From: Dehalobacter sp. DCA
GTDB lineage: Bacteria > Bacillota > Desulfitobacteriia > Desulfitobacteriales > Syntrophobotulaceae
NCBI RefSeq assembly: GCF_000305775.1
Contig: NC_018866.1
Coordinates: 1,302,001 to 1,366,000, forward strand
Direction: 5' to 3'
Length of the DNA stretch: 64,000 nt
Shown here: positions 1 to 64,000 of the stretch, one piece after another
How the letters are laid out: each line of letters opens with the position of its first letter
Numbering within the stretch: the first letter of the stretch is position 1
Notes under the pieces: generated by a model
Told to the model about the DNA's origin: nothing
Databases searched by the model: none
Seen by the model: the letters and a program-made list of their open reading frames with translations, nothing else
Translations under genes and position numbers: made by a program

Positions 1-270
1 GGCATCCGCAATCTCTCGTCCCATTCCCTCAGATATCCGGTCACCGAAGACCCACAGCTCATCGCAGGAGAGAAGGAAGCGCAAGCCCATTTCAATTCCT
101 TTTTTTCTTTATTCCGGATTACTGTCATGTAAAAATAAAGGAAACAAGAGGTGGGGAGCAATTGGAGCCACACCGGCGCTTGCAGCAAAGCGGCAGTACT
201 CTATCGCCATCCTGGTATTGTGCTCGATATTCCCAGCGTAGGGCGAGGCAATATATACGAGTTTCATCAT
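1..270 (-). pseudogene. DUF4406/DUF7768-like protein, internal stop, runs off the left edge
   Basis: Reading leftward from an ATG at 270 the frame gives MMKLVYIASPYAGNIEHN, then an APHLLFP segment, then after the stop GIEMGLRFLLSCDELWVFG and GDRISEGMGREI. This is the pattern of the small nucleoside 2-deoxyribosyltransferase-like proteins (DUF4406/DUF7768) of Firmicutes mobile elements; the biochemical role is not established. Codon 54 is TAA (109..111) where relatives have Glu-Glu-Arg, so a single GAA-to-TAA change would explain it. The reading frame stays open on both sides. Its start overlaps the stop of the TrbL-like gene as ATGA, so it was translated as part of the same leftward operon. 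The 3' end lies outside the window. It could be a recent nonsense mutation or a sequencing error. Confidence 0.7.
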
Positions 271-1127
271 TTCGCCACTGCCTGCACTACCGTTCTGGTA
301 ATGTTCACCGCAGACTGGGCCGCATAGATGGTGCTCATGAGGTTGGCCTTGGTGGAAGTGTCCAACCCAAACTGTCCGGCGATCCTTGGTATCTCAGATG
401 CTGCCAGCATTAGGCCGAGACCGAGGAGCATATTCTGATTCCACACCAAGAGTCCGGCGATGAGGATGGTTGCCTGCAAAAATGCGGTGAGGCACAAGCC
501 TACCACCTGTTTGCTCCAGGATACAAAGCCGTCGATGTATCCACGGGGTACCGAGAACATATACAGGCTCCCTACTGCAATCTGGATCAGCAGGATGCCG
601 CCACGCTTCAGGTTGGCAAAAAACACTTTAATCACAGCGTAGCCCATGAGGATAACGCAAAAAATGCCGAGGATTGGATTCAGTCCAAGCCCCCCTAAGT
701 TGGTAAGGGCTCCAATAGCCATGGTGCTGATGCCTCCGCTAGCTCCCATCAGGTTTGAGATTCCCGAAGTAAAGCTGCCCTGCAGCGTAACAGATAACTT
801 GTATAGCTCCACCGGCACAATGGTGAACAGGTTCACAGCCATAAAACCCTTGATGGCGTTCAAGGCAGTATCTTTTATGCTTGCCCGACCCGACTGTGCT
901 TCGATGGCACATTCAAACAGTGCTACCACCAGTCCGGTTCCATACAAAGCCCAGGCCAGATAACTAAATAATGTTACGATGGCCTGCACCCAAGTCATGC
1001 CGAACAGATCGGCTCCCATATTGCCCATCATGGAAAAGAAATCACCGAGGAAGCCGATCAGTTGCTGATATATCCAGTCCATAATCTGTCCAAGGACAAG
1101 ATTTGCAGCAAAATCCCATATAAACAT
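267..1127 (-). CDS. TrbL/VirB6-like conjugal transfer membrane protein
   Basis: A 286-residue polytopic membrane protein, with hydrophobic segments near residues 45-70, 95-115, 150-170, 180-195 and 215-250. It opens with an amphipathic stretch (FAANLVLGQIMDWIYQQL), as in the TrbL/VirB6-like proteins of Firmicutes ICEs. These form the inner-membrane channel component of the type IV secretion machine that moves DNA between cells. The ATG is preceded by AAAGGAGG with good spacing. It overlaps the downstream gene by ATGA and lies downstream of a terminator, so it probably needs its own promoter or read-through. The call rests on hydropathy and family resemblance; no enzymatic motif is expected. 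Confidence 0.7.
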   Translation of the reverse strand: MFIWDFAANLVLGQIMDWIYQQLIGFLGDFFSMMGNMGADLFGMTWVQAIVTLFSYLAWALYGTGLVVALFECAIEAQSGRASIKDTALNAIKGFMAVNLFTIVPVELYKLSVTLQGSFTSGISNLMGASGGISTMAIGALTNLGGLGLNPILGIFCVILMGYAVIKVFFANLKRGGILLIQIAVGSLYMFSVPRGYIDGFVSWSKQVVGLCLTAFLQATILIAGLLVWNQNMLLGLGLMLAASEIPRIAGQFGLDTSTKANLMSTIYAAQSAVNITRTVVQAVAK

Positions 1128-1201
1128 TGAGCGCCTCCTTTCATTAAAAATAAACGCCGCATCGTTTAACGATGTGCTTTTCGGAAGTTCCTTTTATTAT
1201 T

Positions 1202-1239
1202 CAAAAAAAACCACGCTTAATTACTTTAGATTAGCGTGT
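1202..1239 (-). terminator. Rho-independent terminator (leftward)
   Basis: CACGCT and AGCGTG arms (1212..1217 with 1233..1238) are followed on the minus strand by a run of eight T (1210..1203). It would separate the toxin-antitoxin unit from the TrbL-like gene. Confidence 0.75.
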
Positions 1240-1403
1240 TCTTCTATTTGATATACCTGGATTTTCTTGCTCTCTTCGTTGCAACACACAAAGAGCAGTG
1301 GCATTTTTATTAACGAAATCCCTTCAAATACCGGATAATCCTCTTCAAACTGCTGGATCGTCTCTGAAATATCATCCTCAATAAAGAAGCGCCAAATGAC
1401 TTC
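1221..1403 (-). pseudogene. Short open fragment between two terminators, no start codon
   Basis: A 60-codon open frame ends in TAA at 1221..1223. It reads IWRFFIEDDISETIQQFEED and later MPLLFVCCNEESKKIQVYQ, which has the composition of a real soluble protein. No ATG, GTG or TTG exists at its 5' end before an in-frame TGA (1404..1406), and a terminator hairpin overlaps its beginning. It is most likely the 3' remnant of a gene cut when the toxin-antitoxin pair was inserted. The family was not recognised. Confidence 0.35.
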
Positions 1404-1414
1404 TCATTTGACGC
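1389..1414 (-). terminator. Terminator downstream of the HEPN/MNT pair
   Basis: Arms GCGcCAAATG and CATTTGaCGC with a six-base loop, followed on the minus strand by TTCTTTATT. It lies 24 bp after the HEPN stop codon. Confidence 0.6.
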
Positions 1415-1437
1415 AAAGGTTTGAGTTTGAATTGTAG

Positions 1438-1863
1438 CTATTCCATTGTCATCCCCTGTTCCTGAGCTTCGTGCTGCTCCTCAGTCATAGCGTGAGTAAT
1501 AAAATCCATGATGTGTTCCGCTGATTTTATTGCCTTATGCATATCCGCTTCTGTTACTTCGATTTCTTCAGGATAACGCACACGAACGCCGAAGGGAGTC
1601 AGCCTGCTACAATCCTCGGCAATTCCATCGAATCCCTTATCCTTTAAAGCACATAGGCGGCATAGCTCGCCTAAATCATGAATGCGCGGTGCTTCTTCAT
1701 CGTGCATCAGCAAAAATGCTTTCAACATCTTTTCAGCAGACTGCTCGCAATGATAACAGATAATCTCCAACCGAAACGGATATAAGGATAACAGATGCTT
1801 TGCCGCAGTGAGATCATCGGCGGCAAATTCAAGCCATCGCCTGCACAGGCTGCTGATCTCCAT
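1438..1863 (-). CDS. HEPN-domain protein, toxin-like partner of MNT
   Basis: A 141-residue helical protein of the HEPN type (PF05168-like), shown by WLEFAADDLTAAKHLL, then HCEQSAEKMLKAFLL and HDLGELCRLC. HEPN proteins are usually RNA-cleaving toxins or their inactive relatives. The canonical RxxxxH motif is not clear here, so nuclease activity is uncertain. The start overlaps the MNT gene by 35 bp, so the pair is translationally coupled in antitoxin-then-toxin order. The C-terminus carries a Glu/Gln-rich stretch ending EQGMTME, like the Met-rich tails of many accessory proteins in this element. The pair probably stabilises the element or acts in phage defence. Confidence 0.75.
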   Translation of the reverse strand: MEISSLCRRWLEFAADDLTAAKHLLSLYPFRLEIICYHCEQSAEKMLKAFLLMHDEEAPRIHDLGELCRLCALKDKGFDGIAEDCSRLTPFGVRVRYPEEIEVTEADMHKAIKSAEHIMDFITHAMTEEQHEAQEQGMTME

Positions 1864-2176
1864 ATAAAATCACCCCGTTTCTAAATATCGTGCGCTCAAT
1901 CGTGGGTAATGTTTTGCGCTGTTCAAAATTGCTTTGGGTGCCCACAAGGATATCCGCAGGCCGTTTCTTTACATGGTACAGGGCGTGCCCAATGGTTTGC
2001 ATTGCCTCCAGCGGACGCATAGAGTCATCCGGGATGATTACATACAGGTCAAAATCGCTATCCCGATGCGGTTGGCCGTATGCGTAAGAACCAAACAGAT
2101 AGATTGTATTGACCGACACCGTGTCTGCTATCGTTTTAGAAATCATATCCAGTTCGCGTCTTATTTGTAAATCCAT
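1829..2176 (-). CDS. MNT-type nucleotidyltransferase antitoxin
   Basis: A protein of 115 residues from the chosen start. It has the minimal nucleotidyltransferase signature LFGSYAYGQPHRDSDFDLYV, with the GSxxxG and DxD residues that bind NTP and metal. In MntA/HepT systems this enzyme adds AMP to the HEPN toxin and inactivates it. The start at 2176 (MDLQIRRELD) is chosen because GGAGGGGG lies just upstream; a longer open frame to 2230 has no ribosome site. It overlaps the HEPN gene. With the terminator downstream, the pair forms a self-contained cassette set between two T4SS genes. Confidence 0.8.
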   Translation of the reverse strand: MDLQIRRELDMISKTIADTVSVNTIYLFGSYAYGQPHRDSDFDLYVIIPDDSMRPLEAMQTIGHALYHVKKRPADILVGTQSNFEQRKTLPTIERTIFRNGVILYGDQQPVQAMA

Positions 2177-2282
2177 AGAGCCCCCTCCTTTTCCGGCACT
2201 TTTACAATCAACATAGAATAGATTTTCCAATTATAGTATATCCAAAAGCCAAACGATAAGCAATCCATCGCCCATCCACGCT

Positions 2283-2624
2283 TTACATGCCAAGAATTGT
2301 CCAGATGTAGACCGGAGCCGTCAAGGTAAACACAAGGCAGGCGAAAAGGATGGCCGGAGCCGCCCACTCAAACTGTCCATGCTTCCTATAGTCAAAATAA
2401 GCGGTACCCAATTTAGCGAAGAAGAACACGGCGAGAATGAGGTCTATTGCGGGGAATACGACCTTGTTAACCACGGTTTTGATTTGCGAGGATGCGTCAT
2501 TCCACGTATTTTCAATTGCTCCGGCAACATCCCCTGTTGGTGCAGCATAAGCTGCCACGCAGAACATCGTTACAAGTACAAGGGCGAGACAGAATACCAC
2601 CAGGATTTTCTTACTTTTTTTCAC
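2283..2624 (-). CDS. VirB2/TrbC-like small membrane protein (DUF3852 type)
   Basis: About 113 residues with a cleavable signal peptide (VVFCLALVLVTMFCVAAYA, cut after AYA) and two later hydrophobic helices (LILAVFFFAKLG and ILFACLVFTLTAPVYIW). This is the layout of VirB2/TrbC pilin-like subunits; I recall the Firmicutes family as DUF3852. It would be a T4SS membrane or pilus component working with the TrbL-like protein. GTG at 2624 is preferred over GTG at 2636 because AAAGGTGG is then correctly spaced. In related elements it is usually directly next to TrbL; here the toxin-antitoxin cassette separates them. Confidence 0.6.
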   Translation of the reverse strand: MKKSKKILVVFCLALVLVTMFCVAAYAAPTGDVAGAIENTWNDASSQIKTVVNKVVFPAIDLILAVFFFAKLGTAYFDYRKHGQFEWAAPAILFACLVFTLTAPVYIWTILGM

Positions 2625-2652
2625 TGTAAGTTCCACCTTTCATATAGAAAAC

Positions 2653-2680
2653 AAAAAAGACCGCCGACGTCAAGGCGATC
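2653..2680 (-). terminator. Terminator after the 576-residue surface protein
   Basis: GATCGCC/GGCGGTC stem (2659..2665 with 2674..2680) followed by six T on the minus strand. It closes Tad cluster A. Confidence 0.75.
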
Positions 2681-2699
2681 TTCTTCTTTTCTCTGATTT

Positions 2700-4430
2700 T
2701 TATGGTTTGACGGGCGCAATGTGCCAGTCATCCCATAAGCTTCCTTGTATCGTCACTGCGTCGGTAAGGTTTATAGAAAGCATCCCGGCAGGTGTCCAAC
2801 AGTCGATTAAATACGTATAAGGTGTGTAGCTGCCGTCCGGGAACCACACAGGGGTAAAGTGAACACGCCGGTCATAGGTCGAGTATTTGTTTTGCTTAAA
2901 CTCAAATCTTGCACTGTATCCGCTGCCGATTCTATCTAAAAGCCGCCAATAGTCCTTGTATTGAAACTCCGGAAAGTAGGTCACCGATGTCTGAGCGCCT
3001 GTCACAGCGGAGGACTGATTGGAGCTTACATTGGCCGTAACGTCGATGTTGATGCCATAACCGGACTTCATATTATTGCTTGATGCGGTGGGCACCTTAT
3101 CGTCGGGCTTGGTGTTTACAGAGGCGGTCAGGCTTGCAGAATAAGGGTTCCAGTCGAACTCCCACCAACCGTGATCCTCCCAGCTGCCGTTGTCGACCCA
3201 ATAGCCTCCCCCATTTCCATCACTATACCACTCCCAATCCGATACCCAGACCCAATGCTCCTGCCACCATGCAGACCATACGCCCCATGAGACCGAGGTT
3301 TTCTGCGAGTTGTTTGGAACACTCAGCGTAGTGTAGGAGTCGTTCCTGTCGTTGGCAGTGGGGTTGGGAGGATCGTTTTGAGACAGGTCTACAATCTTGG
3401 CGGTTATGGTACTTTTATTTGGAGAACCGCCCCCCGACACACTGACGGTGATGGTCATGGTCTGTGGGGTGGATGGTGTTGTCCAGCGCACCCACACGAG
3501 CTGGTTGTCACCATTTGGATAGTAGACATTGTTTACCCTATAGTTTCTGCCGTCGATGTTGAAGGTTACCGATACGGGATGATCGGGATCAGCCTGCCCT
3601 CCCCGAACGGTGACTGCAGTGATGACCTCGGTGTTGACTCTATACTCGTAGTCATTGGCACTTATCTCCGGCGGCGGATCGGCTTCACTGAACCGCACGA
3701 TGCCAAGACCGAGGGAGGATATGATATCCGTATTGGACACTGAGTTTGTTGTAGTACCAGACCATGCTGAATATCCAAGATCCGGTGTTTCGAGGAACAT
3801 CCCAAAAGGAAGGTTCTTATGAGTCAGCGATCCCATCTTGCTTTGAAGACCGCCATTCAGCTGCTGATCGTATAAAGCAGCTTCAGTAGCGGTCATTGCC
3901 ATTTTTATACCATTAAAGGTAAGGTATGCAATGGGTTCCAAGAGAATTTTGTAATCCCCATTGATCAGGATTTCATAGTTAAAGCCTGTAATTTCAGAAA
4001 TGGTCATGATCATGTATTCGGAGCAAAAGTATCTTTTAATTTCTTCAATGCTTGCGCTACTATTAGCAGTGCTTATTATTTTAGGGATTGCAACGTCTGG
4101 GTTGTTGTATGCGTATATCTGTTGACTTGGTGTTAATGACCTGCCATTGTTGTATGTTACCTTTGACACCTTTCCAAAATGAGCTTGTATGTCGTTTGGT
4201 TCTTTATTTGTAAAATCAATAGGAACTGTTACAGAGGTTTTATCACTTGCTTTGATGACGGTAACGCGAACGCCTTCATCACCGGGATTCCAAAAACTTT
4301 CACCCGTACCGTTTCCTATATCGCCGCCACCGTGATCAATGTTACCATCCCCATCGGCATACGCAGTTGTTGAAAAGAGAGTGGTCAACATCAAGGCCAG
4401 CACAAGCAGAATGCCAATTTTTCGTTTCAT
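2700..4430 (-). CDS. Secreted surface protein of Tad cluster A with Trp-rich segment
   Basis: A 576-residue protein with a signal peptide (residues 1-25, cleavage after AYA). A mixed N-terminal part of about 230 residues is followed by a beta-rich module (about 255-350, VSVTFNIDGRNYRVNNVYY) and an extreme Trp-rich stretch (about 378-425) with 13 Trp in 46 residues. A C-terminal domain (about 455-576) contains KSGYGINIDV and FTPVWFPDGS. That last domain is recognisably shared with the 1043-residue protein of cluster B (KSGYGFSINV, YVPVWFPDDR). It is probably a pilus-associated adhesin or tip protein. It is the last gene of cluster A, bracketed by terminators on both sides. No sortase or membrane anchor is visible. 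Confidence 0.6.
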   Translation of the reverse strand: MKRKIGILLVLALMLTTLFSTTAYADGDGNIDHGGGDIGNGTGESFWNPGDEGVRVTVIKASDKTSVTVPIDFTNKEPNDIQAHFGKVSKVTYNNGRSLTPSQQIYAYNNPDVAIPKIISTANSSASIEEIKRYFCSEYMIMTISEITGFNYEILINGDYKILLEPIAYLTFNGIKMAMTATEAALYDQQLNGGLQSKMGSLTHKNLPFGMFLETPDLGYSAWSGTTTNSVSNTDIISSLGLGIVRFSEADPPPEISANDYEYRVNTEVITAVTVRGGQADPDHPVSVTFNIDGRNYRVNNVYYPNGDNQLVWVRWTTPSTPQTMTITVSVSGGGSPNKSTITAKIVDLSQNDPPNPTANDRNDSYTTLSVPNNSQKTSVSWGVWSAWWQEHWVWVSDWEWYSDGNGGGYWVDNGSWEDHGWWEFDWNPYSASLTASVNTKPDDKVPTASSNNMKSGYGINIDVTANVSSNQSSAVTGAQTSVTYFPEFQYKDYWRLLDRIGSGYSARFEFKQNKYSTYDRRVHFTPVWFPDGSYTPYTYLIDCWTPAGMLSINLTDAVTIQGSLWDDWHIAPVKP

Positions 4431-4447
4431 AATACCTCCTTGAATAG

Positions 4448-4472
4448 CAAAAACACAGCATTTCGGCTGTGC
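4448..4472 (-). terminator. Terminator upstream of the surface protein gene
   Basis: AGCACAGC/GCTGTG stem followed by TTTTTGC on the minus strand. It would limit read-through from the Tad genes into the 576-residue protein. Confidence 0.65.
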
Positions 4473-4505
4473 TTCTTGAGATGTTTTTATTTTATTGCTT
4501 GATGG

Positions 4506-5048
4506 CTAATCCATTGACCCCACCGGTTTATTAATGTCACCATCTGAACCTACCTGTGTACCCTGACCTCCCGTTTCTTTCTGCCAACCAAATCCCGGCA
4601 CATATATCTGACCGTCTTTCTTTTCACCAGCCTTGGGTTCTGATGGCTTGCTTACGGTGGTATCCTCCGGCTTGTATTCGGGAGGCTTTACCGGATTGGT
4701 GACTACCCCCTGCGGTGTTGGTTTTTTGGGTGGTTCCGGTTTTACAGGCTCCGGTGTATTGGACTGTACGATTTCATTAGAATTCTGAGATGATATACCA
4801 CCCTGCGGTGTGCCTGACTCTGTTGGGTTTACCACGATCTCGTCTTTTTTCCCAGCCGTTTCATTGGGCTTGGTTGAATCAGGGTTCGGGGTAATCTCGT
4901 TTGACACCGTATTAGATGAAGGTATTACATTCTCCTTGACAGACTCTATTTGAAATCTGGAAGATATTGCTGCTATAAGAACTACACAAACGAGGGCAAG
5001 GCATCCGGTTACAAGCAGTCGTTTGGTTTTACTGTTCATACTTTTCAT
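4506..5048 (-). CDS. Membrane-anchored Pro/Thr/Asn-rich protein (DUF6550-like)
   Basis: A 180-residue protein with a short cytoplasmic N-terminus, one transmembrane helix (LLVTGCLALVCVVLIAAI, about 11-28), and a long disordered outer part rich in Pro, Lys, Glu, Thr and Ser (about 40-150). A short conserved end reads IYVPGFGWQKETGG and finishes GDINKPVGSMD. The YVPGFGW signature is what I associate with DUF6550 proteins of Firmicutes Tad-like clusters; that name is from memory. It may be a stalk or cell-wall-spanning accessory protein. GGAGG lies 11 bases before the ATG. It sits between the pseudopilin genes and the surface protein. Confidence 0.55.
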   Translation of the reverse strand: MKSMNSKTKRLLVTGCLALVCVVLIAAISSRFQIESVKENVIPSSNTVSNEITPNPDSTKPNETAGKKDEIVVNPTESGTPQGGISSQNSNEIVQSNTPEPVKPEPPKKPTPQGVVTNPVKPPEYKPEDTTVSKPSEPKAGEKKDGQIYVPGFGWQKETGGQGTQVGSDGDINKPVGSMD

Positions 5049-5140
5049 AGGTTTTTTAACCTCCTTTTAATCAGGTTAGCTCTATTAATTCACACCCTAC
5101 CAGAAGAGTTTAGCAAAGTCCAGTGAAAGGATGTGAATAC

Positions 5141-5686
5141 TTAAAATTTAGGGGTGTACCCGGCCTCCACCTTGAGGTTTATCCGCATAGGAGGCAATGA
5201 CTTGCCGCCAAAAAATACCGGAACCTCCAGGGTAATAGCTGCATCTGCAAGGAATTTCTGCACTCCATCGGGGTTTATCGGTGCAAAGGGTGCATTAATG
5301 ATGTTTACTGAGAGGTTGGAAAGCTTAAACTCTACCGTTTCTCCCGTATACTTAATATGAACCCCGCCGTTTTTTTGCAGTCCAAGAGTTCGGTCCAGGC
5401 GGTCATAAATGTCGCCATAGTCAATGCTGTCCTCCCATGTAGAACCAGACAGTGCATAGCCTCCTGAATATCCCTCCCTGACTCCATTGTATACATCATC
5501 ATAGTTGTCGTTGGCGGCTGCAATCACGGCGGACTGGACGGCATCCCGGACACCGGAAGCAATAATCATCAGCCGCATGTACTCCGAAATGCCGCACATG
5601 ATGATGACAAGGGCAAGAGCGATGGCCACCATAAGAGGAAATGCCGACCCTTTACTTTCCCTTATTATACCATATAGTTTTATCAT
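5141..5686 (-). CDS. TadE/TadG-like pseudopilin
   Basis: A 181-residue protein with a positively charged N-terminus, the stretch RESKGSAFPLMVAIALALVI (Gly before a hydrophobic helix, like a prepilin peptidase site), one N-terminal helix, and a soluble beta-rich remainder. This is the TadE/TadG minor pilin layout. It overlaps the next upstream gene (DUF4320-like) by ATGA, so the two are coupled and probably act together as minor pilins of cluster A. Confidence 0.65.
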   Translation of the reverse strand: MIKLYGIIRESKGSAFPLMVAIALALVIIMCGISEYMRLMIIASGVRDAVQSAVIAAANDNYDDVYNGVREGYSGGYALSGSTWEDSIDYGDIYDRLDRTLGLQKNGGVHIKYTGETVEFKLSNLSVNIINAPFAPINPDGVQKFLADAAITLEVPVFFGGKSLPPMRINLKVEAGYTPKF

Positions 5687-6078
5687 TTGTGATACACCTC
5701 GCTTTTTCCAGCAGCCTGTGCCGTCAAAGTGATGGGAAACGAGTCGAAGCCGCCAAAAAGTCCGATGTTGGTCTGCATAGACACTGTCACTGTGAATTCT
5801 TCATTGAGCTGTATCCAGCCTGTCTTTGACCATGAGATGGTGGGATTAAGTCCTGTTTTTTCCTGGAGCACCTGTGCTCGAGTGCTGGTTTCGCTGCCCA
5901 CACGCCCTGCTATTTCAACCTCTCTGCACAGCTCATTGGCGAAGGTATCCAGTTGATTTTTGGCAATGAAGACCGGAAAAACTTTAACGGCCAGGGCGAG
6001 TACCAGCATGGCACAAAGCACTAGCACAGCCACATCGATATATCCCTCACCGCGCTTATTGTGCAGATTTTTCAGCAT
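5683..6078 (-). CDS. DUF4320-type minor pilin
   Basis: A 131-residue protein with NKRGEGYIDVAVLVLCAMLV at the N-terminus, resembling a prepilin leader followed by a membrane helix, then FPVFIAKNQLDTFANELCRE. This matches DUF4320, the TadE-like family found in Firmicutes Tad clusters. The protein is likely processed by the cluster's prepilin peptidase and helps start fibre assembly. It overlaps the DUF3848 gene upstream by 7 bp and the TadE/G-like gene downstream by 4 bp. Confidence 0.7.
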   Translation of the reverse strand: MLKNLHNKRGEGYIDVAVLVLCAMLVLALAVKVFPVFIAKNQLDTFANELCREVEIAGRVGSETSTRAQVLQEKTGLNPTISWSKTGWIQLNEEFTVTVSMQTNIGLFGGFDSFPITLTAQAAGKSEVYHK

Positions 6079-6449
6079 AATCGCATCCCCTTGTACTGTT
6101 CGGGTTCGCAGAAGGCTTCGTCCAGCTCGTAGTCCTGCTCGGCACTTCTTTTGTCGGCAAGACTCGAGAGGACATACTCCATATCCTCATCAAAGACTTT
6201 TCCTTGTTCATTCAGCCACTGATCCCGCACAACCTCCAGCGGGTTTTTAAAGCGCAGCAGGTATTCCAGATGGTCGGTATTGCAGCCACCGTCTTTCAAT
6301 TCCTGATAGACCTGCTTGGTGGCGGCGATTTTCTCGGCTTTATCTATCAGCTCGGAACTGGTCATACCTTGAAGGTCGTTTATATATGCCACGTAGTTGG
6401 CATCGATCTTTTCCTGAAACAGTTTCTTCGTATTGTCACTTTTGTCCAT
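6072..6449 (-). CDS. DUF3848-type protein
   Basis: A soluble, acidic, helical protein of 125 residues. The segment DHLEYLLRFKNPLEVVRDQW is the hallmark I know from DUF3848 proteins of Firmicutes mobile elements; the function is unknown. The start at 6449 (MDKSDNTKKL) is chosen because AAGGAGG sits 5 bases upstream; an ATG at 6464 lacks one. The tail reads EPEQYKGMRLC. It lies inside the Tad cluster between TadC and the minor pilins, so it may be a cytoplasmic regulator or chaperone of pilus assembly, or simply a passenger. Confidence 0.65.
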   Translation of the reverse strand: MDKSDNTKKLFQEKIDANYVAYINDLQGMTSSELIDKAEKIAATKQVYQELKDGGCNTDHLEYLLRFKNPLEVVRDQWLNEQGKVFDEDMEYVLSSLADKRSAEQDYELDEAFCEPEQYKGMRLC

Positions 6450-6460
6450 GATATCCTCCT

Positions 6461-6559
6461 TCACTTAGATAGATTTACATGGATTGTGCCTGCCCTATAT
6501 TGACTTCGGCACAACAAGGAGGAAGTGTCAAAACACAGCGTCTGCATCTTTCCAGACAT
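6461..6559 (-). CDS. Possible 32-residue peptide
   Basis: ATG at 6559 has an excellent ribosome site (AAAGGAGG, 8 bases away) and the frame stays open to a TGA at 6461. The peptide begins MSGKMQTLCFDTSSLL and ends HVNLSK. It fills the gap between TadC and the DUF3848 gene. Its strong translation signal is the main reason for listing it; no family was recognised. It could be a coupling leader that delivers ribosomes to the DUF3848 start 12 bp downstream. Confidence 0.35.
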   Translation of the reverse strand: MSGKMQTLCFDTSSLLCRSQYRAGTIHVNLSK

Positions 6560-6573
6560 TTTGCAGTCCTCCT

Positions 6574-7446
6574 TTAAAACATCCCGCCGAGGGATTTGAT
6601 GATCTCCAAGGCGATGATAATAAGATAGGTCAGCAGAAAACACATCAGCATAAGAAAAGAAAAGATGCGGATTTTGGGCGGTATCTTCTGTGCCTGAGTT
6701 TTGAGGCGCTGCAGCTCAAGCAATTTGAAGTCATGGGCGATCATCTGAAAATAGACCGCTCCATCGTCGCCACGAAGCACACCGATAAGCCCTCGAACCA
6801 CATCGGAGAGTTGCGGGGAATTGAGCCTTGCCTCAAACCTTGTCAGTGCTGCTTCGTAGCTGGAGGAACGCATATCCGCACAGACAATGTCCAATTCACC
6901 GGCGAAAGTGCTACCTGCATTCTTCTTGAAATTCTCCAGAATGGACAGCACATCACGGCTGTTTTTCAATCCTTGCTCTATAGTGGCTACAAATCTCGGC
7001 AGCTCGATTTCAATTTGATCCCTCTTGGCACTCAGGCATTCATCGGCTCTTTGGCTCTCTTTGAAATAGACTGCCACCGCAAGTAATACAAGTACCGGGG
7101 ACAGCAGGGGTAAAAGCAAAAGACAGGGGATTATTCCGAGGAATATTGTCCCTGCCTTGACATATACGTAGGCTGTGTAGGTTTCGGGAGTCATTTGGAT
7201 GCCTGCTGCTTTAAGGATGCTTTTCAGACGGCTTTTCTTGTATTCATCCATGCGGATCAGCCTGGAGAGTTTAACCGCCGCATCCAAGAGCAGCGCTTCC
7301 ATCGTCCTGGACAACTTTTTGTCTTGCCGCCCTGTATTGATCATCGCTTTGGATGCTTTCACAGTTGGCAGCTTTAAGATATCTGCAAAGACAAAAAAGA
7401 AGCCAAAGGCAAGGAGGACCGCAAATAAAAATAATAGAGATATCAA
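6574..7446 (-). CDS. tadC: TadC-like inner-membrane platform protein (cluster A)
   Basis: A 290-residue membrane protein of the type II/Tad platform (T2SSF-like) type. It has an N-terminal helix, a charged cytoplasmic part, a central hydrophobic pair (about 100-125), the cytoplasmic segment IEIELPRFVATIEQGLKNSR and a C-terminal helix ending SLGGMF. It would form the membrane platform with TadB, through which the ATPase drives pilus assembly. The TTG at 7446 is preferred because AGGAGG is 10 bases upstream; a TTG at 7470 would overlap TadB and lacks a site. It follows TadB by 7 bp. Confidence 0.75.
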   Translation of the reverse strand: MISLLFLFAVLLAFGFFFVFADILKLPTVKASKAMINTGRQDKKLSRTMEALLLDAAVKLSRLIRMDEYKKSRLKSILKAAGIQMTPETYTAYVYVKAGTIFLGIIPCLLLLPLLSPVLVLLAVAVYFKESQRADECLSAKRDQIEIELPRFVATIEQGLKNSRDVLSILENFKKNAGSTFAGELDIVCADMRSSSYEAALTRFEARLNSPQLSDVVRGLIGVLRGDDGAVYFQMIAHDFKLLELQRLKTQAQKIPPKIRIFSFLMLMCFLLTYLIIIALEIIKSLGGMF

Positions 7447-7453
7447 TTTATCT

Positions 7454-8383
7454 TCACCTCCTAAACTCAATTGGCTTGGTCAGTTTGATCACAAAAGCTG
7501 TTGAGACAAAAATCAAAACCGCCGTCACTGCAAGAACGATTTGTCCTATCACCGTATGCATCAGCGTATTGTACCAGAAATGATTCAAGGCACACAGGGG
7601 GGGAATGTTGCCGATGACGAGGATCACCATGAGGATGAATTCCTTTCTCGGCTCGAACATAAGGTATTCAAGCTCCGCGTTGACGATTCGCATATCCGAG
7701 AGCTTACTTATAATCGGCGTGAGGGTGGTTTTCATTCCCCGATCATACTGGCAGGCGCTGATGGCATCACACCATTCCTGAAACACTTCATTGTCAATCT
7801 TAGGTTTCATTGCTCTCAGTGCTGCATGCACGTCAGGGTTGATCATCTTTATCTGCGTGAGAAACTCCGCGAATATATCACGGACGGGCGGATTTAAGTA
7901 GTCAAGGTTTTCCTCCACGGCGGTCAGGATGTCCTCATTACGGAGGTATGCCGTTGTAATAATGGACAGAGCGGTTTCAAGCTCTGCAGCGATATCTTTC
8001 TTGTAATGGTTTGCCGTCAGCTTTACATACCAGATGGGCAGGAACATAAAGCCCTCTGCTAGCACCGGCACAAGGAACATATTTCCCATCACGATGGCAA
8101 TGGAGGCACCCAAGGCGAACAGTCCAAGGGAGCAGACGCAAATCAGAGAAAAGCGGCTGCTTCGGTCAGTCAGCTTGAGGATGTCCTGTACCTCCATGAT
8201 TTCTCTTCGAAAAAAGGAAGGCTTTTTCCGCTGCGTCGCCTCGTTGATCTCGGCCTTGATGCTTTTGGGTCTTGCGATCAGGAAACTGAACAGTTTATCG
8301 GTAAATTCGATAGGCGACAGCTTTAAGAGTATAAAGCTGCCGACAATGATGCCGATACAAGCGATGAGTTGAAGCAAGGTCAT
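7454..8383 (-). CDS. tadB: TadB-like inner-membrane platform protein (cluster A)
   Basis: A 309-residue platform protein with an N-terminal helix, a cytoplasmic charged stretch, a helix pair (about 75-115), a cytoplasmic domain containing LETALSIITTAYLRNEDILTAV and C-terminal helices. It pairs with TadC as the bipartite T2SSF-like platform of Tad pili. Its start overlaps the CpaF/TadA stop by ATGA, giving translational coupling. The counterpart in cluster B (25695..26609) has the same layout but a clearly diverged sequence. Confidence 0.75.
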   Translation of the reverse strand: MTLLQLIACIGIIVGSFILLKLSPIEFTDKLFSFLIARPKSIKAEINEATQRKKPSFFRREIMEVQDILKLTDRSSRFSLICVCSLGLFALGASIAIVMGNMFLVPVLAEGFMFLPIWYVKLTANHYKKDIAAELETALSIITTAYLRNEDILTAVEENLDYLNPPVRDIFAEFLTQIKMINPDVHAALRAMKPKIDNEVFQEWCDAISACQYDRGMKTTLTPIISKLSDMRIVNAELEYLMFEPRKEFILMVILVIGNIPPLCALNHFWYNTLMHTVIGQIVLAVTAVLIFVSTAFVIKLTKPIEFRR

Positions 8384-9744
8384 CGGTTAGAGCCTCCTTT
8401 CAGTATTTTATTGAGAACCTCCTGGGGCATGCCGTTTTCTAAAAAACGCTTTTGCAGGCTCTTGGAAACTGTATTCTCTTGTTGATGGCTGCCGTTGATA
8501 ATGAACCTGTCGCCGTCCATCCGGTTCTCGGTGATGTTGAAGCGGTACAGGCTGCGGAAGTTTTTCTGTCCATCCGAGAAGATCTCACACTCCATCACTT
8601 CCATCATCTTGCGCTGCTTGTCTTCAAGCTGCTTGGTGAAGACTACAATCGGAAACGCCTCAGTGACAAGGCACATCAGGGTATCATCCGCGATATCGTA
8701 TTTCCTCTTGCAGAGGGTGACCATCCTGCGCCATGTCGCTTCACAGGAGTTGCTGTGGATGGTGGTCAGCACGGTGTGCCCGGTTCTCGCTGCCTCCTGT
8801 GCGGTATAGGCTTCCGAGGAACGCATCTCCCCAACACACACGATTTCAGGATTAAACCGCAGCGCCATATCCAGCAGGCTATCCTGATCAATGTTCTGCT
8901 TCTCATTTTCGCTGAAGCGTGTGAGGGTATGGATGACACTGTTAACAATCTTGTCGTCCTTTTTACGCACTAGGGCAAGCTCACGGCTGCCGTTCTCTAT
9001 GGTAAAAATCCTTTTCGAGTCGGGGATGGTGGTCAGCAGCCACCCAGCCAGGGTCGTCTTGCCCGATGAGGTGGCTCCTGCCACACACACCGATATGCCA
9101 TAGCGCAGGCATTCCGAGAGGAAGTCCAGCATCTCTTCTGTGGCGGTGCCGCCTCTGACAAAGTCGGCCTTTGCCAAGTGCTGCGGATTGACAATTCGAA
9201 TGGAGGCTGCCACACCCACGTCCTCATCCACAAGGGGCGTTTTCAACACGGCAATACGGATGTTTTTCGACAGGTGTCCGAGGATGGCAGGGCTGGCATT
9301 GTCCAGCACCATGCCGGATACATGGAGCATCCTTCGGACCACATTGATGGCGTGTTCAGGGGAGTCAAAGTGTTCGTCCAGCTTGACGGTCTGCCCATTG
9401 GAATATTGAACCTCAATGTCGTTCCAGGCATTCACATCGATTTCTTCAATGCCGATGCCGAAGATATATTTGGTTAAAAAACTGAATTCAGCCATCTCGG
9501 TGTAGAGCGTATCTACCAGTTTCTCCATGGTCATGTCCTTTACAGCGATGCGGTAATCCATCAGGTATTTGCTGATGTACCGTTTGACCTGCTCCTTGAC
9601 CTCGTCCTTGCCGCCATCCAGAATGAGGGTGGAGTATTTGCTTGATATATATTCCTGCACATCGCGAAGTACGGCTCCGAAATCCTTGGAGGTGTTGTCC
9701 GGGCTAAAAAAAAGGCTGTGGTTTGCCGCTGCAGTGATGCTCAT
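8380..9744 (-). CDS. tadA: CpaF/TadA-family assembly ATPase (cluster A)
   Basis: A 454-residue secretion ATPase with Walker A GATSSGKTTLAG (about 217-228), the Asp box TIENGSREL, Walker B PEIVCVGEMRSSE and the His box ARTGHTVLTTIHSNS. It is the cytoplasmic motor of the Tad system that powers pilin polymerisation. The N-terminal region shows the CpaF-type helical part (LTKYIFGIGIEEIDVNAWND). It overlaps CpaE upstream and TadB downstream by 4 bp each. All key motifs look intact. Confidence 0.85.
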   Translation of the reverse strand: MSITAAANHSLFFSPDNTSKDFGAVLRDVQEYISSKYSTLILDGGKDEVKEQVKRYISKYLMDYRIAVKDMTMEKLVDTLYTEMAEFSFLTKYIFGIGIEEIDVNAWNDIEVQYSNGQTVKLDEHFDSPEHAINVVRRMLHVSGMVLDNASPAILGHLSKNIRIAVLKTPLVDEDVGVAASIRIVNPQHLAKADFVRGGTATEEMLDFLSECLRYGISVCVAGATSSGKTTLAGWLLTTIPDSKRIFTIENGSRELALVRKKDDKIVNSVIHTLTRFSENEKQNIDQDSLLDMALRFNPEIVCVGEMRSSEAYTAQEAARTGHTVLTTIHSNSCEATWRRMVTLCKRKYDIADDTLMCLVTEAFPIVVFTKQLEDKQRKMMEVMECEIFSDGQKNFRSLYRFNITENRMDGDRFIINGSHQQENTVSKSLQKRFLENGMPQEVLNKILKGGSNR

Positions 9745-10556
9745 ATCCCGAACACCTCCTTGCTGATTTTTTCAAGTTCCTTGCGAAAGCCCTTGCTGTC
9801 TTTCAGGCCCAAGTCCTTGAACAGATCCCCCGACAGGTACTGCTGCTCCACTTCCTCCGAGTGGGGGATGGTAAAGGTGACACCGTTTAATATCTGCTCC
9901 ATGTTCTCCTTGGCCTCATACTGCTTCACATTGGAAGCGATTTTATACTGCTTGTCGGCATCCCATTTCTGGTCCATCAACAGAGGAAGCTGCGAGGACA
10001 GATAGGAAATGGACTTCAAATCACAGTTGACAAGGCGCAGCACCGCATCGGATTCCATTAGGGAAACCGCCGACAGGATATCGGTTGCAATGGTGCTGCC
10101 ACAGTCGATGATGACATAAGGTGCAATGTTTCTTAGGTGTTCGATCAGCTCCACTGCCTGCTCTGCTGTATAGGGCGGATAAGTAAAGACGTTCTCACCT
10201 TTTAGCATGCCGATCATAGTGACATAGCTTTGCTTTTTGTGCAGCACACAGTTTTGCTTGATGAGATTATCCGTTACATGGGTTGCTGCAAGGATGCTGC
10301 CCAGGGATTTTTCACATTCGATATCGGAGGGCGGGCAGATGCAAGGCAGCGGCGGTGCGGTCATATCACACAGCAGGAGTGCCACATTCTTTCGCTTGCT
10401 TGCGAGATGCTTGGCCAACTTGACGCTGACAAGGGTCTTGCCGGAGGAAGGACTGCCCCATACGGCCAGCACCTGGTTGTCAGGTTCCTGTTCTGTAGCC
10501 TGCTGACCAGGACCAATTTTGCGAGAGAAAATACTTCCCATTTTGAAATTAATCAT
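9741..10556 (-). CDS. CpaE/TadZ-like ParA-family ATPase (cluster A)
   Basis: A protein of about 271 residues with a deviant Walker A motif WGSPSSGKTLVSVKLAKHLA and a MinD/ParA-like fold (YVIIDCGSTIATDILSAV). TadZ/CpaE proteins localise Tad pilus assembly to a site at the membrane. The ATG at 10556 (MINFKMGS) overlaps the end of the CpaB-like gene by 8 bp and is preferred over 10601, which would overlap by over 50 bp. The order CpaB-CpaE-CpaF-TadB-TadC is identical in both clusters. Confidence 0.75.
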   Translation of the reverse strand: MINFKMGSIFSRKIGPGQQATEQEPDNQVLAVWGSPSSGKTLVSVKLAKHLASKRKNVALLLCDMTAPPLPCICPPSDIECEKSLGSILAATHVTDNLIKQNCVLHKKQSYVTMIGMLKGENVFTYPPYTAEQAVELIEHLRNIAPYVIIDCGSTIATDILSAVSLMESDAVLRLVNCDLKSISYLSSQLPLLMDQKWDADKQYKIASNVKQYEAKENMEQILNGVTFTIPHSEEVEQQYLSGDLFKDLGLKDSKGFRKELEKISKEVFGI

Positions 10557-11376
10557 GGCTTTCAGCTGCCTTTCCGGGTACGGTATGATCTGTCCCGGCA
10601 ACGCCCTCCTTCTCTGCTGTTTTATCTTTCTCTCCTGCCTTTGGATAAAGCTTAGCCATCACCTTATCCTGGACCTCAATAAATTTTGCCGCATTTTCCT
10701 GGGTTCCTCTGTAAACCAGGGATAGGTGAAGTTTGCTATCCGCATCAAGCTCGGCAAGGATTTTAGACTGCTCCGGGGATGCGAGCAGGGTTACGGTAGA
10801 AGGCAGCGCCTTTTCCTTATCCTCCGTGTCCTCAGCTTGTTTCTTAGCATCCGTGTCATAGCCGGTATTGGCAGTGACTGCAATCACCTCCACATACTGA
10901 AGTTCCGGAGGGATGACCGTTGTCCCCTGCTTTTTGTAATCGGGGGCGATGACCGATACGATGTCGCCGGAAATTAGTTTGCCGGAAAGACCATCGGAAA
11001 AGTTTTTAATGGTGACGGAGATGGCTTGTTTCTCCCCGTTCAGGTTATACAAATAGGCATTTCCTTCGGCAGGCACGTCAGCGAGCTTGGCTTGTAAAAT
11101 GTAGTCACCTGCGAGCAGATCGGTGGTTGCATATTTGCCTACGGCGGTGTCCATGCTTTTCACAACATCCTTGGGCAGATTAAAGCTGCCCACTTCAATG
11201 GTCTGCACCTTGTCCTTGGTAATCTGATCCCCTGCTTTGATGTCCTTGGTTACACGGATGATGCCGACCTTTTGGGATAGGCCGGAATTAAACAGCGGTG
11301 TTACTGCAAAACAGATGATCAGGGACAATACAATGCAGATTATACCGAGAACGGTCCTGTTTTTTAAAAAGCTCAT
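10549..11376 (-). CDS. CpaB/RcpC-like SAF-domain pilus protein (cluster A)
   Basis: A 275-residue protein with an N-terminal membrane anchor (VLGIICIVLSLIICFAVTPL) followed by the SAF-type segment VTKDIKAGDQITKDKVQTIE and the later LLAGDYILQAKL. CpaB/RcpC proteins sit outside the membrane and help Tad pilus assembly or stability. The C-terminal 40 residues are Lys/Glu/Ala-rich and probably disordered. It overlaps the prepilin peptidase gene by 4 bp and CpaE by 8 bp. Confidence 0.7.
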   Translation of the reverse strand: MSFLKNRTVLGIICIVLSLIICFAVTPLFNSGLSQKVGIIRVTKDIKAGDQITKDKVQTIEVGSFNLPKDVVKSMDTAVGKYATTDLLAGDYILQAKLADVPAEGNAYLYNLNGEKQAISVTIKNFSDGLSGKLISGDIVSVIAPDYKKQGTTVIPPELQYVEVIAVTANTGYDTDAKKQAEDTEDKEKALPSTVTLLASPEQSKILAELDADSKLHLSLVYRGTQENAAKFIEVQDKVMAKLYPKAGEKDKTAEKEGVAGTDHTVPGKAAESHD

Positions 11377-11816
11377 AAAGCGATTCCTCCTATATTCATG
11401 AAATATATGGCTATACAGCCGATGGATAGAAAGGGTGCAAGAGGGAATGATTTTTGGTATTCCCGATTTCGCAGCCTTTGTACTGTAGAATAAACGGCAT
11501 AAAAAAGAAGCATTGCAGTAAGTCCAAGGACGGATGCCGCAATGCCTCCTGTGATGCCGAGGACGATTCCTGATGCAGCCATCAGCTTGATATCTCCCCC
11601 ACCCATACCGCCGAAAAACAATGCGGCGAGGAGAAAGGGCAAGGCTGCCAGAATGCCCAGCAGTTTTATAGGCTCAATGAGTATAAAGCCTGTCATAGCA
11701 ATGAGGAGACAAATGGTATCCGGGATGATTCTTTTTCGGATGTCAAAGATGGTCGCTGCCAGCAGCAGGGCAATAAAAAGACCGCCCTGCAACAGGAGCG
11801 GCAGGTTAGCCTGCAT
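11373..11816 (-). CDS. A24-family prepilin peptidase (cluster A)
   Basis: A 147-residue polytopic protein with the two catalytic aspartates of type IV prepilin peptidases, in FDIRKRIIPD (about 24-33) and GGMGGGDIKLM (about 69-79). Its size matches the minimal TadV/CpaA-type enzymes that only cleave and lack the methylase part. It would process the cluster A pilin (11806..12039) and minor pilins. Its start overlaps the pilin gene by 11 bp. The paralogue in cluster B is at 19085..19498. Confidence 0.85.
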   Translation of the reverse strand: MQANLPLLLQGGLFIALLLAATIFDIRKRIIPDTICLLIAMTGFILIEPIKLLGILAALPFLLAALFFGGMGGGDIKLMAASGIVLGITGGIAASVLGLTAMLLFYAVYSTVQRLRNREYQKSFPLAPFLSIGCIAIYFMNIGGIAL

Positions 11817-12039
11817 AGTTGAACATATCCTGTATCCTCTGTTTTAGTGTTGGCAGAACAGTATCTCCAAACAGCGCATAGAGTCCCGCAAGGAGCAAAG
11901 CTCCCAAGACGACCGTAATTAGAATTTTGATGGCACTGTCCACAAAATTTTCACCGCCTTGTGATCTTAGGATGGCTTTGGCCATCAGTCCCTTTCGAGT
12001 AATCTGATTCTTTACCTTAGTCACAATCTTTCTCATCAT
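11806..12039 (-). CDS. Flp-like pilin of cluster A (DUF6133-like)
   Basis: A 77-residue protein with a basic leader, the stretch SQGGENFVDSAIKILITVVL (a Gly-Gly-Glu before a hydrophobic helix) and a short tail ending QDMFNYAG. This is the layout of a Flp-type major pilin, and I associate the family with DUF6133. It is the first gene of cluster A, directly before its peptidase. Unlike cluster B, only one copy is present. GGAGGCAAAAAC precedes the ATG. Confidence 0.65.
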   Translation of the reverse strand: MMRKIVTKVKNQITRKGLMAKAILRSQGGENFVDSAIKILITVVLGALLLAGLYALFGDTVLPTLKQRIQDMFNYAG

Positions 12040-12067
12040 GTTTTTGCCTCCATAAATCTTTTCTTTA

Positions 12068-12108
12068 TTGAGAATCTCTGTTTTTCAGTGAAATGCAGGG
12101 ATTCTCAA
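12068..12108. other. Inverted repeat between SpoVG-like gene and cluster A pilin
   Basis: TTGAGAATC (12068..12076) pairs with GATTCTCAA (12100..12108), with CTG/CAG extending the stem inward. No T run follows on either strand. It may be a weak terminator of the upstream gene or a processing site protecting the pilin mRNA 5' end. Confidence 0.45.
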
Positions 12109-12152
12109 TCGTGCCAATTTGTATGTGTTGGTGTTCTTCACAAAATTGGACG

Positions 12153-12812
12153 CTAAATACTGCCCATCTGCATGCGGTCAGCCTGCTCCGGTTCTTCAAA
12201 AGGTGAATCTCCCTGTGTGGTTGCTTGGTTCTGGTTCATGTCCAATGCCTGCTGATAGGCGTTGATGACAGCATCATTAAACTGCTGCCTGAAAACTGCG
12301 GTCACCGGAAAACAGACATCCTCATACTCTCCGTCGTCTGTCTTGCAGCTGGGCATGGCTACTAGCAAGCCCTGGCTGCCGTCTATGATCTTTACATTGC
12401 GGATGGCCAAGCATTCGTTCAGGTTGACCGAGGCCATGGCTCGAGTGCCTCCTGTGGGACGGATGGAATCGATCTTCACATCCACTTTCATGGGCAATGG
12501 CTGCACTACCGAGTTTTTTTTACGGGGCTTTGCTTTGCGCTGATGATTTATGGGCCTTTTCCGCTGCTGCTTATAGGTAAAAGAGGGCTTAATGCCTTCA
12601 AGGTCTTTGCGCCTCTTTACCCTATACTTTTCCGTGTCCTGCTTATATAGGTAGTACCATTCTTCATCAAAGCTGTATACCCACGCCATGCCTGTGGCAT
12701 TCCCTGCCTTGTAAATCAACTGATATTTAAAAATGGAATCCGGATAGGAGGCAACCCTTATCAGATCAAGCTCCAGTTTTTCCGTTACTACCACCTCCGG
12801 CACAGGCAGCAA
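12153..12812 (-). CDS. SpoVG-domain protein with extra N-terminal domain
   Basis: A frame of up to 219 residues. Residues about 105-190 are a SpoVG domain (KVDVKIDSIRPTGGTRAMAS, NVKIIDGSQGLLVAMPS), an RNA/DNA-binding regulator fold. It is preceded by a novel-looking 70-residue domain with many Tyr and Trp (WVYSFDEEWYYLYKQDTEKY) and a basic linker. The tail is acidic/Gln-rich and ends ADRMQMGSI. The only start with the full N-terminus is TTG at 12812, which lies in the T-run of a terminator. The true start is therefore unclear, and the N-terminus may be truncated. A paralogue without the extra domain is at 13370..13765. Confidence 0.65.
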   Translation of the reverse strand: MLPVPEVVVTEKLELDLIRVASYPDSIFKYQLIYKAGNATGMAWVYSFDEEWYYLYKQDTEKYRVKRRKDLEGIKPSFTYKQQRKRPINHQRKAKPRKKNSVVQPLPMKVDVKIDSIRPTGGTRAMASVNLNECLAIRNVKIIDGSQGLLVAMPSCKTDDGEYEDVCFPVTAVFRQQFNDAVINAYQQALDMNQNQATTQGDSPFEEPEQADRMQMGSI

Positions 12813-12838
12813 AAAACACCAGCTTCTTATTCTGGTGT
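12811..12838 (-). terminator. Terminator before the SpoVG fusion gene
   Basis: AACACCAG/CTGGTGTT stem followed by TTTTTT on the minus strand. It ends the upstream accessory operon and overlaps the nominal start of the SpoVG-fusion frame. Confidence 0.75.
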
Positions 12839-12857
12839 TTGGATACTCCTGTGAAGT

Positions 12858-13073
12858 TTATTCAGTTTTGTATTTCTCTGTTTTTTCTACATGAAGAAAG
12901 CCCTGGGCTGCGCTCTCAACAATACCTGAAGTTGCAAGGGATACAGGCGTATCTCCTTTGAATAAAAACCCGTCATGCATCGTATAGTTTTCCGGCAGTT
13001 CTGTAGTGGAAGACTGTGGGTAAGCAGCTTGACCGACAATGCTCTGCTGCCTTTTCTTCTTAAACTTGCTCAT
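12858..13073 (-). CDS. Small hypothetical protein
   Basis: 71 residues, basic at the N-terminus (MSKFKKKRQQSIVGQAAY), then a polar part containing YTMHDGFLFKGDTPVSL. I do not recognise the family. The ATG overlaps the stop of the upstream gene by 4 bp, so it is translated with it. A terminator follows about 20 bp downstream. No membrane segment or metal site is visible. Confidence 0.55.
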   Translation of the reverse strand: MSKFKKKRQQSIVGQAAYPQSSTTELPENYTMHDGFLFKGDTPVSLATSGIVESAAQGFLHVEKTEKYKTE

Positions 13074-13318
13074 CCTTGTGTCTGATGATCAGTCAGCTTG
13101 CCTTCCACACTGATCATATCCAGAATGGTGGTATAGCAGACACAAGCGTCATCAATTCCGAGTTCCTCGGGCGTAATTTGCTTCCCGTTTAGCTCGATTT
13201 CGCCATTCTCAAGTTTTTCAATAAGAATCCCCAGCAGCTCAAGCTGCCGCTGTCCGTCCAGACAGTCAAACATATCCACCATCATTAATACTTCCTGAGA
13301 GATTTTTTCTTCGACCAT
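13070..13318 (-). CDS. Small acidic hypothetical protein
   Basis: About 82 residues and strongly acidic, with the segment FDCLDGQRQLELLGILIEKL, probably helical. The start at 13318 (MVEEKISQEV) has GGAGGGAG 9 bases upstream and is preferred over the ATG at 13336. I do not recognise the family. It overlaps the following gene by 4 bp. An acidic helical protein of this size could be an adaptor or inhibitor, but nothing in the sequence proves it. Confidence 0.55.
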   Translation of the reverse strand: MVEEKISQEVLMMVDMFDCLDGQRQLELLGILIEKLENGEIELNGKQITPEELGIDDACVCYTTILDMISVEGKLTDHQTQG

Positions 13319-13369
13319 TAATATCACTCCCTCCATTAATCTATATTTTGAGTTGCGGACTTGCTTTAC

Positions 13370-13765
13370 TTATCCCATCTGCATGCCGTTGGTCCGCTCC
13401 GGTGAATCAGAGGGGAGATCGTCCTGGGTAGGTGCCTGGCTCTGGTTTATGTTCAGAGCCTGATGATAGGCGTTGAGCACAGCATCATTGAGCTGCTGCC
13501 TGAAAGCTGCGGTTACCGGGAAGCAAATGTCCTTGTACTCTCCATTGCCAGCCTTGTAGCTGGGCATGGCTACAAACAGTCCCTTGCTGCTGTCGATAAT
13601 TTTCACATTGCGGATGGCAAAGCAGTCGTTCAAGTTGACCGATACGGTGGCTCGGATACTTCCGGTCGGGCGGATAGAGCCGATCTTCACATCCACTTTC
13701 ATGGAGAAGGTCTGAGTTGCTGTGTTTTCCTTGGCTGCGGCCTGTGCGTTTTCATTTTTCTTCAT
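13370..13765 (-). CDS. SpoVG-domain regulator
   Basis: A 131-residue protein. The SpoVG domain covers about 22-105 (KVDVKIGSIRPTGSIRATVS, NVKIIDSSKGLFVAMPS), with a short Lys/Ala/Thr leader and a tail ending ERTNGMQMG. SpoVG family proteins bind nucleic acid and regulate gene expression after transcription. It is a close paralogue of the C-terminal domain at 12153..12812, including the tail, so the two arose by duplication within the element. A terminator lies upstream at 13798..13819, so it may have its own promoter. Confidence 0.8.
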   Translation of the reverse strand: MKKNENAQAAAKENTATQTFSMKVDVKIGSIRPTGSIRATVSVNLNDCFAIRNVKIIDSSKGLFVAMPSYKAGNGEYKDICFPVTAAFRQQLNDAVLNAYHQALNINQSQAPTQDDLPSDSPERTNGMQMG

Positions 13766-13797
13766 GGTCTTTTCCTCCTGCTCTTGATTTTGAATAC

Positions 13798-13819
13798 AAA
13801 AAAGACAGCCTCTGCTGTC
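13798..13819 (-). terminator. Terminator after the YodL-domain gene
   Basis: GACAGC/GCTGTC stem with a four-base loop and six T on the minus strand, 8 bp past the YodL-domain stop. Confidence 0.8.
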
Positions 13820-13826
13820 GGGTGGG

Positions 13827-14387
13827 TTATAGGTTCATGGATTGACCTCCTTGCTGCTCCTGTTGAGACTCATTAAAGTCTATCTGCTGGAAGCCAAAGC
13901 GGTCGACATAATGGAATTCGCTGCCGTCCTTGTCGTATAGCTCAATTACATCGGACATAGACAGGGAGTGCCCTTGAAAATCGGGGGGATGGCGCAGATT
14001 GAATTTTTCGAAGATGGCATCCAGATCGTTGGTTTCAAGCTGGCCGCCATACACCACCTGATAATTTTCGGGGTCCGGTTTTCCGAAGCCTCCCTGGAGG
14101 AGTTCATCATACCCAATGAATTTGATCATTGGATCAACCTCCGGCTTGAGCTGGTAGATGCGGCAGGATTTGAGGATTGGCTGTTCACCGAAGTCTTGCT
14201 GCCCGTTTGCCAGCCAGTCGTACACACCATTTACCCATTCCACGGCCAGCCCTTGCTTTGCCGTGAGAAAATCATTCAGCTCCCCGCAGTGAAACATGGG
14301 ATCAACTACAGCCTTGCCACTGTCTATGTAACCCGCGGTATTGCCATAGAAGATGATGCGGTCTTTTTTGATAAAGATTCCAGGCAT
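13827..14387 (-). CDS. YodL-domain accessory protein
   Basis: A 186-residue protein whose C-terminal two thirds match the YodL domain of Firmicutes mobile elements. The evidence is YQLKPEVDPMIKFIGYDELL, then QVVYGGQLETNDLDAIFEKF, then HPPDFQGHSLSMSDVIEL and YVDRFGFQ. The function is unknown; the domain recurs in large multi-domain proteins of conjugative plasmids and ICEs. The tail is Gln-rich and ends QQGGQSMNL. It is the last gene of a cotranscribed block ending at the terminator. Confidence 0.75.
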   Translation of the reverse strand: MPGIFIKKDRIIFYGNTAGYIDSGKAVVDPMFHCGELNDFLTAKQGLAVEWVNGVYDWLANGQQDFGEQPILKSCRIYQLKPEVDPMIKFIGYDELLQGGFGKPDPENYQVVYGGQLETNDLDAIFEKFNLRHPPDFQGHSLSMSDVIELYDKDGSEFHYVDRFGFQQIDFNESQQEQQGGQSMNL

Positions 14388-14400
14388 ATCGGCATCTCCT

Positions 14401-14991
14401 TTACAGATTCATCCGCATAGAATTACCGGATTGCTCCTGCTCTGACAGAAATGCTTCCAGGTCTTCCTTGGAAGGATGAATCATCTCGCCTTTGATGAAC
14501 TCTAAGACATTAAAGTCATCCCGGTCACAGATCATGATTCTGTGCTGATAAGGTTTTTGAAGCTCCACATATTCCATAGCCTCTTTTTCACTGTAGAGCC
14601 CTACACCTGCCTTGTATCTGCCGTTTTCAAGGAAGCTGTACCCGCTGTATTTTGGTGTTTGCTCACGTTCATGAGCAGAGGAGTGGGGCTTCATTTGCGA
14701 TAGCTTCAGCCTTGCCCAATCAGGCAAAACCTCCGGCTTGATGGTGCCAAGAAAGTTTTCACGCCGCCACTCTGCGTGTTCGTTGTCATAAAGACAGGTG
14801 GCAAATACCGCCCGGCCTCTGAGAGACGGATCGCAGCCGAAACCGGATCCGCCAAGCCACAGTTGGAAACGTTCATCGCGGTACTGATCCTTTAAGGTTT
14901 CGGGACGCATGACGATGATTTTCCCCTCATAATCCTCTTTGTAATCGCTGTCCTTGATGCAGTCCTCCATGGTAAACAGCTTTTTATCCAT
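14401..14991 (-). CDS. LPD28-like accessory protein, long form
   Basis: A 196-residue protein. Its first 105 residues (EDYEGKIIVMRPETLKDQYR, then LWLGGSGFGCDPSLRGRAVF, then WRRENFLGTIKPEVLPDWA) are homologous to the neighbouring 110-residue protein. The pattern resembles what I recall as domain LPD28 of large polyvalent proteins; that name is uncertain. A further domain (about 115-180) contains YSFLENGRYKAGVGLYSEKE. The tail is EQEQSGNSMRMNL. No catalytic motif is evident. Confidence 0.6.
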   Translation of the reverse strand: MDKKLFTMEDCIKDSDYKEDYEGKIIVMRPETLKDQYRDERFQLWLGGSGFGCDPSLRGRAVFATCLYDNEHAEWRRENFLGTIKPEVLPDWARLKLSQMKPHSSAHEREQTPKYSGYSFLENGRYKAGVGLYSEKEAMEYVELQKPYQHRIMICDRDDFNVLEFIKGEMIHPSKEDLEAFLSEQEQSGNSMRMNL

Positions 14992-15004
14992 CGTTCCATC
15001 CCCT

Positions 15005-15337
15005 TTACCGATTCATCTGCGGGGAACTGCCGGACTGTATCTGCTCCAACGTATCCTTTGCCCAATCGGGCAGCAGCTCCGGTTTTAGTACCCCCACCAC
15101 ATCACTCCGGTTCCAACGCATCTTTACTCCATCGTAGAGAGAGGTTGCAAAAATAGAACGACCCATCGGGTTTGGTCTGCTGCCATTGCCGCCATCGCAG
15201 TAATAGAGTTGATTTTCTCTGTTGTGATACTGTTCCGGCAGCGCCGATAAGGATATAACAATTACTTTACCCTCGATAGACATGGCATAACCTGTTTCAA
15301 TGCAGTCCTCATGGGTGAAAGGCTTTATGTTTTCCAT
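15005..15337 (-). CDS. LPD28-like accessory protein, short form
   Basis: A 110-residue paralogue of the first half of 14401..14991. Shared landmarks are EDCIETG, IEGKVIVISLSALPEQYHNR, GRSIFATSLYDG, MRWNRSDVVGVLKPELLPDW and a Met-containing tail (QSGSSPQMNR). A tandem duplication followed by gain of a domain in one copy is the simplest history. The function is unknown. It is preceded by GGAACAAGG and lies 13 bp upstream of its paralogue. Confidence 0.6.
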   Translation of the reverse strand: MENIKPFTHEDCIETGYAMSIEGKVIVISLSALPEQYHNRENQLYYCDGGNGSRPNPMGRSIFATSLYDGVKMRWNRSDVVGVLKPELLPDWAKDTLEQIQSGSSPQMNR

Positions 15338-15349
15338 CCTTGTTCCTCC

Positions 15350-15640
15350 TTACTTTTTCACTTCAGTATTTTCATCTATCAGTGCAATCAGCTTTGCTGC
15401 AAGGGAAAGCAGGGTTTGCTTTTCCATGGTCTTGACCGCGGAGAAAACATACGCCTCTACCGCCAATGGGGACTGATCGCCAACCTCAATGAGGTTAACC
15501 TTTTGGGCAGTCACCCGGCCTTTGTCCATGCCCAATTTCACAATGTCACCGTGGTTTATCTCAGCGGCACGGCGAAGCTCCTTGGGGATCAGCACCCGCC
15601 CTTTGTCATCCATCACCTTGTAAATGGCGTTACTGTCCAT
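15350..15640 (-). CDS. AbrB/SpoVT-family transcription regulator
   Basis: A 96-residue protein. The N-terminal 50 residues form a swapped-hairpin AbrB DNA-binding domain (YKVMDDKGRVLIPKELRRAA, GDIVKLGMDKGRV), followed by a helical tail. Proteins of this kind act as dimeric transition-state regulators or as antitoxins. The start overlaps the end of the next upstream gene by 11 bp. It probably regulates part of the element. Confidence 0.8.
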   Translation of the reverse strand: MDSNAIYKVMDDKGRVLIPKELRRAAEINHGDIVKLGMDKGRVTAQKVNLIEVGDQSPLAVEAYVFSAVKTMEKQTLLSLAAKLIALIDENTEVKK

Positions 15641-16058
15641 CCAAGAAACCTCCGCTCTTTATGACGCTGCGAACAGCTTCCGGGCTGATTCCAAGCTCGG
15701 CAAACAGCTGGCACAGTTCATCGGGAATCATATCCAGCAGGTCTGCCGCCGTAATGATGATGGCACCCTCTGTGCAGATAATTTCAATGTCACTGCTCAG
15801 GGGGATATTTGCTGCTTCCAGCAGTTCATTGGGTAGCGAGATTTCCCATTCTTCCGCTTCCATTTCTTCAAGGCCAGCCATGCCGTTCGACGCAATTAAA
15901 ATTTCACCAAAGGTATTGATGGGATCGTCGAGAGACTTGCTGACACAGACAAGTCTCACTGTATCACCGGGCACAAGCCCCAGGTCTTCCATGAGACAAG
16001 CGGGGATTGTGAGCTTCCCTTGTAGGTCCACCGTGCTTTCGATTTCAATCATTTTCAT
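15630..16058 (-). CDS. AbrB/MazE-like protein with two swapped-hairpin domains
   Basis: About 142 residues. The first AbrB-like repeat is IESTVDLQGKLTIPACLMED, followed by LGLVPGDTVRLV. A second is EEWEISLPNELLEAANIPLS followed by SDIEIICTEGAIIITA. Its C-terminus is helical (DELCQLFAELGISPEAVRSV). The ATG at 16058 has GGAGGAAATTGACA upstream; the frame could extend to 16082 without a site. It is translationally coupled to the single-domain AbrB regulator downstream. Confidence 0.7.
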   Translation of the reverse strand: MKMIEIESTVDLQGKLTIPACLMEDLGLVPGDTVRLVCVSKSLDDPINTFGEILIASNGMAGLEEMEAEEWEISLPNELLEAANIPLSSDIEIICTEGAIIITAADLLDMIPDELCQLFAELGISPEAVRSVIKSGGFLDGQ

Positions 16059-16117
16059 TGTCAATTTCCTCCTTAGCCCCACATTGGAGCCTTTAATTTT
16101 CTAATGTTTTTTCATCG

Positions 16118-17056
16118 TCACTCTGTGTTGTAAAAGCCGTTTGGCCTATCAAAGAGACCCATCTGCACCGGTATGTCCCGCCTGCGTTCCGAGGTGTCAT
16201 AGTTAGAGATGAGTACCTCCGGATATTCGCAGCCTCCGTCATACCGCTGGGCCAGATTGTTCAGACGGGTGACGGATTCTATTTGATAACCCTCATATAG
16301 CTCCCGGATGTATTCGCAATCGTTGTAGGATACAAGAAAATCCCCTTCGATCTGGGCCAAGGTATCCCGTAGTCTCACATGGTCCTCCTTGCGGAACTCC
16401 ACCTCATAGTGCCCCTCGGTTTGGTAGTAGGGCGGATCGCAATAAAAAAAGGCGTTATCCCTGTCGTACTGACGGATCAACGCCTCAAAGTCTTTATTTT
16501 CAACTACCGTATTGGCAAGCCTGCAGGATGCCTCCCATATCAGGTGAAAGGCCCTCCGCACATCAAAGGGTTGGCAGCTGTAGGAGGTGCAGCCGCTGCC
16601 GTAGCTGTACCGGATGAGCTTGAAAAAAGCCGCCGCCCGTTTTACATCGGTCACTTCCGCATTCTCCATCAGCATGGCCTTTACTTCTTCAAACTCCAGC
16701 TCTTTCAGATAGTGCTGTGCAAGATCAAGGTCTTCTTTTAAGTAATCTTGTGTGAATTCCTCTTTGCTTAGAAATTTTCGAAGGACTAAGAATTCATCTC
16801 TGGAATTCAACGGTAGAAATCCAAGTTCCACCAGAAAAGCTGCAGTACGCTCCTTGACACAAAAGAACAGGTTGGCAAGGTTGGAATTGAAATCATTGTA
16901 CACTTCCATGCACCTGCTGTCCGGACTTTTCCCGAAAAGAACCCAACCACCCCCGCCAAACACCTCAATGTATCGTCCGTATTCTTTGGGCAGACGTTCA
17001 TAAATCTGTTCCCGAAGCGCCTTCTTTCCGCCTATCCAACTGATGATACTGTTCAA
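16118..17056 (-). CDS. dam: Dam-type DNA adenine N6-methyltransferase
   Basis: A 312-residue alpha-class (D12) adenine methylase, with motif I SWIGGKKALREQIYERLP and EVFGGGGWVLF, and catalytic DPPY in FFYCDPPYYQTEGHY (about 205). It would methylate adenine in a short site such as GATC, which could shield the element from restriction. The C-terminus reads IPVQMGLFDRPN; QMGLF resembles the QL(S/D)LF sliding-clamp binding motif. No matching restriction gene is nearby, so it is a solitary protective methylase, next to ArdA. Confidence 0.85.
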   Translation of the reverse strand: MNSIISWIGGKKALREQIYERLPKEYGRYIEVFGGGGWVLFGKSPDSRCMEVYNDFNSNLANLFFCVKERTAAFLVELGFLPLNSRDEFLVLRKFLSKEEFTQDYLKEDLDLAQHYLKELEFEEVKAMLMENAEVTDVKRAAAFFKLIRYSYGSGCTSYSCQPFDVRRAFHLIWEASCRLANTVVENKDFEALIRQYDRDNAFFYCDPPYYQTEGHYEVEFRKEDHVRLRDTLAQIEGDFLVSYNDCEYIRELYEGYQIESVTRLNNLAQRYDGGCEYPEVLISNYDTSERRRDIPVQMGLFDRPNGFYNTE

Positions 17057-17063
17057 TAAGTCA

Positions 17064-17273
17064 TCACCTCCTTGACCTTAACTTGCCGTAGATTTTCTCC
17101 ACATCAGTTTTCATGCAGCTTCCGTCCTGATCCCAGCAGATAAAACCCACTCCGGAATAGGGACAGCCTCTGCACTTTTCTGTGTCCTGCGGCTCGGCTA
17201 CGCTGTAGATTTGTCTTTGAGTTACAGGGATGCCGTTTGTTCTTTTCTCCGACAGATTTGCGTTTATGTTCAT
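17064..17273 (-). CDS. Small Cys-cluster protein
   Basis: 69 residues from the ATG at 17273, which has AAAAGGAG 10 bases upstream. A TTG at 17408 would extend the frame to 114 residues and overlap ArdA by 34 bp, but lacks a ribosome site. The C-terminal half has four Cys in CRGCPYSGVGFICWDQDGSC, likely binding Zn or an Fe-S cluster. I do not recognise the family. It precedes the Dam gene by 7 bp and is probably cotranscribed with it. Confidence 0.5.
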   Translation of the reverse strand: MNINANLSEKRTNGIPVTQRQIYSVAEPQDTEKCRGCPYSGVGFICWDQDGSCMKTDVEKIYGKLRSRR

Positions 17274-17374
17274 CTTCTTCAACTCCTTTTGGGGCACAAA
17301 AAATGACGCTGCCATCAGGGTAACGTCTGGAGATTGAATAATATCTGATATTACATAGTCAAGGGCATTCCGTT

Positions 17375-18553
17375 TTAAATCATCTGTTGTCCCTGTGATT
17401 TGGTGCAAAACTCAAACACAAACTCTTTTCCGTTGCGGCAAATCAATCCGTAATCCGTGGATTTCACACCATCTTCTTTCATTTTGGCTTCCCCATATCT
17501 CTGAAAATCAAGGAGCTTAAAGGCCATATCATTGGAAGGAAGTCCGGAGGCTTCAAGCAGTGCCTGCCGTCCATAGTCCTCCGGTGAGCAAAGTGAGGAA
17601 TAAAAGCTGTAGCAGTCCAGGTTTTGTGCAATGTCAATGGCCAAGTCCAGATCGGTGCAGTATTCATATTGAAGGGCAGCTTTGTACTTAGTGCCCATAT
17701 TGCTATCTATGATTTTTGAAATAGCATTGCTTAAGATATTCAGCATTTCTATGTCCTCACTTTCAGAGAACACATCCTCGAAGCAGGGCATTCTGCTTTC
17801 GCAGTGAGTAAAAACGCAATCAAATAAAGAAACCACCCCGATCTCCGACAGAGCAGATGCAATTTCAGCCTCCGATGCGGCGAGCTTCAGCCAAACCCCT
17901 TTTGCTTTTTCCGGTTCAAAACATCCTTCTATAAGATACAGCTTGAAAACATATCCGCTGTCGTCATCGGGCTTGGGACTGTTAGTGCCGTCATAGACAA
18001 CCTTTATATCCGGCTCTGATTGCACTACATAACCGGTTTTCGTGAATACACCCTTTTCTGCCTCTCTGTGGATACGTCCCACCTTTTCATAGTCGATGTA
18101 TTGCAGGACTTTTTCAGGCACTTTCTCCAGCTCCGTTATGAACTCATTGTCCACATAAAATTTACCGAGCTGCTCGTCATTGTACACTGCAAAGGCTACA
18201 TTACAATCGGCGAGGTTGTAGGTGAGGTTGATGAGCTTAACAAGGTCAGGCGCTCCCTCCATTTTTACTACTCCCTCAAAAGCTACTTTTTCAAAATCAT
18301 CCATGCCGGCCAATCGTCTTGCGAGGTAGTCAAGCTCATAAAGCGAAGCTTTTTTCGGCAGAAGCTCGTTTAAGTAATCCTGCCCACACGCATAATCCAC
18401 TACCGTAAAATCTGGATGCTCATCAACGATCCTTGCTTTTTCAAGGGCATCCTGTATTTCGGCATTCGTTGCAGGCAGACAGAGGTGTGCACCGATATAG
18501 GCGGAGTTATCGTAGAGATCATCTCTTAAAATCGTTATTTTTATTTCACTCAA
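17375..18553 (-). CDS. ArdA-family antirestriction-like protein
   Basis: 392 residues from the TTG at 18553, which has GGGAGG 6 bases upstream. It contains the ArdA-type element HLCLPATNAEIQDALEKA near the N-terminus, then ELDYLARRLAGMDDFEKVAF and LVKLINLTYNLADCNVAF, and a second similar half beginning about residue 215. ArdA proteins mimic DNA and block type I restriction during conjugal entry. The protein is very acidic, as expected. It ends KSQGQQMI. The same two-repeat layout is seen at 30872..32050 and 32051..33223. Confidence 0.7.
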   Translation of the reverse strand: MSEIKITILRDDLYDNSAYIGAHLCLPATNAEIQDALEKARIVDEHPDFTVVDYACGQDYLNELLPKKASLYELDYLARRLAGMDDFEKVAFEGVVKMEGAPDLVKLINLTYNLADCNVAFAVYNDEQLGKFYVDNEFITELEKVPEKVLQYIDYEKVGRIHREAEKGVFTKTGYVVQSEPDIKVVYDGTNSPKPDDDSGYVFKLYLIEGCFEPEKAKGVWLKLAASEAEIASALSEIGVVSLFDCVFTHCESRMPCFEDVFSESEDIEMLNILSNAISKIIDSNMGTKYKAALQYEYCTDLDLAIDIAQNLDCYSFYSSLCSPEDYGRQALLEASGLPSNDMAFKLLDFQRYGEAKMKEDGVKSTDYGLICRNGKEFVFEFCTKSQGQQMI

Positions 18554-18577
18554 TTTAATCCTCCCATCCATCAGAAT

Positions 18578-19015
18578 TTAGTTTATCTGCATCATCCTTG
18601 CCTGCGACTCCGGTTCAGGAACTTCTTTTGCAGCAGGGAGCAGTTCCTGGACATGGCAGCTGGTACGTTTGAGAAAAATGGCCTGCAAAGCCAGAGTAAA
18701 GTTTTCCTCATCCAGCGTGTCGATCAACTCCGATGGGGAAACCTCCATGGAGCCGTTGAAAAGGTTAGCCGCCAGCTTGATGAGCTTTCTTTCACCGCTA
18801 GGAAAGTCCTGATTGGACAGCATTTTTTCAAAGTCGATGCCATCTCTGTCGATATACCTGCTGGTTTTTTTATACAGATCGTTTTTTGTAGAGAGAAGCA
18901 GATACAGGGCAGGCAGGTAATAGCTGTCAGCCCTGCCATCGGGATAAATCCTGTTTTCCTTTTGCAAGCAGTGTACGACCTTCTGCCGGTGGACTTCATC
19001 GTGAAAATGTATCAC
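18578..19015 (-). CDS. DUF6075-like accessory protein
   Basis: A 145-residue, mostly helical protein. Landmarks are PDGRADSYYLPALYLLLSTK, DRDGIDFEKML, SGERKLIKLAANLFNGS and a tail ending QARMMQIN. I associate this pattern with DUF6075 of Firmicutes mobile elements (from memory); the function is unknown. The GTG start has GGAGGAATATTGT upstream. It precedes ArdA by about 24 bp and belongs to the accessory block. Confidence 0.55.
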   Translation of the reverse strand: MIHFHDEVHRQKVVHCLQKENRIYPDGRADSYYLPALYLLLSTKNDLYKKTSRYIDRDGIDFEKMLSNQDFPSGERKLIKLAANLFNGSMEVSPSELIDTLDEENFTLALQAIFLKRTSCHVQELLPAAKEVPEPESQARMMQIN

Positions 19016-19084
19016 ACAATATTCCTCCTCGTATAAATGGCTGCAAATCTACAGCGCCAATAATACTTTCAAAAAATATCCCCT

Positions 19085-19498
19085 CTATGAAAGTAACAGA
19101 CCGGCATATACAAAGAAGCTTATGCACAAAAATACGGCTAAAGGCACGCTCCTTTGCTTTGTCGCTCTGGCATAAATGCAGGCAGGGATGACAGCAAAAA
19201 AGAGGATGGCTGCAAGCCCGTAAAGCCCGAAGCAAAAGCCCAAGGCTGCCGTCAGCTTAATATCTCCCCCACCAACACCGCCCCATTTGAAAGCAATAAT
19301 AAGAAGGCTGACTGTGGGGAACAAAAGTCCCGTAAATCTTTCAAGCAGGGGAATATATAAGATTCCTTTACCATTGATGACCGCAGAAGCAAATCCCACC
19401 ATAAGAATGGCAATCCATGTCCAATCGGGAATAATCCGTTTTTTCCAGTCCGTGACGGCAGCACAAAGCATGGGGATGGCACAAAACAGCAGCATCAT
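19085..19498 (-). CDS. A24-family prepilin peptidase (cluster B)
   Basis: A 137-residue membrane protein with the two catalytic Asp regions, TDWKKRIIPDWTW (about 17-29) and GGVGGGDIKLTAALG (about 70-84). It is a minimal peptidase that cleaves prepilin leaders, and it would process the three pilins and two minor pilins of cluster B. The start overlaps the stop of the 1043-residue protein by 4 bp. In this cluster the peptidase is the last gene, whereas in cluster A it directly follows the pilin. Confidence 0.85.
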   Translation of the reverse strand: MMLLFCAIPMLCAAVTDWKKRIIPDWTWIAILMVGFASAVINGKGILYIPLLERFTGLLFPTVSLLIIAFKWGGVGGGDIKLTAALGFCFGLYGLAAILFFAVIPACIYARATKQRSVPLAVFLCISFFVYAGLLLS

Positions 19499-22400
19499 GG
19501 ACTCCCTGTGGTGACATCATCGGAGTACATGTTGTCAACCACCTTCATTTTCAGGTTCCCTCCGGTAATCCATTTAGACAGGGTACCTCCGGGAGTGTGC
19601 ACATCGGTGACAAGGAGCTGCACGATATAGTCCCTGTCATCGGGGAACCATACCGGGACATACTGCTTCTTGTATCGAAAGGGTGAGGTGAGATTTTCTT
19701 TGAATGTAAAATGGTCGCCCTCCTTCATGAGTGGTATGGCTGTTTCATAGCGGTACTGGGGCAGATAAACCTCGGCAGTCTGCGGCGCGGTAATCAGCTC
19801 CGGTCTGTCGTAGTTGGTATTTATCGAGGTTATAACATTGATGGAGAAGCCGTATCCCGATTTGATATAGCCTATTGCCTTTGTGTCATAGTCAAGGACG
19901 GCATCTACTTTTAGCTCGGCGTAGAAGTCTTTCCAAACAAGCCGGTCGTTTTCAAACCGCTGCTCCTTCCAGGTCACCCTGGGCTGCTCACTTCTTTGCG
20001 GTGGTGCGGGAATGGTTGTACTCTCTTCCGGCTGATCATACGCCACATCCTTGATGATGGCCTTTTGGGTATAGGTGTTGTTGGCGTTGGATTCTTCATT
20101 GTCCAGGACTTGGTCGGGATTGATGACCGCAATCAGAGTGATGTTTTTATCGGCCTGCACATTGGGGGTATCCCATTTGACCGACACGATGTTGTAGGTG
20201 TCTTTTTCCATGACTACAGCATCGATGCGCTTGGACAGTGATAGCTCCGAGATTTCAAACAGAACGCTGACCTTCTGTCCGGGCGTAAAGTCCAGGCTTC
20301 CCCGGTTTGACACCTTGATGGTGCTGATGACCGTCTGATTCTCCTTGTACCGGTCGGGCGTGATCCGCTGCACATCCAAGTCATAGGGACGCTCCACTAC
20401 GGCAAGCTCTGCCGCAGCCCGGTTGTTGCTCGTGTTGGTATCCCTGTACTCCGCAGGCGGCGATACCTGGGCCGACAGTCGGATGGTTGTGCCTTTTTCT
20501 CCTGCCTTGCCTTTGACAAGGAAGGCTTTTGTTTCATGGGCTTTGAAATCTGCCGCAGTCGGTACGGCTGAAACTGCCTTACCGTCAATGGAAGCACTTA
20601 AACTCACCCCTGATAATGCCTGATCGGTATCATTGGTAAAGTATACGGTAAAGCTGTATTCCTCCTGCTCATAGACCGTGGGCGGGTAGGACAGGTTTAC
20701 CCATACATCGCACTGCTTCTCCGGCGGAACCACCGGGTCGACGGGCGGATGTCCGGGATCAGGAGGGTTGTCAGGGTCTGTTGGCGGATTGTCAGGATTG
20801 TCGGGTGGATTATCCGATTTTCCCGGCGGATTGCCAGGGACAGTCGGATCACCGGAGGGTTTTGCCACAACAGTAATTTTGGAAGCCGCGGTGTTATCAA
20901 CCGGATTCTCATCCCGGAAACCCTCGGGCACTCCGATATTCGCCCACAGGTTATATACCTCTCCCACATGCCCTGCCTGTCCGGTGAGGGTATAGGTTTT
21001 GGTTTCCAGGGGATTGAAGGCAAGCGCTTTTGGAATTGAGTCTAAAACGGCATCATTGTTCTTGCCCCGTACCGCTGCATCCTTCAGCATCCTGTCGGAA
21101 TGGTTGGTAAAGCTCACCGTAAAGCGGTAAGGCTCCCCTTCGTAAACGGTGGGCGGCGCTGCAATGCTTGCCGATACATCGCATGGCTTTTCCGGGTCGG
21201 GGTTTTCCGCCAGTGGCGGATTTTCTTTGTCCGGATCGGGATTCTTCCCCTGGCTTGGGGTCGGCTCCGGTTTTTCCACCACCCGGATGACCACTGTGGC
21301 GGAATTGTTCTCCAGATTCTTATCCATAAATCCCTCGGGCACTTTGATCTGGGCCCACAGCGTTATGACCGCCCCTGCTTTGTCAGTATTCCGTGTGAGG
21401 GTGAAGGTTTTGCTTTCGTTGGGCGAAAAATCTTGCTTGGCAGGGATTTCTTTCATCTGCTCCCGGTCTACGGTGCCGATCAAGGGCACATCATAGGCAG
21501 GCGCTGCGCCATGATTGGTAAAAACCACCTCGAAGGAATAGCTGTCCCCCCGGTAGACGGTTTCAGGGGCGCGGATGCTCACGGAAAGGTCGTTGCCATC
21601 CTGCTTTTTGAACTTGAAGTAAAAGTCTGCCGCAGGAATTTTGGTGTTGATTTTCTGAGTAATTGCCGTTTGGGTCTGACTTCCCCCATCTGTGTATCTG
21701 GCAATTTCCGGTGTGTAATCCCATTCCAGACCTTTATAGATATAGTTGCGCGATAGGGGGATATCATCCTTTGAGAAGGTGACGCTGGTGGTTTGGTAGG
21801 GATAGAGGTATTCCGGCACACCCCTGTCCTGCGCCATGGCCTTTCCGTACACCTCTTGCTTGTCTTCACTGCACCATGTGGTCTGAACGTTAATTTTTAC
21901 AGGGGCTTGATAGGTGATTGCCGCGTTCCGCATGGTTTCAAAGGCAATGAGGCTTTTGGGTGTCCAGTTAAAGCCTGTGGTCAGGGCATTAAAATCCAGA
22001 TTTGCATCATAGGTCCCGATGACCTTTCCGGTGGAATAATCGTAAACCTCCACCACCAGACTGCCTTTTAGTGTATAGGTCCTGCCGTCACTCCTGCCGA
22101 CCAGCCCAGCAATACGTTCCTGCTCATATTCAGCAATAGTGTTGGCCTGCACTAAGGTAATCCGTTGGGGTGTGGGGAAGGTCTTTAGCTTGTCTGCTCC
22201 ATCATAGGTTTCTTTCAAATTCAGCCCTACCGTGCGGTAGCGGATATTGTATGTGGCCTTTTCCTGGAATACCACATTTGCGCTTATGGTGAGGACTGCG
22301 CCCTCATCTGTTTTCGCTGTCAGGGTATACACCCCGCAGGCCTCTTTATTCGAAATGGTCAAAATGTGGTCTGCCGGAATCTCCTGGGTCTGACCATTAT

Positions 22401-22626
22401 GGCTTAATTGTATTCCTGCCAAATTGCCCGCCTTTGCTGCAGCGCTGATGGCAATCTCTGCCGGAAACTGCTCCACCGCGATCAAGCCGTTTTCACTGGT
22501 CAGGCTGTTTACGGGAGAGCGTATTTCCAACCGTATGGCGCTGCCGGACATGGCAAAAGCCTGTGCCGACAGCAGCAGACAGCATAAAAACGCCAAGAGT
22601 ATAGCAATGATCACTTTTCGCTTCAT
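19495..22626 (-). CDS. Giant secreted CARDB-repeat surface protein of Tad cluster B
   Basis: 1043 residues with a signal peptide (1-25, cut near AFA). Three CARDB-like beta modules begin at PETVYRGDSYSFEVVFTNHG (about 355), PPTVYEGEPYRFTVSFTNHS (about 490) and PPTVYEQEEYSFTVYFTN (about 645). They are separated by Pro/Asn/Asp linkers such as NPPDNPDNPPTDPDNPP. A fourth diverged module begins at about 745. The last 140 residues share homology with the end of the 576-residue protein of cluster A (KSGYG, VPVWFPDDR). It is probably a long stalk with a distal or pilus-docking head, i.e. an adhesin. It is coupled by 4-bp overlaps to a minor pilin upstream and the peptidase downstream. Confidence 0.65.
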   Translation of the reverse strand: MKRKVIIAILLAFLCCLLLSAQAFAMSGSAIRLEIRSPVNSLTSENGLIAVEQFPAEIAISAAAKAGNLAGIQLSHNGQTQEIPADHILTISNKEACGVYTLTAKTDEGAVLTISANVVFQEKATYNIRYRTVGLNLKETYDGADKLKTFPTPQRITLVQANTIAEYEQERIAGLVGRSDGRTYTLKGSLVVEVYDYSTGKVIGTYDANLDFNALTTGFNWTPKSLIAFETMRNAAITYQAPVKINVQTTWCSEDKQEVYGKAMAQDRGVPEYLYPYQTTSVTFSKDDIPLSRNYIYKGLEWDYTPEIARYTDGGSQTQTAITQKINTKIPAADFYFKFKKQDGNDLSVSIRAPETVYRGDSYSFEVVFTNHGAAPAYDVPLIGTVDREQMKEIPAKQDFSPNESKTFTLTRNTDKAGAVITLWAQIKVPEGFMDKNLENNSATVVIRVVEKPEPTPSQGKNPDPDKENPPLAENPDPEKPCDVSASIAAPPTVYEGEPYRFTVSFTNHSDRMLKDAAVRGKNNDAVLDSIPKALAFNPLETKTYTLTGQAGHVGEVYNLWANIGVPEGFRDENPVDNTAASKITVVAKPSGDPTVPGNPPGKSDNPPDNPDNPPTDPDNPPDPGHPPVDPVVPPEKQCDVWVNLSYPPTVYEQEEYSFTVYFTNDTDQALSGVSLSASIDGKAVSAVPTAADFKAHETKAFLVKGKAGEKGTTIRLSAQVSPPAEYRDTNTSNNRAAAELAVVERPYDLDVQRITPDRYKENQTVISTIKVSNRGSLDFTPGQKVSVLFEISELSLSKRIDAVVMEKDTYNIVSVKWDTPNVQADKNITLIAVINPDQVLDNEESNANNTYTQKAIIKDVAYDQPEESTTIPAPPQRSEQPRVTWKEQRFENDRLVWKDFYAELKVDAVLDYDTKAIGYIKSGYGFSINVITSINTNYDRPELITAPQTAEVYLPQYRYETAIPLMKEGDHFTFKENLTSPFRYKKQYVPVWFPDDRDYIVQLLVTDVHTPGGTLSKWITGGNLKMKVVDNMYSDDVTTGSP

Positions 22627-23108
22627 GGGGAACCTCCTTCATCAATTCTGTTGTTGCTGCTGGAGAGAGTAAAGGGCAGCCGCACCTCGCCGGTCAGGAA
22701 ACTAAAAACGCTGCGGGTTTTCAACTGCCCTTTCAAGATGAGCCGGGGCGGATCATCGGTAGCGGTGAGGCTCTGGATTTCAAGAGTGTACACCCATTGC
22801 TCCCCGGAATACTTGTTCAGATCCCGGTCCAGCTGCATGTTTTCATGAAGATAGCCGTAGAACTGTTCTTCCGCAAGGACACTGTCCATCCGGGCATAGC
22901 CGTCTTTGCGGTATTCATCCAGCATGGCGTACTCCACCGAGGAATTCACTCCCCGCTGGAGCACATATTCCACCTGCTGGTACAGGCTGTCCATGCGGAA
23001 ATATTCAATGACGATGGCTGCAAGGGTCATGATAAAAAAGATGAGGATCAAGATAAACACCAGCCCATCGCCTTTTCTGCTTTTTAAAATGGATCCGGTT
23101 TTGCCCAC
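22623..23108 (-). CDS. TadE/TadG-like minor pilin (cluster B)
   Basis: 161 residues from the GTG at 23108, which has GGGAGGGG upstream; the frame could extend to 23153 without a site. The N-terminus SRKGDGLVFILILIFFIMTL resembles a prepilin cleavage region followed by a helix. A helical and then beta-rich ectodomain follows (EYFRMDSLYQQVEYVLQRGV). It lies between the DUF4320-like minor pilin and the giant surface protein and may connect the two. Confidence 0.6.
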   Translation of the reverse strand: MGKTGSILKSRKGDGLVFILILIFFIMTLAAIVIEYFRMDSLYQQVEYVLQRGVNSSVEYAMLDEYRKDGYARMDSVLAEEQFYGYLHENMQLDRDLNKYSGEQWVYTLEIQSLTATDDPPRLILKGQLKTRSVFSFLTGEVRLPFTLSSSNNRIDEGGSP

Positions 23109-23134
23109 AAAATTACCCCTCCCTTCCGGCGCTT

Positions 23135-23623
23135 TCACTCTAAAAGCTTCCAATATTTTTCCGACATGCCCGTGATGCGCACCTCCATGGGAATGATGAT
23201 TTGCACTGGCGGAGAGGAGGAAGGCCGAAACACCGTAAAGGCATAGTTGTATTTCATTTTTACTGTAAAAGTATCTCTTAGCTGAATTTTTTGGTTTTGT
23301 TCATCGCAATAATTGACATCTTCGATGGTCATTTCCGGAGACAGCCTGGTCTGTTCCTTGAGCCGGTAAAAAACATCATATGCGTTGTCCGATACCTGCC
23401 CCTCCAGCTCAATGACCCGGACCACCCGGCGACAGACTTGGTTAAGACTCAGATAGGTGGTGAAGATGCTTAAGAAGGACAACACCGTCGCCATCAGCGT
23501 AATCACCACCAGGGTTTTGATAATCAGTTCATAATAGGCGCTGCCTTTTCGATTAACCAGCACCCTTTTTAAAGAAAAAGGGGGAGAACATCTCCCCCAT
23601 AAGCTCCGGCACTGCCTGTTCAT
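23135..23623 (-). CDS. DUF4320-like minor pilin (cluster B), start uncertain
   Basis: The core of the protein begins NRKGSAYYELIIKTLVVITL (prepilin-like, with Gly before Tyr-Glu-Leu and a membrane helix), then SLNQVCRRVVRVIELEGQV and a beta-rich end RITGMSEKYWKLLE. It resembles the DUF4320/TadE proteins. The ATG at 23623 has GGGGGTGT upstream, but codons 8-15 are formed by a terminator hairpin (23575..23598). A GTG at 23563 after the hairpin is the alternative start. If the ATG is used, the terminator is translated through, which may tune expression relative to the pilins. Confidence 0.6.
   Translation of the reverse strand: MNRQCRSLWGRCSPPFSLKRVLVNRKGSAYYELIIKTLVVITLMATVLSFLSIFTTYLSLNQVCRRVVRVIELEGQVSDNAYDVFYRLKEQTRLSPEMTIEDVNYCDEQNQKIQLRDTFTVKMKYNYAFTVFRPSSSPPVQIIIPMEVRITGMSEKYWKLLE
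23575..23598 (-). terminator. Terminator after pilin copy 1, inside the next open frame
   Basis: GGGGGAGA/TCTCCCCC stem with a three-base loop and TTTTT on the minus strand. It lies 76 bp past the pilin stop and would make pilin mRNA more abundant than the minor pilin mRNA. Confidence 0.75.
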
Positions 23624-23673
23624 CCCTTTACACCCCCTGTTCCGGCGGTGTTGTTTCGCAGCCGCCGCATAGT

Positions 23674-23883
23674 TTAGCTCAAAAGGCCGGTGATTTTGGT
23701 TACAATACTGTTCCAAATCTGCGTAATAGAACCCTGGTAAAGCGTCATAAATACCGCGCCGACAACGACTACGATTAGTACAACGATCAGCCATCCTGTC
23801 ATCTGGTCGCCGGATTGATGGGTCAATACTTTCCTTACCTTTAAGCCTGCCATCGCCATTTTGTTTCTCAAAGTTCTCATCAT
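23674..23883 (-). CDS. Flp-like major pilin, copy 1 (cluster B)
   Basis: A 69-residue protein with a basic leader (MMRTLRNKMAMAGLKVRKVL), the likely processing region HQSGDQMTGW, a strongly hydrophobic helix (LIVVLIVVVVGAVFMTLY) and a short tail ending ITGLLS. This is the Flp pilin plan, although the usual Glu/Tyr after the cleavage site is missing. It is almost identical to copy 2, differing at only a few positions in the leader. GGAGG precedes the ATG and a terminator follows. Confidence 0.7.
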   Translation of the reverse strand: MMRTLRNKMAMAGLKVRKVLTHQSGDQMTGWLIVVLIVVVVGAVFMTLYQGSITQIWNSIVTKITGLLS

Positions 23884-24004
23884 AAATTAAAGTACCCTCC
23901 GTATCATTTATTTTTTTGGGATTTTGGTTTCATCTGCATTCAATGTGCAATTATGCCTTAGTTAAAGTTCATAGTTTCAGTTGCAATACCGCTCTACTAA
24001 GAAG

Positions 24005-24029
24005 AAAAGGGAGATATTCTCTCCCTTTT
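24005..24029 (-). terminator. Terminator after pilin copy 2
   Basis: AAAAGGGAGA/TCTCCCTTTT with a five-base loop, 33 bp past the stop of pilin copy 2. Confidence 0.8.
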
Positions 24030-24061
24030 CCTCAGTGGTGTTTTCAGTTGCCGGTGTTTTT

Positions 24062-24271
24062 TTAGCTCAAAAGGCCGGTGATTTTGGTTACAATACTGTT
24101 CCAAATCTGCGTAATGGAACCCTGGTACAACGTCATAAATACCGCACCGACAACGACTACGATCAGTACAACGATCAGCCATCCTGTCATCTGATCACCG
24201 GATTGATTGGTCAATACTTTCCTGGCCTTTAAGCCAGCCACCATCATTTTGTTTCTCAAAGTTCTCATCAT
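24062..24271 (-). CDS. Flp-like major pilin, copy 2 (cluster B)
   Basis: A 69-residue near-duplicate of copy 1. The mature part from QSGDQMTGW to the C-terminus is identical, and differences are confined to the leader (MMVAGLKARKVLTN). The flanks are duplicated too, including the GGAGGTAC ribosome site and the terminator. Recent tandem duplication or gene conversion is the simplest explanation. It is expected to be cut by the A24 peptidase at 19085..19498. Confidence 0.7.
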   Translation of the reverse strand: MMRTLRNKMMVAGLKARKVLTNQSGDQMTGWLIVVLIVVVVGAVFMTLYQGSITQIWNSIVTKITGLLS

Positions 24272-24384
24272 AATTAAAGTACCTCCGTATCATTTATTTC
24301 TTTAAGATTTTGGTTTCATCTGCATTGCAATTATGCCTTAGTTAGAGTCCATAGTTTCAGTTGTAATAGTGCCCTACTAAGAGG

Positions 24385-24409
24385 AAAAGGGAGATAATCT
24401 CTCCCTTTT
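24385..24409 (-). terminator. Terminator after pilin copy 3
   Basis: AAAAGGGAGA/TCTCCCTTTT with a five-base loop, nearly identical to the one at 24005..24029. Confidence 0.8.
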
Positions 24410-24440
24410 CCTCAGTGGTGTTTTCAGTTGCTGGTGTTTT

Positions 24441-24638
24441 TTAATTCAAAAGACCGGTGATTTTGGTTACAATGCTGTTCCAAATCTCGGTAATAGAACC
24501 CTGGTACAGCGTCATAAACACTGCGCCAACTACCACTACGACCAGTACGACAATGAGCCAGCCAGTCATCTGGTCACCGGACTTGTTGACCATAAGTCCT
24601 CTTGCCTTTGAAAAGGCGTTTGCCATTTTCTTTCTCAT
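24441..24638 (-). CDS. Flp-like pilin, copy 3 (cluster B)
   Basis: 65 residues from the ATG at 24638 (GGAGG 9 bases upstream; an upstream extension to 24749 has no site). It has the same helix and tail as copies 1 and 2, with conservative changes (ITEIWNSIV, ITGLLN) and a different leader (MRKKMANAFSKARGLMVN). It is the oldest-looking copy and directly follows TadC. Because it differs in the exposed part, it might be a minor variant subunit. Confidence 0.65.
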   Translation of the reverse strand: MRKKMANAFSKARGLMVNKSGDQMTGWLIVVLVVVVVGAVFMTLYQGSITEIWNSIVTKITGLLN

Positions 24639-24750
24639 GGGGTTTAACCTCCTTTCTTCTACGGTTTGGATTGTGTTTGTCTTGATTCTCAAGCTTACCT
24701 CCCTCCTGAAAAATATAGTTTTATTTGAAAAGGGTTGCCCCGTTTTCACA

Positions 24751-25656
24751 TTAAAAAAGGCCCCCCATGGATCGGACTAAGTGGGAGCCTATGACATATA
24801 AAAGGCTTGCCAGGGTCACTACCACAAGGGGTATGGATGCCATCTTTATTTTACCGGGCAGCTTGTTAAGATTTTTACGCAGGGCTTCTTTCGCCTTGAT
24901 GTCCATATCCTTGGCAAGATACATTAGAGCCTCGCCCTGATGCTCTCCACGGTATAGACCGATGAGGGCATTGACCAGAAAGGATACCTCAAGCAGTCCG
25001 ACACGCTCACTGAAGTTTCGAAGCGCTGTTTCTATGTCCTTGGCTTTCATCTCCATGATCAGAACCGCAATGTCATAGTAGAAAACCTCACTCGCTACCT
25101 TTAGATAGTCCTCAAATATCTGGATCAGGTCCACCTGGACAACCGTATTTTCGTTGCTGCCTCGCACATCTTCAAGCTTATAGAGGATGGAGCGGACAAA
25201 GCTTGGAAGTTCTATTTCGATTAATTCCTTTTTCTCTTTCAGCTTGTCTTTGAGGTCGGTCATGAAGTGGAAATATACTACCACCGAAAAGATAAGGATG
25301 GCAGGAGCAATGTTTGTTGCTCCGATTGCCAAAAGCAGAATCAAGAGCGGCAGAGTGAAAGCCGCACAGATGAGAGCACGTGCATGATATTCCTTTGGTG
25401 TTAGCGCAAGTCCTCCACGCCTTAGCATTGACGCCATTTTTGCTTCTTTCTCCGGTTCAATTCTGATCAATCGGGATACCGGCTTTACAAGGGGCATCAC
25501 AAAAAGGTTGAGCAACCTTGCTCCCGTTTTTTCTTTTTCTGCCTGTAAGTTTTTGATGTTTTTTTTCATGCTCAGCTTGGGTATTTTGAGTATTTGCCTG
25601 CAAATTAAAAATCCTGCCGCAGTCAGCAGGACAAAGACGATGATTTGATAGAACAA
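24751..25656 (-). CDS. tadC: TadC-like platform protein (cluster B)
   Basis: A 301-residue membrane protein. It has an N-terminal helix (FYQIIVFVLLTAAGFLI), a cytoplasmic basic part, a central helix pair (about 100-130), the conserved IEIELPSFVRSILYKL and a C-terminal helix ending SMGGLF. The end resembles the cluster A TadC end (SLGGMF). The TTG at 25656 is chosen because GGGAGG is 7 bases upstream; the frame stays open to 25884, but that would overlap TadB by about 190 bp. It is part of the membrane platform with TadB. Confidence 0.75.
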   Translation of the reverse strand: MFYQIIVFVLLTAAGFLICRQILKIPKLSMKKNIKNLQAEKEKTGARLLNLFVMPLVKPVSRLIRIEPEKEAKMASMLRRGGLALTPKEYHARALICAAFTLPLLILLLAIGATNIAPAILIFSVVVYFHFMTDLKDKLKEKKELIEIELPSFVRSILYKLEDVRGSNENTVVQVDLIQIFEDYLKVASEVFYYDIAVLIMEMKAKDIETALRNFSERVGLLEVSFLVNALIGLYRGEHQGEALMYLAKDMDIKAKEALRKNLNKLPGKIKMASIPLVVVTLASLLYVIGSHLVRSMGGLF

Positions 25657-25694
25657 ATTTAAACCTCCCTGAAAAATTGATTTTGGTGAGTTTT

Positions 25695-26609
25695 CTATCG
25701 GTTGGCAGGTCTGGTCATCTTCATCACGAAGAACGAAGTTGCCAGAGCGGTTACAAGCATGACGACAATCAGTAATTTTCCTAGGGTAGTTCCGGTCAGA
25801 ATGGCAAACCATTCGGCATTTGAAAAACGCATCAAGGGAATAATACTGAACATCATGCCCACCGTCATCAGATAATCTCGCCATACCCTGCCCATCATGC
25901 TGTCACTTTCAATCTGCATGGCCTTGGCATCATTCATCGACTTTATCACGGGAAACAGGGCAAATTTCAGTCGCCTGTCGTGATAGCAGAGAATCAACAT
26001 TTTTATCCACTCGGCAAAGTAGCGGTTTTTAATTTTAGCCGACAGGCGGTACAGCCCATGTTCTATGTTGGGATTGATAAGCTTTATTTCTGAGATAAAT
26101 TCATCGAAGGGTGTTGGCTTCCTTAATTCCACAGGGGTATAGCGGTTCTTCTCTTCGACATAGGTTTCCACCGCCTTGATAAGGTCATCACATCCAGCGT
26201 AGGCGTTGGTGATGATGGACATGGTATTTTCCAGCCCCTCAATTTCTTCCCTAGCTGCTCTGGAACTTTTCACTGTCAGGTAAAAGTAAGGAGCAGGGAT
26301 AAGGCAGACTGCTGTAACCGCTGCCAAGCCAGCGTTGTTAAAAAGCAAAACCCCCGTCAAAAAACCCGACACAAATGCTGCGGCAACCATCAGGATAAAT
26401 TTTTTGAAGGTGTATCTGGTTTGCCGGAACAGGGTTGTAAACCGGAGGCTCACTCTCTCGCTGATTTTCAGCTTTGTCCTCGATAGGTGCAACCGACGCT
26501 GTTTCAAGGTGTTTTTCCCCACTGCAAAAGGGTTTAGCTTCAGCAGGAGGAAAAAAGCTAGGCTGATCAGGACAAAGACAAAGGCAAGGGAACCCTGGAT
26601 GTTATTCAT
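25695..26609 (-). CDS. tadB: TadB-like platform protein (cluster B)
   Basis: About 304 residues. It has an N-terminal helix (LAFVFVLISLAFFLLLKLNP), a basic cytoplasmic part, a helix pair near 75-120, the cytoplasmic segment EIEGLENTMSIITNAYAGCD, and C-terminal helices ending MTRPANR. The ATG at 26609 is preceded by GGGGGG. It occupies the same position after the ATPase as its cluster A counterpart, but sequence identity is low by eye, so the two clusters diverged long ago. Confidence 0.75.
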   Translation of the reverse strand: MNNIQGSLAFVFVLISLAFFLLLKLNPFAVGKNTLKQRRLHLSRTKLKISERVSLRFTTLFRQTRYTFKKFILMVAAAFVSGFLTGVLLFNNAGLAAVTAVCLIPAPYFYLTVKSSRAAREEIEGLENTMSIITNAYAGCDDLIKAVETYVEEKNRYTPVELRKPTPFDEFISEIKLINPNIEHGLYRLSAKIKNRYFAEWIKMLILCYHDRRLKFALFPVIKSMNDAKAMQIESDSMMGRVWRDYLMTVGMMFSIIPLMRFSNAEWFAILTGTTLGKLLIVVMLVTALATSFFVMKMTRPANR

Positions 26610-26622
26610 AGTCATCCCCCCT

Positions 26623-28017
26623 TCAATTTTTAAACTCGTTTCCTGCGAAACGACGAATTTCCTTTCGTTCAACCCCATTGATCAAGAGCCTCTCGGCAAG
26701 GGCCTGAGACATATACCCCATGTGTTTGTGATTTCCTACGACCGTTTTGATTCTTCCGGCTTCATCTTTCTCGTAGTGGTCTACATCATATTTGAAAAGG
26801 GTATTGCCTGTGACCTCACCGCGTTTTACCCCTGTGGCTTCGAATATTTCGATATACTTGCGGGATTTGTCGGGAAGCTGCATCTTAAAAAGCATGATGG
26901 GAAAAGCTTCTACGATATTTTTCAGCAACCTTTCTTCCGACAGGGAGGTTCCGGCTTCCAGACACATGGTGAGGATTCTTTCATAGGCTGTCCTGGCACT
27001 GTTGGCATGCAGAGTGCTGACGATGGTGTGCCCTGTACGTCCTGCTTCCTGCACCGTCAGGGCTTCCTTCCCCCTCATCTCAGCCGGGACAAGGATGGCA
27101 GGGTGGAGCCTCAAAGACAGCTTCAACAGATCCAGCATAGTAATGGGGTTGGGTTCTTCTTTGGTAAGAAGATGAATGACATCATTGACCATCACGCCGT
27201 TTTCATCCAGTTGAACCAGGGTCAGTTCACGGGTGTCCTCTATGGTTACGATTCTTTTATCACTTGAAATACAGCTTAGAATATATCCCATATCGGAGGT
27301 CTTTCCGCTGCCGGTTGCCCCAGCGATGGCCACCGATATGCCGTTATTGACGCAAAGGGTGAGAAAGTCCAGCTCATCTTCTGTAGCTGTCCCCCAATAA
27401 ATCAGGTTATCTCTTGTAATATAGGACGGCTTTTGCTTTCTGATGGAAGCAATGGCACCGGCATCGAAATCAACGCAGGGTACAATGGCACCGGACATGC
27501 GGATGCCTCGTGAAATAAAGCTGTCGCCTATAGGCTTTGAGCCATCCAGGATGACATTTCCAAAGCGGCTCATTTTCTTGGCGATGTTGGAGCAAGCCTC
27601 CGGGCTGCTGAAGGTTATCGGGAGCCTAACCTTTTTATCCTTGTATATAACCCATACTCCGTTGTACCCATTGACGTTGATCTCTTCAACCTCGCTGTCC
27701 TTCAGGTATTCCGATAAAATCCCCATGCCTGCCATATCGTTGTATACCCTGTCGACCAGCTCGGAAATATTTTGAATTCCCTTTGCCACCATCCGTTCAC
27801 TATTCAAATACTGCATGATGAGGTTTTTCAGTTTTCCCTCCGCTTCTTCCGAATACAGCACCTGTGCCAATTCGGTGGAGTGGTTTTTGGAGATAATCCG
27901 CTGCAATTTATCCAAGATGTCGCTGTAGTCCTGAGCTTCCAGGCTGTTCTCCCCGCTGTCGGAGCGCTGCTTGTTGGCCTTGTAGATCAGTTCATTGACT
28001 GAAAATCCGTCATTCAT
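26623..28017 (-). CDS. tadA: CpaF/TadA-family assembly ATPase (cluster B)
   Basis: A protein of about 464 residues. Walker A is GATGSGKTSDMG (about 230-241), the Asp box TIEDTRELTLV, the Walker B region PAILVPAEMRGKEAL and the His box GRTGHTIVSTLHANSA. It also has the CpaF-type N-terminal signature LKDSEVEEINVNGYNGVWV. It is the motor for the second pilus. Its ATG overlaps the CpaE stop (AAATGA), which decides 28017 over 28035. All motifs look functional. Confidence 0.85.
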   Translation of the reverse strand: MNDGFSVNELIYKANKQRSDSGENSLEAQDYSDILDKLQRIISKNHSTELAQVLYSEEAEGKLKNLIMQYLNSERMVAKGIQNISELVDRVYNDMAGMGILSEYLKDSEVEEINVNGYNGVWVIYKDKKVRLPITFSSPEACSNIAKKMSRFGNVILDGSKPIGDSFISRGIRMSGAIVPCVDFDAGAIASIRKQKPSYITRDNLIYWGTATEDELDFLTLCVNNGISVAIAGATGSGKTSDMGYILSCISSDKRIVTIEDTRELTLVQLDENGVMVNDVIHLLTKEEPNPITMLDLLKLSLRLHPAILVPAEMRGKEALTVQEAGRTGHTIVSTLHANSARTAYERILTMCLEAGTSLSEERLLKNIVEAFPIMLFKMQLPDKSRKYIEIFEATGVKRGEVTGNTLFKYDVDHYEKDEAGRIKTVVGNHKHMGYMSQALAERLLINGVERKEIRRFAGNEFKN

Positions 28018-28751
28018 TTGTCCTTTCCTCCGCATATTTCATCTGAGATTTTTTCCAGGACTTTGCTGTACTGTCTGCACCCTCGATCCTCATAAAAAAA
28101 CACCGGAGTTCCGGCGTTTTCAAGCTCACTTGCCTGCTTTACAAAGGGAAGTTCATATTTAAAGGAAAGCTCTATAAGACTCTTAAAGGTTTTGTCATCG
28201 AACTCACCATTCGGTGTCTGCATTACATTGATTTGCTTGTCGGCGATATGAAGTTCCTGGACAAAATCCTCAACTCCTTTATGCCACATAGGGGCAGAAG
28301 CAGATGGTCTGTACAGGGTGTACACCTTTTCCGCCAGCCAGAGTCCTACTCCGGATACGGGATTGGTCAGATCCGCCGAGCCGTCAATCAGTAAGATGTC
28401 GAACAGGAGGGAGGATGCCGTTATGAGTCTTTCCACACTTTGGAGGGATACGCTGTCACATAAAAGCCCTGTGTAATGGTTGGGTACGGACAGAAAAAAG
28501 AGATTTTTACTTTCCCCGGCCTCCATAAACTTCTCCCCCACATTGGGATTGTCTTCATGGAGCGCACGGAACAGTCCCTTTTCCGGTGGTATGCTCTGCC
28601 CGAAATACACCTGCAGGTCGCCGTAGATCAGGTTGGAGGAAATGAGCCCCACAAGGTGGTCACGGTTCGCCAAAGCACAGGCCAAGTTGACCGCAAAGGT
28701 GGTTTTTCCGCTGTTGTCCTTGCCCCAAACTGTGATGATTTTACTACTCAT
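28014..28751 (-). CDS. CpaE/TadZ-like ParA-family ATPase (cluster B)
   Basis: A 245-residue P-loop protein with Walker A VWGKDNSGKTTFAVNLACAL (about 8-27) and a MinD-like region FDILLIDGSADLTNP. It would position the pilus machine. It is flanked by 4- and 8-bp overlaps with the ATPase and CpaB-like genes, the same order as in cluster A. Sequence similarity to the cluster A protein is confined to the ATPase core. Confidence 0.75.
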   Translation of the reverse strand: MSSKIITVWGKDNSGKTTFAVNLACALANRDHLVGLISSNLIYGDLQVYFGQSIPPEKGLFRALHEDNPNVGEKFMEAGESKNLFFLSVPNHYTGLLCDSVSLQSVERLITASSLLFDILLIDGSADLTNPVSGVGLWLAEKVYTLYRPSASAPMWHKGVEDFVQELHIADKQINVMQTPNGEFDDKTFKSLIELSFKYELPFVKQASELENAGTPVFFYEDRGCRQYSKVLEKISDEICGGKDK

Positions 28752-29460
28752 GGCTCACCCCTCTTTTTTCAAAGATCAAGTGCAGCTTGCCCGTGTATTC
28801 GGCTTCGATGAGTTTCGCTGCCTGCGCTTCGCTAGCTATCAGGGTAACCGCCTTGGGGATGGGATCGCTGGAAGACTGCTGATTTTCCGCTTGCTGCTTT
28901 CGGACCTGGGCGGTGCTCTGTGTGCGGGCATTCTCCACACTGTAAACCTCCAGTCCTTTCAGTTCAGGATAGAGGATAACCTGGGCGGAAGTACTTTGAC
29001 TTGCGTCCCCCTCTTTTCTTTGATTTGAAAAGACGGCTGCTGTCACAATGTCGCCGCTTTTTAAATGGGAGGAGAGCCCTGCGGCAATGCTTGGCACACT
29101 GATGGTAACGAGGCGTTTATCGTCTTTGGCAATACGGTCCAGCTTTTCATCGGCGACAAAGTCACCGATCTTTTGGGGAAACAGGTAGTCCCCCTTCGCA
29201 ATGTCAGTCTGCGCGATCTTCCCTTCAGCCAAAGCCTTATCCTTGATGACGGCATCAGGCAAACCGAATTTCCCCACCTCTACTGAAGCAAGATACTTAC
29301 TCTGTATCTTTGTGCCTGCCGGGATGTCCTCCGCAGCCCGAAGCACCATCACTGTCGCGCTCTTGTCTGCATAAAACTTTGGCAGGAGCAAAAAAGAAAT
29401 GGCTCCTGCCAGGACAATGCAGAGGACGCTTAAAAATATCCGGTTCTTGAGTATCATCAA
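28744..29460 (-). CDS. CpaB/RcpC-like SAF-domain pilus protein (cluster B)
   Basis: A 238-residue protein with one N-terminal membrane helix (FLSVLCIVLAGAISFLLL), then the SAF signature AAEDIPAGTKIQSKYLASVE and GDYLFPQKIGDF. It is the external Tad assembly factor. It is the first gene of cluster B, 27 bp after the preceding ArdA-like gene, so the cluster may be transcribed from the accessory block promoter. Confidence 0.7.
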   Translation of the reverse strand: MMILKNRIFLSVLCIVLAGAISFLLLPKFYADKSATVMVLRAAEDIPAGTKIQSKYLASVEVGKFGLPDAVIKDKALAEGKIAQTDIAKGDYLFPQKIGDFVADEKLDRIAKDDKRLVTISVPSIAAGLSSHLKSGDIVTAAVFSNQRKEGDASQSTSAQVILYPELKGLEVYSVENARTQSTAQVRKQQAENQQSSSDPIPKAVTLIASEAQAAKLIEAEYTGKLHLIFEKRGVSHE

Positions 29461-29486
29461 CTTATATCATCACTCCTTCAAGGAAT

Positions 29487-30353
29487 TTAGTTTATCTGCA
29501 TGCCGCTCTGCTGCACCGTACCCTCCATGACGGTTTGAACCTCCATATCAAACTGTTCAAGCCATCGCTCATCAAGGCTCCAAAAACGGATCAGTTCAGC
29601 TACCGTTTTACGAAGTTCACCGATATCCTCTGTTGCTTCCACTCCAAGAACACAAGCTTTTTCTACAGCGGTAGCAGTCAGGCCATCGATAGTTGCTTTA
29701 ATCATTACATCCTCTTTACTCAAAGAGCCGTCTTTACGTTTCAACGATTTTTGCTTCTCCCGTTCTTTGGCAATCAGTTCAATGAGGTTAGTGCCATCGT
29801 ATACCTCGTCCACTACCTCATTGGAGTTGCGAATATATCCGGCATTAGTAAACTCGCCATGGTCATTGGACTGCACATCGTAGCCTACATCCTCATAGTC
29901 AATGTTTTCGAAGATTTCTTCCGGCAGATCCGGCGCTTTTTCCTCTACAAAACGGTGTCCAAGCTCATCTAAATCCGTGACGCCATGCCATATTTCATAG
30001 GAGTCGTCTTCAAGATAGTACGCCTTGTTGATGAGGTCTTTAACCGTAATATCCCCGCAGTCTGTGAGCAGGGACATGAAATCCTCAGCCTGTTCTTCAG
30101 TAAATCCTTTGAACTTATGGGCAAGGAGATTGAGTTCATTGATGTTGGCTCCCCCTGGGATGTTGTTCTGCAGGTCCTCATATTTTCCGAAGGAGTGACC
30201 AATGATCTCATAGCCGCCGTTGTCGAAATCGCTCAATCCGATTTCTCCGGCAGCTTTTTGAAGCGTTTCATCTGCCGCGGGAAGCTCAACGTGCACCGCA
30301 AGCTGCTGCCCATGTTCATCTTTTTGGGTGTTGCTGATAATTAATTTAAGCAT
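29487..30353 (-). CDS. ArdA-like accessory protein, single repeat
   Basis: A 288-residue acidic protein with the ArdA-type N-terminal element VHVELPAADETLQKAAGEIG, then NINELNLLAHKFKGFTEEQA and KDLINKAYYLEDDSYEI, and IDYEDVGYDVQSNDHGEFTN. The last 80 residues differ from the other ArdA-like proteins. The tail is TVQQSGMQIN. Its likely role is DNA-mimic inhibition of restriction in a new host. It is preceded by AGGAGG and lies after a terminator at 30375..30416. Confidence 0.65.
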   Translation of the reverse strand: MLKLIISNTQKDEHGQQLAVHVELPAADETLQKAAGEIGLSDFDNGGYEIIGHSFGKYEDLQNNIPGGANINELNLLAHKFKGFTEEQAEDFMSLLTDCGDITVKDLINKAYYLEDDSYEIWHGVTDLDELGHRFVEEKAPDLPEEIFENIDYEDVGYDVQSNDHGEFTNAGYIRNSNEVVDEVYDGTNLIELIAKEREKQKSLKRKDGSLSKEDVMIKATIDGLTATAVEKACVLGVEATEDIGELRKTVAELIRFWSLDERWLEQFDMEVQTVMEGTVQQSGMQIN

Positions 30354-30374
30354 TTTTTTCCTCCTGTTTTTTAA

Positions 30375-30416
30375 AATAAAAAAGTGCCTTTCAGTTTTTA
30401 AAAACCAAAAGGCACT
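30375..30416 (-). terminator. Terminator downstream of the 39-residue ORF
   Basis: AGTGCCTTT/AAAGGCACT stem (30383..30391 with 30408..30416) followed by TTTTTTATTTT on the minus strand. Confidence 0.8.
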
Positions 30417-30534
30417 ATATCAATTGCTGCTGTGTAGACGGCGGGGTGGACGCCGGAAGTTCAAGGCCATCCCCGAGGTAGATATAGTTATCGTTTTGAC
30501 CATCCCTTACCGACATCACTCTGATTTCATACAT
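30415..30534 (-). CDS. 39-residue protein
   Basis: ATG at 30534 with AGGAGG 8 bases upstream; it ends with TAG at 30415 inside a terminator. It begins MYEIRVMSVRDGQNDNYIYL and ends STQQQLI. The coding-like composition and strong ribosome site support it. The family was not recognised. It is the last gene before the terminator in the block that starts with the ArdA-like proteins. Confidence 0.55.
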   Translation of the reverse strand: MYEIRVMSVRDGQNDNYIYLGDGLELPASTPPSTQQQLI

Positions 30535-30547
30535 GACGCCAGCCTCC

Positions 30548-30871
30548 TTAATAGTTCATTTCCTGAACCTGTTCGGGATAAATGGTGAAGCTGTCGCTTT
30601 GCAGCCAGTCAACTTCATCCCGGTCGGTGAAGTCTTTTTGCGAGCGGATATATTCCAGGTCCTCATCGTCTGCAGGCTCGCTCCCCCCCTCACCGTAGGT
30701 GTAGGAATTCACAGTGACCTTTATAGATTCGGTACCGCCGCAGTCCTCCAAAAGCTCTTGGTAGAGGTCGGAGTTTTCTACGTCCTCCCGGTCGGACATC
30801 CCGCTCATATAACCGCTGTAGGTGATCCCTGTGTTTGCTTCAAGTTCTACCAGTGAAAATATTTTACTCAT
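30548..30871 (-). CDS. Small acidic hypothetical protein
   Basis: A very acidic 107-residue protein, with segments SDREDVENSDLYQELLEDCG and DDEDLEYIRSQKDF and ending PEQVQEMNY. I do not recognise the family. The high negative charge would suit another DNA mimic, but that is speculation. The ATG directly follows the stop of the upstream ArdA-like gene, whose final codons (ATG GGA GGT) provide its ribosome site. Confidence 0.55.
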   Translation of the reverse strand: MSKIFSLVELEANTGITYSGYMSGMSDREDVENSDLYQELLEDCGGTESIKVTVNSYTYGEGGSEPADDEDLEYIRSQKDFTDRDEVDWLQSDSFTIYPEQVQEMNY

Positions 30872-32050
30872 TTACATACCTCCCATCTTTTGTGTGAAGC
30901 CTTGCTCCTGTTCTTGGAACGGCTCATCAATTCTTCGGATCATTCCAAATGCAGTCTGCTTTACACCATCTTCTATCATTTTGTAATTGCCATATTTCTC
31001 GTAGTCGACAAAGCTATTAATCTCATCGTCAACGAATATATCATATCTGCCGGACTCAAAGAGCACATGGTGAGCGTAGTCCGTTGCATTGATAACAGAG
31101 GCAGGGATAAGTTCATACCTATCGAGGTCTTCTGCGATATCCAGTGTATTGCACAAATCCTCCGGCATTTCTGCTTCAAGGGCAGCGAGAAGCTTTGTGA
31201 TCATTCCCTCGTTTGGCAGCATGTCTTTAATTTTCTGCGCCAGCTTGTTGAGAGAATAGATGTCCCCATCCATATGAAGCCTGTCTGATAGGTTTGCGAT
31301 TGGACGGTCAAAATCCGCAATTTCACACTCGTCAAAATGTTTTACCCGCAGCTGATCTCTTGCCTGACGCAATGCAATATCCGATGTTGGCAGTTTGAGG
31401 GTGTAGGGGTCTTCCAACCTATCAAAGCTGTACTGAGATATGAGCTTGAGCTTGAAAATATAATCCTTATCGGCATTCACATCGGGCAGCGTGATCCCAT
31501 CATAGATGCGCTCCATGCTGCCGCCGGTCTTTGCCACATATCCTGCTGAGGTATAGGTGCCGGAGTTTTTTGCCTCATATTCTGTTGCGACCCTTTCATA
31601 ATCCACATATGGCAGGGCGCTTTCATGGATTTGCACCTCACCGCTTTCCACCAGATATTGCCCAAGCTCTTTGGCAGTGGTGACATCGGGGTACAACTCG
31701 TATCCTTCCAAACTGTAGGTCAAGTTGATGATGTCTGCCAGTGTGTTGATGGATTCAATATCAAGAGCGCCGGAGAAAAGGACTGCTTCCGTTTCAGTAA
31801 AGCCATCTATACGCCGAGCGATGAAGTCAAGCTCTTTTATGGTATTGGGGTCATCGGTACTTTTTCCTATTAAGTATTGCCGTAGATTCCGGATAGAAGA
31901 TTCCACCCCGGTGAGGCGTGTATCAAGGTTCTCAGTGCCATTGATATTATCCAGTGTTACATAAGCTACCCCTATGTCTGCAGGAGTAGTGGGCAACGAG
32001 AGCCATACACCATTTTCTTTCTCTACTCTTGTTAAAAAGACTTTCAGCAT
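30872..32050 (-). CDS. ArdA-like protein, two-repeat
   Basis: A 392-residue acidic protein. The first repeat has GVWLSLPTTPADIGVAYVTL and KELDFIARRIDGFTETEAVL. The second starts about residue 195 (YTLKLPTSDIALRQARDQLR) and contains IYSLNKLAQKIKDML. The LPTT element is the ArdA hallmark. Each half ends with a sequence like YVDYERVATEYEAKNSGTYT. The tail is EQEQGFTQKMGGM. It lies back to back with its paralogue upstream and has no intergenic space. Confidence 0.7.
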   Translation of the reverse strand: MLKVFLTRVEKENGVWLSLPTTPADIGVAYVTLDNINGTENLDTRLTGVESSIRNLRQYLIGKSTDDPNTIKELDFIARRIDGFTETEAVLFSGALDIESINTLADIINLTYSLEGYELYPDVTTAKELGQYLVESGEVQIHESALPYVDYERVATEYEAKNSGTYTSAGYVAKTGGSMERIYDGITLPDVNADKDYIFKLKLISQYSFDRLEDPYTLKLPTSDIALRQARDQLRVKHFDECEIADFDRPIANLSDRLHMDGDIYSLNKLAQKIKDMLPNEGMITKLLAALEAEMPEDLCNTLDIAEDLDRYELIPASVINATDYAHHVLFESGRYDIFVDDEINSFVDYEKYGNYKMIEDGVKQTAFGMIRRIDEPFQEQEQGFTQKMGGM

Positions 32051-33223
32051 TTACATCCCTCCCATCCTTTGGGTGTTTTCTTCCTGCTGTTCATACAGTT
32101 CACAGACTTCTTCCATTGAATCAGTACGGCAGATATATCCGTATGAGGTGAAGCACCCCTGCTCATGTTTGAGGCGATCCTGACCGTACTTTTCAAAGTC
32201 GATGTAGCTTTCCAGCTCGCTGTCATATTCAAAATGGCCGGACTCTATAATCATGTGCCTTCCGTATTGCTCAACATTTGAGATACCTTCAATAAAAACG
32301 AAACTGTCAAGGTTTTTTGCAAGTTCTATCATTTCATCAGTGGTTTTGGCTTGCGTATAATCAATGACCGCCTCCAGTTTCTTGATTTCCTCCGGATCAA
32401 GCTCATGGATGATTTTACTCAATTCATTGATTTCACCAATGTTGTCCATCAGGGAAAGATGATCCATAAAGCTCTCCGACAAGCTCATGCTGTCTACACA
32501 TTGAAAGGCCAAGTCGTTATATGTGTCTGCGCCGAGATGGAGGAGCGCTTTCAAAATACAGGCTTTTGATGTGGGAAGATACAGCCATACCTTTTCCGGG
32601 CTTGTTGATTGGGAACCCTTTCTCATCATCTCCAGCTTCAATACATAGTCACTGGTGTAATCATAATCGGGAAACATTTTTCCATTGTATACTTCTTCCA
32701 TGGGAAGGCTGTTGCAAAATACTACACCATAAGGTGTTACCTTACCATCACCGCTGCTTAAAAGATTTCTGCCCATTGTTTCAAAGTCGAGCCGTTCCAT
32801 TTCACTTGCAGGGCATCCGATGTTCTTATCAAGGTAATGATTACTTCCGATGTTTTTCAGGTTCAAGAAATCAGTGACGACCGTATAATTGTGAAGGTTG
32901 AAGGTTAGGTTGATGAGGTCTTTCATGGTGCAGATACCCTCTCTTGCAATAGCTCCTTGAAACTTGGCAAGCTCATAGTAGTCAAAGCTGTCTATCCGTC
33001 TCGCGAGATAGTTCATCTCATCCACATTGATGCGGTTGTTTTCAAGTACGCAAAGAGCAGGTATATCTCCGCTTATCTTCGCAACATGACAATCTGCTAT
33101 GTTGCTGTCGCTGATGTTTATCACACTGAGCTGTTCCATCATGCTTTCCTCATCAACGGGGAAGGTGATGTCGATGCTATAGTTATCGCGATATACACCG
33201 TTTTTGAGTTCGGCAATAATCAT
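32051..33223 (-). CDS. ArdA-like protein, two-repeat, first of the block
   Basis: A 390-residue paralogue of the preceding entry. It has IDITFPVDEESMMEQLSVIN, EMNYLARRIDSFDYYELAKF and a second half with VWLYLPTSKACILKALLHLG. The C-terminus SYGYICRTDSMEEVCELYEQ is followed by QEENTQRMGGM. It is probably antirestriction by DNA mimicry; the inhibitory activity itself cannot be read from sequence. A terminator at 33261..33301 lies just upstream, so transcription likely restarts here. Confidence 0.65.
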   Translation of the reverse strand: MIIAELKNGVYRDNYSIDITFPVDEESMMEQLSVINISDSNIADCHVAKISGDIPALCVLENNRINVDEMNYLARRIDSFDYYELAKFQGAIAREGICTMKDLINLTFNLHNYTVVTDFLNLKNIGSNHYLDKNIGCPASEMERLDFETMGRNLLSSGDGKVTPYGVVFCNSLPMEEVYNGKMFPDYDYTSDYVLKLEMMRKGSQSTSPEKVWLYLPTSKACILKALLHLGADTYNDLAFQCVDSMSLSESFMDHLSLMDNIGEINELSKIIHELDPEEIKKLEAVIDYTQAKTTDEMIELAKNLDSFVFIEGISNVEQYGRHMIIESGHFEYDSELESYIDFEKYGQDRLKHEQGCFTSYGYICRTDSMEEVCELYEQQEENTQRMGGM

Positions 33224-33260
33224 CTTGTACCAATCCTTTCCTTAATAGAGTTGGAGAAAT

Positions 33261-33301
33261 AAAAAAAGCGGCTGCATCTTTTGAAAATGCAACCGCTTTT
33301 T
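33261..33301. terminator. Bidirectional-looking terminator
   Basis: GCGGcTGCAT (33268..33277) and ATGCAaCCGC (33287..33296), with T-runs on both strands' 3' sides. It separates the recombinase-associated domain gene from the ArdA-like pair. Confidence 0.8.
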
Positions 33302-33338
33302 ACTACTATACTGTTTTAAGTAAGAGCTTCCTGCAAAT

Positions 33339-33671
33339 TTAAAATTCGAGGGAATCCAATCCTTCCTCATCCATCGAATTCATTTCATTTTCAGGAACCA
33401 ACTCTACTTCTGGGGGTTCTGTGTCGCCCATCTGCATTGGAATCAGCACGGGAAGCAACTCATTCCTTAGAAATTCCTGATCGGCGCAATAGTCGATAAA
33501 TCCTGCTCTGGTGGATATGAAGGCAGTATCCAGCGGGGTAGTAATTTGAATGACATCTAGCGGCGAATTTTTTACAATGAAAGAGGCAATGTTTGTCGGA
33601 GTAGCTTTCAAAAAATGTTCGCTTCTTCCTTCCTCCGAATAGACATAGCCAATTAAATATGGGTAATCCAT
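33339..33671 (-). CDS. Free-standing version of the recombinase N-terminal domain
   Basis: 110 residues, homologous over about 80 residues to the N-terminus of the degenerate recombinase at 48959..49666. Compare LIGYVYSEEGRSEHF with IIGYVYGLDGECQEF, NIASFIV with GIASFIM, and LIPMQMGDTEP with LVPIQMGEKEP. It therefore represents the same domain without a recombinase. The function is unknown. The end is acidic (PENEMNSMDEEGLDSLEF). GGGAGGGAAAGC precedes the ATG. Confidence 0.65.
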   Translation of the reverse strand: MDYPYLIGYVYSEEGRSEHFLKATPTNIASFIVKNSPLDVIQITTPLDTAFISTRAGFIDYCADQEFLRNELLPVLIPMQMGDTEPPEVELVPENEMNSMDEEGLDSLEF

Positions 33672-33709
33672 TGCTTTCCCTCCCTAACTAATGCCTGCGA
33701 TCAAAGCTT

Positions 33710-34105
33710 TCAGCATTGACATTCTCCCATCGTTTGTGATTGTTGTGCCTGAGTGAATTGCTCAACCACAGCCATCAGCTCTCTTGCACATCCCGCATCG
33801 CTGGCTGCTAGGCGTTCTGCCATATCGTCATAGCCATATAAGCAAGTTCGTTCTATTGCTTGGCAGAGTGCGTTGATATCCTCAAGACTGTCGCTACCGG
33901 CTACCTTGCCGACAATGGCCTTACCGACTTCATTTAGCCCGGTTAGTCTAACAGACACATTTTCTGTGTTGTCCACGGTCACCTTGCTGGCAGGAAGCCG
34001 GATTCCAATGCTCCCGAGATGGTCAGGCATATCATGAATATTTAGGGGGAAATCTACCGCCAGGCTGTTCCTCTGATGCTGGATAAAGGCGTAAACGGTT
34101 TTCAA
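33710..34105 (-). CDS. Short ArdA-like protein
   Basis: 131 residues matching the first quarter of the larger ArdA-like proteins. LGSIGIRLPASKVTVDN corresponds to the LPTT region, VSVRLTGLNEVGKAIVGKV aligns with TRLTGVESSIRNL, and SLEDINALCQAIERTCLYGY follows. It ends AQQSQTMGECQC. The TTG start is set by GGGAGG 10 bases upstream, inside the preceding broken gene. The DNA just after it (CAATGCTGAAAGC) copies the start of the neighbouring ArdA gene, so it may be a partial duplicate. Confidence 0.6.
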   Translation of the reverse strand: MKTVYAFIQHQRNSLAVDFPLNIHDMPDHLGSIGIRLPASKVTVDNTENVSVRLTGLNEVGKAIVGKVAGSDSLEDINALCQAIERTCLYGYDDMAERLAASDAGCARELMAVVEQFTQAQQSQTMGECQC

Positions 34106-34107
34106 TT

Positions 34108-34288
34108 TTATATACCTCCCATGTTTATTTCACCCGGCTGCATGCCATCCTGCATGGATGCCACAAGGGTTTCTTGAATCAGTTCAGTCGTTGTGGAGAT
34201 TTCCTTTTCCTTGCAGGAAGTCCGGAACTTTTATTCCCTGCTGTGCAGCTCTGCGGGTGACCTCGGCAAAAAATCTGTTGCTGTCCAT
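34108..34288 (-). pseudogene. Small frameshifted accessory gene
   Basis: From the ATG at 34288 (GGAGG upstream) the frame reads MDSNRFFAEVTRRAAQQGIK and VPDF, then runs into a TGA. Stepping forward one base near 34215 restores an open frame, TTTELIQETLVASMQDGMQP then GEINMGGI, ending at 34108. The combined product would be about 59 residues with the Met-rich tail typical of this region. It is a one-base frameshift pseudogene or a sequencing error. The end of the frame carries the ribosome site of the following TTG-start gene. Confidence 0.6.
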
Positions 34289-34317
34289 ATTTGAATCCTC
34301 CTAAAGTTTTTCGGAAA

Positions 34318-34355
34318 AATTAAAAAGGCTGTATCTCATTTCATAAAATACAGCC
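34318..34355 (-). terminator. Terminator
   Basis: GGCTGTAT/ATACAGCC stem followed by TTTTTAATTTTT on the minus strand, after the gene at 34400..34924. Confidence 0.8.
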
Positions 34356-34399
34356 CTAAACTTACTCTAATTAAATTTAAGTATCGTGGAATGGTATCA

Positions 34400-34924
34400 T
34401 TAAATTTCCGGTCCGTTCATCTGCAGATCATTTTCGCTAGGTCTGCAGTAATTCAGCATTTCGCAAATTTCCTCGGGGACATTTTCAAAGTCCACATGGT
34501 GATCCCGCTCAATGTCTATGGTATACCAGTAATCATATGGTATAAAGTTCGTATCTATATATTCTCTTTCTGCTTTCGTAAAGCTTTCATTCTGATCATC
34601 AATCAGCCCTTTGTCTGTAAAGAAAATTGTGCCCCAATGTTCACTGGAGGATCCGATATCCAATGTAACGATACCGATTGAGACATCTCCTGTCTTCTGT
34701 GCTTTAATAACGGCAGGCACAAGTACAAATTCAAATTCTCTATCTGTTAAATAATCCGTTTGATATACCTGTATAAAGGCATCGTGTAGACTTTTCAACA
34801 CCTCTTTTGCGTATTGCTTATCTGAACTATTATAGGATTCATGAAGCTTTTTAAAATCAAGCTTTGGCAGAATATCCTTGTTGAGCTTTTCAATATATAC
34901 GGTTTGTAATTCATTATTGTCCAT
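34400..34924 (-). CDS. DUF5688-like accessory protein
   Basis: A protein of about 174 residues. Landmarks are DREFEFVLVPAVIKAQKTGD, then IGIVTLDIGSSSEHWGTIFF and WYTIDIERDHHVDFENVPEE; the tail ends SENDLQMNGPEI. The first half resembles proteins I recall as DUF5688, but this is tentative. The ATG at 34924 has AAAGGA 8 bases upstream; starts at 34930 or 35041 are possible. At 35041 the frame overlaps a four-codon leader with GGAGG. It is the first gene of the second accessory block. Confidence 0.45.
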   Translation of the reverse strand: MDNNELQTVYIEKLNKDILPKLDFKKLHESYNSSDKQYAKEVLKSLHDAFIQVYQTDYLTDREFEFVLVPAVIKAQKTGDVSIGIVTLDIGSSSEHWGTIFFTDKGLIDDQNESFTKAEREYIDTNFIPYDYWYTIDIERDHHVDFENVPEEICEMLNYCRPSENDLQMNGPEI

Positions 34925-35104
34925 TTTCATATTCCTTTCTTCTTTATTTCTAAAGATATATTGGCAAGTGGTCATTTGATACTGTACCAGCCGTGAGAAC
35001 CTCGCGATCTGAGCTTTATATAGACTCATTAAAGAAATCATTCAGGGTTCATTGTTTTTTTTACCTCCTTATTTTTTCTCATTTTGAGGTCTGGGAAATA
35101 CTGT

Positions 35105-35147
35105 GGAAATAATAAGCGGCTTCATCCTTTTTTGAATGAAACCGCCT
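35105..35147 (-). terminator. Terminator separating accessory block from defence cargo
   Basis: GCGGtTTCAT/ATGAaGCCGC-type stem (35115..35124 with 35136..35145) followed by TTATTATTT on the minus strand. Its stem resembles the terminator at 33261..33301. Confidence 0.6.
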
Positions 35148-35547
35148 CAATTTTATTAAAATTTAGTTTAAAATCTATTTTTTATCAGTGGTTTTTTCTT
35201 TTTTTAGGTCGTTAATCAAAGTGCCTGAAACCCTTGCTACAAGCGGCTTTAAGCACGATTTATCCGAGTTATCGTTTCAACGTGCCTTGAGTGTACAAAA
35301 AAGATGCCGCTTGAGCCTGATGGGGCCTTGGCGGCAGGATGTTTTTAAGCTTACCTTGCTTATATAAATCTTAGAAAAGCAAATAATAGATAATGTTATG
35401 GAAGTTTTTATATCCTGATTTCAATAAGCATTACTTTAATCCCTGTTAGCATCTCAAGAAGCTGTCCGGTTTCTCTATGCCATTACCACTTGTGATCCAA
35501 ATATTCCCTCTGATTATTGTTAATCAGTATAATGTGCTTAGATACCA
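35148..35547. other. 400-bp non-coding junction
   Basis: No convincing gene on either strand. The GC content drops to that of the AT-rich cargo. Short inverted matches around AAGCGGC/GCCGCTT (35250-35320) are present. It lies exactly where composition changes, so it may carry the junction left when the defence cargo joined the element. Confidence 0.4.
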
Positions 35548-37266
35548 TCATTTTTCAGGAAAATAATTTCTCTCTCCAAATAGCAGCTCGACCTTTTTTT
35601 GTGAGTTATCACTTAATTTTGATAAAAACACAATAGCCAAATTATACCTAGCCCTTGAACAAATTACGTACAACATATTTTTTGTCTTATCAAATCTAGG
35701 TGTGCCGGCATCGGTTCCATCAAAATAATTACTGAAATTATAGCTTGTCTTCCAATCGTTATCATCAACAAAACAAACAACATTATCAAATTCAGCACCC
35801 TTAGTACCATGATCGGTAGAGAAAGGCGATGTCTTTTTTACGGTATAATATAAATTTTGAAATTGCTTGTATTCCATTTTCATCAAAGCAATAATAAAAT
35901 CATCATGCAGTTCTTTATTATCGTAGATATACTTGATTTTACTTGGCTTTTTCAATAAATTATTATTCCAAACAAACTCAAAGATCTCCTGTATGCTACT
36001 TTTACTTGCCAGTTTAATAAGTTTCTGCATCAGGTTATCCAATTTTGTTTTGTCTTCCATACATATTAGCTCATAAGATGTTTTTGCTAATAATCTCTGT
36101 ATCTTGTTGTTTTGATATAGCTCAATCAATTCTTCTATTTCAAATAGAAAATTAGCGAATGGACAATCTCTATTATCTTTATTCTTGAGTAATTCATCTT
36201 TATTCTTTGCCCTGCGGTTAGTTACGTCCTTGTTTTCTTCGTCATATAAATCGTGAAGTCCAAGATAGCCATTTCTTTTAGCAATGGATTTGGTTACTAA
36301 ATAAAGTCGTTTAATCTCCATCTCTTCTGTTATGTTTAATTCACGATATATTTTACTTGAAATAAATTCCTCAGTATCTAATTCGGTGTCATTTACATAA
36401 TAGCAAACACATCTTCCATGCTTTTCCTCACCTGATTGCCGTTGTTCTATATCACTTCGCAATTTGTTCAGTAGACTAATTACCTCCAAAGAGCACCTAT
36501 AATTTTCGTCTTTGGGAATCTTTTTTAAACTGAATTTGGTATCATCTACTTTGCCAATTGTTTTTACATAAATCTGCTGATTATAGTCACCAAACAACCC
36601 GAACAAAATCGAAGAGTTGTTCTTGACGTTATTTAATAATACCTCTGCAATTTCTTGATTGGTATCCTGATATTCATCAATGAAAATAATAGGGTATGTA
36701 TCCTGAATTATTTTATAAATTTTATTATACTTTCCTAGCAGTGCAGTTGCCAATTTAAGAATATCGTCGTGAGAGACAATTCCTTTTTTACGATCATAGT
36801 AATCTTTGTATTCGATTTTTCCTTTGAATTTATCTAATTCGTCTAATGTCAGTTTGTATTTATCAGCTTTTTCTTTAGCTTCAGCATATTTCTTTGTTGT
36901 TGTTTTTGAGGTCCTTAAGATATCTGTGTTTTTAGTATATTGTGTTTTTAAAATTTCTATCAATTCAAGCTTTAATTCTCTTTGAAAAGGCTTTATTATA
37001 TTCCACAAGAAATCATGAATAGTTTTAACATCTATCAACTCATTTGCTTGAATTCTATCAATAATTTCTTCTTTAGCAACATTCGTATATGTAATACATG
37101 CTATTTTTCTGTTTGCTACTTTTAATTGATTTCCTTTAACTTGTAGAATATAAAACAGGGCTTGTACCAAGCTCCAAGTTTTGCCGCTTCCGGCACCAGC
37201 CTCAACAATAAAGCTTTCATTATTGTCAATACACCTCATGATAAGATGTTCTACTTTGCTAGCCAT
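35548..37266 (-). CDS. gajB: GajB-like UvrD-family helicase
   Basis: A 572-residue superfamily 1 helicase, with Walker A EAGAGSGKTWSLVQALFYIL (about 20-38), Walker B IIFIDEYQDTNQEI (about 192), HGTKGAEFDNVVCFVDD (motif V-like) and VICSRARYNLAIVFL (motif VI-like). Paired with the adjacent OLD-type nuclease it matches Gabija GajB, which senses DNA termini or nucleotide state and cooperates with GajA to degrade phage DNA. It overlaps the GajA-like gene by 16 bp and has its own GGAGG. It is the last gene of the cargo operon. The low GC matches the rest of the cargo. Confidence 0.8.
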   Translation of the reverse strand: MASKVEHLIMRCIDNNESFIVEAGAGSGKTWSLVQALFYILQVKGNQLKVANRKIACITYTNVAKEEIIDRIQANELIDVKTIHDFLWNIIKPFQRELKLELIEILKTQYTKNTDILRTSKTTTKKYAEAKEKADKYKLTLDELDKFKGKIEYKDYYDRKKGIVSHDDILKLATALLGKYNKIYKIIQDTYPIIFIDEYQDTNQEIAEVLLNNVKNNSSILFGLFGDYNQQIYVKTIGKVDDTKFSLKKIPKDENYRCSLEVISLLNKLRSDIEQRQSGEEKHGRCVCYYVNDTELDTEEFISSKIYRELNITEEMEIKRLYLVTKSIAKRNGYLGLHDLYDEENKDVTNRRAKNKDELLKNKDNRDCPFANFLFEIEELIELYQNNKIQRLLAKTSYELICMEDKTKLDNLMQKLIKLASKSSIQEIFEFVWNNNLLKKPSKIKYIYDNKELHDDFIIALMKMEYKQFQNLYYTVKKTSPFSTDHGTKGAEFDNVVCFVDDNDWKTSYNFSNYFDGTDAGTPRFDKTKNMLYVICSRARYNLAIVFLSKLSDNSQKKVELLFGERNYFPEK

Positions 37267-39371
37267 ATCAATCCCTCCTTAATATAAGTCGGAACAGACC
37301 AGCCCTTCGATGAGACATACATTAAGTCAAATGTAAAATCAGATTTTTTATTATTTGTATCAATATATTCGTATATATTATAAGAATTATTTAGGATCTC
37401 ATCTGCGTCCTTATAATCACTAATATTACTTTTGACACTTTCTAACCGGTCTTTCATGTTAAACATATACAGCCAATTATCAATAATAAATGCTTCTTCA
37501 AAGGAGCGCCCGCATTTGATATTTGCTTTTGTGTCGTATATATTTCTTTGAAACGACACATTAACTAATTGCTTACTATTCTGATTAAACTTATTGAAAA
37601 TCAGCTCTTTAATCTTTTTCTTCCCAGGTTGCCATTTTATTAAGGTCTGATTTGAGGTTACCAACTGTGATATATAATCTGATTTGATTTCTTTCTTTTT
37701 ATCACGAGTCATTTTAGGTGTTTTACCATCTTTCAAAAAAACAAGATTACCATCCTTGTCCATTTCTTGCTCAGATAGACAACTATCCACATCTGTAATA
37801 ATAAGAGTTTTTATCCCCAAAAACTCAAGGAACTCCTTGAACTTATACATATAAGCTCCACCAATTTCTATTATTGCAATATATTGCTCAGAAAGTACAC
37901 GCAGTTTCTGGTACTCAGGCTGCGACTTTATTAGATTATCTATTTTTATAAGAAACAATGGCATTAAAAGACGTTCACATAAACCTTCAACTAAAATGAT
38001 TTTATCTGCGAAAAACATATCACATTTTACAAGTGTAATATATTGCTTTAGAAACTCAATTGTGCCGTCATCAAAAGGTTCATCATGAGTTACTTTCTTT
38101 TTAGTATCGATTTCAAATTCCAATAAATCCTTTACAGTTACAGAATACTCATTTCTATTGAAATACCTAATATTTTCAAATTTTGCATTTGAAACTATAT
38201 GAGGAGAATGCGTGGATATAACAATCTGAACATTTATTCCATTTTGTTCCATAAACTCACTTAACTTTGTAATAAAGGTCTTCTGTAGCTGTGGGTGCAT
38301 ATGAGCTTCAGGTTCTTCTATGAATATTAGATTTAAATCAGAATTAAGTTCTTTAATTTGCGACCTAAAACAAAGCATTTCGGATATGATATAGATTAAA
38401 TTGCTATATCCTAATCCATTATATCTTTCTGGAAGTAAGTGTTCCTGATCTTTGTAAAATAATTGTATTCCACTAAATAAATTTGTTAGAGTTACATTTG
38501 ATTTTAATATAAGATCTGAACCTTCCACATTAGGATATCCAAAAGTAGAAAATGAAGCTGTAAAATCCCTAAAGAATGATGCTAATTTTGTATCTATATC
38601 ACCATTAGCTTTCTCCATAGTATCGCGTAATTTTTCTAATTCAGGTAATGTCTCATTTTCTTTTGACTTTTCACAGTTTTTATATTCACGCTGAAAAACT
38701 GGTGCTAATTTAGAATTTGTTTTTGAATTACTGTCTTCAACCTGCCTTTGTGCTGCTATAAAGTAACTACTTATTATTTTTTGAATGTCTGTATACTTTA
38801 CCTCATCTGTATATATATCTTGGTAAATTGGTTTTATAACACAACCATAAAAATCATTAATCGTTTTTGATATTTCTCCCAAAATACATTGTTTTTTATT
38901 TTGCTTTTTAGTAGATAACTTTGAAATTGTATTAGTCAATGAATCAAAGAATTTTTTTGGCTCTTTAATTTTAAATGCAAACAGAATATGTAAGATATTA
39001 TTATTATCTAATGTAGTTAAAAGAGGTCTGATATTGCTCCAATTATCGTCTTTTCCATATTCAATATCTAGCTCCAGTTCAATTGCAGGCAGCTTGTCAT
39101 CAATATTTGTGAAATAATCTTCCAGTAAGTCTTCTTTATCCTTTACAGATAAATATTCATTATATGCACTTATAAATTTTTCTTGACAAGCAATCGAAAA
39201 ATCATTAAATGTAAACTCTTTGGTATTCTTCAAAAAAGTTTCAAAAAGATATGAAAACGATGTTTTACCGGAATTGTTTTTTCCTACTAAAATTGTGGTT
39301 TCTTCATCAATCCGAATAGCACAATTTTCTAACAATCGATAATTGCGTATTTTCGCATTAGTTAATTTCAT
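37251..39371 (-). CDS. gajA: GajA-like OLD-family ATPase/TOPRIM nuclease
   Basis: A 706-residue protein. The ABC-type ATPase has Walker A LVGKNNSGKTSFSYLFETFL (about 29-48), a signature-like GLGYSNLIYIISEML, Walker B LIFIEEPEAHMHPQLQ (about 347) and the H-loop VISTHSPHIVS. It is followed by a TOPRIM domain with IILVEGLCERLL (about 455) and ITDVDSC (about 525). This is the GajA layout, a nucleotide-regulated DNA endonuclease of Gabija. The ATG at 39371 has GGGGGAAAAGAT before it. It is longer than the canonical GajA I recall (under 600 residues), with extra sequence in the ATPase insert and after TOPRIM. Confidence 0.8.
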   Translation of the reverse strand: MKLTNAKIRNYRLLENCAIRIDEETTILVGKNNSGKTSFSYLFETFLKNTKEFTFNDFSIACQEKFISAYNEYLSVKDKEDLLEDYFTNIDDKLPAIELELDIEYGKDDNWSNIRPLLTTLDNNNILHILFAFKIKEPKKFFDSLTNTISKLSTKKQNKKQCILGEISKTINDFYGCVIKPIYQDIYTDEVKYTDIQKIISSYFIAAQRQVEDSNSKTNSKLAPVFQREYKNCEKSKENETLPELEKLRDTMEKANGDIDTKLASFFRDFTASFSTFGYPNVEGSDLILKSNVTLTNLFSGIQLFYKDQEHLLPERYNGLGYSNLIYIISEMLCFRSQIKELNSDLNLIFIEEPEAHMHPQLQKTFITKLSEFMEQNGINVQIVISTHSPHIVSNAKFENIRYFNRNEYSVTVKDLLEFEIDTKKKVTHDEPFDDGTIEFLKQYITLVKCDMFFADKIILVEGLCERLLMPLFLIKIDNLIKSQPEYQKLRVLSEQYIAIIEIGGAYMYKFKEFLEFLGIKTLIITDVDSCLSEQEMDKDGNLVFLKDGKTPKMTRDKKKEIKSDYISQLVTSNQTLIKWQPGKKKIKELIFNKFNQNSKQLVNVSFQRNIYDTKANIKCGRSFEEAFIIDNWLYMFNMKDRLESVKSNISDYKDADEILNNSYNIYEYIDTNNKKSDFTFDLMYVSSKGWSVPTYIKEGLIWLAK

Positions 39372-39429
39372 ATCTTTTCCCCCTGATTTCAATTATTAAA
39401 CTTAAAAACGCAGGACTGTATATCGCAAC

Positions 39430-41058
39430 TTACCCTCTACCTAATCTTCGCTTTTGGAGTTTTTTCCATATTGCTCTAAACTGCTTACAAACACTTAATT
39501 CAATACCTAACTGTTTAACTAAAATTTCTTCATCCACAATATCTAATGCAATCTCTATATCCTCATTATTACGTACGGTACTATCAATTTTTTGAAGCAG
39601 AGGATATTTCTTTTCATCATCAATCTTATCAAGTTTAGGTAGCATAATATTTCCAACCTCACCAGGTAATATTTCAAGTACACCACCCCCGTAGCTTCGT
39701 CCGCAAATTTCAGTAAAAGCAAACGAAATACTATTGTAGTACGAGAGCAATAGGGTCTCAGGATCAACGCTATCATTAAACTTTACCCTGTGCATAGTAT
39801 CAGTAGAAACCGCCTCACATTGATTTAAAACAAATTTTGGGTACAAGTTATTCCTTCTTAAGAAAAAAGCATCCGGAACCCATACAGAAGGAACAATATA
39901 CCACCTATCACGTATCGAGCATTTATAGCCTTTGTTTTGCCCTTCCTGTTCGCCTTTTTGAATATACTCTTTATGCTTATCAGAATAATTTTCGTAAGGC
40001 ATATCTGGGAAATTGATTAGTTGTGCCTTTTTGCCATTTCCAACATTTTTCATCCAATCTTCTTTCGTGAAGTATATTCCATGTGCATGAGCACTACGTC
40101 CAATTAACGGAAGCAAAACAGGGGAGAGGTCATATTCTTTCGCTTTTTTACTATCAATCGAGAAATAATCATTATTTCCTGTTGTTATCCCAACATTAAT
40201 AATTCCGCAGTCTGAAAATTTTTGAAAGCGACTATCCTTTTTTATTTTCTGGATTAATTCAATTTCTTGGCTCGTTGTAAAATACTTTGTCCATTTTTCT
40301 TTTACATGCTGCATTTTCTGGTACCCATTCGCGGCAAGATCAATAGCACTAAAATCATCTAAATCGCTCATTTCAAATATACGAATACCTTTTTCTTCGT
40401 TACCCTTTTCGCCAACAAAGACCAGTACTTCCTGCTCTATGTCAGGGAAGACCAATTTTTCAAATGTAATCAATGTTATTTTTGAAAAATGGTTGGACAA
40501 ATATAGTCTCAAGTCCTCTGCATAAGCAACCTGCAAAATTTCTGCAGGAATCACAAATGCAATTTTCCCATTTTCACTTAGCATTTGCACACAGGCAACC
40601 AAAAACCCCACCCAGGCATTAATTAATTTATTTGACTTCATTCCATGAGTGATCAATATTTTTGATTGAATTTCTCTTTGCGATTCAGTTAAATATTGAT
40701 ATCTAATATATGGCGGATTACCTAAAATCAAATCATATTTCGTTGTCTTGTATGATTCATTGTAAAAATCGAAAAAATCCTTGCACTGTATGTCAATATT
40801 TTTATATTTTGCAAAACGGTTTTTTAATAAATCAACCTCGCTTGTTTCAATCTCGATTGCTCTAAATAAATCTATATTATTAATTAAGTCAGCTTCAATA
40901 GCAGCATCAATAAAAACACCATCACCACAGCTAGGTTCTAAAATAGTCTTTATAGTCTTATCTGCAGCAAAAATACCCACCATTGCACTTGCAAGCTGCA
41001 TTGGCGTATAATAAGCTCCTCTTAATTTTTGATCTGTATTATCTTTCTTCAGTCTCAT
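39430..41058 (-). CDS. N6-adenine DNA methyltransferase (TaqI/Eco57I type)
   Basis: 542 residues. Motif I is ILEPSCGDGVFIDAA (about 38-52), and catalytic NPPY is in DLILGNPPYIRYQYLT (about 108). The C-terminal half is a TaqI-like target recognition region. It lacks a nuclease domain, so it is a modification subunit, presumably partnered with the type IIG enzyme upstream. The ATG at 41058 follows the upstream stop by 4 bp; a start at 41079 would overlap it. Co-transcription with the Gabija-like pair suggests one composite defence unit. Confidence 0.8.
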   Translation of the reverse strand: MRLKKDNTDQKLRGAYYTPMQLASAMVGIFAADKTIKTILEPSCGDGVFIDAAIEADLINNIDLFRAIEIETSEVDLLKNRFAKYKNIDIQCKDFFDFYNESYKTTKYDLILGNPPYIRYQYLTESQREIQSKILITHGMKSNKLINAWVGFLVACVQMLSENGKIAFVIPAEILQVAYAEDLRLYLSNHFSKITLITFEKLVFPDIEQEVLVFVGEKGNEEKGIRIFEMSDLDDFSAIDLAANGYQKMQHVKEKWTKYFTTSQEIELIQKIKKDSRFQKFSDCGIINVGITTGNNDYFSIDSKKAKEYDLSPVLLPLIGRSAHAHGIYFTKEDWMKNVGNGKKAQLINFPDMPYENYSDKHKEYIQKGEQEGQNKGYKCSIRDRWYIVPSVWVPDAFFLRRNNLYPKFVLNQCEAVSTDTMHRVKFNDSVDPETLLLSYYNSISFAFTEICGRSYGGGVLEILPGEVGNIMLPKLDKIDDEKKYPLLQKIDSTVRNNEDIEIALDIVDEEILVKQLGIELSVCKQFRAIWKKLQKRRLGRG

Positions 41059-41062
41059 AAAT

Positions 41063-44000
41063 TCACCTATTGAACTCAAGTCTATAAATTCGAGTTACAA
41101 TGCTTTCTATCTCTTTAATCAATCTGTTCTTTTCTCTAATCAGAACACTGGCAGCCCCTTTATTCGGACGATCTATTAATGAGTCATTAATGGAATATAC
41201 TCTTTGTGTCAAAGTAACTATTTTGTCATGAACAGCTTTTTCATGAGCTATATTCATATCCAACTCAACAAAAGGCAGTGTTTGCAATACAAAGGTACCC
41301 CTCGCTGTAAATCCGTTTTCAAAGTCACTGCCGATAATCTCAAGTAACTTTTCAGTATAAGGATGGGTAAGCCATGCTTGTATGTACTCAAGGCTATATG
41401 GACTGTCTTCCTTTAAACTTACAGCACAGTATCCAGCCGTTCCCCCAGAGGCAATCAACATATCATTATTGTCAAAAGCATACATAGGTTCTTTGCTCAA
41501 TACACCAACAATTAGTTTCGGGGTATTAATAAATGATGTCAAATGCTGGGTGCGACCATATTGATACCATGTGTCTTCTGTAGCGTTTTGTACATCCCTG
41601 AAACCTTTTGGAGATACACTCTTTGGCAACAGCCGATTAAAGTAGGACATTAAATATTCGTATGTGGCTGCGTACTCGGATTGCATAGTTTGTATGTTAA
41701 TTAACTTTCCATCTTCGTCATAAGGGAATATAATCCACTTGTCAGTCAAGATGGGGCTATAAGAATTCAACCCTTTTTCACTCTTCTTTGAAGGCTTAAA
41801 ATAGGGTTTTAAAATTTTCTTATTGATATTGTAATTTTTATTGTTTCTTGAAATAGTGAAATATTCTTCTGTTTCATTTACTATCTCGTCATGAGCAAAC
41901 CAGTATACAGGGATAGGCCTTTCCGCACTGGTCTGTATACCGTTGTAAATATCTGCATACTGTGTGATTGGAACAGACACTTCATCAAGCTTTTTGAGCA
42001 ATTGCATGAATTCAATATCAGTTGACAATCTCCAAGGTAGCTCACTTAAAGTATTATTGTTAATAATTATAGAGTTTGTTTCCGTTCCCGCCCATAATGA
42101 AGCTGTAGAATTGACTTTAGTATAAACAAATTCATTATTTTTACGTTTACGAATAAGTAAAATAGAACTATAAATGGTCTTATCTTCAAATAATTGAGCA
42201 TCTCCAAAGTCGTCTAAACTCATTAAATAGCTATTTGAAGCAAGCAATTTTCGTAAATTTTTACCTGAACCAATTTTAAAGAATTTATTCGGAACGATAT
42301 AACATACCATACCATTTTCTTTAATCTTTTCGATTGCCCGTTCAATAAACATAAAATATTTATCAAATTGCTTATACGCTGAGCTATAGGTATTTTTATA
42401 TGTCGAAACTTCTATAGAGGGTAACAAACCATGCATATCTTCTGTACTTACATACGGTGGATTACCAATGACTAAGTCAAATGGATTCCCTTTATTAATA
42501 TGTTCCCAATCAAACGGAACAATTTCTATCCGAACTGCATTGTCTATGCCTTTACCCTGTAAACGAGCACTATCTATTAAGGAATTACCGTAAAAAATAT
42601 TTTTCCTTAGGTTCGGTAATATAGGGGTAGAATTAACTACAGACGGAGCAGTTTCATCTTCAATTAATTTTAACAGCAATGAGAATTTAGCCACTTCGAC
42701 TGCATGTATATCGATATCTATGCCAAAAATGCAGGAACATAAAATGGCTTTCTTATCTTCAAGAGGTAACTTCTTTCTCCCATTGCTTAATTCAATCAAA
42801 TGCTCAGGGCTATTTACTAGATACCATTCAACGCAATAGTGGACTAGATAATCATATACTTCTTCCAAAAATATACCTGAGCCGCAAGCAATATCTGCAA
42901 TCCTTAGATCCAATAATTGCTCTGGAGTTTTACTAAAACAAAGCTCATTCATTGCTTTCGAAACCATGTATTTTACAATTTCAGTTGGTGTAGTAACCAC
43001 TGAACGATTCACACAGTCCTTCTTTTTGGCAAGAACTATCTTTCCATCATCTGAAAGAATAAGCTTTTCAGTCAAAAATGCTTCATAAATCTTACCAAGC
43101 ATATTTGGTTCAATTATGTTAAATAAATATGGACTTTGAGGATAGTATAGTCCTTCAATCATATCCATAATTATTTGGTTATCTAAATCAAAAATAATAT
43201 ATTCGCCTTCAAACAAACCGGAATTATATCGTTTATCGGCAGCATGAAACAACTCAGCAAGATTCTTTTTCATTAGATCTTGATCAGCTATTGTTTCCTT
43301 TAACTTGTGATAAAGCGGTAAATTTCTATCCTCACAGATTCTTAAAAAAACAATCTGATTAATGAATTGTTGAACTACATCATTTAATACTTCAATAGAG
43401 TTGTACTTTAATGGTATTTTCTTAATTTTGTAACTTGTTTCTGCTACCAGTAAATGTTCAGTATTTTTTGATGGCTCATCATGTAATTCGAAATATGTAT
43501 TAGTTTGCCCATACAAATAATTACTAAGGCCTATCCTCCATTCATTGATTTGTTTTAAAAAAAGTTCATCAATTTGCTCAGTCTGTCTGCCTGAAACAGG
43601 GAAATGTTCTTTCATGAACTCATCAAATGTTCCATCATATACTGAATCCCTTGAAATCAACTGCATGATCTCGTTTATCTTTTCCACATATTCTGTGTAA
43701 TGATACTTGCGGTATCGCGCAACAGCCGTCTCATCAGTATCCTTTGGAATACATGTTGTATCATAAATTACCAGATATTCAAAGTTAGTAAGTACAGCTA
43801 TTTTATGCTTAGCATTCCAGCCATATTTTCTTGTTTGAAAAGCTGGTTCTGTCGCTGTAGAAATTTCAACCGCAGGCTTTTTCGCTTCAACAAATAGTTT
43901 TGTAACGCCCTTAAGGGTAAGCGAATAATCAGGTCTATCTGTTTCATTCGAATAATTTTCCGCTATTACTTCTCTGTATTGTGGAGGTAAGCCTTTTTCA

Positions 44001-44149
44001 TTAGCAACATCCCATCCCAATATTTTTAATAAAGGGTCTATATATTCGACTCTACATGAATGTTCATTGTAAGCATTTGAACTGTTCTTGTAGTATTGAA
44101 GGTTTTTACTAAATCTTTCTACTAGCGATTTTATTTTTAGAACACTCAT
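41063..44149 (-). CDS. Type IIG-like restriction-modification enzyme
   Basis: A 1028-residue fusion protein. The N-terminal nuclease-like domain has the PD-(D/E)xK arrangement RPDYSLTLKGVTKLFVEAKK (about 72-91). A helical connector follows, then an N6-adenine methylase with motif I LRIADIACGSGIFLEEVYDY (about 415-434) and NPPY in DLVIGNPPYVSTEDM (about 558). A C-terminal target recognition region contains GTAGYCAVSLKEDSPYSLEY. It cuts and modifies DNA in one polypeptide. GAGGAG precedes the ATG. It is the second gene of the cargo operon, 24 bp after the small HTH protein. Confidence 0.85.
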   Translation of the reverse strand: MSVLKIKSLVERFSKNLQYYKNSSNAYNEHSCRVEYIDPLLKILGWDVANEKGLPPQYREVIAENYSNETDRPDYSLTLKGVTKLFVEAKKPAVEISTATEPAFQTRKYGWNAKHKIAVLTNFEYLVIYDTTCIPKDTDETAVARYRKYHYTEYVEKINEIMQLISRDSVYDGTFDEFMKEHFPVSGRQTEQIDELFLKQINEWRIGLSNYLYGQTNTYFELHDEPSKNTEHLLVAETSYKIKKIPLKYNSIEVLNDVVQQFINQIVFLRICEDRNLPLYHKLKETIADQDLMKKNLAELFHAADKRYNSGLFEGEYIIFDLDNQIIMDMIEGLYYPQSPYLFNIIEPNMLGKIYEAFLTEKLILSDDGKIVLAKKKDCVNRSVVTTPTEIVKYMVSKAMNELCFSKTPEQLLDLRIADIACGSGIFLEEVYDYLVHYCVEWYLVNSPEHLIELSNGRKKLPLEDKKAILCSCIFGIDIDIHAVEVAKFSLLLKLIEDETAPSVVNSTPILPNLRKNIFYGNSLIDSARLQGKGIDNAVRIEIVPFDWEHINKGNPFDLVIGNPPYVSTEDMHGLLPSIEVSTYKNTYSSAYKQFDKYFMFIERAIEKIKENGMVCYIVPNKFFKIGSGKNLRKLLASNSYLMSLDDFGDAQLFEDKTIYSSILLIRKRKNNEFVYTKVNSTASLWAGTETNSIIINNNTLSELPWRLSTDIEFMQLLKKLDEVSVPITQYADIYNGIQTSAERPIPVYWFAHDEIVNETEEYFTISRNNKNYNINKKILKPYFKPSKKSEKGLNSYSPILTDKWIIFPYDEDGKLINIQTMQSEYAATYEYLMSYFNRLLPKSVSPKGFRDVQNATEDTWYQYGRTQHLTSFINTPKLIVGVLSKEPMYAFDNNDMLIASGGTAGYCAVSLKEDSPYSLEYIQAWLTHPYTEKLLEIIGSDFENGFTARGTFVLQTLPFVELDMNIAHEKAVHDKIVTLTQRVYSINDSLIDRPNKGAASVLIREKNRLIKEIESIVTRIYRLEFNR

Positions 44150-44173
44150 GCCTAATCTCCTCTCATCTCATTA

Positions 44174-44347
44174 TTATTTTTTATCTTTGAATCTGGCATC
44201 TTTGGGTTTTTCCGCATCTGATGGTATAATCCAAACGGTTCCTACTTTTTGAGCACCATTTATACGTCCTTGATTGCAAAGGACTTGTATGCGACGTCTT
44301 GTTATCTTCCATTTTTCCGCCGCTTCAATTACGGACATATATTCCAC
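44174..44347 (-). CDS. Small HTH (excisionase/MerR-like) protein heading the defence operon
   Basis: 57 residues from a GTG at 44347 with GGAGG 9 bases upstream. The helix-turn-helix pattern is SVIEAAEKWKITRRRIQVLC followed by the wing-like GAQKVGTVWIIPSDAEKP. It belongs to the small excisionase/HTH_17 DNA-binding type. It sits between the operon promoter and the restriction enzyme, where controller proteins of R-M systems are often found, so autoregulation of the cargo is likely. An alternative is recombination directionality factor, given the recombinases next door. Confidence 0.7.
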   Translation of the reverse strand: MEYMSVIEAAEKWKITRRRIQVLCNQGRINGAQKVGTVWIIPSDAEKPKDARFKDKK

Positions 44348-44383
44348 GATGTAAATTCCTCCTCAAAGTATAAACATGGAAAT

Positions 44384-44437
44384 ATTATATACCATTTGGC
44401 GAACAATAACAAGCACATAATTATGATCTTTCGCCAA
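44384..44437 (-). promoter_or_regulatory. Promoter and inverted repeat of the defence operon
   Basis: -10 TATAAT (44384..44389) and -35 TTGTTA (44407..44412) with a 17-bp spacer, reading leftward. A perfect 8-bp inverted repeat TTGGCGAA (44396..44403) and TTCGCCAA (44430..44437) spans the spacer and -35. It is a plausible operator for the small HTH protein. Confidence 0.65.
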
Positions 44438-44441
44438 GACT

Positions 44442-44467
44442 AAAATCCTCAGCTTACTGAGAATTTT
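44442..44467. terminator. Terminator between recombinases and defence cargo
   Basis: AAAATcCTCAG (44442..44452) pairs with CTGAGaATTTT (44457..44467) around a four-base loop. A second hairpin TGCCAG/CTGGCA follows at 44473-44495. Together they insulate the cargo promoter from recombinase transcription. Confidence 0.7.
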
Positions 44468-44528
44468 CATCTTGCCAGCTTCTGTCTTCTGGCAGGAACA
44501 GCCGGATCACAGCCGTCCCTGCCTTGTG

Positions 44529-46181
44529 TTAATCAAAGTATGAAACCCGCTGATTCATCACGATTCCGGATTTGAATTGGATCTCAATTAGGTCGTCCTT
44601 GACGGCCTTGATGCTTTGCAGGAGCCTCCTTACCAAGTCATTGTCAAATTCCCCGACCTCGCAGGTAGTTTTCTTTAGGCAGGCATCCATGTCCTCAACT
44701 CTTTGCTGAAAATTCGCCGCCATTTTCTGCTCCCGCACCAGCTCCAGCTTTTTCTGCTTCAGATCGTTGATCCGCTCCGCGATCCTATGATACTGCTCGT
44801 CAAAATCCTCTGTTATAGAACCCTGTTTAGCGTTTTCCTCTATCAAGGCCAGCATCTCAGCCTGCAGCTTTTCAATCTGCCCGTCATATTCGGTAGGTAC
44901 ATTTTTGGTAGAGTAGTTACCGATAACCCGGATTACATTTTCTCGGAAGGCACCGACAAACTCGCCGCGATTCTCCACAACACTGTTTATAGCAGTCATT
45001 ATTGCTTCATGCAGGACATCCTCTTTAAATGTAGGCGAGTGCTTACAGTTCTTTGTCCCGTTCTTCAGGCGGTTATCACATCGCCACACAGCAGTTTTCT
45101 GTCCGTATTTAGACCATATCTGCCTGCGATATGGCTGACCGCATTCCTTGCAGACCATAATATCGGTTAAGGCGAATTTGGAGCTGTATTTGCTTTTCTC
45201 CTTCTTTTCCTTTCTGGCGACTGAGGGTTTATGGAGGCTTGCCCGCCTCGCTTTTTCCTCCTGCACCTGATAATAAAGCTCCTTGGGGATAATAGCTTCA
45301 TGGTCATCCTCTATGTAATACTGGGGGACGATGCCTTTGTTCAGTACCCGTTTTTTGGTGAGGAAATCGATGGTATAGGTTTTCTGCTGGAGGACATCGC
45401 CCATGTATTTTTCGTTGCTCAGCATTTTATTAATAGTGCCGGGGCACCATTTATCCAGACCTGTGACGGTGGTGATACCTTCCGACTCTAATATCTTGGT
45501 GATCTGCACAATACTGCTTCCTTCGAGGTAAAGCCGAAAAATTCGTCTGACCAGCTCTGCTTCCTCTGGTACGATGACCAACTCATTGTTCTTGTCCTTG
45601 GTATAGCCTAAAAACTTATTGTGATTGACCGAGACGATGCCGTTCTCAAATCGTCTGACTAGGCCCCACCGGGTATTCTCACTGAGGTTTCGGCTTTCCT
45701 CCTGTGCCTGACTGCTCAGGATGGTTATTAAAAGCTCGCCGGTACCATCCAGTGTATTCACACCCTCTTTTTCAAAAAATACGGCTACGTTCTTTTCCTT
45801 GAGCTTGCGTATGTTCTGGAGGCTGTCTACCGTGTTTCTGGCGAAGCGGCTGACTGACTTGGTGATGACCATGTCGATTTTTCCGGCCATACAGTCCTCG
45901 ATCATGGCATTGAAGTCATCGCGCTTTTTGGTGTTAGTTGCGCTTTTGCCGTCATCGGCAAAGATTCCGGCAAGCTTCCAGTTGGGATTGCTCTTTATTT
46001 TTTCGGTATAGTAGGAAACCTGAGCTTCATAGCTGGTTTCCTGCTGCTCCAGCGTGGTGCTGACGCGGCAGTATGCTGCCACCCTAAGTGCTTTAAACTG
46101 GGGCTTTATGCTCCTGTCATACTCCGGCTGCGGAGGTATGAAGGATATACTTTTCTTTTTAGCTGTCGCTGTCTGCATCAT
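44529..46181 (-). CDS. Large serine recombinase, copy 3
   Basis: A 550-residue recombinase. The resolvase domain has the catalytic Ser in AAYCRVSTTLEQQETS (about 35-50), KSVSRFARNTVDSLQNIRKL and the Arg residues. A recombinase domain (FENGIVSVNHNKFLGYTKD) follows, then a zinc ribbon (VCKECGQPYRR with later Cys residues) and a coiled coil (about 450-500). Large serine recombinases integrate and excise mobile elements at att sites. It is the last of three consecutive recombinase genes. Confidence 0.85.
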   Translation of the reverse strand: MMQTATAKKKSISFIPPQPEYDRSIKPQFKALRVAAYCRVSTTLEQQETSYEAQVSYYTEKIKSNPNWKLAGIFADDGKSATNTKKRDDFNAMIEDCMAGKIDMVITKSVSRFARNTVDSLQNIRKLKEKNVAVFFEKEGVNTLDGTGELLITILSSQAQEESRNLSENTRWGLVRRFENGIVSVNHNKFLGYTKDKNNELVIVPEEAELVRRIFRLYLEGSSIVQITKILESEGITTVTGLDKWCPGTINKMLSNEKYMGDVLQQKTYTIDFLTKKRVLNKGIVPQYYIEDDHEAIIPKELYYQVQEEKARRASLHKPSVARKEKKEKSKYSSKFALTDIMVCKECGQPYRRQIWSKYGQKTAVWRCDNRLKNGTKNCKHSPTFKEDVLHEAIMTAINSVVENRGEFVGAFRENVIRVIGNYSTKNVPTEYDGQIEKLQAEMLALIEENAKQGSITEDFDEQYHRIAERINDLKQKKLELVREQKMAANFQQRVEDMDACLKKTTCEVGEFDNDLVRRLLQSIKAVKDDLIEIQFKSGIVMNQRVSYFD

Positions 46182-46200
46182 GGCTTCTCCTTCCTTTGGT

Positions 46201-47085
46201 TTAATATCCGGTTTCCATTGTTAATCCGTTTATAAATTCAAACACCAGCCGATGGTCGGCGTAGACGGTTATTTGCTTTATCACTGTTCGAAACAAATCC
46301 TCATCAAATTCTGTGAGAGACTGTCTGCCTGAAAACGCCTGCTTCATCTTTTCGTTGTTATATTCTGCGTCATCGACTTTCGCCGTTTTATAGAAAGCTT
46401 GTGCACGCTTAAAAATAAGAGCCGGAAGCTCCTTGGACGAATACCGCCCTTCTGCTTCCAGCTCCTTAATACGCTGATCCAAGCTATTAAATTCAGTGTT
46501 ATTGTGAATCGGCTCCTTCTTAGGCTTCCGGTCGAGGATTTGTATCCTTGCCAGAATACGGTTGGCTGCCTCAAGGAAGGCTTTTTCAATCTGCTCATCC
46601 GTGAGGAAACCGCATCGGCAGCACACTCGGTTTTTGTAAATATACCTCTTGCACTTCCAGAAGGACTTCTCCGACGTTTTACCGCAGTGCTCGATGTATT
46701 TTCGGTAAACCTCGCCGCATTCTCCGCACCGGAGCTTTCCGGTGAACGGGTATTGGCGGTTCGCACTGTTTGGCTGAATACTTCGCCCCAGCTGATCACA
46801 GCGTTCTTTACGACGTTTCTGCACCTGCTCGAACAGCTCGACGGCAATCATCTGCGGATAGAATTCATCCCCAAGATATTTGACATTCTCCAGTATCTTG
46901 CCGATGGAGCCGTGGTTCCAGGAGGCTTTGCTGTTGGCATTCGGAAATCCCATTTCGGTCAGCCGCTTGGCAAGAGCAGAGGTGGAGGTACCGGATAGAT
47001 AATCTGCAAATATCTTTTTCACAACAGCGGCTTTGGGTTCATCAAGCTGTATTTTTCCTTCTATCAGCTTATATCCGATGGGCAT
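46201..47085 (-). CDS. Recombinase-like protein lacking the catalytic domain
   Basis: 294 residues from the ATG at 47085 (MPIGYKLIEGKIQLDEPKAA). It has only the recombinase DNA-binding domain (WNHGSIGKILENVKYLGDEF), zinc ribbon (LRCGECGEVYRKYIEHCGK, later CKRY and CCRCG) and helical end. The resolvase domain with the active Ser is absent, and the start matches homologues that begin the same way, so this is not a fresh truncation. It probably forms a heteromer with the catalytic recombinases on either side and directs site choice. It overlaps the upstream gene by 17 bp. Confidence 0.75.
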   Translation of the reverse strand: MPIGYKLIEGKIQLDEPKAAVVKKIFADYLSGTSTSALAKRLTEMGFPNANSKASWNHGSIGKILENVKYLGDEFYPQMIAVELFEQVQKRRKERCDQLGRSIQPNSANRQYPFTGKLRCGECGEVYRKYIEHCGKTSEKSFWKCKRYIYKNRVCCRCGFLTDEQIEKAFLEAANRILARIQILDRKPKKEPIHNNTEFNSLDQRIKELEAEGRYSSKELPALIFKRAQAFYKTAKVDDAEYNNEKMKQAFSGRQSLTEFDEDLFRTVIKQITVYADHRLVFEFINGLTMETGY

Positions 47086-48700
47086 GTGCCTTTGCATCAT
47101 CCTCTATCGCCTCCTTCCTGCAGGGTTCGGACAGCTCCAGCCTGTTGATGAGCTGGAAGGTAATTTGTCCGTTTTTCTGTACGGTTACCTTGTCTATAGC
47201 CTGTAAAAATAAATCCTCACGGTATTCTTCAATAACATGAGGATTGTTTATGATCAGTTCCATAAGATGCTCTGTTCCGGCGATCTCTATGTCGAAGCCG
47301 TTATTGTCCAGAAGCTGGCCCCTCTTCTTTTTCACAGCGACAAGCTCTATAGTCAGAGCATTTTGCCGCTCTATAAATACTGCAGGGTCAATATACCCCT
47401 TTGATACCAGTCTGCTAAGTATATGACCCTGCTCTGTCAGCTCCATGATTCTGTTACTGTATTCCCCAATTTCCCGCTCCTGCTGCTCGTCCATTCGGAG
47501 CTTTTTAAGCGTATCCAGCAGGGGAGTGAGAATTTCGGCATAATTGCTTACAAGCTTGTTCCACATCACGGTAAACGCCCATTGGATGTCATCTTCTCGG
47601 ATTGCCTTTTGGCTGCATTTGATGTAGTCCAAAATGTGCTGACGACAGCACCATTGGGTTTTCTCATAGGGCTTGCCGATGTAGATTTTTTGCCTCCGGA
47701 ACATACCACCGCATTCGCCGCAGAGAATTTTACTGCTGAAGGCATACCGGCTTTGGTATTTGCTCGTATCGTCCACCCCCATCTGCTTTCTACGGTACTC
47801 AAAGATTTCCCTGACCGCCTGCGCCTGTTTATGTGAGATAATAGGTTCATGGTTGTCCTCTACTAGGTACTGAGGAAGCTGGCCCTTGTTTCTCTGTCGC
47901 CTAAAGGGCAGTACCTCTGTGGTCATGGTTTTCTGATGAAGCAGATTTCCAGTGTAAATGGGATTTAACAATATCTCCTTTATCACACCGTCGTTCCATT
48001 TTTCAGCTGAGCGTATGGTGGAGATCCCTTCCTCCGATAAATCCTTGGCGATTGCATAAGTACCCTTGCCGTTTAAGTATTCTCGGAAAATGCGTCGGAC
48101 TACCGCAGCTTCTCCTTCTTGAATGATCAGCTCGCCGCTTTCATCCTTGGTATAGCCGTATGCGGGAGTACCAAGGATGAAGGTACCGTCCTGAAAGCGT
48201 TTTATCACCGCCCATTTGCTGTTGGTGGAGATGCTTTCGGATTCGCCCTGTGCCAAGGAGCTTAAAATGGTCAGCATCAGCTCGCTCTTCTCCGACAGGC
48301 TGTCGATATGCTCCTTTTCAAAATAGACGGCGACACCAAGCCCCTTCAAGCGGCGGATTGCCTCGATGCTGTCTACCGTGTTTCTGGCGAAGCGGGTCAA
48401 GGATTTCGTGATGATCATATCAATTTTGCCGTCCTCGCAGTCCTTCAGCATCCGTAAAAAGTCATATCTTTTTTGAAGTTTTGTCCCGCTTCTTGCTTCA
48501 TCAGCGTAGATTCCGGCGAACTGCCAGTCCTCTTGATTTTCAATCAAGGCGGTATAATACTCAAGCTGTGCGGTGAAGGAATTCTGTTGCTCACGGGAGT
48601 CGGTGCTTACCCGGCAATAGGCGCAAACTCGCTTTTTCGGCTGTAATTGCCGAACGACCTGCTGCTTGACAGGGTCAATTTTTGTTATCTTTTTTGCCAT
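47069..48700 (-). CDS. Large serine recombinase, copy 1
   Basis: 543 residues from the ATG at 48700, which has GGAGAGAAAGTC upstream. The resolvase domain includes VCAYCRVSTDSREQQNSFTA (catalytic Ser about 27) and TKSLTRFARNTVDSIEAIR. The recombinase domain (LGTPAYGYTKDESGELIIQ), zinc ribbon (LCGECGGMFRRQKIYIGK, CCRQHI) and coiled coil follow. It is an active-looking integrase. It precedes the catalytic-less partner and copy 3, and follows the small 53-residue protein. Confidence 0.85.
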   Translation of the reverse strand: MAKKITKIDPVKQQVVRQLQPKKRVCAYCRVSTDSREQQNSFTAQLEYYTALIENQEDWQFAGIYADEARSGTKLQKRYDFLRMLKDCEDGKIDMIITKSLTRFARNTVDSIEAIRRLKGLGVAVYFEKEHIDSLSEKSELMLTILSSLAQGESESISTNSKWAVIKRFQDGTFILGTPAYGYTKDESGELIIQEGEAAVVRRIFREYLNGKGTYAIAKDLSEEGISTIRSAEKWNDGVIKEILLNPIYTGNLLHQKTMTTEVLPFRRQRNKGQLPQYLVEDNHEPIISHKQAQAVREIFEYRRKQMGVDDTSKYQSRYAFSSKILCGECGGMFRRQKIYIGKPYEKTQWCCRQHILDYIKCSQKAIREDDIQWAFTVMWNKLVSNYAEILTPLLDTLKKLRMDEQQEREIGEYSNRIMELTEQGHILSRLVSKGYIDPAVFIERQNALTIELVAVKKKRGQLLDNNGFDIEIAGTEHLMELIINNPHVIEEYREDLFLQAIDKVTVQKNGQITFQLINRLELSEPCRKEAIEDDAKAHAHRI

Positions 48701-48780
48701 GACTTTCTCTCCTTTCTCTCGTTTTTGACTCCTGTTAGCAACACACAATACCACACAAACTTTGAGATATCCAGGTGTTT

Positions 48781-48942
48781 TTACGCATATACCTTGGAAA
48801 GCTCTGGAGTGAAGGTTTGACGGTTCAGTTCATCGATTTTTTTATACTCGGCAGGGGAGATAAGGCCGTTACGGAGCATGATATCCAGCAGCTTTAATGC
48901 CACCTTGTATTTCACTTCATTAGCCGACTGATCCTTTGACAT
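48781..48942 (-). CDS. 53-residue SHOCT-like protein
   Basis: From the ATG at 48942 (GGAGG 10 bases upstream) to TAA at 48781. It reads MSKDQSANEVKYKVALKLLD, then NGLISPAEYKKIDELN and ends SKVYA. The pattern LxxNGLISxxEYxKI resembles the short oligomerisation (SHOCT) motif. I recall small proteins of this kind accompanying recombinase trios in Firmicutes elements. It may act as a directionality factor or assembly aid. Confidence 0.6.
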   Translation of the reverse strand: MSKDQSANEVKYKVALKLLDIMLRNGLISPAEYKKIDELNRQTFTPELSKVYA

Positions 48943-48958
48943 ATCTCGCAACCTCCGT

Positions 48959-49666
48959 TTACCGCATAGAAAGGAAAGGGCTTTGATAATTCAGCCGGAT
49001 TCGACCCTCCAGTGGTGAATAGAGCTCAATGCCCAGCTGATCCAGTCCCCGCAGAAACTCCAGCAATTCGGCTGTATCCCGCCCTAGGCGGTCAAGCTTC
49101 TTTACAAGCAATACATCCATTCTGCCATCACCGGCAGCCTTCATGACCTCCGCAAGACCGGCATGGTCAAAATCCAGCCCGCTTCCTATATCCTCTGATT
49201 CGCCGACAACAACAAATCCCATCTGTTCTGAGTAATCCATAAGCTCCTTCTTCTGGCCTTTCAGGACACCGTGGGTATCCTCCGGTGCGTCGATCCGGCA
49301 GTAAATCCATGCTCGCTTCTGGCTTCCATGGCTTAAAAATTCAAGAGCCTCATCAACGCTCACAATCGGAATACTGACAGGCTCCTTTTCACCCATCTGT
49401 ATGGGTACCAGCTCTTTCGTGATCTCCTGCAGAAGCCTCTGGTCCGGACAGCAGTTGATAAATTCGCCAAAGGTGTCCAGAACCAGCTTATCCAGCATAT
49501 CCGTTAAAACCATCTTGTCCGCATGCACTTTTTTCAGCATAATAAAGCTTGCAATGCCGGACGGGGATTTCTCAAAATAGAATTCCTGACACTCTCCGTC
49601 AAGCCCGTACACATATCCGATAATTAGCTCCTTCTTTAGCAATTCAGCTAACACTTTCTTTTCCAT
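48959..49666 (-). CDS. Degenerate resolvase fused to an accessory domain
   Basis: 235 residues. Residues 1-95 match the free-standing protein at 33339..33671 and end LVPIQMGEKEP. Residues about 117-235 are a resolvase-type domain (RAWIYCRIDAPEDTHGVLKG, VLLVKKLDRLGRDTAELLEF). The catalytic Ser expected after YCR(V/I) is Asp here (YCRIDAP), and the SRLxR element is KKLDR, so classical strand cleavage is unlikely. It may be a regulatory or structural recombinase subunit. It lies upstream of the active recombinases and could modulate them. Confidence 0.7.
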   Translation of the reverse strand: MEKKVLAELLKKELIIGYVYGLDGECQEFYFEKSPSGIASFIMLKKVHADKMVLTDMLDKLVLDTFGEFINCCPDQRLLQEITKELVPIQMGEKEPVSIPIVSVDEALEFLSHGSQKRAWIYCRIDAPEDTHGVLKGQKKELMDYSEQMGFVVVGESEDIGSGLDFDHAGLAEVMKAAGDGRMDVLLVKKLDRLGRDTAELLEFLRGLDQLGIELYSPLEGRIRLNYQSPFLSMR

Positions 49667-50226
49667 TACGTTTTCCTCCCTGATATTTTGAATTTAATCT
49701 CAGAAGGATACGGCAGGACGAAAAAAAGACCGCCCTGCCGCATAGTTTCCGAGATCAAAAATAATCTGCTTGTTCTTCATTGCGAATTGCCGCTTCTATT
49801 CGACACTACTTCCCGAAGCGAAAAAACCTTACGGCTCTTAGGGCGGCAGCATAAATGGTTTGCCGGTTAAGCAAACGCCATAGGAATTTAACCTCTCCCA
49901 GGATCTCTGCGAGCCGCCCCCATTGCTTGAGTCTGTGGCTGGGCGGAAGTAGCATTATCACTGTCCATTTCATTGCGAAACAGTCCACCACGGACTGTTT
50001 TATGACCGGGCGTTCCCGCTCGTCACCTTCGATGCCATCGGTTCGACGGATGAAATCCATCCGCAGGCAGTCTTGGCGCGCCCGTCAACGTCGCTGCCGC
50101 TTTTCACACGGCTGGACAGCTCATGTATCTATGCTGCCGGATATAATATTTTCAAAGAACAACAGGAGATAAACAATTCCCCTCACTTCTTTAGGGAAAA
50201 AAGTGAGGGGTTGGACCAAAAAACTT
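49667..50226. other. 560-bp region without a convincing gene
   Basis: Short open frames exist on both strands (for example 49806..50060 minus) but lack ribosome sites. Structure seen: a CGGCAGG/CCTGCCG inverted repeat (49711..49740) and a CCCCTCACTT hairpin at about 50178-50213 with no following T-run. The position next to the recombinases is where an attachment or regulatory site could be, but no direct repeat was identified. Confidence 0.35.
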
Positions 50227-50643
50227 TTATTTTTCTAAAAGTTTTTTGAGCTGACTCAATATTCGTTTTTTGCGATTGTGTATGGTCATGCGAGGAATAC
50301 CAGTTTCTGCAGACAATTGATGCTCACTTTTTTTGAGGTAATAAAGCGCTATAATCAGCTGACGTTCATTTTCATTTAACTGCAGCAGACATTGTTTAAG
50401 CCTTTTAACCATATCGCGCTGAACAATTACATCCTCCATGGAATCCTCTGCAGTAGAAATTATGTACTCCACGGAGATGCCTTTCTCATTGCATCCTTCA
50501 AGCGAGATATTGTTATCCTCCGCCAGCTTGTCCATGTATTTCTCTCTGTCCCGGCAGTGGTAATATGCTTTGTAGACCTCCTTGGCCACTGTGACACGCG
50601 TCCCTCTGACCAGCAGGGTATATTTTTTATCATGGCTATTCAT
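50227..50643 (-). CDS. Small sigma-70-like factor of the element
   Basis: 138 residues from the ATG at 50643 (GGAGG 8 bases upstream). The C-terminal region-4-like HTH is LNENERQLIIALYYLKKSEH followed by TGIPRMTIHNRKKRILSQLK. The N-terminal half is charged (YKAYYHCRDREKYMDKLAED). Proteins of this type are common in Firmicutes conjugative transposons and act as activators or sigma factors for excision and transfer genes. Its position just downstream of the ImmR-controlled leftward promoter fits an early regulator. Confidence 0.75.
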   Translation of the reverse strand: MNSHDKKYTLLVRGTRVTVAKEVYKAYYHCRDREKYMDKLAEDNNISLEGCNEKGISVEYIISTAEDSMEDVIVQRDMVKRLKQCLLQLNENERQLIIALYYLKKSEHQLSAETGIPRMTIHNRKKRILSQLKKLLEK

Positions 50644-50800
50644 AAGCTTGTCCTCCATTTCGTGAATCTGAAAATCCGGAAATGAAGAACAAGCGGAGGA
50701 GATCGGCAGCGAACCGCTGTTTTGTTATTGCATAAAATAAAAGCCACTGGTTTTGCTCCTTTCTGGGGAGCCAAACGAGCAGCTTCTTCTGAATGCAGAA

Positions 50801-50850
50801 CCGGCCGGGCCTGACGCATAGCAATAGTGCTACTCGTCAGGCCCGGCCGG
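50801..50850. other. Perfect 16-bp inverted repeat (GC-rich hairpin)
   Basis: CCGGCCGGGCCTGACG (50801..50816) is exactly complementary to CGTCAGGCCCGGCCGG (50835..50850). The 18-base loop contains a further AGCA/TGCT pair. No T-run follows on either strand. It is far more stable than a typical terminator. It could be a transcription roadblock, protein-binding site or remnant transposon end. About 280 bp around it (50661..50944) has no gene. Confidence 0.7.
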
Positions 50851-50944
50851 CACCTTTATAATCACTCCGCTTTACAAGGGGAGGATAGCGTCAAGCGCTG
50901 GAATCGAATATCATAAGTTCATTTATTTGATTGTGCAGTCTGCC

Positions 50945-51160
50945 TTATAGCTTGAGGTCTGAGAACTTCTTACTCTTATAGACCTCGTTATTGTCCAGCA
51001 AAATTGAAACCTGAGACTTGCATAGATGACACTTTACGTTTACAACATCACTTTCAGCCTCACTCGTTTCAGCTAACAGGGCCAGTGCCTCAGCATTTCC
51101 GCTGTAATCAGCAATTCGGCGTCCGCAATTCGGACATTTGAGCATTATCTTTTTCACCAT
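50945..51160 (-). CDS. Small zinc-ribbon protein
   Basis: 71 residues from the ATG at 51160 (AGGAGGGT upstream). CPNCGRR at the start and CHLC in VNVKCHLCKSQVSILLDNNE form a four-Cys zinc ribbon, resembling the small Com-like translation regulators of phages. It is the first gene of the leftward early transcript from the promoter at 51479..51507. It likely acts as a regulator or nucleic-acid-binding protein. A frame extension to 51262 has no ribosome site. Confidence 0.65.
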   Translation of the reverse strand: MVKKIMLKCPNCGRRIADYSGNAEALALLAETSEAESDVVNVKCHLCKSQVSILLDNNEVYKSKKFSDLKL

Positions 51161-51422
51161 CTCGTACCCTCCTGCATTATTTTCTCTATCAATACAAACG
51201 CCTGCTCTTAAAAAGGGCAGGCATTCGCAAAGATCGGCAGCCAGGCTGTCATAGCGCGGCAAACGCTTTAGACCCTCGGCTTTGCGTCCCTGCCTTTAGA
51301 CAGGTTTGCCCTTAACTTTATTTACATTTAGCTGTCAGAGTAATTAAAGCCGTCATGCGCTTTGCAGACGGTAATTTTCCGGCAATCCGTTGGTTCAATC
51401 GTTTTCACAGAAGAAATAACTC
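51161..51422. other. Leader region of the leftward transcript
   Basis: About 260 bp without a gene. Hairpins include GCCTGC/GCAGGC near 51200-51222 and CCTG/CAGG near 51291-51305. The long 5' leader of the zinc-ribbon mRNA may be regulated. No known riboswitch pattern was recognised. Confidence 0.4.
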
Positions 51423-51451
51423 TTGACACTATGTGCAACATGAATTATTAT
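51423..51451 (+). promoter_or_regulatory. Rightward promoter for the ImmR/ImmA-like genes
   Basis: -35 TTGACA (51423..51428), 17-bp spacer, -10 TATTAT (51446..51451). Transcription would begin near 51458, giving a leader of about 95 bases before the ATG at 51553. Confidence 0.7.
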
Positions 51452-51488
51452 AAATGTGCATGTTATCTGCATATTTGAATTATATGCA
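51431..51488. promoter_or_regulatory. Candidate repressor operators
   Basis: Two direct ATGTGCA copies (51431..51437 and 51454..51460) and a palindrome TGCATAT-7-ATATGCA (51468..51488) lie between and over the two -10 boxes. They are well placed to be bound by the XRE repressor encoded at 51553..51969. Confidence 0.55.
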
Positions 51489-51507
51489 ATTTACTTTCAC
51501 TTGTCAA
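51479..51507 (-). promoter_or_regulatory. Consensus leftward promoter of the element
   Basis: -35 TTGACA (51502..51507), 17-bp spacer, -10 TATAAT (51479..51484), a perfect sigma-A consensus. It would drive the zinc-ribbon, sigma factor and recombinase genes. Its -10 overlaps the ATATGCA half of the palindrome, so repressor binding would block it. Confidence 0.75.
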
Positions 51508-51552
51508 TATACAATATGAAACTTACCTGCTTATTATAGGAGGGCGGTCTAC

Positions 51553-51969
51553 ATGAAATTCGGAGAAAAAATAAAAAATGCCCGCGTCGCAAAAGACATG
51601 ACGCAGGCGGAACTGGCGCAGGCGGTCGGAGTATCTCTGCGAACAATGGTCAGCTATGAAAACGGAGATTGCTATCCCAAGAAACGCGAGGTATACGGGA
51701 AGCTTGCTGCAGTTTTAGGTGTTGAGATGAATTATCTTCTAACCGAGAATGAGGAGTTTATAAATGCTGCCGGAGAAAAATACGGCTACCGTGGAAAGAA
51801 GCACGCTCAGCAGCTCATCACAGAGGTCAGCGGCCTTTTTGCCGGAGGCGACATGGATGACGAGGATTTGGATGCCGTTATGAGGGCAATCACCGACGCT
51901 TATTGGATAGCCAAGGAGAAAAACAAAAAGTACACGCCGAAAAAGTACCGCAATGCAGACAAGGAGTAG
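51553..51969 (+). CDS. XRE-family repressor (ImmR-like)
   Basis: A 138-residue protein. Its HTH is KDMTQAELAQAVGVSLRTMV with SYENGDCYPKKREVYGKLAA (residues about 14-55). The C-terminal part is helical and acidic, then Lys-rich. With the adjacent HExxH protease it matches the ImmR/ImmA pairs that keep ICEs and phages quiescent until DNA damage or cell-cell signalling. GGAGGGCGG precedes the ATG. It is the only rightward gene pair in the element and faces the leftward early promoter it probably represses. Confidence 0.8.
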   Translation: MKFGEKIKNARVAKDMTQAELAQAVGVSLRTMVSYENGDCYPKKREVYGKLAAVLGVEMNYLLTENEEFINAAGEKYGYRGKKHAQQLITEVSGLFAGGDMDDEDLDAVMRAITDAYWIAKEKNKKYTPKKYRNADKE

Positions 51970-52021
51970 TCCGTTTTTTTGGACTGCTGCTGTGATAGAA
52001 TTAGCATAGGGGGTGAATTCA

Positions 52022-52534
52022 TTGAACAAGGCGCATATTTATAAATCAGCTGAAAAATATATCAAGCGCTTCGGAACGCGTGATCCTTTTGCCATAGCAG
52101 ACGAGCTGGGCATTGAGGTTCTGTTCCGCAATGACTTCACTAAACTGAAAGGGCTTTACCGCGTGATTCAGCGCAACCGCTTCATCTTTTTGAATGGTAA
52201 CTTGCCGGAACAGGTGCAGACTTTGGTATGCGCCCATGAGCTCGGCCATGACGCACATCATCGGAATCTTGCCGATGACAGTCCTTTCCGTGAATACGTT
52301 CTTTATTCCATGAATACGCGTCCAGAGTACGAAGCCAATTTATTTGCAGCTTCACTGCTTCTTCCCGATGATGAGGTTCATAAGTATGCCTGTGAAGGTT
52401 ATGACGTTGTCCAGATTGCAGCCATGATGAACACAGATATTAACCTCATGCTGATAAAGATGGGAGACATGAATTCAAGAGGCTACTCGTTTAATACAGC
52501 TTATACACCACGCTCAGATTTCTTGATCAGATAA
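52022..52534 (+). CDS. ImmA/IrrE-type metalloprotease
   Basis: 170 residues from the TTG at 52022 (AGGGGG 8 bases upstream; GTG at 52013 is an alternative). The zinc site is HELGH in CAHELGHDAHHRNLA (about 76), with the following acidic ligand region RPEYEANLFAASLLLPDDEV. ImmA proteins cleave the ImmR repressor to induce excision and transfer. The YIKRFGTRDPFAIADELGIE N-terminus is typical. It lies 43 bp after the XRE gene, and the two form one operon. Confidence 0.85.
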   Translation: MNKAHIYKSAEKYIKRFGTRDPFAIADELGIEVLFRNDFTKLKGLYRVIQRNRFIFLNGNLPEQVQTLVCAHELGHDAHHRNLADDSPFREYVLYSMNTRPEYEANLFAASLLLPDDEVHKYACEGYDVVQIAAMMNTDINLMLIKMGDMNSRGYSFNTAYTPRSDFLIR

Positions 52535-52561
52535 CCGTTCTTTCTGAGGAAGGATACAGAC

Positions 52562-52692
52562 ATGGCTGACACTAAAGTCTATGTGCCTGCGTGGTCGCCT
52601 ATGACAAGGACGGTTTATTATTGTTGAACGATGATAAAAAAATGATAACGCGAAAGCCCTTCTCAATGTATCACTGTAAGAGGGGCTTTTGA
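52562..52692 (+). pseudogene. Small frameshifted remnant at the right end of the element
   Basis: ATG at 52562 (GAGGAAGGA upstream) reads MADTKVYVPAWS and soon ends. In another frame the next codons read ACVVAYDKDGLLLLNDDKK. Joined, they match the start of a short conserved protein of Firmicutes elements (I recall MA-TKVYV-VVA-DKDG-LLP), followed by unrelated sequence. The gene is both frameshifted and truncated. A weak hairpin AAAGCCC/GGGCTTT (52653..52690) follows. Ordinary chromosomal-type genes begin just beyond, so this probably marks the element boundary. Confidence 0.5.
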
Positions 52693-52814
52693 ATGACTGA
52701 TGCTTTTAAGCATATATCTTAACGATGGTAACCTAGGGTTTTCTACCAAGGACTATTTAACCTTACCCTGATTATCTTTTATACACTAAGTAAGTATGAA
52801 TTTTATGCTGTTAT

Positions 52815-54494
52815 CTAAAACCTTCCGGACCTTAGAATAGAAACTAGTAGCCAAACGAACATTAAAGATGCTAGCATAAATCCTAAATCTACCACCGAAA
52901 AATGCCAAATAAACAGTCGTTCCCCTAAAGCCGACGCGATAATTATACCCATCATTAAAATACTGAAAGACAACATTACTATGCTAAAAGATAATTGATT
53001 ACTGATTCGATCTAATTTTTTTAAAATCAAACTGATTTCCGGAACCCTAACTTCAACCCTCATATTACCGTCTTTTAAATCATGTGATATTTCCTTAATA
53101 AGCTTCGGTAAGTCCAAAAGAATATCTACATATTCGTTGAGTTTTTCAAAAGCTGTTTTGGTAATTGAACTAATCCGGTAACGCTCTTTTAACAACTTAT
53201 ATCCGAAAGGCCGAGCAATATCCATTACGCTTAATTCAGGTGCAAGTTTCTCTACGCTGCCTTCAAGCGTGAGAAGCGATTTTCCCAAAAGAGTCAAATC
53301 CGATGGTATTCTAATTCGATGATTAAAAGCAACAGTAAATAGTTCGTTAACCGCCTGACCCAGGCTAACTTGACTTAAGGCAATGTCCAGATATTTGTCT
53401 TTTAAAGCATCGACATCACTGTGCAAGCGAGAGATGTTTATATCACTGGGGGCAATCCCCATATTTAAGATTACTCGAATTATCTCATCTGTATTTTTTC
53501 GGACCATGCCAATAACTAACGATGCAAAATGATATTTCATTTGAGGTGTCAGCCGTCCAACCATTCCAAAATCTAAAAAAGTAATGACCTGATCTGTTAA
53601 AACAAGAATATTACCTGGATGAGGATCACCATGAAAAAAGCCATCAATTAGAATTTGTTGAAGAATTGCTTCGACAATCTGTTTTGCAATTTCGGAAGTG
53701 TCATATTCTAATTCGATTAATCGTTCGGTTCGGCTTAACTTCGTACCTTGAATATATTCCATGGTCAGTACTTTTTTCGCAGAGTAATCCTCATAGATTT
53801 TCGGAATCCTAATCTTGGCATTATTTGAAAATTGGCGAGTCATTTTTTCAGCATTCTTTGCTTCTATTGTATAATCCAGCTCAGCACGAAGTGATTTGGC
53901 AAATTCATCTATAATTTCCGCAATCTGATACCTTTCTGCCCAATCTAATCGTTGCTCAGCAAGGCCCGCTATATCCATAAGAATTTCCAGATCAGTTTCA
54001 ATTATTGTTGAAACATGTGGACGTTGAACTTTAACAGCTACCGTTTCCCCACTAATTAATACAGCACGATGGACCTGCCCAATCGAAGCTGCCGCTAATG
54101 GTATTTCCTCAAAATTAATAAAAATCTTTTCGATCTGAATTCCTAGTTCTTCTTGAATAATTTCGCGAACCTCGTTAAAAGGAAATGACGGTACATTATC
54201 TTGTAACTTTTCCAGTTCAGCAATTATTCCTGTAGGAACAACATCAGGACGCGTACTTGCAATTTGTCCCATTTTAATAAACGTTGGACCTAATTCTTCA
54301 ATCACTTTCCGAATTCGCTGTCCAACCGACTTTAAGTCACCTGTTCCAGTTTCCAATTTCGGCATAAATCTACTTGAAAAAGGCACCAAATCAGATAAAC
54401 CTGTTTCTACAAAAATAAACCCAAAACCGTTACGAGCTAAAACTCCAGCAACTTCTTTATAGCGACCCAGATGACGTATTCTCTTTCTAATCAC
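52815..54494 (-). CDS. AarF/UbiB-family (ABC1) kinase-like protein
   Basis: A 559-residue protein. It has the KxGQ motif region FIKMGQIASTRPDVVP (about 72-87), an Ala-rich loop in PLAAASIGQVHRAVL, the Lys region VAVKVQRP, HGDPHPGNILVL, and the metal-binding DFGMVGRL. Two hydrophobic helices lie at the C-terminus (about 500-555). Family members are atypical kinases/ATPases linked to quinone or lipid handling in membranes. The GTG start follows AGGAAGGG. It is the first clearly chromosomal gene to the right of the element. Confidence 0.85.
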   Translation of the reverse strand: MIRKRIRHLGRYKEVAGVLARNGFGFIFVETGLSDLVPFSSRFMPKLETGTGDLKSVGQRIRKVIEELGPTFIKMGQIASTRPDVVPTGIIAELEKLQDNVPSFPFNEVREIIQEELGIQIEKIFINFEEIPLAAASIGQVHRAVLISGETVAVKVQRPHVSTIIETDLEILMDIAGLAEQRLDWAERYQIAEIIDEFAKSLRAELDYTIEAKNAEKMTRQFSNNAKIRIPKIYEDYSAKKVLTMEYIQGTKLSRTERLIELEYDTSEIAKQIVEAILQQILIDGFFHGDPHPGNILVLTDQVITFLDFGMVGRLTPQMKYHFASLVIGMVRKNTDEIIRVILNMGIAPSDINISRLHSDVDALKDKYLDIALSQVSLGQAVNELFTVAFNHRIRIPSDLTLLGKSLLTLEGSVEKLAPELSVMDIARPFGYKLLKERYRISSITKTAFEKLNEYVDILLDLPKLIKEISHDLKDGNMRVEVRVPEISLILKKLDRISNQLSFSIVMLSFSILMMGIIIASALGERLFIWHFSVVDLGFMLASLMFVWLLVSILRSGRF

Positions 54495-54511
54495 ACAAAT
54501 CCCTTCCTAGA

Positions 54512-54544
54512 GATAAGGAGCCCGAATTGTACAGGCTCCTTATC
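54512..54544 (-). terminator. Terminator between phasin-like gene and AarF gene
   Basis: An 11-bp perfect stem GATAAGGAGCC (54512..54522) with GGCTCCTTATC (54534..54544). It ends the phasin-like transcript upstream of the AarF gene. Confidence 0.7.
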
Positions 54545-54553
54545 CTTTATTCT

Positions 54554-54650
54554 CTATTTACTTTCTTCTCCGGTCTCAAATTTTTTTAATACGTTCTTCT
54601 AGTTGGGCAAGATCGTCCTTAGAAGCAATGTTCAATTCAACTAGCATTTC
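54554..54650 (-). pseudogene. C-terminal fragment of the phasin-like gene
   Basis: The frame continuing from the target duplication reads LVELNIASKDDLAQLEERIK then KFETGEESK and a TAG at 54554. Joined to the fragment at 57227..57436 (ending LREKIKEM) it gives one continuous protein of about 100 residues with a coiled-coil end, as in phasin-like/poly-granule-associated proteins. The IS21 insertion removed it from its start. Confidence 0.75.
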
Positions 54651-54751
54651 TGAATATTACGGTTGAAAGTTCCACCCTGTCCGGAAGGTTGGTTCCAACC
54701 ATTCCGGACGGATGTTCCAATGGTTCCGTGACGGAACCTTAGTGATTCGTT

Positions 54752-55516
54752 CTAACCCACGTTCTTTATTCCATACACTTCCCGCATGGATTTGTCATGT
54801 TCCTTATCCACATACTGAATCTCTATGGTATAGGAATCATGAACAATCCGGTCAAGGATGGCGTCAGCCAAAGTGGCTTCTTCAATCTTGTTAAACCATC
54901 CTGCTGGTGCAAACTGAGAACAAAATATTGTGGATGCTTTTTTATGACGGGCATGGATGATCTCCAGTAAGTCCCTAGCTTCGTTTTCGGTTAGCTTGAC
55001 AAGCAGCCATTCGTCGATGATGAGAAGCCGATATTTCGCATATTGATTGATGACTTTTTTGAACACACCCTCTCCTTTGGCAATGGCCAGTTCAGAAAGT
55101 AACTCGGGAAGCCGTATATACTTCGTGGTGTAATAGTGTTTGCAAGCTTCCATGCCGAGTGCACAGGCCAGATAGGATTTACCGGACCCGGTCGCTCCCA
55201 AAATGATAACATTGTGCTTTTCTGTGATATATTCACAGGAGGCCAGCCGTTCGATAAGTGATTTATTTAATTTCCTGCCCGAATGATAATTGATATCGGC
55301 GATGCAACCCTGAGGTTGATCGAAGGTAGCATTCTTGATCAGCCGATGCAGTCGGTTGTTTTTACGACTGGTATATTCCATATCCACAAGAAGTCCCATT
55401 CGGTCTTCAAAGGATATATTACTCATCGATGTATCCGCTAACTGGTTACGATAAGCATCAGCCATTGCGGACAAGCGCATTTCAATCAGTTTATTGATCG
55501 TCACTTCATTGGTCAT
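54752..55516 (-). CDS. istB: IS21 ATPase helper protein
   Basis: A 254-residue AAA+ protein. Walker A is ILGATGSGKSYLACALGMEA (about 103-122), Walker B YRLLIIDEWLLVKL, and the N-terminal helical part LIEMRLSAMADAYRNQLADT is typical of IstB/DnaC-like helpers. IstB selects target DNA and stimulates the IstA transposase. It starts 5 bp after the istA stop. It appears complete. Confidence 0.9.
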   Translation of the reverse strand: MTNEVTINKLIEMRLSAMADAYRNQLADTSMSNISFEDRMGLLVDMEYTSRKNNRLHRLIKNATFDQPQGCIADINYHSGRKLNKSLIERLASCEYITEKHNVIILGATGSGKSYLACALGMEACKHYYTTKYIRLPELLSELAIAKGEGVFKKVINQYAKYRLLIIDEWLLVKLTENEARDLLEIIHARHKKASTIFCSQFAPAGWFNKIEEATLADAILDRIVHDSYTIEIQYVDKEHDKSMREVYGIKNVG

Positions 55517-55521
55517 AATCC

Positions 55522-57072
55522 TTACCTCCCATAATAGTCCGCGCCACGAGTATACCCGTAAGCATCGGGATTTGACCGATTTTGTTTTTGTTTTCCAGAG
55601 GGTTCATTGGGTGGAAGCTTATCCTGACCTGTGGTCAAGATATTCTTCACACTCTTATAGCTGGGATGAGGTGTATAGGATAAAGCTCTTTGGCAAGCGA
55701 CTTCCAGTCGATCAACGGAATATTTGTCCGCCAGCTTGAGAAGTCCCATACACGATTTGTAACCCTGTTGTTCGATCTTATAGGAGGCAAGGATTGACTT
55801 AATGGTAATGGCAGTACTGGTGCCGATCTTTTCGGCCCATTCGATAAAACGTTGCCCATTCCACTGTAAATATTTCTGGTGCTCCTCTGGCATATGGGCC
55901 TCGATGGTACTATATTGACCAGGGCGCCCATAAAGACGTTTATGGGAAGTGAGACGGTTATTCTTAAAAAACACTTCAATGACACTTCGAGTGATGCGCA
56001 CATCGACTTCCTGCTTGATATATTCGTGGGGGACTGAGTATTGCATCTTCTCCACAGAAATATGATAATTGAACTGCACAGTGAGCTTTTTCCATTGTGC
56101 AAGTTCATAAGGGGCAGACGGTAATGGTGCGAGAAATGGCTTCTCATCTTTGAGATAAACACTATAACGGCTGCCTTCTTTCTTTTGAAAAGGGCGACGG
56201 TTAAAAGCATCGAGGCGACGTCTTATTTCCCGGTTTAGTTCTTCTAACGAAAAGAACTTCTCGTTCCGAAGGGCTGCCGTAATCCAAGTGGATATATTAC
56301 CCACAGTTCCTTCAACTCCGGGTTTATCCTTGGGTGCCCTCACCCGAGCAGGGAGCACTGCAGTATCGTAGTGTTCAGCCATTTCATGATAGGTTTTATT
56401 GATTTTTGGGGTGAACCAGTCGGAATGCTCAACACCTGTCTTCAAGTTGTCGGGGATGAGCATACGTGTTACTCCGCCGAAGAACTGGTACATGTGGACA
56501 TGAGCAGCAATCCAGCTTTCCAAATCTCTGGCAAAGAATGCTTCCACATAAGCATACAGACTGTAATTCAAAACTCCGGCAAAGACATAAGCAGGAATTT
56601 TTTCTCCTGTGTCACGGTCCACAACGTAAGCTGGATCACCGGCCCAGTCTACTTCAATCTGTTCACCCGGCTTGCGCGGAATATGCATGGTTGCCCGTTT
56701 CTTTTCTGCATGCTTCTGGTAATGAAAACAAAACTGAGAATACATAAGTGGCAGTTCATTGGATTGCCGGCATTCCTCACAGTACTCATTCCAGAGTAGT
56801 TTAAGAGTTACCCCATTACGCATCATTTCCTTGTCGATGTACTCGAAATTAGGATACTTGCGCTGGGTTTCCGGAACTGATTTGTTAGGGAAGAAAAGCT
56901 TTCCTAGTTCAGCATCCGTCATTTCGGCCTTTAAAGGCCAGGCGATGTCCAGTCCTTTTGCGCGGTTCAGAACATCACGAACCGTTTTTCGGGCACAGCC
57001 GCAACTTTGGGCAATGCCGGTTTGATTAATCCCGAGACTATGAAGTCTCAGGATTTCTCGATACTGGGTCAT
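55522..57072 (-). CDS. istA: IS21 transposase
   Basis: 516 residues from the ATG at 57072 (GGAGG 8 bases upstream). It has an N-terminal HTH (LHSLGINQTGIAQSCGCARK), a DDE-type catalytic core with EVDWAGDPAYVVD (about 142) and LIPDNLKTGVEHSDW, the later Glu in PGVEGTVGNISTWI, and a C-terminal beta domain (QYSVPHEYIKQEVDVRIT). It is intact, so the IS is probably active or recently so. Confidence 0.9.
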   Translation of the reverse strand: MTQYREILRLHSLGINQTGIAQSCGCARKTVRDVLNRAKGLDIAWPLKAEMTDAELGKLFFPNKSVPETQRKYPNFEYIDKEMMRNGVTLKLLWNEYCEECRQSNELPLMYSQFCFHYQKHAEKKRATMHIPRKPGEQIEVDWAGDPAYVVDRDTGEKIPAYVFAGVLNYSLYAYVEAFFARDLESWIAAHVHMYQFFGGVTRMLIPDNLKTGVEHSDWFTPKINKTYHEMAEHYDTAVLPARVRAPKDKPGVEGTVGNISTWITAALRNEKFFSLEELNREIRRRLDAFNRRPFQKKEGSRYSVYLKDEKPFLAPLPSAPYELAQWKKLTVQFNYHISVEKMQYSVPHEYIKQEVDVRITRSVIEVFFKNNRLTSHKRLYGRPGQYSTIEAHMPEEHQKYLQWNGQRFIEWAEKIGTSTAITIKSILASYKIEQQGYKSCMGLLKLADKYSVDRLEVACQRALSYTPHPSYKSVKNILTTGQDKLPPNEPSGKQKQNRSNPDAYGYTRGADYYGR

Positions 57073-57226
57073 AAAAATGACCTCCCTCATAATGAAATTT
57101 GCACCAGAATCTGATGCATAATTTCATTATAGGCGATTGAAACCAGCCCGGATTGGGTGGAACGTTACTCCGGAACGATTGGAACGGAAGTCCGGACAGG
57201 GTGGTAATTTGCACCCGAATTATTCA

Positions 57227-57436
57227 CATTTCTTTGATTTTCTCTCGTAGCTTCGTTTCCAATACTTGTTGTTGCTTTTCTCCTTTATTGATTATGTCAC
57301 TTACCAAGTTCTTAGATTCAGAAACCGGCACTTCTCCTTTTTCAACCAGTTCTTCTACGATTTTTTCCACTTGCTCCTTGCTCATCATAGCCAAACCAAG
57401 TCCAATATATATCCCTTTTTGTATTAAACTTTTCAT
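57227..57436 (-). pseudogene. N-terminal fragment of the phasin-like gene, split by IS21
   Basis: The ATG at 57436 opens MKSLIQKGIYIGLGLAMMSK, then VEKIVEELVEKGEVPVSESK and a coiled coil ending LREKIKEM, where the IS begins and supplies a TGA. Continuity with 54554..54650 across the 6-bp duplication restores the gene. Phasin-like proteins bind polymer granules or assist membrane-associated partners; the neighbouring AarF gene suggests a membrane-related role. Confidence 0.75.
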
Positions 57437-57553
57437 ACTTTAGCCTCCCTAGTATAATTCCCTTGTTTCCTTTTAACTTCCTGGAATTCAGGTTTGCTAA
57501 TCTCCCGTGTGGATATTTTTCTCTTATAATGGTTAGATAATACCTGTTTACAT

Positions 57554-57892
57554 CTAATTCATTGCTTCATGAAGAAATTCAATGAGAACCTGTATTTCGT
57601 CCTGACTCAATTGGTCGAGGTGCTTTAAAAAGGATACGATTAAATCACTAATCCTTGGATCAATTTCTTCGGCAACGGACTGAATTGCGGTGCCCAAGAC
57701 CATTCCTACGAAAATTGTAATTTTTATATTACCGCTGTCCGCTGCCATTAAGATATTTGTAATTATATCTTTCTGAACTTTACCTAATGAATGAAGATAC
57801 AAAATTAATATTGCCAAGATATCCATGCAAAATTCTGCCTGAATTTTTGTCGTAGTAATTTTGTTCAGCATAAATTCCAAGGACTGTTGCAA
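57554..57892 (-). CDS. Hypothetical helical protein
   Basis: A 112-residue, mostly helical protein with moderately hydrophobic segments (CMDILAILILYLHSLGKV, ITIFVGMVLGTAIQSVAEEI) and an amphipathic end (LIVSFLKHLDQLSQDEIQVL). I do not recognise the family. It starts 24 bp after the winged-helix regulator stop and is probably cotranscribed with it, so it may be a partner or effector of that regulator. Confidence 0.55.
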   Translation of the reverse strand: MQQSLEFMLNKITTTKIQAEFCMDILAILILYLHSLGKVQKDIITNILMAADSGNIKITIFVGMVLGTAIQSVAEEIDPRISDLIVSFLKHLDQLSQDEIQVLIEFLHEAMN

Positions 57893-57915
57893 ATTTTTAG
57901 ATTGAAGTTCAAATA

Positions 57916-58230
57916 CTATTTTAAGTATCTTTTTTTAATTTCATTGAGCATGCCAGCATCAAATGTTACTTCCCTTGTCTGTCCGAATAGTTTATTCGCT
58001 TTGGGAGTGGGCGAAAAAACAATAGTCGAACGTCCCTGCACATTGGGATTAACTACATAATCTCTTTTTAAAAAATCGTTTTTTTCTAATTCTTTTAACA
58101 TATCATAAGCGGTCCATTTGCTGACACCTAGTAAATTAGCTAGAGTCTCATAGTGAACCGGTAGTCCCGACTTTTCATATAAACGTATGATTTGCTGGAG
58201 AAATTGTTTACGTCGTTCCGTTAAATTCAT
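57916..58230 (-). CDS. Winged-helix transcription regulator
   Basis: A 104-residue protein. Its winged HTH is HYETLANLLGVSKWTAYDML followed by ELEKNDFLKRDYVVNPN (about 27-65), and the short C-terminus contains GRSTIVFSPTPKANKLFG. It is similar in layout to small PadR/MarR/Lrp-like repressors. A GGGTCT repeat lies over the likely transcription start of its own promoter (58314..58342), with further copies upstream of the CmpB-type gene and the drug exporter. It probably autoregulates and controls the efflux locus. Confidence 0.65.
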   Translation of the reverse strand: MNLTERRKQFLQQIIRLYEKSGLPVHYETLANLLGVSKWTAYDMLKELEKNDFLKRDYVVNPNVQGRSTIVFSPTPKANKLFGQTREVTFDAGMLNEIKKRYLK

Positions 58231-58290
58231 CTTTCTTCTTCCTTTTCTTTCTTGACAATGGTCCCTTAGATGATGTATATTTTTTGCAGA

Positions 58291-58342
58291 GGTTTTTTGG
58301 GTCTTTTGGGTCTATTCTAATATAAGACAACGTCAAATGCAA
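58291..58342 (-). promoter_or_regulatory. Promoter of the winged-helix regulator with overlapping operator
   Basis: -35 TTGCAT (58337..58342), 17-bp spacer, -10 TAGAAT (58314..58319), then two AGACCC half-sites (58308..58313 and 58299..58304) 9 bp apart at the start point. Confidence 0.55.
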
Positions 58343-58381
58343 CTGACCTTCTATTAATTTTCTAAGCCATATTATGTATCT

Positions 58382-58404
58382 ACTTTTTGGGTCTTTTGGG
58401 GTCT
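58382..58404 (+). promoter_or_regulatory. GGGTCT tandem operator upstream of the CmpB-type gene
   Basis: CTTTTTGGGTCTTTTGGGG followed by TCT, with half-sites at 58389..58394 and 58399..58404. A TATTAT -10-like box lies just before at 58370..58375. Confidence 0.5.
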
Positions 58405-58443
58405 GTGTAGTCTTGTTATTGAAAATATAGGAGAGAATGACTA

Positions 58444-59190
58444 ATGATAGCAACACGCTTACTTAGTGACATAACATTTTTAATATTAGTCTTTGCCTTT
58501 TATTCATTCGCAGGCTGGATCTTAGAAACCGGTTATCGTTCACTGACGCAGCATCATTTTGTCAATCCCGGGTTATTAAAAGGACCTTTTCTCCCAATTT
58601 ATGGATCATTTGCTTTAATTGTGATCCTAACGAATGAGATCTGGCCGCATACTTCTTGGGGCTTGGCTTTTGTTTTATTCGTTTTCCTTAGTACCGTTAT
58701 TGAGTATCTCGCCGACACATTGTTGGAACGTTTTTTTAACTTGCAATTATGGGATTATCATGATACCCCTCTCAACTTTAAGGGACGGGTTGCCCTACCG
58801 TTCTCTCTTCTCTGGGGTGGTCTGGGTCTTGTCTTTAACTATTATCTCCACCCTCATGTTGAATTAGTATTTTTACAAATTCCGCTGGCTTCTAAAATAC
58901 TCTTAGCCATAATATTTACGATTTATTTCGTGATTGATCTCGTATATTCTACTATTCTTTTGCATCAAATTGATATTTTCCTTAGATTTGAAAATAAAAT
59001 GAGTGGCCATTTAAAGATGCCTAATCTTCATTCGGCTCGCGTCTCTTTTAGGCGGCTTATTTCAACTTACCCTAAAATACGCCACACTCTTTCAGAATCG
59101 GCATCTTTTATCCAAGAAAAACAGGCCGCGCTTCAACACCTTAAGGAAGATTCTTTTAACAAATTGCGGCAGATGAAAAACGATAGATAA
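58444..59190 (+). CDS. CmpB-type putative ABC transporter membrane protein
   Basis: A 248-residue polytopic protein with about five hydrophobic segments. It has the signatures SFAGWILETGYRSL, NPGLLKGPFLPIYGSFALIV, EYLADTLLERFFNLQLWDY and RVALPFSLLWGGLGLVFN of the CmpB family (PF06541-like). The function is not firmly known. The C-terminal 70 residues are cytoplasmic and helical. GGAGAGAATGACTA precedes the ATG. Two GGGTCT half-sites upstream suggest control by the divergent winged-helix regulator. Confidence 0.7.
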   Translation: MIATRLLSDITFLILVFAFYSFAGWILETGYRSLTQHHFVNPGLLKGPFLPIYGSFALIVILTNEIWPHTSWGLAFVLFVFLSTVIEYLADTLLERFFNLQLWDYHDTPLNFKGRVALPFSLLWGGLGLVFNYYLHPHVELVFLQIPLASKILLAIIFTIYFVIDLVYSTILLHQIDIFLRFENKMSGHLKMPNLHSARVSFRRLISTYPKIRHTLSESASFIQEKQAALQHLKEDSFNKLRQMKNDR

Positions 59191-59211
59191 CCAGAAAGGA
59201 GGACGATTCCT

Positions 59212-59682
59212 TTGAATTTTAATGATTTAACCAAGGATATTCTTGAGCATCCGGAATTTCAAAAACTGGCAACCTTTACTCATCACCATCCATTCAGTAT
59301 TTTGGAACACTCTCTCAATGTTGCACATTTAACTTATACCTGGGCGGATAGATTAAATCGTGTTATTAAAATTGATGTCTATTCAGCGACACGCGGGGCG
59401 CTCCTCCATGATTTTTACCTTTATGATTGGCATTTGCCCCGCCCTGATGGTTCACGTTGGCACGGTTTTCGACATCCTCGAATTGCTTGCCAAAATGCCG
59501 AGCGTTGCTTTGATCTTAACCCCAAAGAAAAAGGCATTATACTTAGCCACATGTGGCCACTCACTGTACCTTGGCCCTCAACCTTAGAAGCCTTTTTAGT
59601 TACTTTTGCCGATAAAACAGTAACCTTACAGGAGTTTTTTGTACAAATAGGATATATATTTAGAGTTAAATTCTTGAGTTGA
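59212..59682 (+). CDS. HD-domain hydrolase
   Basis: A 156-residue protein of the HD superfamily. It has the metal-ligand pattern HSLNVAHLTYTWADRL, then GALLHDFYLYDWH (the HD pair), HGFRHPRIACQNAERCF and a terminal Asp in VTFADKTVTLQEF. Such proteins hydrolyse phosphate esters of nucleotides. The TTG start is set by GGAGG 9 bases upstream. The last residues (VQIGYIFRVKFLS) look unlike family ends, so the C-terminus could be altered. It follows the CmpB-type gene by 21 bp. Confidence 0.75.
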   Translation: MNFNDLTKDILEHPEFQKLATFTHHHPFSILEHSLNVAHLTYTWADRLNRVIKIDVYSATRGALLHDFYLYDWHLPRPDGSRWHGFRHPRIACQNAERCFDLNPKEKGIILSHMWPLTVPWPSTLEAFLVTFADKTVTLQEFFVQIGYIFRVKFLS

Positions 59683-59744
59683 TTTCTTCAAAATTAGTGA
59701 GTACATTATTCCAAACTTTGCTATAAGGAGTTGTTTAATTAGTA

Positions 59745-60728
59745 ATGAGTGTAGGAATTTTAGGTTATGGCTACTATTTACCTGAATTAGTAGTAACTAA
59801 TCAAGAAATTGCCCATCGATTTAACAAAGATGGTAGCTGGATTGAAGAAAGAACCGGCATCCGAGAATGAAGAAGAGCCAGAAAGGATATAAGTACTTCA
59901 GACCTGGCAGCAAAAGCAGCATTTGCTGCCTTGCATAATGCAAATCTTACTCCTGCAGACATAGACTTAATCATAGTCTCAACGACTACACCCGATATGC
60001 TCCTTCCCTCAACTGCCTGTCTGGTTCAGAATACGATCGGAGCTCATAAGGCAGCGGCCTTCGACATCGCTGCTGCCTGCAGTGGTTTTATCTACGGATT
60101 GGATATTGCAGCTACTTATCTGCTTTCGGGACGTTATAACAAAATCTTACTGATTGGTGCCGATACCTATTCAAAAATTACCAACGATGAAGACCTCCAT
60201 ACAAGTATCTTATTTGGAGACGGAGCAGGAGCAATTGTCCTCGGAGAAGTTCCCCAGGGGTATGGAATTATTGACTCTACCTTAGGGGCTGATGGTACAG
60301 GATGGGAATTACTGCAAGTACCGGCTGGAGGTTCCAGGCTGCCTCTTACCCCTAATCTATTAGATGCCCATTCAAATACAATAGCTATGAATGGCAGGGC
60401 TGTATTTCAGTTCGCCGTGAAAATCTTTGAAAAAACTGTACAGGAACTTCTCGATAAGTCATCAATTAATCTCGACAGAATCAGCTTAATCATCCCTCAT
60501 CAAGCCAATAAACGAATTTTGCAGTCAGTTTCACACCGCTTAGAGATAGCACCCGAAAAAATCTACTGTAATATTGAGAAATACGGAAATATGTCTTCTG
60601 CCTCTATTCCCGTTGCTTTAGCAGAAGCCTATGAAAACCAGAGGATACGAAGCGGGGATTATTACTTATTAACAGGATTCGGTGCGGGTCTAACGTGGGG
60701 AGCCATTCTCATACGGTCAAATCTCTAA
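59745..60728 (+). pseudogene. fabH: KAS III (FabH-like) 3-oxoacyl-ACP synthase with an internal TGA
   Basis: The frame from the ATG at 59745 encodes 327 codons. MSVGILGYGYYLPELVVTNQ and SWIEERTGIRE are followed by TGA at 59868..59870, where homologues have Arg, and then RRARKDISTSDLAAKA. The catalytic Cys (AAACSGFIYGLD), His (IIPHQANKRIL) and Asn (YGNMSSASIPVAL) all lie after the stop and are intact. A CGA-to-TGA transition, sequencing error or recoding would each explain it. A restart at 59931 would lack the N-terminal sheet. It is next to the efflux genes. Confidence 0.8.
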
Positions 60729-60750
60729 AATAATGGTTCTTTTGTTTTTA

Positions 60751-60766
60751 CTTTTTGGGTCTTTTG
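60751..60766 (+). promoter_or_regulatory. Single GGGTCT operator-like site upstream of the exporter
   Basis: CTTTTTGGGTCTTTTG, matching the core of the sites at 58291-58404. It lies 40 bp before the exporter start. Confidence 0.45.
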
Positions 60767-60805
60767 TATTTTCTATAAGAAAAATTTCATGGGAGAGTGG
60801 TGGTA

Positions 60806-62359
60806 ATGCAAGCAAAATGGGGAAAATGGCTGAGCCTGATTGCTGTTGTTTTGGGGTTATCCATGGATCTTTTGGATATGACGATTGTTAACGTTGCCAT
60901 CCCGGATATTATGCTGGAGCTTGGGACGGATCTACATCTTTCTCAGTATGTTATTACTGCTTACATGGTAACCATTGGGGTTTTTGAACCGATTACGGCT
61001 TATTGGGCTGATACAAGAGGAATGAAGAAGATATATCTTTTGAGTCTCTTTATTTTTACGGGTGGGTCCATCTTATCCGCGTTAGCTTGGAATATTAATG
61101 CCCTAATTTTCTTTCGGATTATCCAAGCGATTGGCGGGGGGATGATTATGCCTCTGGCTTTGTCCATCGTTGAGAAAACCTTTACTAAAAAAGAACTCCC
61201 CTTAGCCATGGGATTGATGGGTATTCCTTTACTGATTGCTCCTGCTATCGGACCAATGATCGGAGGATACTTGGTCGATACTTTTGACTGGAGGATGATT
61301 TTCTGGATTAACATCCCTATTGGTCTATTGTCAATCAGCGCTTCTTATTTATTATTACATGAATTTGAAACAGTAACTAAAAAATTCGATTTTTGGGGTT
61401 TTGTATTATCTGCACTGGGTTTCTCTACATTGCTCTTAGCCCTCAGCAACGGTGCTGACGAAGGTTGGACATCTTTTAATATTGTGTTTCTCTTTTTTAC
61501 TGCCATAAGCAGTTTGATTCTATTTTTCCTTGTGGAAGCCTTTTCGCCTGATCCCATCTTGGATTTAAGAATTTTTAGAAACCGTATCTATTCCGGTTCT
61601 CTGGTCGTTACATTCTTTATTATTATGAGTTTATTTGGCAGCCTCTTTCTCCTGCCTTTGTTCTTGCAGCAACTAACGGGATTAAGTGCAATGGACACTG
61701 GCATGATGCTCTTGCCGGAAGTCTTGGGTATCATTATCTTCATTCCAATCAGTGCTGTTCTCCTTCCTCGGATTGGGGCAACCTTTTTAACCGTTGTGGG
61801 GATCGCAATTATGTCACTTGGAACACTGTTTTTTATTAATCTTGATGTCAATACAAGCTTATCAGCCATTAGACAGAACTTATTCATAGTTGGAGTAGGG
61901 CTTGGTCTCGGCATTATGCCTTCTGTTACCTTAGCCTATAGTTCTTTACCAAAAGAATTAGTGAACCAAGGGTCAGCATTTTTTAATATGGTTCGTCAAA
62001 TTGGGAGCGCTGTTGGCGTAGCAATTCTTACCAGCATAATTCAGCTGCGAACGCCTTGGCACTATGCTAATTTAGCAACAACCGCCACCCCATGGTCCTA
62101 TACAACACAGTCTCTGGAACCTTTAACTTCTTTACTTCAGAGTTGGGGATTTCAAGCTCCTGAAGCTCAAATGTTTAATTTGTTAACCCTGTTTAGGATA
62201 GCCCAAGAAAAAGCTGCTGTTTTAGCGTTTCAAGATGCGTTCTACGTTAATGTACTCCTGGGCTTAATCGGTATAGTACCCGCCTTTTTCTTAGTACAAA
62301 AGCCACTTTTGAATCGAATTCGTAAAAAACAATCCATTACTGCCGAACAAAAAATATAA
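60806..62359 (+). CDS. DHA2-family (EmrB-like) multidrug exporter
   Basis: 517 residues with about 14 membrane helices. Motif A-like sequence lies in YWADTRGMKKIYLLSL, and the early signature is SMDLLDMTIVNVAIPDIMLE, with Asp residues in helix 1. AIGGGMIMPLALSIVEK and APAIGPMIGGYLVDTFDWRM (motif C) are clear. It pumps drugs or other organic compounds out using the proton gradient. The ATG at 60806 has GGGAGAG 8 bases upstream. It forms an EmrAB-type pair with the adaptor immediately downstream. Confidence 0.85.
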   Translation: MQAKWGKWLSLIAVVLGLSMDLLDMTIVNVAIPDIMLELGTDLHLSQYVITAYMVTIGVFEPITAYWADTRGMKKIYLLSLFIFTGGSILSALAWNINALIFFRIIQAIGGGMIMPLALSIVEKTFTKKELPLAMGLMGIPLLIAPAIGPMIGGYLVDTFDWRMIFWINIPIGLLSISASYLLLHEFETVTKKFDFWGFVLSALGFSTLLLALSNGADEGWTSFNIVFLFFTAISSLILFFLVEAFSPDPILDLRIFRNRIYSGSLVVTFFIIMSLFGSLFLLPLFLQQLTGLSAMDTGMMLLPEVLGIIIFIPISAVLLPRIGATFLTVVGIAIMSLGTLFFINLDVNTSLSAIRQNLFIVGVGLGLGIMPSVTLAYSSLPKELVNQGSAFFNMVRQIGSAVGVAILTSIIQLRTPWHYANLATTATPWSYTTQSLEPLTSLLQSWGFQAPEAQMFNLLTLFRIAQEKAAVLAFQDAFYVNVLLGLIGIVPAFFLVQKPLLNRIRKKQSITAEQKI

Positions 62360-62389
62360 CACTCTTAAAGGATATGCGGGAGGAGAATC

Positions 62390-63091
62390 ATGAAAAATCA
62401 AAAGATTGTACTCGCAGTGGTAGTGACTCTGGTCTTAATGATTGGTGGCGGAATCGCAGGCTATTACTGGTTCGAAATGTCTCATTATATTACTACAGAT
62501 GACGCCCGGATCAGTGCCTATACTGCAAATGTCAGTCCGACCATCTCGGGTAAAATAACATCCTGGAATGTTTCTGAAGGAGAATATGTCAAAGCCGGAG
62601 CAACGATTGGGTGGCAGGATACAAATGCCATTGCCACTTCAGCGGGTATAAACCCCAGTGCGCTTAATCCCGTGGGCAGCATCATGGTTAGTAAAGCAGA
62701 GCTTACTGCCCCGATTTCCGGCCAGATTATTAAGTCCTCCGTACGGGTAGGACAATTGGTCGGAGCGGGGCAACCTCTCGCCGTGATTGCCGATACGGAC
62801 GATCTCTTTGTGGATGTGAATATTGATGAAACTGAAATAAGCAAAGTAAAAGTCGGTCAACTTGTGGATTTAACAGTCGATGCTTTACCCGGAAAAACCT
62901 TTCAGGGACGGGTCGATGAAATTGGTAAAGCAACTCTTTCAACGTTTGATATTTTACCCATGCAATCTGCCAACGGTAACTTTACCAAAGTTACACAACG
63001 AATTCCGTTAAAAATACGTTTTCCGGAAATAAATAACCTGGGGCTTTTACCCAGGATGAGTGTTACCGCCAAAATCCATATCGCAGAATAA
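62390..63091 (+). CDS. HlyD/EmrA-like membrane-fusion adaptor
   Basis: A 233-residue protein with an N-terminal membrane anchor (VLAVVVTLVLMIGGGIAGYYW). The lipoyl-like half motif is DARISAYTANVSPTISGKIT, and the second half ITAPISGQIIKSSVRVGQLV type sequence lies near 100-125. A beta-barrel part contains FQGRVDEIGKATL. The coiled-coil hairpin is almost absent, so it is a short adaptor. It would work with the DHA2 exporter 30 bp upstream. GGGAGGAG precedes the ATG. Confidence 0.8.
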   Translation: MKNQKIVLAVVVTLVLMIGGGIAGYYWFEMSHYITTDDARISAYTANVSPTISGKITSWNVSEGEYVKAGATIGWQDTNAIATSAGINPSALNPVGSIMVSKAELTAPISGQIIKSSVRVGQLVGAGQPLAVIADTDDLFVDVNIDETEISKVKVGQLVDLTVDALPGKTFQGRVDEIGKATLSTFDILPMQSANGNFTKVTQRIPLKIRFPEINNLGLLPRMSVTAKIHIAE

Positions 63092-63109
63092 CGAAAGGAG
63101 GAGAAGCCG

Positions 63110-64000
63110 GTGTTAAATATAAGGCCAAATGCGTTTAATAAAAAGATCATAAGCCTGGTGCTTTTAGCCTTAGCCGTATTCATTTCCATTACAGGATACG
63201 CAATTTCCACAAACCCTACCACCAAACCTGTAGAAGCTCCGGTACCCGTAAAAACAGAGGAAGTCAAAATAATGGATTTTAGCGGACAATTAGCCTTAAC
63301 TGGTATCATGGATGTTCAGGAAAAGTCCAATCTTAGTTCCCAACTCCCGGGAATCGTCACGAATGTCGGGGCTAAGGAAGGAACCTTTGTTAAAAAGGGC
63401 GATGTCATCATTTCTTTTGATAAAAAAGACTTGTTGAATCAACTGGATCAAGCTCAAGCAGGGCTTGCCAATAGTCAGGCTCAGGTCGAACAAGCCCGTC
63501 TCAATTATGAAAACGCGGAAAATGACTATAAACGTTTTCAGGAGCTCTTCAAATCCGGCGCAATTCCCCAACAACAAATGGAACAAATCACATTAAAAAG
63601 AGATATTGCTAAATCTCAATATGAAACTGCCCAAGGGGCAGGTCTTAAAGCCGCTCAAGCAACCATCAATGCTATCAACTTAAATCTTGCCAAAATGGAT
63701 ATCAAGAGTCCTATCAATGGAATTTTAGTAACGTCGAATGTGTCTGTTGGGGATACGGTTGGCCCCGGTATTCCTCTGGGTACGATTGTAGCAATCGATC
63801 AACTGGCCTTGAGCGGAAACCTTTCCGAGAGCCAAATTAACTACGTCAAGGAGGAAGACCCTGTCGAAGTCAGCGTAGATTCTATTCCAAACCGAACCTT
63901 TACTGGGAAAATCTCTTATATCAGTCCAACCTCCATTCCAACCGGACAGTTCTTTCCGGTAAAAGTTGCCATAGACAATCCGGAAGCAATATTAAAAGCA
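63110..64000 (+). CDS. RND-type efflux adaptor (partial, cut by the window end)
   Basis: At least 297 residues from a GTG at 63110 with AAAGGAGG upstream. It has an N-terminal helix (IISLVLLALAVFISITGYAI), a first lipoyl half (LPGIVTNVGAKEGTFVKKGD), a coiled-coil hairpin (QLDQAQAGLANSQAQVEQAR), a second lipoyl half (MDIKSPINGILVTSNVSVGD) and a beta-barrel (GKISYISPTSIPTGQFFPV). This is the MFP/AcrA-type adaptor plan; an RND pump or ABC exporter gene is expected just beyond the window. Confidence 0.8.
   Translation, partial: MLNIRPNAFNKKIISLVLLALAVFISITGYAISTNPTTKPVEAPVPVKTEEVKIMDFSGQLALTGIMDVQEKSNLSSQLPGIVTNVGAKEGTFVKKGDVIISFDKKDLLNQLDQAQAGLANSQAQVEQARLNYENAENDYKRFQELFKSGAIPQQQMEQITLKRDIAKSQYETAQGAGLKAAQATINAINLNLAKMDIKSPINGILVTSNVSVGDTVGPGIPLGTIVAIDQLALSGNLSESQINYVKEEDPVEVSVDSIPNRTFTGKISYISPTSIPTGQFFPVKVAIDNPEAILKA

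What the first reader, a model, noticed from the sequence alone, without database searches (positions are those of the whole stretch)
35548..44347. Five-gene composite defence operon: HTH, type IIG R-M, methylase, GajA, GajB
One promoter drives five tightly packed genes (gaps or overlaps of 58 bp or less), AT-rich compared with the element around them. Gabija is normally described as two genes; here it is co-transcribed with a restriction-modification module and a small DNA-binding protein, and GajA is unusually long. The modules may share regulation or act together (R-M cuts create ends for Gabija).
Basis: partly seen in the sequence, partly recalled or inferred. Interest (0 to 1): 0.7.

Follow-up and report, generated by a model that had tools for sequence, protein, structure and literature searches.

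The report
Mobile restriction-modification plus Gabija defence cassette
Five tightly packed genes make up a transferable anti-virus package that joins a common DNA-cutting restriction system to a second defence called Gabija; a near-copy sits in another bacterium, so the join is real and conserved, but whether the two halves work together is untested.

Summary
Window 35548-44347 (minus strand) encodes a 57-aa HTH_17 protein, a type IIG restriction enzyme-methylase (IIG), an M.Eco57I-type methylase (MT), a GajA-like OLD nuclease and a GajB-like UvrD helicase. All are intact and AT-rich (32% GC against 45-47% around). "GajA unusually long" is wrong: its start is probably an internal ATG (706 aa), and its relatives are 658-717 aa.

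The five-gene order is not unique. A MAG (L021) carries it with 85-92% protein identity, strong purifying selection (dN/dS 0.08-0.12) and unrelated flanks. HTH/RHH+IIG+MT is a widespread stand-alone R-M unit. Gabija lies near it in 4 of 22 loci examined, in three different arrangements; only the window/L021 lineage is one tight operon. A relative (G389) has an RloC/PrrC-like ATPase gene where Gabija sits here.

The cassette fills a cargo slot beside three serine recombinases. The same recombinase module occurs five more times in four other genomes, each time beside a different defence or candidate-defence cargo.

Best reading: mobile two-layer immunity, R-M first and end-directed Gabija second, sharing expression. 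Composition and mobility are shown; cooperation is inferred. New variant of a known kind.

The parts
44384..44412 (-). promoter-like site TTGTTA-17-TATAAT upstream of the operon
   Evidence: 10 of 12 matches; hexamers and spacing conserved in L021. Inferred only.
44433..44503 (-). about 70-bp slot leader with hairpin, shared with the recombinase modules of other genomes and carried with the cassette in L021
   Evidence: 75-87% identity between L021 4989-5058, the window and boundary copies in L080-L083.
44174..44347 (-). 57-aa HTH_17/excisionase-like DNA-binding protein, probable regulator of the R-M unit
   Evidence: Pfam HTH_17 1.9e-6; 88% identical in L021.
41063..44149 (-). Type IIG restriction enzyme-methyltransferase (IIG), 1028 aa: N-terminal HSDR_N PD-(D/E)XK nuclease (P73-D74, E88-A89-K91 invariant), Eco57I-type N6A methylase (NPPY 563-566)
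   Evidence: (PADLOC 5e-258).
39430..41079 (-). separate N6-adenine methyltransferase (MT) of the M.Eco57I type, 549 aa (in-frame ATG at 41058 may be the true start)
   Evidence: Pfam M_Eco57I_C 2.3e-36; PADLOC MTase_II 1.4e-179.
37251..39371 (-). GajA-like OLD nuclease, about 706 aa from the ATG with conserved RBS: ABC ATPase plus TOPRIM (E469, G512, D534, D536 in 713-aa numbering, all invariant)
   Evidence: active-site definition from PMC10781630.
35548..37266 (-). GajB-like SF1 (UvrD/Rep) helicase, 572 aa
   Evidence: AlphaFold model pLDDT 78.7 matches UvrD/Rep and, at E 3e-11, B. cereus GajB 8sm3_B.
44529..52622 (-). recombinase module adjoining the cassette: three large serine recombinase genes (44529-46181; 46201-47100, lacking the resolvase domain; 47069-48754) plus small genes
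   Evidence: mostly 83-92% DNA identity in G003, G013, G034 and G044 (twice), each beside different cargo.

Best explanation
A mobile composite defence cassette. An ordinary Eco57I-class R-M unit (small DNA-binding regulator, type IIG cutter-methylase, extra methylase) has a two-gene Gabija system appended downstream, so that one promoter probably expresses all five. Shown: composition, tight packing, conservation of the five-gene unit in a second genome with unrelated flanks, purifying selection on all five genes, and residence in a cargo slot beside serine recombinases. Inferred: the R-M enzyme cuts unmethylated incoming DNA at its site, while GajAB attacks linear DNA ends, chiefly when a phage blocks the host end-processing nuclease (RecBCD/AddAB). 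The two layers thus cover different escape routes, and the shared transcript keeps them together on transfer.
For: Family and domain assignments. Same order in L021 with cassette-only DNA homology, window 35553-44503. dN/dS 0.08-0.12 for all five genes. TOPRIM and helicase motifs invariant. HTH/RHH+IIG+MT exists as a stand-alone unit on many plasmids and viral contigs, so the cassette is R-M plus Gabija. The recombinase module is reused with different defence cargo in four other genomes. Gabija acts on linear DNA lacking RecBCD in Pseudomonas (PMC12407980).
Against: Only two instances of the five-gene unit were found. Synonymous divergence is uneven (GajA 0.31, MT 1.10), so the halves may not share one history. 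No transcript data. GajA has no sequence match to solved B. cereus GajA even with a profile at E 10, so activity like experimental Gabija is assumed from PADLOC models and domain layout.
Confidence: 0.75

Rival explanations
1. Mere co-location: two independent defence systems that landed side by side in a defence cargo slot, with no shared regulation or cooperation.
For: R-M and Gabija each occur alone in relatives: G389 has IIG-MT without Gabija (L032), G003 has GajAB without IIG (L026). The slot carries varied defence genes. In L. brevis and Rhizobium the two systems are neighbours but not one operon.
Against: 58-bp spacing without a conserved promoter, and retention of the exact five-gene order in L021 with unrelated flanks.
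Confidence: 0.4
2. R-M-triggered Gabija: restriction breaks or inhibition of the R-M enzyme directly activate GajAB as a second-line effector, as PrrC guards EcoprrI.
For: In G389 the gene 46 bp downstream of the same IIG-MT pair encodes an AAA_13 ATPase with a CPFC motif, RloC/PrrC-like. RloC responds to DNA breaks and PrrC to anti-restriction proteins (PMC3874168). Gabija targets linear DNA (PMC12407980).
Against: Gabija ignores a cos-ended plasmid while RecBCD works. RloC activation in A. baylyi did not need its R-M system. Gabija normally exists without R-M.
Confidence: 0.2
3. The HTH gene is a recombination directionality factor (Xis-like) for the element rather than an R-M regulator.
For: HTH_17 is related to excisionase domains (NCBIfam 'excise', below cut-off), and serine recombinases lie next door.
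Against: It travels with the cassette to L021, away from these recombinases. Other copies of the recombinase module carry different DNA in place of it. Small HTH/RHH genes precede many stand-alone copies of this R-M unit.
Confidence: 0.12

Closest known systems
Eco57I-type (type IIG) restriction-modification
   Same: One-chain nuclease-methylase plus separate N6A methylase with the M.Eco57I C-terminal domain; intact catalytic motifs; often a small regulator upstream
   Different: Recognition site unknown; two Gabija genes follow in the same probable operon; a 30-aa insert (about residues 218-247) absent from all eight aligned relatives
Gabija (GajA-GajB)
   Same: OLD ATPase-TOPRIM nuclease with the complete active site, followed by an overlapping SF1 helicase gene; strong PADLOC GajA/GajB scores
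   Different: About 706-aa GajA subfamily with no sequence match to solved B. cereus GajA; placed downstream of an R-M unit instead of standing alone
EcoprrI-PrrC and R-M-linked RloC
   Same: An R-M locus with a second ABC-ATPase effector gene beside it
   Different: The effector here is a two-gene DNA nuclease-helicase, not an anticodon nuclease; no evidence of direct control
SCC-type elements and defence hotspots of mobile elements
   Same: Large serine recombinase genes with exchangeable defence cargo at a fixed boundary
   Different: Three recombinase genes in a different group of Firmicutes; attachment sites not mapped; cargo boundary marked by a repeated leader of about 70-100 bp

Membership tests
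Gabija | GajA: ABC ATPase plus TOPRIM with E, G and DxD active-site residues | tested here: met
   AAA_15 7e-52, OLD-like_TOPRIM 1.5e-15; E469, G512, D534, D536 invariant; definition from PMC10781630
Gabija | GajB SF1/UvrD helicase directly downstream | tested here: met
   16-bp overlap
Gabija | Detectable sequence relation to experimentally validated B. cereus GajA | tested here: inconclusive
   PADLOC GajA models 1e-182, but a profile search of the PDB to E 10 finds OLD 6p74 and PtuA, not B. cereus GajA; the GajA structure model was too poor to use (pLDDT 55)
Gabija | 4:4 GajA-GajB complex and anti-phage activity | not testable with these tools
   Needs experiment
Eco57I-type type IIG R-M | Nuclease and N6A methylase in one chain with intact motifs | tested here: met
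   HSDR_N and Eco57I domains; invariant D74, E88, K91 and NPPY
Eco57I-type type IIG R-M | Separate M.Eco57I-type methylase alongside | tested here: met
   PF22837 2.3e-36
Eco57I-type type IIG R-M | Asymmetric recognition site with cleavage at a distance | not testable with these tools
   Needs methylome or digestion data
SCC-like serine-recombinase island | Defined att sites flanking recombinase genes plus cargo | tested here: inconclusive
   Module conserved to 52622-52708 and variable cargo below 44433, but no shared repeat of 10 bp or more between the two ends tested
EcoprrI/PrrC-type guarded R-M | Anticodon-nuclease effector linked to and silenced by R-M | tested here: not met
   Linked effector is GajAB, not an AAA_13 anticodon nuclease; the resemblance is only in layout

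The most novel reading that the evidence does not exclude
A family of R-M cassettes in which the position after the IIG-MT pair is an exchangeable socket for DNA-break-sensing ABC-ATPase effectors (Gabija here, an RloC-like protein in G389). Restriction breaks, or failure to process them, would license the second effector, making R-M a targeting front end for Gabija.
Probability: 0.18. Interest if true: 0.75.

Novelty: new variant of a known kind. Interest (0 to 1): 0.45.

Why it matters
How Gabija chooses foreign DNA is an open question; recent work says it attacks linear DNA lacking RecBCD. A natural, conserved operon that couples Gabija to an enzyme that makes ends only on foreign DNA offers a ready test of whether ends are the licence. 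The slot beside three serine recombinases, filled with different defence or candidate-defence genes in each copy examined, also shows how such cassettes are shuffled between species.

Tried and rejected
GajA structure prediction was too poor to use (pLDDT 55); not searched. Direct searches of viral contigs with single IIG and GajA proteins found no relatives; a profile of IIG was needed. The wider genome survey for IIG found one other case in a 398-genome phylum sample (G389) and none besides the window in 83 genomes of the class, so frequencies are weak. Literature searches listed no title or abstract describing an R-M/Gabija operon; most subscription papers are not covered. The rumA site near 35285 was considered as the cassette's attachment site and set aside: it marks the end of the neighbouring element.

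Full report
What is there. Five minus-strand genes run from 44347 to 35548. Pfam and PADLOC name them: HTH_17 protein; type IIG restriction enzyme-methylase; M.Eco57I-type methylase; GajA; GajB. Catalytic motifs are intact: PD...EAK and NPPY in IIG; in GajA the E469/G512/D534/D536 set that defines a class 2 OLD TOPRIM site; helicase motifs in GajB. GajA almost certainly starts at the ATG at 39371, behind an AGGGGG site kept in L021, giving 706 aa and a 58-bp gap after MT. Its close relatives are 658-717 aa, so its length is ordinary for its subfamily.

Is it a unit? Yes, in at least two genomes. MAG Firmicutes bacterium ADurb.Bin193 (L021) has the same five genes in the same order, 85-92% identical over aligned residues. 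DNA homology runs from window 35553 to 44503 and stops there on both sides. dN/dS is 0.08-0.12 for every gene. Synonymous divergence is uneven (GajA 0.31, GajB 0.57, HTH 0.67, IIG 0.83, MT 1.10), and DNA identity steps up at the MT/GajA border. This suggests some exchange of the Gabija half between related cassettes.

What the parts do elsewhere. IIG with MT, often behind a small HTH or RHH gene, is a common stand-alone R-M unit on plasmids and in viral contigs. The HTH gene is therefore most simply the R-M unit's own regulator. Among 22 IIG-MT loci read, Gabija lies within about 10 kb in four: the window, L021, Levilactobacillus brevis pKB290-1 (GajA-GajB, then a reversed small gene, then IIG-MT) and Rhizobium p11515TR-B (GajA-GajB-MT-IIG). 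Those two put Gabija upstream and not in one tight operon, so the neighbourhood arose more than once but the operon form was seen in one lineage only. The sample is small and no matched control was run. In G389 the gene 46 bp after MT is instead an AAA_13 ATPase with a CPFC motif, RloC/PrrC-like.

Where it sits. The DNA just upstream (44433-52622) is a module with three large serine recombinase genes. It recurs, mostly at 83-92% identity, in G003, G013, G034 and twice in G044, each time with different DNA below 44433. PADLOC finds defence genes there: type II R-M with helicase (G044 C17), type II R-M with Qat (G044 C8), Lamassu LmuAB (G003), type I-like methylase with a defence-type kinase (G013), candidate PDC-S50 (G034). 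A 70-100-bp leader with a hairpin follows the recombinase gene. Copies of it occur between cargo blocks in G044 and at the head of the cassette in L021, which has no such recombinases directly beside it. L021's cassette thus probably passed through such a slot (inference).

How it probably works. R-M restriction of unmethylated DNA is the expected first layer (established knowledge of type IIG systems). For the second, a 2025 preprint reports that Gabija attacks linear DNA from which RecBCD is excluded and leaves a cos-ended plasmid alone unless RecBCD is absent or end-binding phage proteins are present (PMC12407980). I favour complementary layers sharing one transcript, and rate direct coupling at about one in five.

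Counter-defence. An IMG/VR phage contig (L033) encodes an orphan methylase 66% identical to MT with no IIG in the stretch held, consistent with a phage protecting its DNA from this R-M type. ArdA-like antirestriction genes lie in the neighbouring element.

Noticed in passing
window 44433-52622; L080-L084, L091-L095: Three-serine-recombinase module with a variable slot that carries a different defence or candidate-defence cargo in each of five other copies; a 70-100-bp leader with hairpin is repeated at cargo boundaries.
   Followed up: partly
L033 9980-11605: Phage contig with an orphan methylase 66% identical to the cassette's MT and no IIG gene nearby: probable phage self-protection.
   Followed up: partly
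L032 4508-6871: RloC/PrrC-like AAA_13 gene 46 bp downstream of the IIG-MT pair in G389, where Gabija sits in the window.
   Followed up: partly
window about 35250-35290; L085 9850-9886: Sequence matching the 3' end of rumA. The neighbouring element (25680-35285, about 94-95% identical) is integrated at rumA in G053; in the window the same end abuts the defence cassette.
   Followed up: partly
window 43410-43535 (IIG residues about 218-247): In-frame 30-aa insert between the nuclease and methylase domains, absent from all eight aligned relatives.
   Followed up: no
window 17375-18571, 30872-32050, 16118-17056: Two ArdA-like antirestriction genes and a D12-class adenine methylase in the element adjoining the R-M/Gabija cassette.
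   Followed up: no
L021 13900-14877: A 325-aa protein with a weak EVE domain match starts 45 bp after GajB in L021, possibly a sixth gene there.
   Followed up: no
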